This document shows, in pieces, positions 1-37,374 of a DNA stretch of 37,374 nucleotides. Numbering within the stretch: position 1 is the first letter of the stretch; each line of letters begins with the position of its first letter. Source of the DNA: Desulfobacterales bacterium (GTDB taxonomy: Bacteria > Desulfobacterota > Desulfobacteria > Desulfobacterales > SpSt-501); NCBI GenBank assembly GCA_025454255.1, contig JALOOU010000019.1, positions 1-37,374 of the forward strand. The letters run 5' to 3'. The notes beneath the pieces were generated by a model. That model was not told where the DNA came from and did no database searches. It saw only the letters and a program-made list of their open reading frames with translations. A program made the translations under genes and the position numbers.

Positions 1-80
1 GCGTCGCAGGTGGTGAGCTCGCGGGGCTCGGGCATCTCCTTCTCTTTTTTCTTGGAGATGAGTTCTTTTTTGTCTTCCAT
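1..80 (-). CDS. hypothetical protein, N-terminal fragment
   Basis: Only the first 26 codons of a leftward gene lie in the window; it continues past position 1. The ATG is at 80-78 and is preceded by a good ribosome binding site (GGGAGG on the minus strand, about 8 bases upstream), so the start is credible. The visible peptide is very rich in lysine and glutamate (begins MEDKKELISKKKEKE) and then reads PEPRELTTCDA. It shows no signal peptide or recognisable domain. The gene is divergent from the glutaredoxin at 377. No function can be assigned. Confidence 0.55.
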   Translation of the reverse strand, partial: MEDKKELISKKKEKEMPEPRELTTCD

Positions 81-148
81 GCGAATTGCCTCCCTTCGTG
101 GAGAGATTGAAACGTTTGGACCGGAGTGGCTGATGGGTTGAAAACCTA

Positions 149-172
149 CTCGAATAGCAGGAAATATTCGAG
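149..172. promoter_or_regulatory. perfect 8-bp inverted repeat, candidate operator
   Basis: CTCGAATA and TATTCGAG form a perfect 8-bp inverted repeat separated by 8 bases. It sits in an AT-richer patch of the 296-bp region between two divergent genes (80 leftward, 377 rightward). The arm and spacer geometry would suit a dimeric repressor or activator, but no regulator can be assigned. The rest of the region holds a short GCCAGG/CCTGGC hairpin at 223-240 with a T-run a few bases later (about 250). Confidence 0.35.
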
Positions 173-336
173 ATGATCCCGACCTTGAATGCCTACGGTA
201 AATAAAACGGTTTGTCAAGGGCCAGGCCCATCCCTGGCGTAGGGCCGTTTTTTCTCTTGTCTGTCTGCGGGTTTCGTGTTTAGGTAAAAATCTGTGGCAC
301 GGGGCCCAACCCGCGCCAGCGCACCTGAATCGAGGC

Positions 337-355
337 GCGGCCGTCAAACGGCCGC
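337..355 (+). other. hairpin in the leader of the glutaredoxin gene
   Basis: GCGGCCGT-CAA-ACGGCCGC forms a perfect 8-bp stem with a 3-base loop, ending 21 bases before the ATG at 377. It would lie in the 5' untranslated region. There is no T-run after it, so it is not a normal terminator. It may affect mRNA stability or access to the ribosome binding site (GGAAAGGA). Confidence 0.35.
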
Positions 356-376
356 TTAGCCGGAAAGGACACTGCC

Positions 377-670
377 ATGTCGGATGTGGAGGCCAAAGGC
401 CCTGCGGAGGATCAGAACCCACCCGGTGTAAAGGTCTACTCCCTGAGCACCTGCAGCCACTGCAAAGCCGCCAAGAAGTTCCTGGGGGAGTGCACCATCA
501 AGTACGAGTTCGTCGATGTCGACCTGCTGGAGGGCGACGAGCGCAAGGCCATCATCGAGGACGTCAAGAAGTTCAACCCGCGCTGCTCGTTTCCCACCGT
601 CATCATCGGGGAGAAGGTCATCGTCGGCTACAAGGAGCAGGAGATCAAGGAGGCGCTGGGCCTGGCATGA
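377..670 (+). CDS. glutaredoxin-like thiol-disulfide protein
   Basis: A 97-residue cytosolic protein of the thioredoxin fold. After a short acidic N-terminal extension (about 17 residues) it reads VKVYSLSTCSHCKAAKKFL, which is the first beta strand followed by a CxxC redox site (Cys-Ser-His-Cys). Later it has the typical glutaredoxin cis-proline segment (SFPTVIIG) and the GYKEQEIKEAL helix. The length is normal for a bacterial glutaredoxin. A ribosome binding site (AAAGGA) lies a few bases before the ATG. Its stop overlaps the start of the ferredoxin:thioredoxin-reductase-like gene (ATGA), so the two are probably translationally coupled and may work as redox partners. The identity of the downstream substrate is unknown. 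Confidence 0.85.
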   Translation: MSDVEAKGPAEDQNPPGVKVYSLSTCSHCKAAKKFLGECTIKYEFVDVDLLEGDERKAIIEDVKKFNPRCSFPTVIIGEKVIVGYKEQEIKEALGLA

Positions 671-999
671 ACGCGCAGCAGCTCTACGACATGATGAAGA
701 AGGTCCAGGAGGCGAAAGGCTATTTTTTCAACACCGACCGCGAGCGGGTCATGGAGCTGCTCGCAGCGCTGCTCTTGAACAAGCAGCGCTACGGGTACAT
801 GGGCTGCCCCTGCCGCCTGCTCTCGGGCAACCGCGACCAGGACCGGGACATCATCTGCCCCTGCGTCTACAGCGTGCCGGACATCGCCGAGTACGGCAGC
901 TGCTACTGCAACCTGTACGTATCGCGGGAGTGGAACGAGGGCACGATCCCCCGCGACTACGTTCCCGAGCGCCGCCCCCCCGAAAAGATGGGCTTTTAA
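667..999 (+). CDS. ferredoxin:thioredoxin reductase catalytic (beta) subunit-like protein
   Basis: A 110-residue protein carrying the diagnostic cysteine pattern of the FTR catalytic chain: CPC (in YMGCPCRLLSG), a second CPC about 15 residues later (DIICPCVYSV), and then CYC where plant and cyanobacterial FTR have CHC (SCYCNLYVS). In the known family four of these cysteines ligate a [4Fe-4S] cluster and two form the active disulfide that takes electrons from ferredoxin and reduces a thioredoxin-type partner. The start at 667 overlaps the glutaredoxin stop by 4 bp, and an upstream in-frame extension is a shadow of the other frame. No variable (alpha) subunit gene is nearby, which is common for FTR homologues of anaerobes. 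The immediate neighbour glutaredoxin is the likely acceptor, by inference. Confidence 0.85.
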   Translation: MNAQQLYDMMKKVQEAKGYFFNTDRERVMELLAALLLNKQRYGYMGCPCRLLSGNRDQDRDIICPCVYSVPDIAEYGSCYCNLYVSREWNEGTIPRDYVPERRPPEKMGF

Positions 1000-1036
1000 T
1001 GCCGGTACCGGGCAACCATTCGAAGCTGCCGATTCG

Positions 1037-1164
1037 TGGCCGCCACCAGTCGATGGCGTCGTTCCAGGGTCAAGATCAAGGCGCGCGAATTCCGTGTCGC
1101 TGGCCGCCACCATTCGATGGCGTCGTTCCAGGGTCAAGATCAAGGCGCGCGAATTCCGTGTCGC
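1037..1164. repeat. two tandem copies of a 64-bp repeat
   Basis: Positions 1037-1100 and 1101-1164 are the same 64-bp unit in direct head-to-tail order, differing at one base (G at 1049, T at 1113). The unit begins TGGCCGCCAC and ends CGTGTCGC. It lies between the convergent ends of the FTR-like gene and the damaged nqrF. It has no convincing coding content: the open frames through it are compositional. It could be a small duplication or an intergenic repeat family. Confidence 0.85.
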
Positions 1165-1166
1165 GA

Positions 1167-1185
1167 GGCGTACGTTGAGTACGCC
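1167..1185. terminator. stem-loop between convergent genes
   Basis: GGCGTAC-GTTGA-GTACGCC is a perfect 7-bp stem with a 5-base loop. It lies about 55 bp beyond the 3' end of nqrF and beyond the 64-bp repeats that follow the FTR-like gene. No clear T-run follows on either strand, so a role in termination or 3' end protection is only a suggestion. Confidence 0.3.
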
Positions 1186-1238
1186 GCAGCGACCACGGGA
1201 TGAAGCGCAACGCAGAGATTGGCCCTGCAACGGCGCCA

Positions 1239-2415
1239 TCATCCGAACTCGTCGTAGGCGATCATCTCCGGGTCCACGCCCGCAGAGGTAGTACTCGATT
1301 TCCGTGGGGTCTTCGTGCCGGCTGAGGTAGAGGTCGTGGGCCACCTTGTGGATATAGCCCACCGGGCCGTCCCAATGGTCTTCGGGCAGCGGCTCGGACA
1401 GAGCCACGGTGTAGGTGAAATTGGGAAACTGCTCGGCCAGCCGTCTGAACTCCGCATCGTAGATCATCTCCGCCCGGGAGCGGGCGCCGTACCAGAAGCT
1501 GATCCGGCGGTTGGTCTGCACCCGCGAGAGCTGGTCGAAAATGTGGCTGCGCATGGGGGCCATGCCGGCCCCCCCGGCGAGGAAGCACATCTCCCGCCGG
1601 GTCTCCTTGATGAAAAACTCCCCGAATGGCCCGCTCAGGACGACCGGGTCCCCCGGCTTCAGGCTGAAGACGTAGGAGGACCCCACCCCGGGGGGCAGAT
1701 CGCCGCTTGCGCCCGGCGGGGGCGTAGCGATGCGGATGGTGAAGCGCAGCAGGTCCTCGGAGGGGGTGTTGGCCATGGAATAGGCCCGATACACCGGCTC
1801 GTCGGTTTTGGCCACCAGGCTCCAGAGCTTGTAGCGGTCCCACATCGACCGGTAGGTCTGGGGGATGTGGAACTCTTTGAATGAGGCGTGGTAGCGGGGG
1901 ATGTCGATCTGGACATAGGCGCCGGACTTGAAGTTGAGCGCCTGCCCGGGCTCCAGCTGCAGGATCAGCTCCTTGATGAAGGTGGCCACGTTTTCGTTTG
2001 ACACCACCGTGGCATTGTACTTCTTGATGTTGAAGATCTCCTCCGGGATGCGGACCCGCATGTCCTCCTTGACCTTGAGCTGGCAGGAGATGCGGATGCC
2101 CTCCAGGCGCTGCTTGCGGGTGAGGTGGGCCAGCTCCGTCGGCAGTACGTCCCGCCCCCCCGACTCGACCTTGCACTTGCACAGCCCGCAGGAGCCGCCC
2201 CCGCCGCAGCCCGAGGGCAGGTAGATCTTGTTTTCCGCGAGCGCCGCGAGCAGCGTGCGGCCGCTCGGAACCAGGATGCTCTTCTCCGGGTCGTCGTTGA
2301 TGACGATCCGCCGCTCGCCCTTCTGCACTACCCGGGACTCCACCAGGAGCAGAATCCCGACCAGAACGACGATTACCCCGGCGAAGACCGCGGTGCTGAC
2401 GAGGTATTCGTTCAA
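1239..2415 (-). pseudogene. nqrF: Na+-NQR subunit F, frameshifted by a 3' deletion
   Basis: NqrF is the NADH-oxidising subunit, with a [2Fe-2S] cluster and FAD. The start is a TTG at 2415 that overlaps the nqrE stop (TTGA). Visible parts are an N-terminal membrane helix (about residues 5-26), the plant-type ferredoxin cysteines at 70, 76, 79 and 111, the flavin segment RAYSMAN, and the NADH-binding GGAGMAPMRS. At Cys378-Gly379 (EYYLCG) the frame breaks. The normal C-terminal peptide GVDPEMIAYDEFG, ending at 1239, follows at once in another frame. The usual CGPPxM segment and about 15 residues are absent, consistent with a loss of about 47 bp. Without the shift the frame would run to 628 with unrelated sequence, antisense to the FTR-like gene. 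This is either a true mutation or an assembly fault. Confidence 0.8.
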
Positions 2416-3020
2416 ATGGAGACCCCCGCAAATAGCATGAAGCCGATGGCGATCAGGCCGGTGACGATCATGCTCTGCCCGAAGCCCTGCAAGCCCGCGG
2501 GCACATCGGCATAGCGCAGCTTCTTCTGAATGGCCGCCATGGCGATGATGGCCAGGCACCAGCCGGTACCCGACCCGGCCCCGTACACCAGGGTCTCGGC
2601 GAAGGTGTAGCTGCGCTCGACCATGAAGAGCGAAGCGCCCAGGATGGCGCAGTTGACCGTGATCAGCGGCAGGTAGACGCCCAGCCCCGTGTAGAGCGCC
2701 GGGGAGTAGCGGTCGATGACCATCTCCAGCACCTGCACGATCGCCGCGATCTGGGCGATGAACAGGATGAGCTTCAAGAAGCTCAGGTTGATCTCAGGCA
2801 AGCCGGCCCAGGCCAGCGCCCCGGGCGCCAAAAGGAGGTTGTAGATCAGCCAGTTGACCGGGGTGGTGAGCGCCATGACGAAGATGACCGCCACCCCCAG
2901 CCCGGCGGCGGTCTTGAGGTTGCGCGAAACCGCCAGAAACGAGCACATCCCCAGGAAATAGGACAAAAGGATGTTGCCGACGAAGATGGAGTTGACGCCG
3001 ATGCTGATCAGGTTTTCCAC
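2412..3020 (-). CDS. nqrE: Na+-NQR subunit E
   Basis: A 202-residue integral membrane protein of the NqrE/RnfA family with about six hydrophobic helices. It is one of two homologous, oppositely oriented subunits that hold the Fe centre in the membrane core of the sodium pump. The two conserved half-channel cysteines expected of the family are visible in [12 protein letters not shown] and [14 protein letters not shown]. Length is normal. It lies 2 bp after nqrD and its stop overlaps the TTG start of nqrF, so it is a mid-operon gene. NqrE rather than RnfA is chosen because the operon carries nqrA, nqrB and nqrF. Confidence 0.93.
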
Positions 3021-3022
3021 CG

Positions 3023-3670
3023 CTATTTTCTCTCCAGCAGGGTGTGCTCCAGCCAGACGAAAAGGCCGATCATGATGAAGGCGCCCGGGGCCAAAACCAG
3101 CAGGCCGTTGTTCACGTAGCCGGCCTGGTAGAGCGCCTCCGGGATCACCGGGTAGCCCAGCACCCGCCCGGAGCCCAAAAGCTCCCGCAAAAAGGCCACC
3201 CCCACCAGGACCGAGGCGTACCCCAGCCCGTTGGCCAGCCCGTCGAGAAAGGCCCGCGCCGGCGGGTTGTTCATGGCATAGGCTTCCGTGCGACCGAGAA
3301 CGATGCAGTTGGTGATGATCAGGCCGACGAAGACCGAGAGCTGCTTGCTCACGTCGTACATGAAGGCCTTGAGCAGTTCGTCGGCGATGATCACCAGGGT
3401 GGCGATCACGGCCACCTGTACGATAATGCGGATGTTGCGCGGAATGCTCGCCCGCAGCAGAGATACGATCAGGTTCGAGCAGGCCACCACCAGCGTCAGT
3501 GCGAGGCCCATGACGATGGCCGTCTGCATCTGGACCGTCACCGCCAGCGCCGAGCAGATGCCCAAGATCTGCTTGGAGATGGGGTTGGCCTTCCAGAGGG
3601 CCTTGAGGATCTCCTTGTAGGCGACCGTGCGCTTGACGACCGCCCAGGGTTTGGCCACAGCGCCGTTCAT
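3023..3670 (-). CDS. nqrD: Na+-NQR subunit D
   Basis: A 215-residue integral membrane protein of the NqrD/RnfE family. The start at 3670 (MNGAVAKPW) follows an AAGGAGA ribosome binding site; the longer open frame upstream is an artefact of the nqrC region. The conserved cysteines that with NqrE bind the intramembrane Fe centre are seen in [10 protein letters not shown] and [16 protein letters not shown]. About six transmembrane segments are evident, and the length matches the family. The gene sits 17 bp after nqrC and 2 bp before nqrE. Confidence 0.93.
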
Positions 3671-3687
3671 GGGGTCTCCTTGCGGTT

Positions 3688-4425
3688 TCAGTTCAAGGTG
3701 GCGGGGGAGGGCAGCCCCAGCTCGGTCAGCAGGTTCTTGCGGAACTTGACCGCCACCGGCTCGTAGCGGCGCAGGGTGTCCTTGATGCCGGCGGCGAGAT
3801 ACTTTCCGGTGAGGGTGGCGCCGCTGATCCCGTCCACGTAGTTCGCCTGTTTCTCCTTGGAGACCGCCTCCTCCGCCCGGCCCTTGGCGATGCCGACCGA
3901 GACGAATTGGCCCTCCCGGGTGACGATCTTCTTGCCGACCCAGTTGTCGCGGAACCAGCGCTTTTCGATCTCCCCCCCCAGGCCCGGCGTCTCGGAGTGC
4001 TGATAGACGGCGAAGCCCTTGACGGTGGCCCCGTCGCGCTCCAGAGCCAGATAGGCATGGATCGGCCCCCAGAGACCGCGCGCATCGATCGGGACGATGT
4101 AGCCGAGGATCTCCTCGCCCGCGACGCTGAGGTAGATGGGAAGGCCGGCGGCATCTTTGGGCGAATCGGCCCTCTCCAGGATGCGGCCCACCGGATCCAC
4201 CTGCAACTCGCGGATGCGCTCCCGGTAGAGCCGCTCGATGTCGGCGGCGGAATAGTCGCGCTCCACCGACAGCAGCCCCGCCGCCCGCAGAACGTTGCGG
4301 TGGCGGTCGATCAACACGTTGCGCTCCTGCCAGGGCCTCAAGCCGCTCGAGGCGGCCGTCAACAGCAGGCTGCAGACGATGCACAGGGCCAGGGCGAACA
4401 GGAGGCTTTTGAGGTTACCGGACAT
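3688..4425 (-). CDS. nqrC: Na+-NQR subunit C (covalent FMN)
   Basis: A 245-residue subunit with one N-terminal membrane anchor (about residues 6-26) and a soluble periplasmic-side domain. The flavinylation motif is present near the C-terminus as SGATLT (in [13 protein letters not shown]). In studied NqrC proteins the last threonine carries FMN through a phosphoester bond added by ApbE. No apbE gene is in this window, so it must be elsewhere. The start at 4425 ([10 protein letters not shown]) overlaps the end of nqrB by 11 bp. An upstream in-frame ATG would extend far into nqrB and is less likely. Confidence 0.92.
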
Positions 4426-5599
4426 TGGGCACCCGTTTTTTGAGGCGCATTTTGACCTGGACCTCGTCCAACAGCGGCGCAAAGCAGTTCATGAAGAGGA
4501 TGGCGATCCCGATCCCCTCCGGGAACGCGGGGTTGAACACGCGCATCAAAACGGTCAGCATGCCGATCAGAAACCCGTAGACCCAGCGCGCCCCCGGCAT
4601 GGCGGGCGCTGAGACCGGATCGGTGGTCATATAGGCGATGCCGAAGGCCGCCCCGCCCACCAGCAGGTGATGCAGCGGACTGAGGTGAAGATAAGGTGAT
4701 GAGCCCGGCCCCGCAACCAGGTTGAGCAGCCCCGCCGTCGCCAGAAACCCGAGGATGTCGCCCAGGATGATGCGGTGGTCGGCCACCCCCACCGTGATCA
4801 AAAATAGGGCGCCGAGGATGCAAAGGAAGGTCGCCGAGGCGCCGATCGAGTCCGGGTAGAGCCCGAAAAAGAGCTTGGCCGTGCTGTAGCCGGCATCCAC
4901 CCAGGCCTGGGGCACGCTGCCGGTTTCGGTGGCCGCCGCCACGGCCAGCGGGGTCGCGCTGGTGAAGGCGTCCACGGGCGCTGTCCGGCCGGCGGCGAGC
5001 ACCGTCCAGACGGCATCACCGGAGGTTTGGACCGGATAGGCGAAGTAGAGAAAGGCGCGGCCCGTCAGGGCCGGGTTTAAAAAATTGCGGCCGGTGCCGC
5101 CGAAGATCTCCTTGCCGATGACGACCCCGAAGGAGATGCCGAGGGCCACCTGCCAGAGGGGCTGGGTCGGCGGCAGGGTCAGCGGGAAGAGGGCGCAGCT
5201 GACGAAAAGCCCCTCGCTGATCTCGTGCTTGCGCACGGTGGCGAACAGGGCCTCCCAGAAATACCCCACGGCGTAGGTGACCACCACCATCGGCACCACT
5301 ACCTGCAGCCCCTTGGCCACCACCGGCCATAAATCCGGCGGCAGGCCGGAGGCGAGGTGCGACTGGTACCCGACGTTGAAGACACCGAAGGCGTAGTGCG
5401 GCAGCAGGGCCACGACGACCAAAAACATGAAGCGCTTGACGTCGAGGCGGTCGCGGACCATCGGGCTCGCCGTGGTCACGTGGGGCGGGGGGTAGAAGAT
5501 CGATTCGATGTTTTCGTAGACGAAATAGTATGTTTCGAAGCGGCCGCCTTTTTCGAAGTGGCGGCGCTGGGAGTCGAAAAATCGGTTGATCGGGTTCAT
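4415..5599 (-). CDS. nqrB: Na+-NQR subunit B (covalent FMN, Na+ channel)
   Basis: A 394-residue polytopic membrane protein, the largest membrane subunit of the pump, homologous to RnfD. The FMN attachment site is visible as TSATPLA (in VDAFTSATPLAVAAA), where the threonine of the SAT core is the acceptor. The N-terminal soluble region contains PPPHVTTASPMVRD, typical of NqrB/RnfD. About ten hydrophobic helices follow. It starts 4 bp after nqrA and overlaps nqrC. Length is close to the roughly 400-residue norm. Confidence 0.93.
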   Translation of the reverse strand: MNPINRFFDSQRRHFEKGGRFETYYFVYENIESIFYPPPHVTTASPMVRDRLDVKRFMFLVVVALLPHYAFGVFNVGYQSHLASGLPPDLWPVVAKGLQVVVPMVVVTYAVGYFWEALFATVRKHEISEGLFVSCALFPLTLPPTQPLWQVALGISFGVVIGKEIFGGTGRNFLNPALTGRAFLYFAYPVQTSGDAVWTVLAAGRTAPVDAFTSATPLAVAAATETGSVPQAWVDAGYSTAKLFFGLYPDSIGASATFLCILGALFLITVGVADHRIILGDILGFLATAGLLNLVAGPGSSPYLHLSPLHHLLVGGAAFGIAYMTTDPVSAPAMPGARWVYGFLIGMLTVLMRVFNPAFPEGIGIAILFMNCFAPLLDEVQVKMRLKKRVPNVR

Positions 5600-5603
5600 G
5601 GGC

Positions 5604-6953
5604 TCACGCGATGTCGTCGTAGTAGGCTTCCCGGGCGCGGCGCAGGGTCTCGAGCAGGTCGATCTTGGACGGGCAGACGAACGCGCACAGGCCGCACTCC
5701 ACGCAGTCGAGCAGGCCGTGGGATAGGGACTCCTCCACCTCCTCCGCCAGAGCGGCCTTGTAGGTCAGCTGCGGCAGGATGTCCACCGGGCAGACCCGGG
5801 CGCAGAAACCGCACTGGATGCAGGCCCGCAGCCCCCCGTGCCGGTTGCAGCTCATGCTGCGGTCGCGCGGGGAAGTGAACGAGGATAAAAAGGTCCGCGA
5901 GTAGCTGGTGGCCTCGCGCCCCGGCAGCATCCATCGGAAGGCAGGGGGGCTCTCGGCGCCCTCGGCCAGATAGACCAGCGACGTCTCCCCCGCATTCAGA
6001 AAGGAGTCCATCGGCGCCGGCTGCCCGCTGAAGACCCCGCCGGCGACGCATCGGATTCCGGCGGCCGGCACCTCGCCTGCGCCCAGGGCGGCGATGGGCG
6101 CTCCGATACGGGCTCTGACGTGCCGGGGGGTTTGCGCGCCGGGCCCCGCGATGACCAGCGTCTGCTCGGTGGGCAGGCGCCCTTCCTGCAGAAACTGCCC
6201 CAACAGCAGCACCCCCTGCCCGGAGATGAACCAGGAGTGGTTTTCCGCGGCGGATCGTTTCGTGCGGTAGAGCAAAACCCCGGGGTCGTGCGCGGGGTAG
6301 TTTCCGGTGTAAAGATGGGTGATGCGACTCCGGAGCCCATTGATGGCCGCAGCGTTTTCCTTGGCGAGGGAGACGTTGACCGGGGCGTCGGCTGCCCGTT
6401 CGAGGGCCCGCAGCCCGAACTCGAAGAGATCCTCGCACCCCCTGAGGTAGACCGGCGGCAGCGGGTGGAAGGGATCGAGGTTGTCCAGGTGGACGAAGAG
6501 CGCCGGGGGCCGGGCCTCCCTCCGGGCGGCATCGCGGAAGGGAAGCTCCCGGACGAGCGGCCAAAGGCCTCCCGCCATGAGCCGGTCGATCAGGTCGAGC
6601 CGATCGATCCTCTCAAGCTCCCCGCGATCGATCGGCCCGAACTCCTCGAACGCCTCTTGTTCGTCCAGATCAACGACGATGTGGCGCACCAACCGCCGGG
6701 GGCCCAGGCTGACGGCGCTCACCGTACCGGCCCCGGGCGACCGGTAGAAAACGCCGGGGTGCCGTTTGTCTTCGAAAAGGACGGAGCCCACCTTGACCCG
6801 GTCGCCGACCTTGACCGTGAGGCGGGGCTTGACGAACCGCAGCCGTTCCGGCACGACGGCGACCCGCGCCGGCCGGGGCAGAACCTCCACCTCGGCCGCC
6901 GGCGCGCCGATAAGTCTCAGCTGGTAGCCTTTTTTGATGTGCACGGTATTCAT
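5604..6953 (-). CDS. nqrA: Na+-NQR subunit A with two [4Fe-4S] motifs
   Basis: A 449-residue soluble subunit, first gene of the operon. The N-terminus (IKKGYQLRLIGAP, VKVGDRVKVGSVLFEDKRHPGV) is plain NqrA. Unusually, the C-terminus holds two complete CxxCxxCxxxCP motifs: CIQCGFCARVCP from residue 378 and CVECGLCAFVCP from residue 417. Classical NqrA, such as that of Vibrio, lacks these clusters; the homologous RnfC has them. The protein may thus keep the ancestral Fe-S domain, giving it an electron entry or relay that classical Na+-NQR lacks. The ATG at 6953 has a GAGGGAG ribosome binding site. The identification as NqrA is firm; the functional meaning of the clusters is inference. Confidence 0.92.
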   Translation of the reverse strand: MNTVHIKKGYQLRLIGAPAAEVEVLPRPARVAVVPERLRFVKPRLTVKVGDRVKVGSVLFEDKRHPGVFYRSPGAGTVSAVSLGPRRLVRHIVVDLDEQEAFEEFGPIDRGELERIDRLDLIDRLMAGGLWPLVRELPFRDAARREARPPALFVHLDNLDPFHPLPPVYLRGCEDLFEFGLRALERAADAPVNVSLAKENAAAINGLRSRITHLYTGNYPAHDPGVLLYRTKRSAAENHSWFISGQGVLLLGQFLQEGRLPTEQTLVIAGPGAQTPRHVRARIGAPIAALGAGEVPAAGIRCVAGGVFSGQPAPMDSFLNAGETSLVYLAEGAESPPAFRWMLPGREATSYSRTFLSSFTSPRDRSMSCNRHGGLRACIQCGFCARVCPVDILPQLTYKAALAEEVEESLSHGLLDCVECGLCAFVCPSKIDLLETLRRAREAYYDDIA

Positions 6954-6979
6954 GCGATGCGACTCCCTCAGCGTTTCGG

Positions 6980-7009
6980 CCTATACCACGGCTGCCGGGC
7001 GCATTTCAA
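6980..7009 (-). promoter_or_regulatory. candidate sigma-70 promoter of the nqr operon
   Basis: Reading the minus strand, TTGAAA (7009-7004) is followed after 18 bases by TATAGG (6985-6980), about 27 bp before the nqrA ATG. The match is fair, not strong. No other good hexamer pair lies in the 196-bp gap. Confidence 0.35.
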
Positions 7010-7011
7010 CC

Positions 7012-7030
7012 CGCCGCCGGGCCGGCGGCG
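7012..7030. other. GC-rich perfect palindrome
   Basis: CGCCGCCGG-G-CCGGCGGCG is a perfect 9-bp inverted repeat around one central base, between the divergent nqrA and the 7150 gene. It lies just upstream of the candidate nqr promoter, so it may be a regulatory site or a structured block. Confidence 0.35.
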
Positions 7031-7059
7031 CTGCCGCCGTCGGCTGTCACCAATTAGTC

Positions 7060-7088
7060 TTGACTTTTTCTCTCCTCCGGACAATGTT
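7060..7088 (+). promoter_or_regulatory. candidate sigma-70 promoter for the 7150 gene
   Basis: TTGACT at 7060-7065 is followed after 17 bases by AATGTT at 7083-7088. The -35 box is good and the -10 box is weak. It would transcribe the small CxxC protein and perhaps citrate synthase and the Fur-family gene behind it. Confidence 0.35.
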
Positions 7089-7149
7089 TCGTTTTTAGCC
7101 GGGATAAAACCACGTTGATGCCCGCAGGAGCGCCCACAAGGAGGATTCC

Positions 7150-7365
7150 ATGGACAAGATCGTCAAAAAGGAAGTCTGCCGCTGCGTGAACTGCGGAAAC
7201 GAAGCCGAGATGGTGTTCACCTGCACGCTGCCCGAAGCCGAGGCTGCCCCCGGCGTCCAGGCAACCGCGATGACGCCTGGCACCGCAACCGCGAAAACCC
7301 ACGTCAAAGCCAAGGGCACCTGTTCGCATTGCGGCAATGAGGCCGACATGTGGATTGACGTCTAA
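7150..7365 (+). CDS. small protein with paired CxxC motifs
   Basis: A 71-residue protein of unknown function. It has two similar halves: CRCVNCGNEAEM near the N-terminus and CSHCGNEADM near the C-terminus, joined by an Ala/Pro/Thr-rich linker of about 35 residues. The repeated CxxCGNEA unit looks like the two knuckles of a zinc ribbon or rubredoxin-like site, so metal binding is likely but not shown. An AAGGAGG ribosome binding site precedes the ATG. It ends 24 bp before citrate synthase. It may be a rapidly evolving conserved small protein of this lineage. Confidence 0.7.
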   Translation: MDKIVKKEVCRCVNCGNEAEMVFTCTLPEAEAAPGVQATAMTPGTATAKTHVKAKGTCSHCGNEADMWIDV

Positions 7366-7389
7366 CCACCTGATCCAGAGGGTCCGCGC

Positions 7390-8580
7390 ATGGAAGAAGA
7401 GTGCAAGATCACCTTGAACACCGGGCTGCGGGGGGTGACGATCGCCAACACCCGCATCTGTGAAGTCGACGGCAAACGCGGCCGCCTGATCTACCGCGGC
7501 TACCTGATCCAGGACCTGGCGCAGGCCAGCTACGAGGAGGTCGTCTACCTGCTGCTCTACGAGCGGCTGCCGACGACCGCTGAGCTGAAGTCGTTTTGCT
7601 CCGTGCTGGCGTCCGAACGGGGCATCCCGCCCGAAGTGGTGGCGGCGTTGCAGACCCGTCCGGTACACGCGCACCCGATGGACATCCTACAGGCGGCGGT
7701 GCCCCTGCTCGCCCACCACGATCCCGACCTCGCGGAGACCTCGCGGCAGGCCTCCCTGCGCATGGCGCACCGGCTGATCGCGAGGTTTCCGACCGTTCTT
7801 GCGGCCTGGCACCGCATTCGCAGCGGGAAGCAACCGGTGGCGCCGTCGAACGAACTCGGCCACGCGGCCAATTTTCTCTACATGTTGAACGGCCAGGCCC
7901 CGGACGACACCGCGGCACGGGCCATCGACACCGCGCTGGTCCTGCACGCCGAGCACGCGTTCAACGCCTCCACCTTTGCCGCCCGTGAGGTCGCCTCCAC
8001 CCAGGCGCACATTTACGCCGCGGTCGCCGCCGGCGTGGGCTCGCTCTCCGGGGCCCTGCACGGCGGGGCCAACGCCAAGGTCATGCAGATGCTGTTGACC
8101 CTCGGCAGCGCCGACAAGGTGGCGGATTTCGTCAACGCCGAGCTCGATGCGGGGCGCAAAATCTTCGGCCTCGGGCACGCGGTCTACGATGTGGACGACC
8201 CCCGTGCCCACATTCTGGCCCCCATGTCCAAGGCCCTGGGCGAGCTCTCCGGCAACCCCCGCTGGTATGAGATGTCCGCCCAGATCGAAAAAACCGCCAA
8301 GGATATTTTCCGCCGGCGCAAAAACGCCGACATCCCCGTAAACGTCGATTTCTACAGCGCCTCGCTTTACTACTATTTAGGCATCCCGGTGGATTTTTTC
8401 ACCCCGGTCTTTGCCATCGCTCGGGTGGCCGGCTGGGCGGCGCACGTCATCGAGGAGCAATTCGCCGGGGCGGCGCCCAAACCCGTGCTCTATCGCCCGG
8501 AGTCAGAATACGTCGGCGATTACTGCGGGCCGGAGGTGTGCGAGTTCACCCCCCTCGACCAGCGCGCGCCGCGCGGATGA
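7390..8580 (+). CDS. gltA: citrate synthase
   Basis: A 396-residue citrate synthase that condenses acetyl-CoA and oxaloacetate. The active site elements are all visible: GALHGGANAKV with the first catalytic histidine, GLGHAVYDVDDPRA with the second, and VNVDFYSASLYYYLGIP with the catalytic aspartate. The N-terminal GLRGVTIANTRICEVDGKRGRLIYRGY is typical of the family. The length and the absence of an N-terminal NADH-binding domain fit the short type-II-like form also used by 2-methylcitrate synthases, so propionyl-CoA use is possible. The stop overlaps the start of the Fur-family gene (ATGA). The gene symbol is by function, not by close orthology. Confidence 0.93.
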   Translation: MEEECKITLNTGLRGVTIANTRICEVDGKRGRLIYRGYLIQDLAQASYEEVVYLLLYERLPTTAELKSFCSVLASERGIPPEVVAALQTRPVHAHPMDILQAAVPLLAHHDPDLAETSRQASLRMAHRLIARFPTVLAAWHRIRSGKQPVAPSNELGHAANFLYMLNGQAPDDTAARAIDTALVLHAEHAFNASTFAAREVASTQAHIYAAVAAGVGSLSGALHGGANAKVMQMLLTLGSADKVADFVNAELDAGRKIFGLGHAVYDVDDPRAHILAPMSKALGELSGNPRWYEMSAQIEKTAKDIFRRRKNADIPVNVDFYSASLYYYLGIPVDFFTPVFAIARVAGWAAHVIEEQFAGAAPKPVLYRPESEYVGDYCGPEVCEFTPLDQRAPRG

Positions 8581-9071
8581 GGTTTCGGCGAGGACCCCAG
8601 CGAAGGGCGGTTTCGGCCTTGCAGAATCCACAGCAGGTACGCAGGACCCGGCAGCGCGCGGTGATCCTGGAGGAGTTGCGCCGGGTCGACAGCCACCCCA
8701 GCGCCGACGAGCTGTATCTCATGGTCCGCAGGCGCCTTCCGCGCATCAGCCTGGGGACCATCTACCGCAACCTCGACATTCTGACCGAGGCGGGCGAGAT
8801 CAGACGCATCGATTCGGGCAGCACCCTGAAGCGCTTCGACGGCACCACCGCCCCGCATCATCACATTCGCTGCGTGCGCTGCGACCGGATTGCAGACGCC
8901 CATATCGAGGTGAAGATAGACATCGACGAGCGCATTCAACGCCTCACGGGCTTTCGCATCCTCGGCCATCACGTGGAGTTCTTAGGGCTCTGCCCCCGCT
9001 GCCACACCCAACCCGCAGCGCAACCGAGCCTGGCGCCGGAAATCCCCACTGCTCCGGTCACCCGCACCTAA
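8577..9071 (+). CDS. Fur/PerR-family metalloregulator
   Basis: A 164-residue transcriptional regulator. The N-terminal winged helix reads RQRAVILEELRRVDSHPSADELYLMVRRRLPRISLGTIYRNLDIL, with the diagnostic SLGTIYRNL recognition helix. The C-terminal dimerisation domain has the histidine-rich PHHHIRCVRCD and a later CPRCH, giving the two CxxC pairs of a structural zinc site. The ATG at 8577 overlaps the citrate synthase stop, so translational coupling is likely; a start further upstream would be inside citrate synthase. Whether it senses iron, peroxide (PerR) or zinc cannot be told. Placement behind citrate synthase suggests shared transcription. Confidence 0.88.
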   Translation: MRFRRGPQRRAVSALQNPQQVRRTRQRAVILEELRRVDSHPSADELYLMVRRRLPRISLGTIYRNLDILTEAGEIRRIDSGSTLKRFDGTTAPHHHIRCVRCDRIADAHIEVKIDIDERIQRLTGFRILGHHVEFLGLCPRCHTQPAAQPSLAPEIPTAPVTRT

Positions 9072-9098
9072 GTGGTTGATCGCGGGCCCCCGCCCGGG

Positions 9099-9127
9099 TT
9101 GACAAACCGAGGCCGGCCCCATAGTTT
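9099..9127 (+). promoter_or_regulatory. candidate sigma-70 promoter
   Basis: TTGACA (9099-9104), a 17-base spacer, then TAGTTT (9122-9127). The -35 box is perfect and the -10 box matches 4 of 6. It lies 140 bp before the gene at 9267. Confidence 0.4.
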
Positions 9128-9266
9128 CACAGTCAAGCGGAAAGCGCGATAGCCTGCAGGGCCGGGCTCCTCGGGCAATTTCTCCGTCCCGGCTCGCGCC
9201 GGCCGAGCACGCGATAGCAGCCCGATCGTTTCAAGGGCGAGTCCCGCCAAAGAAAGTCAAACGGCG

Positions 9267-10223
9267 ATGGCGTCAAAAAAAACCGCAGCGGCCGGCAAGC
9301 ACCCGGAGATGAAGATCATCGTCACCGGGGCATCGGGCTTCGTCGGCTCCCGCCTTTGCCGGGAGCTGCTCGAGCGGGGCCACCGCGTCATCGGTGTGGC
9401 GCGCCACGCCCCCGCCCGAGAGATTCGGCACAAGGGATTCACATTCGTTTCGGCGGACACCACCCGGCCGGGGGACTGGCAGGCGGAGCTGGCGGATGCG
9501 GATGCGGTCATCAACCTGGCCGGACGCTCCATTCACGGGCGATGGTCGGATGCGCTCAAGCAGGAAATTCGCGCGAGCCGGATCGTAACGACCCGCAACG
9601 TCGTGGACGGGCTGCCGCCCGGACGACCGCTGGTGCTCATCAGCGCCTCGGGCGTCGGCTATTACGGCGACCGGGGCGAGGAGCCGATCACGGAGCAGAC
9701 ACCGGCCGGGGATGACTTTCTGGCCCGGCTCTCGCTCGACTGGGAGGCGGAAGCCCTGCGTGCCGCCGAATCCGGGGCGCGGGTGGCGCTGGCCCGCCTG
9801 GGGGTCGTCCTCGGGCCGGGCGGCGGCGCCCTGGCCCGGATGGTTCCGGCCTTCAAGGCCTTTGTCGGCGGGCCGATCGGAAGCGGACGCCAGTGGTTCC
9901 CATGGATCCATCTGGACGACCTTACGGCCGCCGTCGCCTTCATTCTCGATCGCCCCGACATCAGCGGGCCCGTCAACCTCTGCGCCCCCCATCCCGTGCG
10001 CAACCGCGACCTCGCGCAGGCGTTGGGAAGCGCCCTGGGGCGCCCGGCGGCTTTGCCCGCGCCGCCGATCATGCTGAGGCTGCTCCTGGGCGAATTCGCA
10101 GGGGTGCTGCTCGGCAGCCAGCGGGCGCTGCCGCAAAAGCTGACGGCGAGCGGTTTCACCTTCACGCATCCCGAGATCCAGTCGGCCGTCGCGGCCGTCC
10201 TCGCGGGTGCCGCGGTGAAATGA
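9267..10223 (+). CDS. TIGR01777 family NAD(P)-dependent epimerase-like protein
   Basis: A 318-residue Rossmann-fold protein of the extended SDR type (the YfcH/SulA-like group). The nucleotide loop is MKIIVTGASGFVGSRLCRELLERGHRV. Family landmarks follow: INLAGRSIHGRW, SASGVGYYGDRGEE, LARLGVVLGPGGGAL and the C-terminal GSQRALPQKLTASGFTFTHPEIQSAV. The physiological substrate of the family is not known. The open frame starts at 9267, but conservation begins at the internal ATG at 9309; neither has a strong ribosome binding site, so the start is uncertain. It is followed by the exonuclease III remnant. Confidence 0.85.
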   Translation: MASKKTAAAGKHPEMKIIVTGASGFVGSRLCRELLERGHRVIGVARHAPAREIRHKGFTFVSADTTRPGDWQAELADADAVINLAGRSIHGRWSDALKQEIRASRIVTTRNVVDGLPPGRPLVLISASGVGYYGDRGEEPITEQTPAGDDFLARLSLDWEAEALRAAESGARVALARLGVVLGPGGGALARMVPAFKAFVGGPIGSGRQWFPWIHLDDLTAAVAFILDRPDISGPVNLCAPHPVRNRDLAQALGSALGRPAALPAPPIMLRLLLGEFAGVLLGSQRALPQKLTASGFTFTHPEIQSAVAAVLAGAAVK

Positions 10224-10243
10224 GGAGGCGGCCAACCGATCCC

Positions 10244-10408
10244 ATGCCCGCGCACCAGGCCACCGCCAAACGCCTCTCCTGGAACGTCAACGGCCTGCGG
10301 GCGGCGCTAAAAAGGGGCTTTGCGCTAGCGGTGCAGCTCCTGGATGCAGTTCTCATCGCCATGCCCGGGCCCAATCACTGCCCGGTCGGTTGGGTGCGGA
10401 ACGTTTAA
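10244..10408 (+). pseudogene. xth: exodeoxyribonuclease III, N-terminal remnant
   Basis: A short frame of 54 codons whose first part reads KRLSWNVNGLRAALKRGF. This is the conserved N-terminus of exonuclease III / AP endonuclease (xth), where Asn of WNVNGLRA helps bind metal. After about residue 25 the similarity stops, and the frame ends at 10408 with no sign of the remaining roughly 230 residues. The remnant is therefore a decayed or deleted copy and cannot encode the enzyme. An intact xth is presumably elsewhere in the genome. Confidence 0.6.
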
Positions 10409-10435
10409 CCCCGGTTGTGGAGATGCGAGGAGCGG

Positions 10436-11053
10436 TTGGACCCGCGGCGAATCACGGCCATTTTCGGAAGCCCCCGGCGCAAGGGGAACACCGCGCGGCT
10501 GCTGGAGCGGGCGGTCGCCGGCGCCCGCGAAGAGGGCGCCACGGTCGACACGATCGTGCTGCGGGACCTCAACCTCTCCCCCTGCCTGGAGATTTACAGC
10601 TGCCGGCATACCGGGGAGTGCCGCATCCGCGACGATTTTCAAGGCGTGCGGGACCGGGTGCTGGGCAGCGCAGGGCTCATGCTGGCATCCCCCATATTCT
10701 ATTATGCGGTCACGGCCCACACCAAGATTCTGATGGACCGCTTCCACTCCCTGTGGGTCAAGAAAAACTGGGCGGACCCGCTGCAGGCGCCCTCAACCGC
10801 CGCCCGCCGCAAGGGCCTTTTCATATCGGCCGGCGCCACGCACGGCAAGAAGCTCTTCGACGGTGCGCTGCTCAGCGTGCGCTATTTTTTCGACACGCTG
10901 GAGACGGACCTGTGGAAACACCTTCTCTTTCGCGGGTTGGAATACGAGGATGACATCCTGAAGAACCCCGACTATCTTCAGCAGGCCCATCGGGCCGGAA
11001 AGGAACTTGCCCGGGCGCTGCGGGTCGATGCCCCGGCCGCACCCGGCGCCTGA
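10436..11053 (+). CDS. flavodoxin-fold NAD(P)H-dependent FMN reductase-like protein
   Basis: A protein of about 205 residues of the NADPH-dependent FMN reductase / iron-sulfur flavoprotein group. The phosphate-binding loop of FMN is ITAIFGSPRRKGNTARLL, followed by SPCLEIYSCRHTGECRIRDDF and ASPIFYYAVTAHTKILMDRF, the conserved blocks of the family. Only two cysteines (Cys-x4-Gly-x-Cys region) lie in the middle segment, fewer than in cluster-binding ISF proteins, so an Fe-S cluster is uncertain. The start is unclear: a TTG at 10436 sits just behind GAGGAG, and a TTG at 10415 gives seven more residues. It ends 6 bp before the DUF2156 gene, suggesting co-transcription. Confidence 0.82.
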   Translation: MDPRRITAIFGSPRRKGNTARLLERAVAGAREEGATVDTIVLRDLNLSPCLEIYSCRHTGECRIRDDFQGVRDRVLGSAGLMLASPIFYYAVTAHTKILMDRFHSLWVKKNWADPLQAPSTAARRKGLFISAGATHGKKLFDGALLSVRYFFDTLETDLWKHLLFRGLEYEDDILKNPDYLQQAHRAGKELARALRVDAPAAPGA

Positions 11054-11059
11054 ACCGAC

Positions 11060-11944
11060 ATGAAACTGCGCTTCGAACCGATCGCCATCGACCGGCAACA
11101 CGACTACCTCAGGCTCCTGGCGCACTGCCCGCAAGTGGCCTCGGACTACAGCTTCATCAACTTGTGGGCCTGGGCCGAAGAGTACGGCCTGTCGTGGGCC
11201 TGGGACGGGCGGCTGGTGTGGATCCGACAGACCCGCCCGCAGCAGGCCCTGTGGGCGCCGGTCGGCGCCTGGGGAGAGGTGGTCTGGGACGAGGCGCTGA
11301 CGGCTCTGGAGGCTTCCGGCCAAAGCTTCACGCGGGTGCCCGAAACCCTGGCCGGGCTGTGGCAGCAGCAGCTGGGACCCCGGGTCCACATCGAACCGGA
11401 ACGAGGGCAATGGGACTACATCTACGCGGTGAGCGACCTGGTGGAGCTGCCGGGCAACCGCTTCCACAGCAAGAAGAACCTGCTCACCCAGTTCACCAAG
11501 GCCCAGGAGTTCACCTATGTCGATTTCGGCCCGCGGGTGATCGAGCACGCCATGGCCATGCAGGCGGACTGGTGCACGTGGCGCGACTGCGAGTCCTCGG
11601 AACTGCTGTCGGCCGAAAACCGCGCCATTATGCGCATTCTGGACCGCTGGGACCGGTTCGACCGCATCCTGGGGGGGGCGATCTTCGCCAACAACATCAT
11701 CGTCGCCTACACCCTTGCCGAACCGCTGACCGAGGAGACCCTGGTGATCCATTTCGAAAAGGGCTGCCCCGCTTACAAGGGCGTCTACCAGGCCATCAAC
11801 CAGATGTTTCTCGCGCGCTCGGCCGGGTCCTTCCGCTTCGTCAACCGCGAGCAGGACTTGGACAACGAAGGGCTGCGCAAGGCTAAACTGTCCTACCATC
11901 CGATCGACTTTCTGAAAAAGTCGAAGGTCACGCTGATACCCTGA
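11060..11944 (+). CDS. DUF2156 family protein
   Basis: A 294-residue soluble protein that resembles the DUF2156 family, related to the GNAT-like C-terminal domain of lysylphosphatidylglycerol synthases. Characteristic blocks are SDYSFINLWAWAEEYGL near the N-terminus and, near the end, HFEKGCPAYKGVYQAINQMFLA and FVNREQDLDNEGLRKAKLSYHP. There are no membrane segments, so it is the stand-alone cytosolic form. The acyl or aminoacyl donor and acceptor are unknown. It begins 6 bp after the flavodoxin-fold gene. Confidence 0.85.
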   Translation: MKLRFEPIAIDRQHDYLRLLAHCPQVASDYSFINLWAWAEEYGLSWAWDGRLVWIRQTRPQQALWAPVGAWGEVVWDEALTALEASGQSFTRVPETLAGLWQQQLGPRVHIEPERGQWDYIYAVSDLVELPGNRFHSKKNLLTQFTKAQEFTYVDFGPRVIEHAMAMQADWCTWRDCESSELLSAENRAIMRILDRWDRFDRILGGAIFANNIIVAYTLAEPLTEETLVIHFEKGCPAYKGVYQAINQMFLARSAGSFRFVNREQDLDNEGLRKAKLSYHPIDFLKKSKVTLIP

Positions 11945-12049
11945 ACGCGGTGGGAAGGCCGTCGGCCAACTGCCCCGCCGCAGTCGCTCCCGCGGCATGG
12001 CGTGCGTGGTGCCGGCGAGGGGATGGCGGCTCCGCCAGGAGAGTGTGCG

Positions 12050-13039
12050 ATGAGCTCTGCAGTCCATCGGCAGGATCGGTGCAAACCCAGCGTCGGTCAG
12101 ATTTCCCGTTTCCGGTCGCGCCTTCCCGGCGTCGCTGAGGCGATTATCGCCAGCTGCGCGGATGCCGAGTGCTACACCCACGTCGACTATGAACCGATCC
12201 CCATCCGGCAGGCGGTGGTGGCGACCATCGGCCTGCTGCGAGATCTGTTGTTTCCGGGCTTCTTCAGCCTGAACAAGGTCGACCCCGTGACGCTGCGCTA
12301 CAGCACGGGCAAGACGACCGCGGAGGTCTTCGACCTGCTCTCCGAGCAGATCTGCCACAGCATCCGCCACGACTGTCTGCGCTACAACCAGGCCTGCGAG
12401 GACTGCGAGTCGCGCGGCCATGAGCTATCCCTGCGGCTGCTCGAGGAGATCCCCGCCATCCGTCGCGTGCTGGCGACCGATGTGCGCGCCATCTATGACG
12501 GGGACCCGGCGGCCAAAAGCCACGATGAAATCATCTTCAGCTACCCCGGCATCTTCGCCATCACCGTCTACCGCGTCGCCCACCGCCTGCACGCCCTGAA
12601 CGTTCCCCTGCTGCCGCGGATCATGACCGAGCATGCCCACAGCGTCACCGGCATCGACATCCACCCCGGCGCCGAGATCGGCGAGCGTTTCGCCATCGAC
12701 CACGGCACCGGCATCGTCATCGGCGAAACCAGCCGGATCGGGAGAAACGTGCGCCTCTACCAAGGCGTGACCCTGGGCGCGCTCTCCCTGCCGCGCAACG
12801 CCGGCGAAACCCACCGGGGCAAAAAGCGACACCCCACGATCGAGGACGACGTCATCATCTACTCCGGGGCCACCATCCTGGGCGGGGACACCGTCATCGG
12901 CGCCCGCTCGGTCATCGGCGGCAACGTGTGGATCACCGCGTCCGTGCCCGCGGACACCCTGGTGGTGATCGACCCCCCCCGGCTGATCTACAAATCACGC
13001 AACGGCGAAACACCGGTCGCAGGAGGGCGAGACGGATGA
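12050..13039 (+). CDS. cysE: serine O-acetyltransferase
   Basis: A 329-residue enzyme making O-acetylserine from serine and acetyl-CoA, the first step of cysteine synthesis. The C-terminal left-handed beta helix is plain: [48 protein letters not shown], with the catalytic DH pair in AIDHGTG, followed by hexapeptide repeats ([17 protein letters not shown]). The long N-terminal helical region (about 190 residues) is typical of the EpsC/SAT form found in Desulfobacterota and is longer than E. coli CysE. ATG 12050 is chosen because AGGAG lies 8 bases upstream; an in-frame ATG at 12002 lacks one. The stop overlaps cysK (ATGA). Confidence 0.93.
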
Positions 13040-13959
13040 AATACGCAACATCGATCGGCAGCACGATCGGGGCGACCCCATTGGTGAAACTCAACCGCCT
13101 GGCCGCCGGCCTGCCCGGCCAGGTTTTCGCCAAACTGGAGTTCTTCAACCCGCTCGGCAGCGTCAAGGACCGCATCGCCGCAGCCATGATCGCGGCGGCG
13201 GAGCTCGAAGGCAGGATCACCCCCACCACCCGCATCGTCGAGCCGACCAGCGGCAACACCGGCATCGCCCTGGCGTTCATCTGCGCCGCCAAGGGCTATC
13301 GGTTGTGCCTGACCATGCCCGAGACCATGAGCGTCGAGCGCCGCAAACTGCTGGCGCATTTAGGCGCGGAGGTGGTGCTGACCCCCGGGCCCCAGGGCAT
13401 GGCCGGCGCCATCGAAAAGGCGCGCGGGATCCTGGCCTCGGACCCAAATGCCTTCATGCCGGACCAGTTCGCCAACCCGGCCAACCCGCGCATTCACCGC
13501 GAGACCACCGCCGAGGAAATTTGGCGCGACACCGAAGGCGGCGCCGACATTCTCGTGGCCGGGGTGGGCACCGGCGGCACCATCACCGGCATCGCCCAGG
13601 TGATGAAGTCCCGCAAGCCTTCGTTTCGGGCGGTCGCCGTGGAGCCGGCCGACTCGCCCGTGCTCTCCGGCGGCGTCAAAGGGCCGCACAAGATCCAGGG
13701 GATCGGAGCCGGCTTCGTCCCGCAGGTGCTCGACCGCGCCCTCATCGACGAGGTTCTCACCGTCACCAACGATGCCGCCTTCGAGACCTCGCGGGAGCTG
13801 GCCAAAAAGGAGGGCATCCTGTGCGGGATCTCCTCCGGCGCCGCCGCCTGGGCTGCGCTCGAGGTCGCCCGCCGACCCGAGTCCGCCGGCAAGCTCATCG
13901 TGGCCATCCTCGCCAGCACCGGCGAGCGCTACATCAGCACCGAGCTGTTCCAGTCCTGA
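13036..13959 (+). CDS. cysK: cysteine synthase (O-acetylserine sulfhydrylase)
   Basis: A 307-residue PLP enzyme that replaces the acetyl group of O-acetylserine with sulfide. The PLP lysine is in [15 protein letters not shown]; the substrate loop is [13 protein letters not shown]; the phosphate cradle is [16 protein letters not shown]; the C-terminal [15 protein letters not shown] also fits. The C-terminal residues and the overlap with cysE suggest the two form a bi-enzyme unit, as in other bacteria. In a sulfide-producing organism this is the direct route of sulfide into cysteine. Confidence 0.95.
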
Positions 13960-13999
13960 GGGCCCGGCGACGGAGGCGGCCCTTTGATCGCGGAGGACG

Positions 14000-14890
14000 A
14001 TGGCGATGGGAACGCTGGTGGTCATGCGGTATGCGACCGATATGTTTGCGAGCCTGGCCGACCACACCTACGTTGCCTGCGGCGCGGGCGAAAAAGCATG
14101 GGGGTGCTGGGGAGGCAAAACCGGCGGAGCGGAGCTGCGCCGTGGAGCGGGCAGCACCCGGCAAGCCGATGCCATCGCCGAAGCCGACGAACGCGCCCGG
14201 ATCAAATGCTACCTCATCAACGGGGTGTGCCACCAGGCGGCCAACCGCATCCTTTTTCCGGCCGGCATCACGGTCAGGGGGGCTCGCGGCTATGACGTCT
14301 CGGAGGCCCTGTTCGGAACCTACGGCAGGCCCCGCGGCCCCTTCGGTACCTGTCAGTCGCCTTTCCGCACCCATGCCGATGTCACCGGCGACCTGCCGGA
14401 GTGCGCGGAACCCCGTGCGGCACAACCGCTCGCGAGGCGCAAGGCCGCGGCGCCCTCGCCCGGGGAGCGAAAACGCGAGCGAGCCTACCTCAAGGGCGTG
14501 CTGGCCATCTACCGCGAAGACGAACGGGTGCTCGCCTCCACCAAAGGGCTGCGGGGCCCGGACCTGGCGGGCTTTCACCTGAAGCTCTTCATGTACAAAG
14601 CCCAGCACAGTTTAGGAACCCAACTGGACAAGCGCCTGGCCGCCAAGCTGAGAGCCCTGCGCTTGTCGGCCGAGTGGTCGCGCATGAAAGTCGAGGACTT
14701 GTTCGTCAACAAGGAGATGAAGGCCCAGGAGTTCGTCGATGCGCTCAACCAGGAGACGATTCTGTTTCAAGAGGCAGCGGCCAACACGCTCAAGCCCGGC
14801 CACTACCGACGGCTCTTCGGCCTGAAACCGGGCGACACGGTGGTGTTGGCGGACCCGCGCATCGTGAAGGCCGTCTATGGCTCAAAATAG
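14000..14890 (+). CDS. hypothetical protein with Cys/His-rich N-terminal domain
   Basis: A 296-residue protein I do not recognise. The N-terminal half (to about residue 130) is rich in Gly, Cys, His and Trp: HTYVACGAGEKAWGCWGG, then CYLINGVCHQAANRILFPAG and ARGYDVSEALFGTYGRPRGP. The spacing of Cys, His and Asn residues (CHQAAN) recalls a papain- or transglutaminase-like active site, but this is only an impression. The C-terminal half (from about residue 150) is charged and helical, with KEMKAQEFVDALNQETILFQEA. There is no signal peptide or membrane span. The start could also be ATG 14006. It follows cysK by 40 bp and may belong to the same transcript. Confidence 0.7.
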   Translation: MAMGTLVVMRYATDMFASLADHTYVACGAGEKAWGCWGGKTGGAELRRGAGSTRQADAIAEADERARIKCYLINGVCHQAANRILFPAGITVRGARGYDVSEALFGTYGRPRGPFGTCQSPFRTHADVTGDLPECAEPRAAQPLARRKAAAPSPGERKRERAYLKGVLAIYREDERVLASTKGLRGPDLAGFHLKLFMYKAQHSLGTQLDKRLAAKLRALRLSAEWSRMKVEDLFVNKEMKAQEFVDALNQETILFQEAAANTLKPGHYRRLFGLKPGDTVVLADPRIVKAVYGSK

Positions 14891-14937
14891 GCCCGGCCGC
14901 CGCATGCGCTGTCGAGCGCAAAAGTGATCCCTGTGCG

Positions 14938-15372
14938 ATGCCGCAAGAGCTGAACCATGGCCCTCGTCTCAGCGACGAGGAGTACGAGGCAAAAATAATC
15001 GCGCTTCACCGGGACCTGCCGCCGATGCCCTCAGCGGAACAGGACCGGCAGACGCGCCGCATGGCGTTGGACCTCGCCATCGACCACCGCCTGGGCTGCG
15101 CCTTCCCCGCCGAGCGCCGGGAGCGGCTGTGGGCCATACAGGAGCGGGTTGAAAAGAGGCGGCTGTGGCTGGCCCTCAGGCACCCGTTGCGGCGATTTTT
15201 CGCGAAGCGTTTTGCCAGAGGCGCCCAGGGCCTTGCCGGCTATCTTGTCGAGGAGTACGCTAACGTTTTGAGCCGGGCCGAGCTGGAACGTTTTTTCGGG
15301 CTCGCGGACGGGCAGCGCCCCGGCCTGCCCTTCGACACGGAACAGATCAGCAGGCCCCGCAGCGGCGGCTAG
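14938..15372 (+). CDS. hypothetical protein
   Basis: A 144-residue, strongly charged protein of unknown function. It starts at the ATG at 14938 (MPQELNHGPRLSDEEYEAKI), with no strong ribosome binding site. It is predicted mostly helical, and the middle reads RRERLWAIQERVEKRRLWLALRHPLRRFFAKRF; the arginine-rich segment could bind a nucleic acid or membrane surface. No cysteines other than one, no signal peptide. It lies 47 bp after the preceding unknown gene, so the two may act together. Confidence that it is a gene rests on codon composition and position. Confidence 0.6.
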   Translation: MPQELNHGPRLSDEEYEAKIIALHRDLPPMPSAEQDRQTRRMALDLAIDHRLGCAFPAERRERLWAIQERVEKRRLWLALRHPLRRFFAKRFARGAQGLAGYLVEEYANVLSRAELERFFGLADGQRPGLPFDTEQISRPRSGG

Positions 15373-15500
15373 TGCCTCGCTCCGGTCTTCGACCGGCAAC
15401 GCAGCCGGTGCAGATCGGGGGGGCAGGGATGCTCCCAGCGGCAGCACGGCTTGTTAAGGGTCTCCAAATTGTCAAGACATTCCCTCTAAATCCCTCCTAA

Positions 15501-15547
15501 CCTCCCTTTGCCGAAGGGAGGGATCACCCCTCTTTGACGAAGAGGGG
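15501..15547. terminator. twin hairpins, intergenic repeat or bidirectional terminator
   Basis: Two stem-loops with 8-bp perfect stems stand in tandem: CCTCCCTT-TGCCG-AAGGGAGG at 15501-15521 and CCCCTCTT-TGACG-AAGAGGGG at 15527-15547. Both loops share the pattern TGNCG. They lie between the convergent ends of the 14938 gene and the metY-type gene. The surrounding text (CCCTCTAAATCCCTCC...) resembles dispersed intergenic repeats common in Desulfobacterota and other genomes. There is no T-run directly behind either stem. Confidence 0.6.
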
Positions 15548-15591
15548 CCAGGGGAGATTCTGGGAACGATCTCAATTCAATTTCGAGACGA

Positions 15592-16905
15592 TTAATAAGT
15601 GTGCGCTGCCTTCAGCGCCTGGTCGAGATCGGCGACGATGTCGTCTGCGTGCTCGATGCCGACCGAAATCCGCACCATCTCGGGCTCCACCCCGGCCTTG
15701 AGCTGCTCCGCCGGCGGCAGCTGGGAGTGGGTGGTGGTGGCCGGGTGGATGACGAGCGTGCGGGCATCCAGGATGTTCGCCAGGTGCGAGCAGAGCCTGA
15801 CCGCCTCGATGAACTTTCTGCCCGCCTCAAGCCCTCCCTTCAAACCGAACCCGAAGACCGCACTGGGGCCCATGGGGAAGTACTGCTGCGAGCGGGGGTA
15901 GTCCGGGTGGCTCTTCAACCCGGCGTAGTTCACCCACTTGACAAAGGGGTGTTTTTCCAAAAAGGAGGCGACCGCCAGCGCGTTGTCGCAGTGGGCCTTG
16001 GCGCGCAGCGGCAGGGTCTCCAGCCCCTGGAGGATGAGAAAGCTGTTCATCGGCCCCAGGGCGGCGCCGATGTCGCGCATGAGACCGGTGCGCAGCTTGA
16101 CGCAGAAAGCCGTGCAGGGGGTCCCTTCGAGCGAGCACAGCGCCTCCCAGAAATTGAGCCCGTGGTAGCTCGGATCAGGGGCGGTGATCTCGGGAAACTT
16201 CCCGGAGGCGGCCCAGTCGAAGCCGCCCGCCTCCACCACGGCCCCGCCGATCGAGTTGCCGTGGCCGCCGATGATCTTGGTGAGGGAGTAGACGGCGATG
16301 TCGGCGCCGTGGTCGAAGGGGTTGAAGATCGGCGGCGGGGAAACGGTGTTGTCGACGACGAAGGGGATTTTTTGCCGGTGAGCGGTGTCGGCCAGCGCCT
16401 TGAAGTCGTCGACGTTGCACTTGGGATTGCCGATGCTCTCGGTGAACACCATGCGGGTCTTGGCGTCGATCGCGGCCGCGACCGCCTGCGGATCGGCCGA
16501 GTCCACGAAGCGCACTTCGATGCCGAAGCGCTTCAGGGTGTTCTCGAAAAGCACGTGGGTCCCGCCGTAGAGGTTCGAGCCCGAGACGATGTTCTGGCCC
16601 GTTCCCGCAATGGCGGCCACCGCGTAGAAGATCGCCGACATGCCCGAAGCCGTACAGATCGCAGCGCTGCCGTTGTGGATCGCCGCCAGTCGACGCTCCA
16701 GGACATCGGTGGTGGGATTGCCGATGCGGGTGTAGATGAACCCGCTCGTGTCCCTGAGCGCGAAGAGGTCGGCCGCATGCTGGGTGTTTTTGAAAACATA
16801 GCTCGATGTCTGGTAGATCGGCACCGCGCGGGAGAGCGTCTGGGTATCCGGGGAATGACCGGCGTGAAGCACCTGGGACTCGATGTGCAGCTTGTTCTCG
16901 GCCAT
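15592..16905 (-). CDS. metY: O-acetylhomoserine aminocarboxypropyltransferase (sulfhydrylase)
   Basis: A 437-residue PLP enzyme of the Cys/Met metabolism family. It converts O-acetyl- (or O-phospho-) homoserine and sulfide to homocysteine. Visible blocks are YTRIGNPTTDVLERRLAAIHNG, ASGMSAIFYAVAAIAGTG, the PLP lysine in VYSLTKIIGGHGNSIGG, and the C-terminal HPATTTHSQL and RISVGIEHADDIVADLDQAL. The length fits the MetY rather than the shorter MetB/MetZ type. The start at 16905 follows AAAGGAG; the long frame upstream is not coding. No SAM riboswitch was recognised in the 303-bp leader, which is GC-rich and has one hairpin (17069-17087). Confidence 0.92.
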   Translation of the reverse strand: MAENKLHIESQVLHAGHSPDTQTLSRAVPIYQTSSYVFKNTQHAADLFALRDTSGFIYTRIGNPTTDVLERRLAAIHNGSAAICTASGMSAIFYAVAAIAGTGQNIVSGSNLYGGTHVLFENTLKRFGIEVRFVDSADPQAVAAAIDAKTRMVFTESIGNPKCNVDDFKALADTAHRQKIPFVVDNTVSPPPIFNPFDHGADIAVYSLTKIIGGHGNSIGGAVVEAGGFDWAASGKFPEITAPDPSYHGLNFWEALCSLEGTPCTAFCVKLRTGLMRDIGAALGPMNSFLILQGLETLPLRAKAHCDNALAVASFLEKHPFVKWVNYAGLKSHPDYPRSQQYFPMGPSAVFGFGLKGGLEAGRKFIEAVRLCSHLANILDARTLVIHPATTTHSQLPPAEQLKAGVEPEMVRISVGIEHADDIVADLDQALKAAHTY

Positions 16906-17068
16906 GGGCACACTCCTTTCTGCGAACGGGTGATGACTTCGAAAGAACCCGACCTTCTCGCCGCCGAGGGCGCTGTTCCCGCCACGCTCGCTGAGGTTCC
17001 GCCGCCGCGAAACGGGTGCACCGCGACACGCGCTGCAGCCGGACCGTGGGGTTGGGTCGTAGCGGCCT

Positions 17069-17087
17069 CCGCCGGAAGGTCCGGCGG
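17069..17087. other. GC hairpin in the divergent metY / 17209 region
   Basis: CCGCCGGA-AGG-TCCGGCGG is a perfect 8-bp stem with a 3-base loop, in the 303-bp region between the divergent genes at 16905 and 17209. No conserved riboswitch core was recognised around it. The rest of this region shows nothing else of note. Confidence 0.3.
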
Positions 17088-17208
17088 TTTGCGTTCCATC
17101 TTGAATGCATCGGCAGTGATGCTGTATGCTAAGACCGAACGGTCCGATCCACAAGCTTTTTTCTGGTTTCCGGCCTCGACGGTGTGCGGGCCAGATCGAT
17201 GGTGACCT

Positions 17209-19824
17209 ATGACGCTGCGGCTCTTCTCCTTCCTGAAACGCAAAAAAGGCCCCTCGCGCGAGGAGCTGATGCGCAGCTTCAAGGAGAAGTACGACAACTT
17301 CAAGCTGCTGCTCGAGTCCAACACCGAGCTTCTCAAGATCATCTCCGATATCGAACAGAAGCTGCGCGGAAAATCCGGATTCGGCCTGCCCTACATCGAA
17401 GCCCAGACCATGCGGGCCTTTTTCCACTGCGGCCGCATGATTCAGTGCCTGGAAAAAATGTCCGGCCGCCCCTATTCCCGCCTGAAAGAGGCCTTGGCCG
17501 ATATCCAGAATGCCATCAAAGGCGAGGCGCCGGCGGCCGCACGGAAGGCCTGCACCGAATACACTCTGGCCTACGCGGACATCGGACGGGAGAACGCCGA
17601 GGCGGTCGGCGAGAAAAACGCCAACTTGGCCGAGGTGGCGAACCGCATGGGGCTTCGGGTCCCGCGCGGTTTCGCCATCACCACGGCCGGCTTCGCGCGC
17701 TTTATGGACTTCAACCGGCTGACGGATGTGTTCCTGCGGCTCAAAGCCAAGGCCGACGTGATCGAGACCCAGACCATCCTGCAGGTGAGCGAACAGGCCC
17801 AGCTGTTGATCGCCGAGTCGGATGTGCCCGAGGACCTGGCGGACGCCATTCGCAGCGCCTATGACCGCATGCTGGCCGAGACCCCGGCCGCGGACCTCCC
17901 ATTGCATGTTGCCCTGCGCAGCAGCGCCATCGGCGAGGATAGCGTTCTCTCCTTCGCCGGCCAGTACCTCTCCGTCCTGAACGTCACCCTCGGGCGGCTG
18001 CTTGCGGAGTATAAGAACATTCTAGCCAGTCTTTTCACCCCGCGGGCCATCGCCTATCGGCTGCACATGGGGATCCCTTTTCCCGACGCCGCCATGGCCG
18101 TCGCCTGCCTGGAAATGGTGCGATCGAAGGTGAGCGGGGTCATGTACACACGCAACCCCATCAACCCCCTCGAGAACCGGATCATCATCAACGCCGTCTG
18201 GGGCTTGGGGCCGTACGCCGTGGACGGGATCGTACCGCCCGACAGCTATGTCTTCACCAAGGACCCCGACCTCGTGCTCGCCTCCACGCGCATCCAGGAG
18301 AAATCGGCCCGGCTCGTCGCCCTCGCCGACGGCAGCCTGGCAAAGGAGGATCTGCCGCCCGAGACCAGCCGAACGGCCTGCCTCAGTGAGGAGCAGGCGC
18401 AGGGACTCGCCCGGATGGGGCTGGCCCTCGAGGCCCATTTCGGCGCCCCGCAGGACATCGAATGGGCCATGGATGCGAAGGGGGAGTTCGTCATCCTGCA
18501 AACCCGGCCGCTCCAGATCGAGACCCGCGAGGCCGCCGAGCGCGCCGCCACCAGCGGCCCCCCGCCCGGCGCCGAGCTGCTTTTGGAAAACGCCGAGGTC
18601 GCCTGCGCCGGAAGCGGCTGCGGCCCGGTGATTGTGGTTCGCTCGGATTCCGATCTGGTCGACTTCCCGGACGGCGGGGTGCTGGTGGCGGTGCACCCCT
18701 CGCCGCAGTTCGTCATGGCGATGAGCAAGGCTCAAGCCATCATCACCGACTTCGGCAGCCTGGTGAGCCACATGGCCTCGCTCGCCCGCGAGTACATGGT
18801 CCCCACCCTGATGAACACCCGCTGCGCCACCACGCGGATCCCTGCGGGCACCGAGGTCACCGTGGATGCCTACACCGGGCGGGTCTACCGCGGGCGGGTG
18901 CCGGAGCTGCTGGAGGCCGGCCCCGCTGCGGGCGGCTTCGTGATCAAGGGCCCGACCTACATGGCCCTGCGGCGCCGGGCCGACCTCATCGTACCGCTGC
19001 ACCTGACCGACCCGAAGTCGCCGGAGTTCAGCGAAAAAAACTGTCGAACCCTTCACGACATCATGCGCTTCATCCACGAAAATTCCTATGCCATCGTGTT
19101 CCAGCTAGGCGATCTCGTCACCGACCGGGCCAGCATCTCCACCAAGCTCCTGGCACCGCTGCCGATCGACCTTTTCGTGATCGACATCCTGGGCGGTTTG
19201 AGCGTGGACGGGACCCGCGTGAGTTCCGTCAAACCCGAACAGGTGGTGTCGGTTCCCTTCAAAGCCCTGCTCCAAGGGATGCTGCGCGAGGATCTGGGCG
19301 CCCGGCAGCCGCGGCCGGTCAATCTGAGCGGATTTTTTTCAGTGATGTCCGAGCAGATGCTCTCTCCGGGCGGGGCCGGCAACGAGCGCTTCGGGGACCG
19401 CAGCTACGCCATCATCTCCGACAAGTACCTCAACTTCAGCTCGCGGGTGGGCTACCATTACAGCGTGCTCGACTGCTACTGCGGCAAAACCCCCGCCAAG
19501 AACTACATCCACTTCCAGTTCAAGGGCGGGGCGGCCGACGAACTGCGGCGGGGGCGCCGGGCGCGGATGATTCAAAAAGCGCTGGCCTCACTGGGGTTTT
19601 TGGTCGAAACCACGGGCGACCGGGTTTCGGCGCGCATCGCCAAACAGGACGAATCCTTCATCCAGGAAAAGCTCGACCTGCTGGGCCGCCTGCTGATCTT
19701 CACCCGGCAGATGGACATGATGATGCACACGGAAGGCCACGTAGACCAGCTGACGGAGTGCTTTCTCAGCGGCAACTACAGCCTCGACCCCTGCCGAATG
19801 AACCCGCCGCCCAGCGCTGCGTAG
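17209..19824 (+). CDS. PEP synthase / pyruvate phosphate dikinase-like protein with novel C-terminal domain
   Basis: An 871-residue protein. After a helical N-terminal segment (1-115) comes the PPDK/PEP-synthase ATP-binding domain (about 116-435): GEKNANLAEV, VPRGFAITTAGF, RSSAIGEDSVLSFAGQY, QDIEWAMDAKGEFVILQTRPLQ. The swivelling phosphohistidine domain follows (about 465-560), with the catalytic His521 in ITDFGSLVSHMASLARE. The PEP/pyruvate TIM barrel that should follow is absent. Instead there are about 300 residues I do not recognise, including DKYLNFSSRVGYHYSVLDCYCG and AKNYIHFQFKGGAADELRRGRRARMI. ATP-dependent phosphotransfer through His521 to an unknown acceptor is inferred. It has its own start after a GC-rich region divergent from metY. 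Confidence 0.85.
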   Translation: MTLRLFSFLKRKKGPSREELMRSFKEKYDNFKLLLESNTELLKIISDIEQKLRGKSGFGLPYIEAQTMRAFFHCGRMIQCLEKMSGRPYSRLKEALADIQNAIKGEAPAAARKACTEYTLAYADIGRENAEAVGEKNANLAEVANRMGLRVPRGFAITTAGFARFMDFNRLTDVFLRLKAKADVIETQTILQVSEQAQLLIAESDVPEDLADAIRSAYDRMLAETPAADLPLHVALRSSAIGEDSVLSFAGQYLSVLNVTLGRLLAEYKNILASLFTPRAIAYRLHMGIPFPDAAMAVACLEMVRSKVSGVMYTRNPINPLENRIIINAVWGLGPYAVDGIVPPDSYVFTKDPDLVLASTRIQEKSARLVALADGSLAKEDLPPETSRTACLSEEQAQGLARMGLALEAHFGAPQDIEWAMDAKGEFVILQTRPLQIETREAAERAATSGPPPGAELLLENAEVACAGSGCGPVIVVRSDSDLVDFPDGGVLVAVHPSPQFVMAMSKAQAIITDFGSLVSHMASLAREYMVPTLMNTRCATTRIPAGTEVTVDAYTGRVYRGRVPELLEAGPAAGGFVIKGPTYMALRRRADLIVPLHLTDPKSPEFSEKNCRTLHDIMRFIHENSYAIVFQLGDLVTDRASISTKLLAPLPIDLFVIDILGGLSVDGTRVSSVKPEQVVSVPFKALLQGMLREDLGARQPRPVNLSGFFSVMSEQMLSPGGAGNERFGDRSYAIISDKYLNFSSRVGYHYSVLDCYCGKTPAKNYIHFQFKGGAADELRRGRRARMIQKALASLGFLVETTGDRVSARIAKQDESFIQEKLDLLGRLLIFTRQMDMMMHTEGHVDQLTECFLSGNYSLDPCRMNPPPSAA

Positions 19825-19938
19825 AAGATTCACCGCCTCGGATCGCGGCTGCGGGTAAGGCGGGGGCCGAATCGACAGCACCGCAACCTTAACGGGGTGT
19901 GAGCAGGTGCGCGAGGCGCGCAAACCCGCCCGGGCGGG

Positions 19939-19985
19939 CCCCCGGCCGCTGGACGGGGTCATGAACCCATTTTAGCGGCCGGGGG
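19939..19985. terminator. long inverted repeat between convergent genes
   Basis: CCCCCGGCCGCT (19939-19950) and AGCGGCCGGGGG (19974-19985) form a perfect 12-bp inverted repeat around a 23-base spacer that itself holds GGGT/ACCC. A 14-bp palindrome (CCCGCCCGGGCGGG, 19925-19938) adjoins it. The site lies in the 322-bp gap between the convergent 17209 gene and the TauE/SafE operon. It would make a strong bidirectional terminator structure, though without a T-run. The remainder of the gap shows no gene. Confidence 0.5.
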
Positions 19986-20146
19986 GATCCGCCAACGTTG
20001 ACCCATAACTCGTGGAGTTCGATTGCTGGCCGGGCCGCAGCGATTTCACTGCTGCCGCAACACCGGCCGGAGGGTGTGGAAATGTCCAAATCGCCGGAAG
20101 CACGGTCGCAGGCAGAGGGGCGAAAGAGACCGTCTGGGGCTCAGCA

Positions 20147-20440
20147 TTAGACGGGCCTGGGCACCCCGGCGAGGCTGACGCGGCAGCCGAGCTTGATGGC
20201 GCTCTCACCGGCCACCAGGGCGTCGGACTCGGTTTCGGTGCTCGCGAGCACCTGCACGGTCCCCACCGAAAAGCCGTCCTCGTTCAGCACCGCGAGATCC
20301 ATCCCCGGCTCCACGCCGTGGCGGGTGCCCAAGCGGAAGGAGACGATGAATCCACCCGTTGATTTCTTGATCATGTAGATTTCGCTGGTCGATTTCGGGT
20401 CCATGATCGGATCACGGCCGGCGCCGAGCCCTGCGGGCAT
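20147..20440 (-). CDS. small hypothetical protein, last gene of the TauE/SafE operon
   Basis: A small protein of up to 97 residues (85 if it starts at the ATG at 20404, MDPKSTSEIYMIKK). The core reads LGTRHGVEPGMDLAVLNEDGFSVGTVQVLASTETESDALVAG, then a GCRVSL end. This resembles the small beta-barrel repeat (a G.KxGM.L.V...G..VG.V.V pattern) seen in flagellar FlgT-type C-terminal and similar domains. No signal peptide or membrane helix is evident. It lies 29 bp after the previous gene and is the last of five leftward genes. Function unknown; the start is uncertain because neither ATG has a strong ribosome binding site. Confidence 0.6.
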   Translation of the reverse strand: MPAGLGAGRDPIMDPKSTSEIYMIKKSTGGFIVSFRLGTRHGVEPGMDLAVLNEDGFSVGTVQVLASTETESDALVAGESAIKLGCRVSLAGVPRPV

Positions 20441-20469
20441 GACTGCACCGGATCAAAAACAAACGCAGA

Positions 20470-20709
20470 TCAAGGCGCGGCCTGCACGGGTGCCGCCTGC
20501 AGCCGGCGTCTCAAAAAACGCCCGGCGATCAGCGTCGGGATCAGCATTCCGAAAAAGGCCTTGACGAAGACCGCCGTGAACTCATCCGGGGCGGCGGCGG
20601 CCAGATACATCGCCACGCACAGCTCGGCCAGCACCAGCAGGTTCATGACAACGGCCAGCAGCCAGTGACGCGGGTTCGAAGTTACCTCTACCTGTTCAAC
20701 CGGGTCCAT
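20470..20709 (-). CDS. small membrane protein
   Basis: A 79-residue protein with two hydrophobic helices: about residues 15-36 (WLLAVVMNLLVLAELCVAMYLAA) and 43-63 (FTAVFVKAFFGMLIPTLIAG), and a basic C-terminal tail RFLRRRLQ. The start at 20709 (MDPVEQVEV) has GGAGA upstream; the longer frame lacks this. It lies between the lipoprotein and the small terminal gene of the operon, so it is probably an accessory part of the TauE/SafE permease system. No family recognised. Confidence 0.7.
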   Translation of the reverse strand: MDPVEQVEVTSNPRHWLLAVVMNLLVLAELCVAMYLAAAAPDEFTAVFVKAFFGMLIPTLIAGRFLRRRLQAAPVQAAP

Positions 20710-20781
20710 GGGCAATCTCCATGCGGGTATCGGGCGGTCTGCGGCCAAGTGTCGCCCCGGCCGCAGACCCGGCGCCCGTTG

Positions 20782-21381
20782 CTACTTCCCCTTGAAGAGG
20801 TCGGTCTGCGTCAGGTTCATGAACCGCAGCGACTTGCCTTCCTGCTTGTAGTAGATGCGCACCTCATCGCCTGCCTCCCAAGTGGAGTCAGGCAGGCCGA
20901 GATACTCTTCCCCCACCTGCACGGTCTCGAGTATCCGCTGCCGCGTCGAATAGATCGTTATGGTCTTCTTATTTCCCCGGTCGATGATGGGAAACTTCTT
21001 GCCCTTCACCCGCGCGTCGTCAGGGCTCACGTTCATGATCTTTTCAACCGGCGTGAAGTCGACCCTCTTGAAATTCTGCGTCGCGGCGTCAAACAGGACG
21101 ATCTGGTTGTTGTCGGCATCCAGCTTCAGCCGACGGCCGGCCCGCGGCAGGGGTCCGGTTTCGGCCGGGTCTTCCGGCAGCGTGTAAACCAGGGGGGGCA
21201 GATGGGTGTACTGCGGGTTGATGGGATCCATCTTCACATCCCGGATGATGGTGACCAGCCGTTTTTGGGCGTCAAAGGCGACCACCCGGCCCTGGTCCAC
21301 CTTCCCGTCCTCGACGCAGCCGAACAGGGCCGCCAGCGGCAGCGTCACGAGCAGGAACTTCCAATATCGTTTCTTCAGCAT
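20782..21381 (-). CDS. lipoprotein of the TauE/SafE operon
   Basis: A 199-residue protein with an N-terminal lipoprotein signal: basic MLKKRYWKF, a hydrophobic stretch, and the lipobox ALFGC, so Cys22 should be acylated and the protein tethered to the cell envelope. The mature part is mostly beta-rich, with segments KRLVTIIRDVK, VYTLPEDPAETGPLPRAGRRLKLDADNN and TWEAGDEVRIYYKQEGKSLRFMNL. The start at 21381 follows GGAGGA. It is co-transcribed behind the permease (37 bp gap). The role is not known; it may be an extracytoplasmic partner of the transporter. Confidence 0.8.
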   Translation of the reverse strand: MLKKRYWKFLLVTLPLAALFGCVEDGKVDQGRVVAFDAQKRLVTIIRDVKMDPINPQYTHLPPLVYTLPEDPAETGPLPRAGRRLKLDADNNQIVLFDAATQNFKRVDFTPVEKIMNVSPDDARVKGKKFPIIDRGNKKTITIYSTRQRILETVQVGEEYLGLPDSTWEAGDEVRIYYKQEGKSLRFMNLTQTDLFKGK

Positions 21382-21418
21382 GTCATCCTCCTTGATGCAT
21401 CTTTTTTTCGTTCGGCTG

Positions 21419-22474
21419 TCACGAGCGGGCCTTTTTCCTAGCCACTTCCGCGGCCGCCCCCTGGACCATCTTGACGGTGATGTAGATCGACATCGCGGCC
21501 ACAAGCCCCAGGATCAGGATCGTGGCGCTGATGTCGGCCGTGCGATAGAAGCTGGGGATGTAGGTGGGGATCAGCTTCAGGAGGACCGAGATGAAGCAGC
21601 CGACCACGGCCAGCCCGAAAGCGATGCGGATCCCGTAGCCCTTGATGTATTTGGTCGCCACCGAGCCGACCTGAGCGCCGACGGCAGCCCCCACCAGCAT
21701 GATGATGGCCGCCACGAGCTCGGTGCGCCCCTTCCAGGTGTAGGAGGCAGCGCCGTAAAGTCCTGAGATCATGACCTCGAAAAGATCGGTGCCGACCGCC
21801 ACGTGGGTCGGGCAGCCGACGAGGTAGATCAGGGCCGGCATGCGGATCAGGCCGCCGCCGATGCCGAGGATGCCGGCCAGCCAGCCGGTCAGAAACGACA
21901 CGAAAATCGGCAGCCAGGCCGTGCAGGTGATCCCGGCCGCATGGAAGTGCATCATGGGGGGGATCTTGATCTTGTGCAGGGACTTGTGCCACTCGATCCC
22001 GGTGGCGAGCTTGTCGACCTCCTTGCCGGCCGCCAGCGCCTCCTTCTCCTTGCGCCGCTTTTTGGCGATGTCGGCGAACACCATCCAGGCGATCGCGGCC
22101 AGCAGCCCCAGGTACATCCAGCGCACCACCGGGCCGACGATCCCGATGCGCTCCAGCCACATGATCATCTGGGCGCCGATCTCGAAGCCGACCACGGTGC
22201 CGACCAGCATGATCATCCCGAGTTTGTAGTCCACGTTGCCGAAGCGGCCGTGGCGCATGGTGGAGATCAGCGACTTGCCCGCCATGTGGGCAATGTCGGT
22301 TCCGATGGCGAAGGCCATGGGGAAGCCCAGGATGTTCAAGCCGGGGGTCACCATCCAGGCCCCGCCCATGCCGAAGAACCCGCCGATTACACCGACGCCG
22401 ACGCCGAGGATGACGAGCCCCGGCCAGAATATTTTCACGCCTGCAATGGGCATGAGTACATACAGCCAATCCAT
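21419..22474 (-). CDS. TauE/SafE (TSUP) family anion permease
   Basis: A 351-residue polytopic membrane protein of the sulfite exporter TauE/SafE family, which moves sulfite, sulfoacetate, thiosulfate or related anions. The two internally related halves both begin with the family glycine motif: GVGVGVIGGFFGMGGAWMVTPGL (about 25-47) and LTGWLAGILGIGGGLIRMPALIY (about 195-217). About eight helices can be counted, and a long charged loop (KKRRKEKEALAAGKEVDK) separates the halves, which is larger than in short TSUP proteins. A good AAAGGAG precedes the ATG. The operon is headed by a sigma-54 promoter. Whether it exports sulfite or imports sulfate or acetate-like anions cannot be decided from sequence. 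Confidence 0.9.
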   Translation of the reverse strand: MDWLYVLMPIAGVKIFWPGLVILGVGVGVIGGFFGMGGAWMVTPGLNILGFPMAFAIGTDIAHMAGKSLISTMRHGRFGNVDYKLGMIMLVGTVVGFEIGAQMIMWLERIGIVGPVVRWMYLGLLAAIAWMVFADIAKKRRKEKEALAAGKEVDKLATGIEWHKSLHKIKIPPMMHFHAAGITCTAWLPIFVSFLTGWLAGILGIGGGLIRMPALIYLVGCPTHVAVGTDLFEVMISGLYGAASYTWKGRTELVAAIIMLVGAAVGAQVGSVATKYIKGYGIRIAFGLAVVGCFISVLLKLIPTYIPSFYRTADISATILILGLVAAMSIYITVKMVQGAAAEVARKKARS

Positions 22475-22528
22475 GCCAAGTCTCCTTTCTCACATGTGGT
22501 TGAACTTGATCGAACCGCTCGGCCGGCT

Positions 22529-22825
22529 TCAGTGCTCAGCCAGGTCGCGGTGCTTCAGGTCGATGCCGACGAAATGCATGACCAGGTCGGCCAGGAGGCC
22601 GAAGATGACGCCGATCACCGGGATCAGGATGATGGTCAACAGGGTGAAGTAGAAATGACTCTCGTTGTAGAGGTTCGCCCACCAGGCCATGATTCCGGTC
22701 AGCTTGCGCGAATCGGCCACGATGACGATCGGTGCCGCATCCCCTCCGCCTGCGGCGAAGGCCGACCCCGCGGTGATCCACAGACCGGTCAGCACACAGC
22801 TTACTCGCCTAACCAAAGAACCCAT
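22529..22825 (-). CDS. small secreted/membrane protein heading the TauE/SafE operon
   Basis: A 98-residue protein with a cleavable-looking N-terminal signal (VRRVSCVLTGLWITAGSAFAAGGGD, cleavage after AFA) and a second hydrophobic helix (about 60-85, YFTLLTIILIPVIGVIFGLLADLV). Mature sequence would thus be a single-span membrane protein with a short C-terminal tail LKHRDLAEH. AAGGAGG precedes the ATG at 22825. It is the first gene behind the sigma-54 promoter and 54 bp ahead of the permease. A small subunit or accessory factor of the permease is the simplest guess. Confidence 0.75.
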   Translation of the reverse strand: MGSLVRRVSCVLTGLWITAGSAFAAGGGDAAPIVIVADSRKLTGIMAWWANLYNESHFYFTLLTIILIPVIGVIFGLLADLVMHFVGIDLKHRDLAEH

Positions 22826-22900
22826 GATCTTCCTCCTTTCAATATGGTGTGTTAACAGCGGGTTAAATCAGGCACGGTCAAAAAAGTCTGGGCTCGTAAG

Positions 22901-22916
22901 AGCAAGTGGTGTGCCA
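22901..22916 (-). promoter_or_regulatory. sigma-54 (-24/-12) promoter
   Basis: On the minus strand the sequence is TGGCACACCACTTGCT. It matches the consensus TGGCAC-N5-TTGC exactly, with the GG and GC doublets 10 bases apart as required for RpoN holoenzyme. It points toward the TauE/SafE operon, about 75 bp before its first ATG. The divergent neighbour at 23044 is a sigma-54 activator. Confidence 0.88.
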
Positions 22917-22950
22917 GGATTTCAAGCAAACAAACAACTCTCTATTTTTA

Positions 22951-22986
22951 AACAAAAATTTGTTGATCTGGCCATTACGATATGGC
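22951..22986. promoter_or_regulatory. candidate activator binding sites upstream of the sigma-54 promoter
   Basis: Two inverted repeats lie 35-85 bp upstream of the -24/-12 promoter: AACAAA-AA-TTTGTT (22951-22964) and GCCAT-TACGAT-ATGGC (22971-22986). The region is AT-rich and falls between the promoter and the activator gene, where an enhancer site would be expected. The fit to the winged-helix activator is only positional. Confidence 0.4.
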
Positions 22987-23043
22987 AATTATGAGCAGGT
23001 TTGCAATTTTTACTGAGTGCCTTGCGTGATTTAGGGGGCGAGC

Positions 23044-25491
23044 ATGCGTCTTTTTCGAGAACAATTGCCGGATTCGAGCTTTGAGAGGCTGAGGGGCGCA
23101 GTACACGCGAGCAGCCTCAAGGCACGCCTGATCCTCGCACTGATCCCGCCGGTTTTGCTGATCCTCGTGATCACCGGTTATGTTAATTTCAGGATATCGA
23201 GGGACCTCATAGGCGATGCACTCGAAAGGTCCAGCAAATTGCAAGCCTTGTCGGTAAAACGTGAAATTGAGTCCTTTTTGGAGAGTTGGCGCCTGGATAT
23301 CTCGGCTCTTTCTAAAGAGAGGATAAATTCCGATTCGATCTACCGTTTTATTGCCAGAAGCAAGAATATAGGTGGAATCGAGTATTGCGGGGCCGCCTAT
23401 GTCTCGCAAAAAAATAGCGATCACCTCATTTATATGGCAAAAGATGGTTATATCGTGCAAATACCATCGGAGCTCATATCGGATTTCAAGCCTATCCCGC
23501 TAATTTTCTATGATAAAATAAAAGAATTGAAACCCGGACAAGTCTGGTTTTCGCCCCTCATGGTGATGGAGCACCCTTTTCCGGACCCGGCTCAACCCAA
23601 TCAGAAAATTGTTCGCAAAGCCTTGCTCATGGCCACACCGGTGGAAGCCGGGTTCCTCTTGGTCTGGGTGGATGCGATCAACGTGCGCAACATCCTGTCC
23701 CTCTTCAACTCCAGCGAATCCCCGATATGGCCCTTTCCCCGCACGGCCGAGGAGCGCTACTTTTTCGTCTTCGACCCCGAGGGCTGGATTCTTTTCCAGT
23801 CCGAACCACTGGACAAGCCTAAAGCGGAGCTGTCCACCTACCTGGCTCGCTCCGGTTATACAGGCAGCCTGGGCCACCAGGGGCTGGAAAGCGCCTTCCG
23901 GCCGGATTCCATTTTCGAGCGCTACTGGAAGATGGTGGCGGAGGTGCGCGCCGGGCGCAGCAGCGCGTTCAGGGTGACCGGCAACCAGCCCAACGCCTTC
24001 GGCCGGGATTTTTTCCTGGCCTTCGCCCCGATCCGGTTCCGATCCCACATGAACGCCGCGCCGCAGGTGGTGGCCGGGGTTGCATTCATGGACATCAGCC
24101 GCCTGCCCATGTCTGCCGGCTACAAATACGTGGACGCGATGCTGGTCGTGGCCTTGGCTTCCGCGCTGGTCATTTCGGGGCTGATTTACTTTCTCGGCCG
24201 GACCATCACCCGGCCGATTCTTAAGCTGGCCGAAGCCGCCAAGGGCATTCCCCTTGAGAAGGAGTTCCAGCCGATCGAAATGCCCTACTACGGCAAGGAA
24301 ATCACCGTCCTGCAGGCCGCGATCAACAGCCTGGGCGCCGAGCTCCAGCGGCAGGCGGCGGAGGTGAGCGAGAGGGAGCGCCGGGCCCGTGCCGACCTGC
24401 TGAAGGAGCAGGCCCGTTTGGACCGGACGCTCGCCGCTCCCGCTGCGGAGAGCGCAAATGACCCGATACCCGCCATCGTCGGCTACGGCCGCCGGATCGA
24501 ACGGCTCAAAGCCGAAATCGTCAAGGCCGCCCCGGTGGATGCCGATGTGCTGATCATCGGCGAGACCGGCACCGGCAAGCAGTTGACCGCCGAGGCCGTC
24601 CACCGCCTGAGCAACCACGCCGCAGGCCCATTCGTATCGATCAACTGCGGGGCGCTGGACGAGAACCTGCTGCTCGACACCCTCTTCGGCCACGTGAGGG
24701 GCGCCTTCACCGAGGCCAAGGCCGACCGCAAGGGGGCCTTTCTCGAAGCCGACCGCGGCACCCTCTTCTTAGACGAGATCCAGGCCGCCTCGCCCCGGGT
24801 CCAGCAGGCGCTCTTGAGAGCCCTTTCGGAGCGCAAGATCAAGCCGCTCGGCAGCGACCGCGAGATCGAGGTAAACGTGCGGCTGATCGTCGCCACCAAC
24901 GCCGACCTCAAGGCGCTGATCGAGCAGGGGCGGTTCCGCGAGGACCTCTACTTCCGCCTCAAGGTGATCACCATCCACACCCCGCCGCTGCGCGAGCAGA
25001 AAGAGAACATCGTGGTGCTCGCCCGGCATTTCCTCGCGCTGCAGGAGAAGCTGAGCGGCAAGAGCGGGATCGGGCTGAGCAAAGGGGCGTTCTTCAAGCT
25101 GACGGCCTACGACTGGCCGGGCAACGTACGCGAGCTTCAGAACTGCATCATCCGGGCCGTTGTCATGGCCGAGGACCGCGTGATCCAGGCCGAGGACATC
25201 CCGCTGGATGTCGAGGAGGGGGTGATCCAACAGGGTGCGCCGCCGGCAGCCGCCGCAGCTCCGCGCACGGATCTGCCGCCGGGGTTGAATCCGCGCCAGC
25301 AGAGAGCCTTTCCCATGATCCTGTCCCGCGGCCGCGTCACACGGACCCAGTACGAGGAGATGATCGGCGGCCTGCTCCCGCCGCGCACCGCCATCTACGA
25401 CCTTCAGGACCTGGTGAAGCGGGGGCTCCTCAAGAAAGCCGGCCGCGGCCCGGCGACCCATTACGTGGTCATCCGGCCTCAAATGACGTGA
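23044..25491 (+). CDS. membrane-bound sensor fused to a sigma-54 activator
   Basis: An 815-residue one-component regulator. Membrane helices at about 29-48 and 363-385 enclose a periplasmic sensor of about 310 residues, Cache-like by layout. A HAMP-like segment and a coiled coil (about 386-470) follow. The AAA+ sigma-54 domain (about 475-715) has Walker A GETGTGKQ (506-513), GAFTEA (553-558) where GAFTGA is standard, Walker B LFLDEI, arginine finger FREDLYFRL and WPGNVRELQN. The C-terminus (about 745-815) is a winged helix (TRTQYEEMIGG, AIYDLQDLVKRGLLKKAGRGPATHYVV), not the usual Fis-type HTH. The start has AGGGGG upstream. It is divergent from the sigma-54 promoter at 22901, its probable target, so a periplasmic ligand could switch on the TauE/SafE operon. 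Confidence 0.9.
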   Translation: MRLFREQLPDSSFERLRGAVHASSLKARLILALIPPVLLILVITGYVNFRISRDLIGDALERSSKLQALSVKREIESFLESWRLDISALSKERINSDSIYRFIARSKNIGGIEYCGAAYVSQKNSDHLIYMAKDGYIVQIPSELISDFKPIPLIFYDKIKELKPGQVWFSPLMVMEHPFPDPAQPNQKIVRKALLMATPVEAGFLLVWVDAINVRNILSLFNSSESPIWPFPRTAEERYFFVFDPEGWILFQSEPLDKPKAELSTYLARSGYTGSLGHQGLESAFRPDSIFERYWKMVAEVRAGRSSAFRVTGNQPNAFGRDFFLAFAPIRFRSHMNAAPQVVAGVAFMDISRLPMSAGYKYVDAMLVVALASALVISGLIYFLGRTITRPILKLAEAAKGIPLEKEFQPIEMPYYGKEITVLQAAINSLGAELQRQAAEVSERERRARADLLKEQARLDRTLAAPAAESANDPIPAIVGYGRRIERLKAEIVKAAPVDADVLIIGETGTGKQLTAEAVHRLSNHAAGPFVSINCGALDENLLLDTLFGHVRGAFTEAKADRKGAFLEADRGTLFLDEIQAASPRVQQALLRALSERKIKPLGSDREIEVNVRLIVATNADLKALIEQGRFREDLYFRLKVITIHTPPLREQKENIVVLARHFLALQEKLSGKSGIGLSKGAFFKLTAYDWPGNVRELQNCIIRAVVMAEDRVIQAEDIPLDVEEGVIQQGAPPAAAAAPRTDLPPGLNPRQQRAFPMILSRGRVTRTQYEEMIGGLLPPRTAIYDLQDLVKRGLLKKAGRGPATHYVVIRPQMT

Positions 25492-25503
25492 AGCGCGCGG
25501 CCG

Positions 25504-27183
25504 CTACCCCTTTTCCACCCGGATGAATCTCCGGCCGACCCAAGTTGCCGCGACCACCAGCGCGGTGGAGATAAAAATCATGATGATCCCGAGGGCCGAA
25601 AGCCTGCCCCAGAGGCCGTCCTCGGCAAACCGCAGGATCTGAACCGCGATGACCTCCGTCCCGGGCCGGGAGAGCACCACCGACAACGTCAGCTCGCGCA
25701 CGAACATGGTCGCCATCAGAATCCAGCCCGAGACGACCCCCGGCACCAGCAGGGGGATCACGATCCGCCACAGGGTATAGAGGGTGCCGGCGCCGCAGAC
25801 GCGCGAGGACTCCTCCAAGTGGCTGTGGATCTGCACAAACGCGCTGGTGAGCGGCCGGACCCCGTAGGGCAGGTAGGTGGCGATGTAGCCGATCAGCAGG
25901 GCCCAGAGGGTTGCGTAAAGCGGGGTCCGCACGAAAAACCACATGAACCCCACGCCGATCACGATCCCGGGAAACGAGAAGGAGAGAAAGCTCAGCGACT
26001 CCAGAAAACCCGAGGCCCGGGTGCGGACCTTGACGATGATGTAGGCGACGAAGACCGAGAGCACCACCCCCAGCGAGGCGCCGGCAACGCCCAGAAAAAG
26101 GCTGTTCTTCAAAGAGAGGAACGATACCGGGTCGCGGATCACCGCCTGCCAGTTCTTCCAGCTCATCAGGGAGAGCGCCTTGGCGCTCGGGACCATGGCG
26201 TAGGGCAGCAGGGAGACGTAGAACAGCACCGCCACCGGCAAAACGATCAGCACCAGGCAGAGAAGCCCCACGCAGCCGAACAGCGGCAGCCGCGCCCGTT
26301 TCAGATCGATCACCGCGGGGCGGTAGCCCCGGCTGGTGACGGTGACGAATTTTTCGCTCTCAGCGGTCAGGCGGCGGTAGATGACGATGAGCACGATGGA
26401 GGCGGACAGGGCGCTCATGCCCACCGCCGCCGCCTGTCCGTAATCGGCGGCAAACCCCGAGGCGATGATGCGGTAGATGTGGCTGGCGAGCACATAGATC
26501 CGCCCCGGCATGCCGAGCACCGCCGGGACCGCAAAGGAGGCCAGGCTGCGCACGATGACCAGGATGAAGGCCGCCAGAATGGCCGGCCGGAGCACCGGCA
26601 GGGTCACTTTCAGCAGCGTGCGCAGGTTGGAGGCCCCGCAGACCTTCGAGGACTCCTCCAACGAGACGTCGAAGGCGGACATGGCCGGCGCGATGATCAG
26701 GTAGGCGATCGGCAGGTCCAGCAGCCCCTCCACCAGGATCATTCCCGGCATCGAGTAGATGTTGAAGGCCGCCCCCGACAGGCCGAACTCGCGCAGGAGC
26801 AGGTTGAAGAGGCCGTTGGAGGGGTTGAGCAGCAGCGCCCAGCTGACGCAAAAGAGGATGTGGGGGATCATCATCGGAATGATCGAGATGGTTTGGAACA
26901 GGGATTTGAAGGGGATGTTGGTGCGCAGGTTCAGGTAGGACAAAAACAGGGCCAGGGCGGTGGCGACGAGAGCGGAGCCCGCCGTGAAGACGACGGTGTT
27001 GACGATGATGCCGGCGAGCGCCGGGTCGGTGTAGGACTGGATGTACTTCGCGAGCGTGAAGCTGCCGAAGGCCTCCAGCCCGGTTGAAAAGCTGCCGAAG
27101 ACCAGCATGAAGACCGGGCAGACCGTCAGAAAGGCGACCAGGGCGATCAGGGCCCAGGTCAGGCCCGCCAGCGGTTTGGCCAT
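25504..27183 (-). CDS. fused two-domain ABC permease, Fe3+/polyamine type
   Basis: A 559-residue membrane protein made of two tandem permease halves, each about six helices, as in FbpB-type iron and some spermidine or aminoethylphosphonate importers. Each half carries its own EAA-type coupling motif: LEESSKVCGASNLRTLLKVTLPVL and LEESSRVCGAGTLYTLWRIVIPLL. The likely start is 27183 (MAKPLAGLTW); an ATG at 27219 would overlap the ATPase gene. It is the third gene of a leftward operon (binding protein, ATPase, permease) and ends convergent to the sensor gene at 25491 with a gap of 12 bp. Confidence 0.9.
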   Translation of the reverse strand: MAKPLAGLTWALIALVAFLTVCPVFMLVFGSFSTGLEAFGSFTLAKYIQSYTDPALAGIIVNTVVFTAGSALVATALALFLSYLNLRTNIPFKSLFQTISIIPMMIPHILFCVSWALLLNPSNGLFNLLLREFGLSGAAFNIYSMPGMILVEGLLDLPIAYLIIAPAMSAFDVSLEESSKVCGASNLRTLLKVTLPVLRPAILAAFILVIVRSLASFAVPAVLGMPGRIYVLASHIYRIIASGFAADYGQAAAVGMSALSASIVLIVIYRRLTAESEKFVTVTSRGYRPAVIDLKRARLPLFGCVGLLCLVLIVLPVAVLFYVSLLPYAMVPSAKALSLMSWKNWQAVIRDPVSFLSLKNSLFLGVAGASLGVVLSVFVAYIIVKVRTRASGFLESLSFLSFSFPGIVIGVGFMWFFVRTPLYATLWALLIGYIATYLPYGVRPLTSAFVQIHSHLEESSRVCGAGTLYTLWRIVIPLLVPGVVSGWILMATMFVRELTLSVVLSRPGTEVIAVQILRFAEDGLWGRLSALGIIMIFISTALVVAATWVGRRFIRVEKG

Positions 27184-27197
27184 GCTCCGGGGCCGGA

Positions 27198-28286
27198 TCA
27201 GTGGGCGAGCGCGAAACAATGCTCCGGCTCCACGGCGAAGTCGACCTCCGCGCCCTCGGCCAGCGCTGCGGCGGGGTCGATCCGGGCGATCAGACGGCTA
27301 TCCCCCACGCGCAGTTCACCCTCGTAGGCCTCGCCCACGAACACCAGCGACTCCAGCCGGCCGCGAAAAACGTTCCGGCCGCCCGCACCGCCGGATGCCG
27401 GCACCCGGATGAACTCCGGCCGGATGCAGACCGCCACCGCACTGCCGGCGGCCAGCTGCGGCCGCTGCTGGCAGGCGAGCGGGCCGATGGCGGAATCGAC
27501 CAGCGTGTGGGAGGGCCCGTGGGAGTGCACCCGGCCCTCGACCAGGTTGGCGCGGCCGATGAAATCGGCAACGAAGCGGTGGTCGGAGTCGAAGTAGATC
27601 TTGCGGGGGTCGCCGATCGCGACGATGCGCCCGTCTCTCATCACCGCGATGGAGTCCGAAAGGCAGAGCGCTTCGACCCGGTCGTGGGTGACGTAGACCG
27701 CCGTGATCTTGAGCTCGCTCAGGAAGCGCCGCAGCTCCTTGCGGGTCTCCTCGCGCAGTTTGGCATCCAGGTTGCTCAAGGGTTCGTCGAAGAGGATCAC
27801 CTTGGGCTCGGCCACCAGGGCCCGCGCGAGCGCCACGCGCTGCTGCTGGCCGCCGGAGAGCTTCGTCGCCGGGCGGTTTTCGAAACCCTCGAGCTGCACC
27901 CGCTCGAGCGTGCGGGCCACCATGCGGCGGATCTCCTCGCGCGGCCTTTTGCGGGCCTGCAGCGGGTAGGCCACGTTTTCAAACACCGTCATGTGCGGCC
28001 AGATGGCATAGGTCTGGAACACCATGCCGAGCCCGCGCTTTTCGGGCGGAACGAACACCCCCCGCTCCCGTGACCAGACCACCTCGCCGCCGATGGCGAT
28101 CTCGCCCGCATCGGGGGACTCCAGGCCGACGATGCAGCGCAGCAGGGTGGTCTTGCCGCAGCCGCTGGGGCCGAGCAGTGTGAAGATGTGGTCGGCCGGG
28201 ATGGTCAGGTCGACATCCGCCAGGGCGTGGATGCGCTTGCCCGCGGAGGTGAAGTCCTTGCTGAGATGGCTGAGACGAATCTCCAT
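27198..28286 (-). CDS. ABC transporter ATPase, PotA/FbpC type
   Basis: A 362-residue nucleotide-binding subunit. It has Walker A GPSGCGKTT, Q-loop VFQTYAIWPH, signature LSGGQQQRVALARAL, Walker B VILFDEPLSNLDAKL and H-loop VTHDRVEA, all intact, followed by a C-terminal TOBE-like regulatory domain (about 245-362). This is the normal architecture for importers of iron, polyamines, thiamine or aminoethylphosphonate. It lies between the binding protein and the fused permease, forming a complete operon. The substrate cannot be read from the ATPase. Confidence 0.93.
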   Translation of the reverse strand: MEIRLSHLSKDFTSAGKRIHALADVDLTIPADHIFTLLGPSGCGKTTLLRCIVGLESPDAGEIAIGGEVVWSRERGVFVPPEKRGLGMVFQTYAIWPHMTVFENVAYPLQARKRPREEIRRMVARTLERVQLEGFENRPATKLSGGQQQRVALARALVAEPKVILFDEPLSNLDAKLREETRKELRRFLSELKITAVYVTHDRVEALCLSDSIAVMRDGRIVAIGDPRKIYFDSDHRFVADFIGRANLVEGRVHSHGPSHTLVDSAIGPLACQQRPQLAAGSAVAVCIRPEFIRVPASGGAGGRNVFRGRLESLVFVGEAYEGELRVGDSRLIARIDPAAALAEGAEVDFAVEPEHCFALAH

Positions 28287-28367
28287 GGCATCGGTCCGTG
28301 CCGACCCCGGGGCGGGAATCCCTCCCCAGGGTCGTGGAAGCTGCGACGGCAGACGAAGCGAAGCCGG

Positions 28368-29366
28368 TTACGGCATGGCGAAGATCTTTTTGAACTCACC
28401 CCCCCAGCGGCGGATCTCCTCATCCGAAAGCTCCCGGATCGGCTCCACCCGGGCCGTCTCCATGCCGTCGATGGGCGGAAACACCCCCGGAGCCAGGACG
28501 TACTCCCCCACCTTTTCGGCCATGATCTTCATGGCATCCCTGGAGAGCCAGTAGTCGATGAAAAGCTTCGCCGCGTTCGGGCGCGGGGCGGCCGCGGCGA
28601 GCGCCATCGCCCGCGGGCTTCCCAGCATCGGCTGCTTGAGCCGGGCCCAGTCGAGCGGCGCGGGGGCCTTGGTGATGATGTATTTGGGCATGGAGATGGC
28701 GATCAGCTTCTCGCCGCTTTCGACCGGCGCAGGCGTGGGCCCGAAGGAGTTCACGAACATGGGCTGGTTGGCGGCCAGCCCCTTGACGAATTTCAGCCAG
28801 GCCTCCTCGGAGGTGAACACCTTCTCCTTCAGGCCGATGAGCCATGAGATGGTGGTGGCGTGGGTGGAGGGATCGGCCATGACGATCTTGCCGCGCCACT
28901 TGGGGTCGGCCAGGTCCTCGTAGAGCGCGGGAGCATCCCCGGGCTTGACCAGCTCCTTGTTGTAAATGTAGGCGACGTATTCGATCCCGAACTGCTGGAT
29001 CCGTTCGTCCTGGCCGGCCCAGGCCGGGTAGCCGGCCATGGCGGGCGGGCGGTAGGCGGCCAGAACGCCCTTCTCCTTCAATATCTCCAGGATCGGCAGG
29101 GGCGCCTGCAGGACGTCCGCCATGAGCTTGCCGGCCTGGTGCTCGGTCAGCACCGTGGCGACGAACTTGTTGGTGGAGACCCGCGTGTACTCGGCGCTGA
29201 CGCCATAGGTTTTCGCGAACGCCTCCAGGATGGGCTCGACGGCCGTGATGTTGGCGTAGAAGGCCGCCTTTTTCTCGGCCTTGGCTTTTTCGACCAGAGC
29301 GGGGTCCGCCGCGGCCGCGACGGACGCCGTCAACGCGATGACCAGAAGCGCGGCCAGTCTCTTCAT
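28368..29366 (-). CDS. periplasmic binding protein of the Fe3+/polyamine-type importer
   Basis: A 332-residue solute-binding protein (family 1). It has a signal peptide MKRLAALLVIALTASVAAAA, likely cleaved after AAA, then KAKAEKKAAFYANITAVEPILEAFAKTYGVSAEYTRVSTNKFVATVLTEH, which is FbpA-like. Later LADPKWRGKIVMADPSTHATTISW matches the hinge region of this family. Conserved iron-binding tyrosines are not obvious, so an organic or anionic ligand is equally possible. The start at 29366 has AGGTGA. First gene of the operon. Confidence 0.9.
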   Translation of the reverse strand: MKRLAALLVIALTASVAAAADPALVEKAKAEKKAAFYANITAVEPILEAFAKTYGVSAEYTRVSTNKFVATVLTEHQAGKLMADVLQAPLPILEILKEKGVLAAYRPPAMAGYPAWAGQDERIQQFGIEYVAYIYNKELVKPGDAPALYEDLADPKWRGKIVMADPSTHATTISWLIGLKEKVFTSEEAWLKFVKGLAANQPMFVNSFGPTPAPVESGEKLIAISMPKYIITKAPAPLDWARLKQPMLGSPRAMALAAAAPRPNAAKLFIDYWLSRDAMKIMAEKVGEYVLAPGVFPPIDGMETARVEPIRELSDEEIRRWGGEFKKIFAMP

Positions 29367-29485
29367 CGGTTCACCTCCGTTGGGGTTGTAGAAAAACGGG
29401 TTAGGGCGCAAGGCCTGCCCGGTGGTACCGAACATTGCAGGGAATTGTCAATGCCGGTTCGCCCGGTCACGCTGCACGAAAACCC

Positions 29486-29515
29486 TTGACAGCGATTTTT
29501 GATATTAGATATATC
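29486..29515 (+). promoter_or_regulatory. sigma-70-like promoter overlapping an inverted repeat
   Basis: TTGACA (29486-29491) is followed, after 18 bases, by TATATC (29510-29515), in strongly AT-rich context. A perfect inverted repeat TGATAT-TAGAT-ATATCA (29500-29516) covers the -10 region, so a bound repressor would block it. It points rightward, about 330 bp before the GntR gene. Confidence 0.45.
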
Positions 29516-29819
29516 ACATATTAGTAGGGCTTTTTCCCCCAAGCTCGATGTACTCAAGCACGGGCGTTCCAAAAAATGAGAGGGTTGACCGTCTTGGCGA
29601 GCTTCTCAGCCGGTATTAATTGTCACACCCGAAAATGCGCGGAAGCATCAGTACGACAGGAGACAACACCCCCCCCGCTACGGTTTTTCACTATTTCAAT
29701 GAGTTACCGTTTCGTCGCCACTCGATTCTTCAAGGTGGTCATTTCGGCCAGTTGCCATTGTGCGATTGTTGTTGACAATTCCATTTGCGTAGCATAGGGG
29801 CGAAAAGAATAAATGTATA

Positions 29820-29832
29820 TATCAATTTGATA
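29820..29832. promoter_or_regulatory. palindrome just upstream of the GntR gene, candidate operator
   Basis: TATCAA-T-TTGATA is a perfect 6-bp inverted repeat around one base, ending 11 bp before the start of the regulator at 29844. GntR-family proteins commonly repress their own genes through such short palindromes. It partly resembles the repeat at 29500-29516 (both contain GATA/TATC-type half-sites). Confidence 0.45.
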
Positions 29833-29843
29833 GTAGGCCCGAG

Positions 29844-30599
29844 ATGATTCAGCGGCAACGGCAAACCAGGAATGTAAAAAAAGTCAAACCGATTCCTCGG
29901 TATTACCGGCTGCAAGACATCATCCTACGCAATATCGAGCGTGGCAGCCTGAGTCCCGGAAGCTCAATACCGCCTGAACGCAGGTTGGCTGAATCTTATA
30001 GCGTAAGCATCGGCACAGCCAAAAAGGCCATCTTAAATTTAGTTAATGAGGGATACCTCTACCGCATCCAAGGCAAGGGAACCTTTGTCGCGGGAACGAC
30101 TCTCCGAAGAGATAGCCTTCGGTATTACCGGTTTCTCGGCAAATTCGAAGACAAAGAGAAGGATTTGTCCGTTCATCTCGCCGGCATACGCAAAATTTCC
30201 TCGTTAAATACGGTCAATTCCTATTTGCGGATAAGGCCCACACAAAAGCTTTTTGAACTGAAACGGATTTTTTTTTCAAAAGAAACCCCAGTAGTATTCG
30301 TCGTCAGCTACCTTCCTGTGATACTTTTTCCTGGTATCGACGCAATACCGGTATCCCACTTCGAGCAGAAAACTCTATACGGGACCATCGAGGAAAAGTT
30401 CGGACTCCCGACCATCTACAACCAAGAATTGATCGGCGCGCGCTTTCCCTCTGCAGAAGCGGCCCGGCTTCTGAAGATTGGAAAGAAGCACCCGATTCTT
30501 TTCATCGAAATGCTGGCCTTCACCTACAGAAATCGTCCTTATGAGTATCGGCGGGCTTATTGCCTTACTGATTCACAGAAGATATTCAGGCATTATTGA
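29844..30599 (+). CDS. GntR/HutC-family transcriptional regulator
   Basis: A 251-residue regulator. The N-terminal winged helix (about 20-88) reads YYRLQDIILRNIERGSLSPGSSIPPERRLAESYSVSIGTAKKAILNLVNEGYLYRIQGKGTFVA, typical of GntR. The C-terminal part (about 95-251) is a UTRA ligand-binding domain of the HutC type: FELKRIFFSKETPVVFVVSYLPV and SAEAARLLKIGKKHPILFIEMLAFTYRNRPYEYRRAYC. It is the first gene of the AT-rich island and is followed 82 bp later by the aminotransferase. An effector related to the transported substrate is likely. The start has a weak ribosome binding site. Confidence 0.9.
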   Translation: MIQRQRQTRNVKKVKPIPRYYRLQDIILRNIERGSLSPGSSIPPERRLAESYSVSIGTAKKAILNLVNEGYLYRIQGKGTFVAGTTLRRDSLRYYRFLGKFEDKEKDLSVHLAGIRKISSLNTVNSYLRIRPTQKLFELKRIFFSKETPVVFVVSYLPVILFPGIDAIPVSHFEQKTLYGTIEEKFGLPTIYNQELIGARFPSAEAARLLKIGKKHPILFIEMLAFTYRNRPYEYRRAYCLTDSQKIFRHY

Positions 30600-30641
30600 A
30601 TTCAGAAAATAATCTCAGGGCGTGGCTTGTTATTTCGGAGC

Positions 30642-30647
30642 TATAAT
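30642..30647 (+). promoter_or_regulatory. consensus -10 box ahead of the aminotransferase
   Basis: TATAAT lies 35 bp before the ATG at 30682. No good -35 hexamer is at the right distance, so activation or read-through from the regulator gene may be needed. The ribosome binding site AAAAGGAGGT that follows is very strong. Confidence 0.4.
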
Positions 30648-30681
30648 CGACTATCATCTTTCCCCAAAAAGGAGGTCACTC

Positions 30682-32040
30682 ATGTCAAAAACACAACCGC
30701 TTGATCCCGAAACCATAATCAAATACGAAACCGACCACGTTCTATACCCCTGGACCCATCAGAAAGGGTTGAAACCCTTTGTGGCGGAAAAAGGAAAAGG
30801 CAACTACATCTATGGAGCTGACGGTAGAAAATACCTCGATTTTTCGGCCCAGTTCGTTTTTTCTAATTTGGGGCACTCGGACGACCGGGTGGTAAAAGCG
30901 ATCGCCGACCAAGCCGCGAAATTGCCGTCGGTTAACTCTCAATGGGCAACAGAGCCCAAGGCACGCTTGGGTAAACTCTTATCTGATATCACGCCGGGGG
31001 ATTTAACCAAAAGCTTCTTCTCCACCGGTGGGACGGAAGCCAACGAGGGTGCCATGAAAATCGCACGGCTCGTTACTGGAAAACAAAAAATTATTTCACG
31101 CTACCGCGCCTACCACGGTTCCACATACGGTTCCATGTCGATGTCGGCCGAATTTCGCAACTGGGCTTATGAACCGGCGGTGCCGGGGGTCCTCCACTGC
31201 CTGGAACCATACTGCTATCGCTGCCCGTTCGGTGCCACTTACCCCGCGTGCGACCTTCGCTGCGCACAGCATGTCGAAGATGTGATATGTCGCGAGGGAG
31301 GTGCTAGACGGGTAGCCGCCTTCATCGCTGAACCTATCATGGGCCCCGGCGGCATCATCGTCCCCCCTGACGGCTACTGGCAGCGCGTGCGCGAAATCTG
31401 CACCAAACACGAAATCATACTGATCGCCGACGAAGTCATGACGGGTTTCGGCCGAACGGGTAAATGGTTTGGGGTCGAGCACTGGAACGTAGTCCCCGAT
31501 GTGTTAACAACCGCAAAGGGAATTACTAGCGGCTACATGCCGCTCGGCGCAACATGCGTGCGCAAATGGGTAGCTGACAAATTTGAGGAAATTCCCTACC
31601 TGCACGGCCATACCTATTCCGGCCACACCTTAGCCATGGCGGCCGCCGTGGCCACCATAGATGCATATCGCCAGGACGACCTCATCAACAATTCGGCCAA
31701 AATGGGGGAGTACCTTAAGGTGAAAATGCATGAGCTGCAGGACAAGCACCCCTCAGTCGGGGAAGTTCGTGGCAAGGGGTTGTTTTGCGGCATGGAGCTG
31801 GTCAAGAGCCGCAAAACGCGGGAGCCAAGTCACGAGGCTTTGATGGAGCCGCCTCGGCCAGTTTCCACGAAGATGAAGATTATCGGCAAGATGATGCAAG
31901 AAGGTGTGTATATACTGGCCGGCGCGGCCAGCGTCCTAATGCTCACGCCGCCCCTCTCAATAACCAAGGATGAGATCGACCATGCTATGTCAGTGGTTGA
32001 CAAGGCGCTCGAAATTTCAGACGCCGAATACAAAGATTGA
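30682..32040 (+). CDS. class III aminotransferase, taurine:pyruvate aminotransferase-like
   Basis: A 452-residue PLP omega-aminotransferase. Family marks are FFSTGGTEANEGAMKIARLVTG, YRAYHGSTYGSMSMS, the PLP aspartate in LIADEVMTGFGRTGKWFGVEHW, and the PLP lysine in LTTAKGITSGYMPLGA. The N-terminus (LDPETIIKYETDHVLYPWTHQKG) and the segment EPYCYRCPFGATYPACDLRC resemble taurine:pyruvate aminotransferase (Tpa), which makes sulfoacetaldehyde and alanine from taurine and pyruvate. A NitT/TauT-type importer directly downstream supports an amino-sulfonate substrate, but other amines (beta-alanine, diamines) are possible. The start follows a strong AAGGAGG. GC is lower than in the flanking genes. Confidence 0.82.
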   Translation: MSKTQPLDPETIIKYETDHVLYPWTHQKGLKPFVAEKGKGNYIYGADGRKYLDFSAQFVFSNLGHSDDRVVKAIADQAAKLPSVNSQWATEPKARLGKLLSDITPGDLTKSFFSTGGTEANEGAMKIARLVTGKQKIISRYRAYHGSTYGSMSMSAEFRNWAYEPAVPGVLHCLEPYCYRCPFGATYPACDLRCAQHVEDVICREGGARRVAAFIAEPIMGPGGIIVPPDGYWQRVREICTKHEIILIADEVMTGFGRTGKWFGVEHWNVVPDVLTTAKGITSGYMPLGATCVRKWVADKFEEIPYLHGHTYSGHTLAMAAAVATIDAYRQDDLINNSAKMGEYLKVKMHELQDKHPSVGEVRGKGLFCGMELVKSRKTREPSHEALMEPPRPVSTKMKIIGKMMQEGVYILAGAASVLMLTPPLSITKDEIDHAMSVVDKALEISDAEYKD

Positions 32041-32101
32041 CGACTATATGATTATATCGGAGGATCGAACAAACGATAGATGATAGCGAAGGGGTGTACG
32101 C

Positions 32102-32857
32102 GTGAACAAGGGTTTAACTGACGAAATCAAAGTTGAAGTCATCGGATTGACCAAAAAGTTCGGTGAGCTTTTAGTGTTGGACGATGTCAATTTTACGGTC
32201 AGGAAGGGAGAGTTCCTGGCGATTGTGGGGCCCACCGGTTGTGGCAAAACTACATTTCTAAACCTCCTGTCTCGTCTCATTCCAGCTACCAGAGGCCAAA
32301 TCCGCATCGACGGCCAGGAGGCGGATCCAAAAAAACACAACATCGCCTTTGTCTTTCAAGAACCGTCTTCACTCCCCTGGCTCACCGTTAAACAGAACGT
32401 GGAATTCGGCATGCTTATCAAGGGAGTCCGAGCGGACGAACGGGAACACCGGCTCACACGTATTATCGATCTCGTGGGATTGACCGATTGCGCCGAACTT
32501 TTTCCGAACCAAATATCTGCCAGTATGGAGCAGCGTGTCGCTGTCTCACGCGCGTTTGCCACCAGCCCGGATTTACTGCTCATGGACGAGCCTTACGGGC
32601 AACTTGATATCAAGCTGCGTTATTACCTGGAAGACGAACTGGTCAAGCTATGGCGAGAAACCGGATCAACGGTGATTTTTGTTACCCACAACATCGAGGA
32701 AGCCGTCTATGTGGCCGAGCGCATTCTGGTCCTTACCAACAAACCCACGACCATTAAAGCCGAGATCCAGGTGGATTTGCCACGGCCAAGAAACTTCATC
32801 GATGAAAGCTTCATTGAAATACGCAAACAGGTAACCGATCTAATTCGCTGGTGGTGA
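32102..32857 (+). CDS. NitT/TauT-type ABC ATPase with degenerate signature
   Basis: A 251-residue nucleotide-binding subunit of the SsuB/TauB type. Walker A GPTGCGKTT, Q-loop VFQEPSSLPW, Walker B LLLMDEPYGQLD and H-loop VTHNIEEA are intact. The ABC signature, normally LSGG(M/Q)xQR, is ISASMEQR, so both glycines are lost. By the standard arrangement its Walker A pairs with the partner's signature. The second ATPase at 35728 has an intact signature but lost its H-loop histidine, which makes a complementary pair. Starts with GTG at 32102, 61 bp after the aminotransferase. Needed for import driven by the neighbouring permeases. Confidence 0.9.
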   Translation: MNKGLTDEIKVEVIGLTKKFGELLVLDDVNFTVRKGEFLAIVGPTGCGKTTFLNLLSRLIPATRGQIRIDGQEADPKKHNIAFVFQEPSSLPWLTVKQNVEFGMLIKGVRADEREHRLTRIIDLVGLTDCAELFPNQISASMEQRVAVSRAFATSPDLLLMDEPYGQLDIKLRYYLEDELVKLWRETGSTVIFVTHNIEEAVYVAERILVLTNKPTTIKAEIQVDLPRPRNFIDESFIEIRKQVTDLIRWW

Positions 32858-32946
32858 ACTAAAGGTTCGTTTCGCATGCGCCGGGGCCACGAAACGAGCC
32901 TGAAAAGGCAACGCGCCGGCAACCATCAAACCAATGGAGGTGAATT

Positions 32947-34008
32947 ATGTGTCGCAGCTCAGCAAAATTGGTCATTGTGATCGTAGGATTGATGCTTCTG
33001 CTACCAGGGACCCTGATGGCACAAGGCCCGATCAAGCTTAAAGTGAGCCACCAGCCGGAATTCGAGTCATTTCTAACCTGGCAAGCGATCCAGGATGGAA
33101 CCCAGAAGAAATACAACCTCGACATGAAACTGGTCTATTTTGACTCCGGGATGCCGCAGGTGGAGGCTCTTCCGGCAAAACAGTGGGATGTCGGGGCTAC
33201 CGGGGCGGTGCCGATGACAATGGCCGCCCTCCGCTACCAGGCCTATATGATCGGCATGACTCACGACGACGGGTTCAACAACTTCGTGCTGGTGCGGCCA
33301 AACAGCGACGTTCTGAAAGTGAAGGGACACAACCCCAAATACCCCAATATGTATGGATCACCCGAAACGGTAAAAGGCAAAACCATACTGACAAGCACCG
33401 TTTCCTCCGGACACTATGTCTTGAGCACTTGGTTGAAACGCCTCGGGCTCTCCGATGCCGATGTGAAGATTCTGAATATGGAACAGGGGCAGGCCGTGGC
33501 CGCTTTCGAATCCGGCCAGGGCGACATTGTTTCGCTTTGGGCCCCTTTCACCATGACGGGGCTGAGCAAAGGCTGGAAAAAAGTGGCAAATGGCGAAGAC
33601 TGTGACGGTTCTGTCCCCCTGGCGCTCATCACAAGCAAGGAGTTCGGGGATAAGAACCCCCAGCAGGTTGCCACGTTTTTGAAAATGTATATGGACCAGG
33701 TAACCCGACAGAAGAAGGAAACTGTTCAGCAGGCCGCCCAGTACCAGAAATTCCTCAAAGAATGGGCCGGTATGGAACTAAGCCTCGATATGTGCAAGAT
33801 GGATATCGAATTACATCCGATGTACGACCTTAAGAAAAATCTTGAGCTATTCGACTCATCCAAAGGCAAGAGCCAAGCCCAGTCCTGGATGGACAACCTT
33901 TCCCAGTTTTTCACGGACAACAAGCGATTTACTTCCCAAGAGCGCGAAAAGGTTATGAACACACCCTTTATCACCGATAAGTTCCTCAAGATCGCTGCAG
34001 GCATGTAG
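32947..34008 (+). CDS. NitT/TauT-type periplasmic binding protein
   Basis: A 353-residue solute-binding protein of the NMT1/SsuA/TauA class. The signal peptide is KLVIVIVGLMLLLPGTLMAQG, with likely cleavage after LMA. The mature protein has KLKVSHQPEFESFLTWQAIQDG, QWDVGATGAVPMTMAAL, KGKTILTSTVSSGHYVLSTWLKRLGLSDADVKILNMEQGQAVAAFESGQGDIVSLWAPF, the usual order for this fold. It lies between the two halves of the transporter genes and has an excellent ribosome binding site (GGAGGTGA). Taurine, alkanesulfonate or another small amine/acid are candidate ligands; the gene order with a Tpa-like enzyme favours taurine. Confidence 0.88.
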   Translation: MCRSSAKLVIVIVGLMLLLPGTLMAQGPIKLKVSHQPEFESFLTWQAIQDGTQKKYNLDMKLVYFDSGMPQVEALPAKQWDVGATGAVPMTMAALRYQAYMIGMTHDDGFNNFVLVRPNSDVLKVKGHNPKYPNMYGSPETVKGKTILTSTVSSGHYVLSTWLKRLGLSDADVKILNMEQGQAVAAFESGQGDIVSLWAPFTMTGLSKGWKKVANGEDCDGSVPLALITSKEFGDKNPQQVATFLKMYMDQVTRQKKETVQQAAQYQKFLKEWAGMELSLDMCKMDIELHPMYDLKKNLELFDSSKGKSQAQSWMDNLSQFFTDNKRFTSQEREKVMNTPFITDKFLKIAAGM

Positions 34009-34073
34009 CGGCAAACTGAAGGCCTGGCGGCGGATGCCAAGGACCGTCGCCAGGCAATTTCACAGGTGACCCC

Positions 34074-34880
34074 ATGAATTCAGAGACAAAGCTCAAGGAC
34101 CCCTTGAGCCTAAAAATCGCCCCCTGGGTCAGCGTTATCGGTTTCTTTGTCGTTTGGCAGCTATTAATCGACACTGAGATTGTACCCCGAATACTACTCG
34201 CGTCACCGGTGGAAGTGGGAAAGCTTCTCATCGACAAGCTGACCAACCCCGACCCCGACGGCGCGGTGCTCATGACCCACACTATAATCAGCCTGATAGA
34301 GGCCCTTCTCGGATATATTCTGGCACTTATTACCGGGATTCCCTTGGGGCTGTTGATGGGGTGGTTCGTGGTCGCTGAGGGACTCGCCCGGCCCCCGTTT
34401 GAAATGATCCGTCCCATCCCACCGGTAGCCTGGATCCCTCTGGCAATCTTCTGGTTCGGGATCGGGATAACAGGCAAAGTTTTCATCATCTGGGCGTGCG
34501 CCGTGGTCCCTTGCGTGATCAATGCCTACACGGGGGTGCGTATGGCCAACCCCACCCTCATCCAGATGGCCAGAACCTATGGCGCATCCGATTGGCAGAT
34601 CTTCACTAAAATCTGTATACCGTCAGCGCTGCCAATGGTGTTTGGGGGCCTGCAGATTGCACTGGCACTGGCCTGGACCACTCTGGTAGCGGCGGAATTG
34701 ATCGCCGCCGATGCGGGCCTTGGCTATCTCATTACAATGGGCCGCAGGTTGTTGCGTCCGGACATGATCGTCTTGGGTATGATCATGGTCGGGTTGACCG
34801 GTTGGTTCATCGGCAACATCATCGATCGGATCGAGCGAAGGCTTACCGCCGGTCTCGAAAGAGGAGGTGCTGCGACGTGA
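34074..34880 (+). CDS. NitT/TauT-type ABC permease, first of two
   Basis: A 268-residue membrane protein with about six helices of the SsuC/TauC family. The coupling motif is visible as ARTYGASDWQIFTKICIPSALPMVFGGLQIALALAWTTLVAAELIA. Helix starts are at about residues 17, 76, 108, 134, 195 and 227. AGGTGA precedes the start. Its stop overlaps the GTG start of the second permease (GTGA). Two different permeases in one importer of this family would form a heterodimeric pore. Confidence 0.9.
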   Translation: MNSETKLKDPLSLKIAPWVSVIGFFVVWQLLIDTEIVPRILLASPVEVGKLLIDKLTNPDPDGAVLMTHTIISLIEALLGYILALITGIPLGLLMGWFVVAEGLARPPFEMIRPIPPVAWIPLAIFWFGIGITGKVFIIWACAVVPCVINAYTGVRMANPTLIQMARTYGASDWQIFTKICIPSALPMVFGGLQIALALAWTTLVAAELIAADAGLGYLITMGRRLLRPDMIVLGMIMVGLTGWFIGNIIDRIERRLTAGLERGGAAT

Positions 34881-35731
34881 AAACCACTATGGGACACACT
34901 GTCTCGGTCCACGCCGCATCCCATGGAAATGGAAAAGGCACGGCGGCACATATAGGGAAAGTGGTCAAGAATAGATACGTCCTTTATTTTGTCTCCATAG
35001 TCAGTCTTTTGGTTATCTGGCATTTTTCGGCGGTCATCGGTGAATCTTCCAAGTACATGCCCACACCGGCGATGGTCCTGACCGAACTCTGGCGCATTGC
35101 TCATGAAAACCTCGCAGGCAAAAACCTGTTGGGCCATTTGTGGTCAAGCATGCACCGGGTGCTGATCGGGTTTGCCATCGGTTCATTAGTCGGTGTCCCA
35201 CTGGGTCTCTTCATGGCACTTAATCGTTATCTCAACGCCTTGGTGAAACCTATTTTCGACCTGTTCAAACCCATGCCTCCCATTTCATGGATTTCCCTCG
35301 CCATCCTGTGGTTCGGGATTGGGGAGGAGTCCAAGGTTTTCATCATCGCCATCGGCGCTTTTGTCCCGGCTTTGATCAATTCCTACAACGGCATCCGTCT
35401 GGTGGACCCGGCTCTCTATGACGCCATTCGCATGCTAGGCGCAAACCGCTGGCAGACGATGATTGAGGTGACATTCCCCGCCGGATTCCCAGCTCTCTTT
35501 GCAGGGCTGCAGATCGCACTCAGCGTTGCCTGGAGCTGTGTACTGGCAGCGGAGCTTGTCAGCGCCAGATCAGGGATGGGGTTTCTCATAATTTTGGGGA
35601 TGACCATGTCCAATCCTGCCATGATTCTTAGCGGCATGGTGGTGATTGCGATTACGGCCTATCTGATCACCGTGGTTTTGAGCAATGTGGAGAAATGGGT
35701 ATGCCCCTGGAAAGTCGAGTTGCCGCAATGA
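34877..35731 (+). CDS. NitT/TauT-type ABC permease, second of two
   Basis: A 284-residue permease paralogous to the one just upstream. The coupling motif is AIRMLGANRWQTMIEVTFPAGFPALFAGLQIALSVAWSCVLAAELVS; the periplasmic-side segment IFDLFKPMPPISWISLAILWFGIGEESKVFI matches RPIPPVAWIPLAIFWFGIGITGKVFI of the partner, showing a shared ancestry. GTG 34877 is chosen because it overlaps the first permease stop and has GAGGAGG about 9 bases upstream. The longer open frame further upstream is out of keeping with the overlap. The N-terminus is longer and more basic than in the partner. Its stop overlaps the next ATG (ATGA). Confidence 0.9.
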   Translation: MKTTMGHTVSVHAASHGNGKGTAAHIGKVVKNRYVLYFVSIVSLLVIWHFSAVIGESSKYMPTPAMVLTELWRIAHENLAGKNLLGHLWSSMHRVLIGFAIGSLVGVPLGLFMALNRYLNALVKPIFDLFKPMPPISWISLAILWFGIGEESKVFIIAIGAFVPALINSYNGIRLVDPALYDAIRMLGANRWQTMIEVTFPAGFPALFAGLQIALSVAWSCVLAAELVSARSGMGFLIILGMTMSNPAMILSGMVVIAITAYLITVVLSNVEKWVCPWKVELPQ

Positions 35732-36498
35732 CGGATCAAACGACAAAAATAGAATGTCAGAATCTCTCCAAGATCTTTAAGCAGCGCAGCGGCAAGGTTC
35801 AAATACCGGTTTTGGAAAGCATCAGTCTTTCGGTGGTTGAAAATGAGTTCCTGGTGATTGTCGGTCCTGGACAGTGTGGAAAAACCACCCTGCTGCGAAT
35901 TATTGCCGGATTAGAAACTCCCACTACTGGTAAAGTTTTTCTTGATGGTAAAGAGGTCACAGGCCCTGGGCCCGACCGGGGAATGGTTTTTCAAAAATAC
36001 ACCTTGTTTCCCTGGAAAACCGTCATGGGAAACGTCGAGATGGGCCTGAAGATTGGGGGAATGTCTAAAAGACAGCGCCGAGAGGTTGCCAGTCATTATA
36101 TTAACCTTGTCGGCTTGCAAGGCTTTGAAAAGGCCTATCCCCATCAGCTAAGCGGCGGTATGAAGCAACGTGTGGGAATTGCTCGGGCCTATGCAAATAA
36201 TCCCAAGGTCCTGCTTTTGGATGAACCTTTCGGTCAGCTTGATGCCCAGACTCGCTATCTCATGGAGCAGGAAACCGCCCGCATTTGGTCGGTGGAAAAA
36301 AAAACCGTCATCTTTGTCACCAATAGCATCGAAGAGGCAGTATATCTTGCCGACCGCATTGTCACGCTGGAGGGTAAGCTCCCCGGCCGGCTGAAGTCCA
36401 CCTATGTCGTCAACTTGCCGCGCCCACGCGAACACATTGATAAGGAATTTCTGGAAATGCGGCACACGATCACTAAGGAAACAGAGCTTCTGCTCTGA
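35728..36498 (+). CDS. NitT/TauT-type ABC ATPase lacking the H-loop histidine
   Basis: A 256-residue nucleotide-binding subunit, paralogous to the one at 32102. Walker A GPGQCGKTT, Q-loop VFQKYTLFPW, signature LSGGMKQRVGIARAY and Walker B VLLLDEPFGQLD are intact. The H-loop reads VTNSIEEA, with Asn in place of the conserved His of VTHxIEEA. That residue is required for ATP hydrolysis in known ABC proteins. Together with the first ATPase this predicts one consensus site and one degenerate site in a heterodimer. The ATG at 35728 overlaps the permease stop; an ATG at 35695 is also possible. Last gene of the transporter operon. Confidence 0.9.
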   Translation: MTDQTTKIECQNLSKIFKQRSGKVQIPVLESISLSVVENEFLVIVGPGQCGKTTLLRIIAGLETPTTGKVFLDGKEVTGPGPDRGMVFQKYTLFPWKTVMGNVEMGLKIGGMSKRQRREVASHYINLVGLQGFEKAYPHQLSGGMKQRVGIARAYANNPKVLLLDEPFGQLDAQTRYLMEQETARIWSVEKKTVIFVTNSIEEAVYLADRIVTLEGKLPGRLKSTYVVNLPRPREHIDKEFLEMRHTITKETELLL

Positions 36499-36874
36499 TT
36501 TTACACTCCTTGCATGTGGTGGCCCAATGCGAAATTGCAGAGGGTATGAGTTGGTTAAAAAAATCTTGAACACCAGCGGCTGCAATCCGGTATACGCGCT
36601 GCCGATTGCACGGTCGTATTCGTCGTGGATGAGGACCGCACTAAGGGAAAATTTAAGAACTCTGCAGGTTATAGATACCTTAATGCGCGCATCGCGAGGC
36701 CGAGTGCTGCAATTCATGCGGCTTTCCTTTTGGAACGTACCGGACATGTTGGTTTTCTCTTCCCTGCGACCTCGATTGCCCAAATGACTTCTTGTAGGTC
36801 GAAATTCCATACCTGCTTCGCTAACAATCTGAAAACTATCATCTGAATCGAACAACTCAACTAAAGAGGAACCC
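36499..36874. other. 376-bp gap, possibly degraded coding sequence
   Basis: No intact gene is called here. Two rightward frames of moderate length overlap and swap: one reads ILNTSGCNPVYALPIARS, and the other, from about 36603, reads DCTVVFVVDEDRTKGKFKNS and then AGYRYLNARIA. Read together they look like one protein broken by a frameshift near 36605, but I do not recognise it. A leftward frame across the region is antisense and unsupported. The gap marks the end of the AT-rich island. Confidence 0.35.
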
Positions 36875-37374
36875 ATGGCTATCAAATCCTTTGAAACAGT
36901 GAGAAGAACCGTTTTCGGCTACGGCGCCGTGGAAAACCTCCCCGAGGAGATCCAGCGGGTGAAGGGCGCCCGGGTGCTGGTGGTGACCGACCCCGGGATC
37001 AAGGCGGCCGGGGTGCTGGAACAAGTCACCCGCGTCCTCGCCGCGGCCAAAACCGAATTCAGCGTTTTTGCAGACGTCGAGCCCGACCCCAAGGTGGAGG
37101 TGGCTCTGGCGGCTGCCGAGGCCGCCAAGGCCTACCGCCCGGACGTCATCGTGGGACTGGGCGGCGGCAGCTCGCTCGACATCTCCAAGGTGGCCTCGGT
37201 GCTGTTGACCAACGCCGATCCGGTCGACAACTACTTCGGCATGGAGAGGGTGCCGCAACCGGGGGTGCCGCTGGTCCTCATCCCCACCACGGCCGGCACC
37301 GGCAGCGAGATGACCTCCATCTGCGTGCTCTCGGACACGAAAAACAACGTCAAGAAGGGCATCGTCAGCGAGCA
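36875..37374 (+). CDS. iron-containing alcohol dehydrogenase, N-terminal part
   Basis: The first 166 codons of a group III (iron-dependent) alcohol dehydrogenase; it continues past the window end. Seen are FGYGAVENLPEEI, VLVVTDPGIKAAGVLEQV, the NAD-binding GLGGGSSLDISKVAS and LIPTTAGTGSEMT. The iron ligands (Asp, three His) lie mostly beyond the end. AGAGGA precedes the ATG at 36875. Codon use is GC-rich like the backbone, unlike the transporter genes just upstream. Members of this family include sulfoacetaldehyde reductase (SarD) of taurine-degrading bacteria as well as 1,3-propanediol, butanol and lactaldehyde dehydrogenases, so the substrate is open. Confidence 0.9.
   Translation, partial: MAIKSFETVRRTVFGYGAVENLPEEIQRVKGARVLVVTDPGIKAAGVLEQVTRVLAAAKTEFSVFADVEPDPKVEVALAAAEAAKAYRPDVIVGLGGGSSLDISKVASVLLTNADPVDNYFGMERVPQPGVPLVLIPTTAGTGSEMTSICVLSDTKNNVKKGIVSE

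What the first reader, a model, noticed from the sequence alone, without database searches (positions are those of the whole stretch)
32102..36498. NitT/TauT importer with two permeases and two ATPases that have complementary defects
Seen: the ATPase at 32102 has ISASMEQR for its ABC signature but a normal H-loop (VTHNIEEA); the ATPase at 35728 has a normal LSGGMKQR but VTNSIEEA for its H-loop. Known: in ABC dimers each ATP site is built from Walker A, Walker B and H-loop of one subunit and the signature of the other. Inference: the pair gives one full site (Walker and H-loop of the first, signature of the second) and one site broken on both sides. The complementary pattern, with two different permeases, points to an obligate heterodimer, whereas SsuBC/TauBC systems are normally homodimeric. 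I know of no described importer of this family built this way.
Basis: partly seen in the sequence, partly recalled or inferred. Interest (0 to 1): 0.78.

Follow-up and report, generated by a model that had tools for sequence, protein, structure and literature searches.

The report
Importer with one crippled ATP site
Some sulfate-reducing and gut bacteria carry a family of nutrient importers, probably for sulfonates such as taurine in part of the family, whose two different motor proteins would fit together into one complete and one crippled ATP site, an asymmetry familiar from exporters but unusual in this kind of importer.

Summary
ATPase A1 (32102) has ISASM for LSGGQ; A2 (35728) has Asn for the H-loop His and, unnoticed before, GPGQCGK in Walker A. 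All three defects fall in one composite ATP site; the other is intact. In 41 of 41 loci carrying both ATPases (Desulfobacterota, Clostridia, one Spirochaetales) the polarity is the same. Of 101 comparison ATPases, 99 are canonical; two have one altered signature Gly, and none lacks the His. Walker A Lys and Walker B Glu are kept in every A1 and A2, so the weak site probably still binds ATP. Best reading: an obligate heterodimer with one hydrolytic and one degenerate site, in a TauABC-like importer. The binding protein resembles TauA, and taurine-pathway genes flank part of the family. Dimer, site functions and cargo are inferred. A1 and main A2 are sister groups; two basal loci are partly degenerate, but whether their A2 shares one origin with the others is unresolved. 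One decayed operon keeps A2 alone. New variant of a known kind: degenerate-site heterodimers are classic in exporters and occur in RbsA-type fused importers; my literature searches found no NitT/TauT example.

The parts
32102..32857 (+). ATPase A1: degenerate ABC signature (ISASMEQR), canonical Walker A, Walker B and H-loop
   Evidence: ABC_tran 107.8 bits; conserved in 44 family members
32947..34008 (+). Periplasmic substrate-binding protein, TauA/SsuA-like
   Evidence: Pfam NMT1_2, OpuAC, NMT1; NCBIfam SsuA_fam 95.8 bits, below its cut-off; nearest solved relatives TauA and SsuA by sequence and by predicted fold
34074..34880 (+). Permease P1
   Evidence: BPD_transp_1
34877..35731 (+). Permease P2, overlaps P1 by 4 bases
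   Evidence: BPD_transp_1; start and stop printed
35728..36498 (+). ATPase A2: canonical signature (LSGGMKQR), H-loop His replaced (VTNS), degenerate Walker A (GPGQCGKTT); overlaps P2 by 4 bases
   Evidence: conserved in 43 family members
30679..32040 (+). Class III aminotransferase directly upstream; possibly a taurine or other sulfonate transaminase
   Evidence: Aminotran_3; nearest solved relative taurine:2-oxoglutarate aminotransferase 6jix, 307 bits; a class III aminotransferase lies near 21 of 46 loci
29844..30599 (+). GntR/UTRA regulator, probable local regulator
36875..37372 (+). Iron-containing alcohol dehydrogenase, SarD-like (sulfoacetaldehyde reductase), cut by the contig end
   Evidence: NF050025 189.9 bits over positions 4-165 of 385, best model but under its cut-off of 700; Fe-ADH

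Best explanation
This is a TauABC-like (NitT/TauT-type) ABC importer, here SBP + P1 + P2 + A1 + A2, in which A1 and A2 form an obligate heterodimer. Site 1 (Walker A, Walker B, H-loop of A1 with the LSGGM of A2) is complete and hydrolyses ATP. Site 2 (Walker A and H-loop of A2 with the xS[A/S]SM of A1) is degenerate: it keeps the Lys, Asp and Glu, so it probably binds ATP and helps hold the dimer together, but turns over slowly or not at all. Each A1/A1 or A2/A2 homodimer would have two defective sites, so only the mixed dimer should work well. The two ATPases of the main family come from a gene duplication. The likely cargo, for the window-like members, is taurine or a related C2 sulfonate. 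Shown: motifs, gene order, co-conservation, relatedness. Inferred: the dimer, the function of each site, the cargo.
For: Polarity is the same in 41 of 41 loci with both genes and the intact site shows no change at the checked positions. A1, n=44: signature position 3 never Gly (A38 S4 V1 T1), position 4 Ser 42, Gly 2; His 44/44; Walker B Glu 44/44. A2, n=43: H-loop Asn 42, Ser 1, never His; Walker A position 4 Gln 40, Leu 1, Gly 2; signature SGG 43/43; Walker A Lys 43/43; Walker B Asp-Glu 43/43. Comparison genes: 99 of 101 canonical, His in 101 of 101. A1 forms one group and A1+A2 one group against comparison ATPases (0.99 and 0.93; 98 and 92 in an IQ-TREE run on 92 thinned rows). Co-occurrence: all 13 order-level genomes with A1 have A2 and 14 of 15 phylum-level ones (the miss is 80% complete and its locus is a 4.36 kb contig). 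H-loop mutants of HisP and MalK keep under 2% ATPase (PMC6222333, passages). Cargo: TauA/SsuA are the nearest solved binding proteins; near 46 loci an aminotransferase lies by 21, alanine dehydrogenase by 6, sulfoacetaldehyde acetyltransferase (Xsc) by 5, SarD-like by 5.
Against: No experiment or dimer model was made. The catalytic Glu is retained in A2, and Pdr5 keeps ATPase activity without its H-loop His (PMC6222333), so site 2 may still hydrolyse. L025 and L026 show that one signature Gly can be replaced in single-ATPase loci, so the SAGM of the basal A1 need not be disabling. Genome G132 (L229) keeps a full A2 without a full A1; a 28-residue A1 piece and P1/P2 pieces remain, so it looks like a decayed operon. 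In the trees the two basal A2 group with A1 (support 1.0; 100), not with the other A2, so a single origin of the A2 defect is not shown; one A2 clade is not rejected either (p-AU 0.256). Many loci are from related species, so 41 is not 41 independent events. 20 of 46 loci had none of the sought taurine or aldehyde enzymes nearby, among them all Clostridia and Spirochaetales loci. The own genome's two PFL-like enzymes resemble hydroxyproline dehydratase, not isethionate lyase.
Confidence: 0.8

Rival explanations
1. The heterodimer is real but both sites hydrolyse ATP; the substitutions are tolerated and the asymmetry only tunes rates.
For: Walker A Lys, Walker B Asp-Glu and Q-loop Gln are kept in all A1 and A2 rows; a hallmark of degenerate sites in exporters is loss of the catalytic Glu (PMC7544095 abstract), not seen here; Pdr5 keeps ATPase activity without its H-loop His; single signature-Gly changes occur in two single-ATPase loci.
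Against: Three separate elements of the same site are altered in 39 of 41 loci, two on A2 and one on A1; HisP and MalK lose over 98% of activity with H-loop changes.
Confidence: 0.2
2. A1 and A2 belong to two alternative homodimeric transporters sharing the operon, as in ordinary SsuBC/TauBC systems.
For: Related ATPases in these genomes lie alone beside a permease and are canonical.
Against: Each homodimer would have both sites defective, in signature (A1) or in His and Walker A (A2); the pair is found together in 41 loci and in nearly all genomes that have either.
Confidence: 0.04
3. The defects are sequence errors or gene decay.
For: The window is from a fragmented assembly of 87.3% completeness.
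Against: The same substitutions recur across phyla in open frames with otherwise conserved motifs.
Confidence: 0.01

Closest known systems
TauABC / SsuABC (NitT/TauT sulfonate importers)
   Same: TauA/SsuA are the nearest solved binding proteins; TauB, TauC and SsuC models are among the best for the ATPases and permeases
   Different: Two distinct permeases in most loci and two distinct, complementary ATPases; all these models score below their cut-offs
SaoA / SaoP (NCBIfam transporter models)
   Same: Best NCBIfam model for both ATPases (216.7 and 246.5 bits) and both permeases (159.8 and 161.3 bits)
   Different: Well below the cut-offs of 360 and 295 bits, so not members of those equivalogs; I did not examine Sao loci
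NrtBCD and CmpBCD (cyanobacterial nitrate and bicarbonate importers)
   Same: Closest solved ATPases by sequence to both A1 and A2, deposited as separate C and D chains
   Different: CmpD, NrtC and CmpC show SGG and His in the printed alignments (NrtD was listed but not printed); NrtC/CmpC chains are 665-690 residues, A1 and A2 are 251 and 256
Degenerate-site ABC exporters (TM287/288, BmrCD, TAP, MRP1, ABCB11; also CFTR)
   Same: One consensus and one degenerate composite site, with deviations spread over both NBDs (PMC7756269, passages)
   Different: Exporters (CFTR a channel); lack of the catalytic Glu is called a hallmark of their degenerate site (PMC7544095 abstract), whereas here the Glu is kept
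RbsA and NupO, fused-NBD importers of B. subtilis
   Same: Importers with one degenerate ATP site (PMC11466899, passages)
   Different: Two NBDs fused in one chain, classed there as type II importers, second Walker A Lys lost; here separate subunits and Lys kept

Membership tests
NitT/TauT-type ABC importer | NMT1/OpuAC-type substrate-binding protein | tested here: met
   Pfam NMT1_2, OpuAC and NMT1 above their cut-offs
NitT/TauT-type ABC importer | BPD_transp_1 permease(s) and ABC_tran ATPase(s) in one operon | tested here: met
   gene order
TauB/TauC/SsuA/ntrCD/SaoA/SaoP as named by NCBIfam | Score above the curated cut-off | tested here: not met
   A2 vs SaoA 246.5 of 360, TauB 234.3 of 357, ntrCD 215.6 of 291.8; A1 vs SaoA 216.7 of 360, TauB 189.5 of 357; P2 vs SaoP 161.3 of 295, TauC 160.6 of 342; SBP vs SsuA_fam 95.8 of 163.5
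Homodimeric SsuBC/TauBC | Single ATPase with all motifs intact | tested here: not met
   Two ATPases with complementary defects
Heterodimeric ABC transporter with a degenerate site (functional class) | Deviations on both NBDs fall in one composite site, the other site intact | tested here: met
   41 of 41 loci at the checked positions
Heterodimeric ABC transporter with a degenerate site (functional class) | Loss of the catalytic Walker B Glu in the degenerate site | tested here: not met
   Glu present in 43 of 43 A2
Heterodimeric ABC transporter with a degenerate site (functional class) | Physical heterodimer and unequal hydrolysis | not testable with these tools
   needs biochemistry or structure
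Taurine importer | Taurine binding by the SBP | tested here: inconclusive
   Nearest fold TauA, 19% identity; pathway enzymes near only part of the family

The most novel reading that the evidence does not exclude
A family of binding-protein-dependent importers that works with one hydrolytic ATP site while a second, Glu-retaining site stays ATP-loaded as a latch, so that import could cost about one ATP per molecule instead of two. Such a saving would suit energy-limited anaerobes living on sulfonates. If the two basal A2 are really an offshoot of A1, as the free tree places them, the same complementary decay would even have happened twice.
Probability: 0.35. Interest if true: 0.8.

Novelty: new variant of a known kind. 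Interest (0 to 1): 0.62.

Why it matters
Whether binding-protein-dependent importers need two working ATP sites per cycle is a question that, to my knowledge (recalled), has mostly been approached with engineered mutants. Here is a natural, widely inherited case, with partly degenerate basal members, in a family whose homodimeric relatives (Tau, Ssu) and two-ATPase relatives (Nrt, Cmp) are characterised or solved. It gives a ready system for asking what the second site does, and a motif marker (paired SASM / TN) for importers that, in part of the family, lie next to taurine-degradation genes in Desulfobacterota.

Tried and rejected
Sequence error or decay: rejected by orthologues. Chance in a large family: against it stand 101 distinct comparison ATPases (69, 26, 6 new), 99 of them canonical. 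The two exceptions, L025 (LSTGM) and L026 (LSVGM), were followed up: their contigs show one ATPase and one permease matching ours, so no second complementary pair was found there. Fusion of A1 with A2 as a sign of the dimer: none was recognised in the gene maps, without a dedicated test; other fusions were seen (see Noticed in passing). Isethionate lyase in the own genome: not recognised. SarD over its cut-off in the own genome: none. More intermediates: a search with the basal A2 (9 of 395 genomes matched) gave only the two known basal loci, and the other seven genomes matched through A1 proteins. Plasmid records: 386 matches at E <= 1e-50, all under 60% identity. Mirror-tree correlations among the five proteins, 34 loci, are 0.91-0.95 for all pairs, so they do not single out A1-A2. 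The permease tree (38 P1, 38 P2, 30 comparison rows, every second one held) gives P2 as one group (0.96); P1 of the two basal loci falls outside and P1+P2 sisterhood is weak (0.65). A stepwise order of ATPase decay before permease duplication was considered and is not claimed, because a fully degenerate pair (L100) also has a single permease and the basal A2 are of uncertain place. Dimer modelling was not run: the predictor takes single chains.

Literature: ten searches in the held open-access library, of which listings and abstract openings were seen; passages were read in PMC7756269, PMC11466899, PMC12136057, PMC10507020, PMC6906117, PMC7544095 and PMC6222333, no paper in full. None of what I saw described a NitT/TauT importer with complementary ATPase defects. 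Only some of the searches were aimed at that question; others were about Dpp, taurine and Nrt/Cmp. The one with 'NitT TauT' as a term (35) returned no paper. Most subscription journals are not held.

One A1 row (L053) has unknown letters in Walker A. For the IQ-TREE run, 16 A1/A2 rows of near relatives and half of the comparison rows were left out (92 rows).
Full report
What is there. The five genes lie as reported on the + strand: ATPase A1 32102-32857, binding protein 32947-34008, permeases P1 34074-34880 and P2 34877-35731, ATPase A2 35728-36498; P1/P2 and P2/A2 overlap by 4 bases. A GntR/UTRA regulator (29844-30599) and a class III aminotransferase (30679-32040) precede them; a SarD-like iron alcohol dehydrogenase begins at 36875 and runs off the contig. 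Motifs read directly: A1 GPTGCGKTT, ISASMEQR, MDEP, VTHN; A2 GPGQCGKTT, LSGGMKQR, LDEP, VTNS.

How far it is conserved. A1 relatives at E <= 1e-75 were found in 15 of 389 genomes of the class search and 15 of 395 of the phylum search, and 13 of 194 order genomes hold one at that level; these samples overlap. In one search the A1 relatives end at 2.8e-105 (64% identity); then come two A2 partners of the family (6e-63 and 2.5e-62) and, from 8e-60 and at most 43% identity, other ATPases mixed with further A2. Loci were fetched, and named relatives came from one scan of genome contigs: Deltaproteobacteria, Clostridia (labelled Fournierella, Merdimonas, Mediterraneibacter, Oscillibacter, [Clostridium] symbiosum, Avilachnospira) and one Spirochaetales bacterium, nearly all MAGs. 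After removing duplicates, 44 loci hold A1, 43 hold A2 and 41 hold both, the window included. In 41 of 41 the intact site shows no change at the checked positions, while A1 lacks the signature GG and A2 lacks the H-loop His; in 39 of 41 the A2 Walker A is also changed at position 4, the exceptions being L089 and L090.

Loci with one of the two. L076, L081 and L095 (A1 only) and L230 (A2 only) are cut by contig ends; L076 and L230 are from one genome. L229 (genome G132) has a full A2; a 28-residue A1 piece and pieces of P1 and P2 lie beside it, and no SBP match was found, so I read it as a decayed operon.

Permeases and binding protein. Both permeases are found in 37 of 41 loci (in L053 and L054 as split matches, in L087 with P1 in the open frame of A1); L089, L090 and L100 show a single permease and L056 is cut by its contig end. 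L087 lacks an SBP match; L089 and L090 have an NMT1-type protein instead; L100 has only a weak SBP match, in one open frame with the permease.

Column counts. A1, n=44: signature third position A38 S4 V1 T1, fourth S42 G2; His, Walker B Glu and Walker A Lys 44 of 44. A2, n=43: H-loop N42 S1; Walker A fourth position Q40 L1 G2; signature SGG and Walker A Lys 43 of 43; Walker B Asp-Glu 43 of 43. The weak site is altered in a fixed way rather than decayed freely: the replacing residues are themselves conserved and the ATP-binding residues are kept. The D-loop has Gln, where relatives mostly have Ala (recalled), in 44 of 44 A1; A2 has Q28 A9 H6.

Controls. 69 comparison ATPases from loci L105-L172 all have SGG and His, as do 26 further ATPases at 46-55% identity to A2 (loci L187-L196, L200, L201, L214-L225, L227, L228). 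Of 13 second-tier ATPases (L025-L037), seven are the same genes as; of the six new ones four are canonical and two, L025 and L026, have one signature Gly replaced (LSTGM, LSVGM) with Walker A and His intact. Their contigs show no second ATPase and one permease matching ours. So 99 of 101 are canonical, none has both signature Gly replaced, none lacks the His and none has the Walker A change. The two exceptions mean that a single signature change is not by itself a sign of a heterodimer. The nearest solved ATPases, CmpC/CmpD and NrtC/NrtD, are separate chains of one transporter; the printed alignments of CmpD, NrtC and CmpC show canonical signature and His.

Origin. In a FastTree of 44 A1, 43 A2 and 41 comparison sequences (every second of 81), A1 is one group (0.99), A1+A2 one group (0.93) and 41 of 43 A2 one group (0.96); the two basal A2 (L089, L090) join A1 (1.0). 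An IQ-TREE run on 92 thinned rows agrees: A1 98, main A2 100, A1+A2 92, and A1 with the basal A2 100. Holding all A2 together is not rejected (p-AU 0.256). The search with a basal A2 also found A1 proteins of other genomes sooner than their A2. So the main A1/A2 pair descends from one duplication, but the basal pair may share it or may be a second, convergent case. The basal ATPases are partly degenerate: A1 SAGM, A2 ITNN with a normal Walker A.

How it most likely works. [quoted passage not shown] The pair therefore gives one full and one degenerate site, and neither homodimer has a full site. H-loop substitutions in the importer ATPases HisP and MalK leave under 2% activity; MsbA keeps 8% and Pdr5 keeps ATPase activity (PMC6222333, passages). 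I expect hydrolysis at site 1 and slow or no hydrolysis at site 2, with ATP still bound there. The retained Glu sets it apart from typical degenerate sites (PMC7544095, abstract and passages) and leaves room for the rival that both sites hydrolyse.

Cargo. The SBP model (mean pLDDT 92.9, 28-row alignment) matches TauA (6ssy, E 6.4e-19, TM by target 0.84, 19% identity) and SsuA best, as does the sequence profile. The window's aminotransferase is closest to taurine:2-oxoglutarate aminotransferase among solved chains. Near 46 loci (BLAST, E <= 1e-20) class III aminotransferases lie by 21, aldehyde dehydrogenases by 15, alanine dehydrogenase by 6, Xsc by 5, SarD-like enzymes by 5 and glutamate dehydrogenase by 4; 20 loci had none of these. 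Some rows are weak: two alanine dehydrogenases at 32%, one Xsc at 41%, two aldehyde dehydrogenases at 28 and 34%. The aminotransferases differ widely (31-69% to the window's), and the one of L045 is closest to other solved enzymes. One Xsc and one alanine dehydrogenase passed their curated cut-offs (1022 of 620 and 527 of 392 bits). Tpa-Ald-Xsc and Tpa-SarD-IslAB are described taurine pathways of taurine-respiring Desulfobacterota, and in Taurinivorans muris import was assigned to TRAP transporters (PMC10507020, passages). None of the sought enzymes lay near the Clostridia, Spirochaetales or basal loci, so the cargo there is open.

Novelty. Degenerate-site heterodimers are well known among exporters, and RbsA/NupO show that fused importers can have them (PMC11466899, passages). 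My searches showed no NitT/TauT importer built this way, in a library that lacks most subscription journals. I rate it a new variant of a known kind.

Noticed in passing
G000:C69:17352-18882 (loci L002, L003, L056): The same genome has a second, adjacent A2-A1 pair of the family (62% and 64% identity) with the defects, cut by the contig end; genome G153 holds three complete systems (L041, L048, L055).
   Followed up: partly
L087:8051-9451: A1 (short of its last residues) and P1 lie in one open frame, with no SBP match between them: an ATPase-permease fusion or an assembly join; P2 is in two pieces.
   Followed up: partly
L100:3069-4745: A weak SBP match and a single permease share one 559-residue open frame next to a fully degenerate A2-A1 pair.
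   Followed up: partly
L025 and L026 (L247:8036-8743, L248:2655-3374): Two single-ATPase NitT-like loci with one signature Gly replaced (LSTGM, LSVGM) but intact His and Walker A.
   Followed up: partly
L090:3970-11283: A basal system sits beside uroporphyrinogen-decarboxylase-like and B12-binding proteins and a homocysteine-biosynthesis-like protein, suggesting another cargo.
   Followed up: partly
L099:4938-8288, L102:4485-6602: In two gut Clostridia loci the pair is followed by a sulfatase and a sensor histidine kinase (Pfam on L099; L102 by cluster).
   Followed up: partly
L229:9420-13516: Decayed operon: full A2, pieces of P2, P1 and A1, next to aminotransferase, Xsc and alanine dehydrogenase matches.
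   Followed up: partly
window 25504-29435, - strand: A second, unrelated ABC importer (SBP, ATPase with TOBE_2 domain, permease with two BPD_transp_1 stretches) lies upstream.
   Followed up: no
window 15592-17907 - and 17209-19824 +: A Cys/Met-metabolism PLP enzyme ORF with about 340 residues before its domain overlaps a PPDK_N/PEP-utilizers ORF on the other strand; one start is probably misplaced.
   Followed up: no
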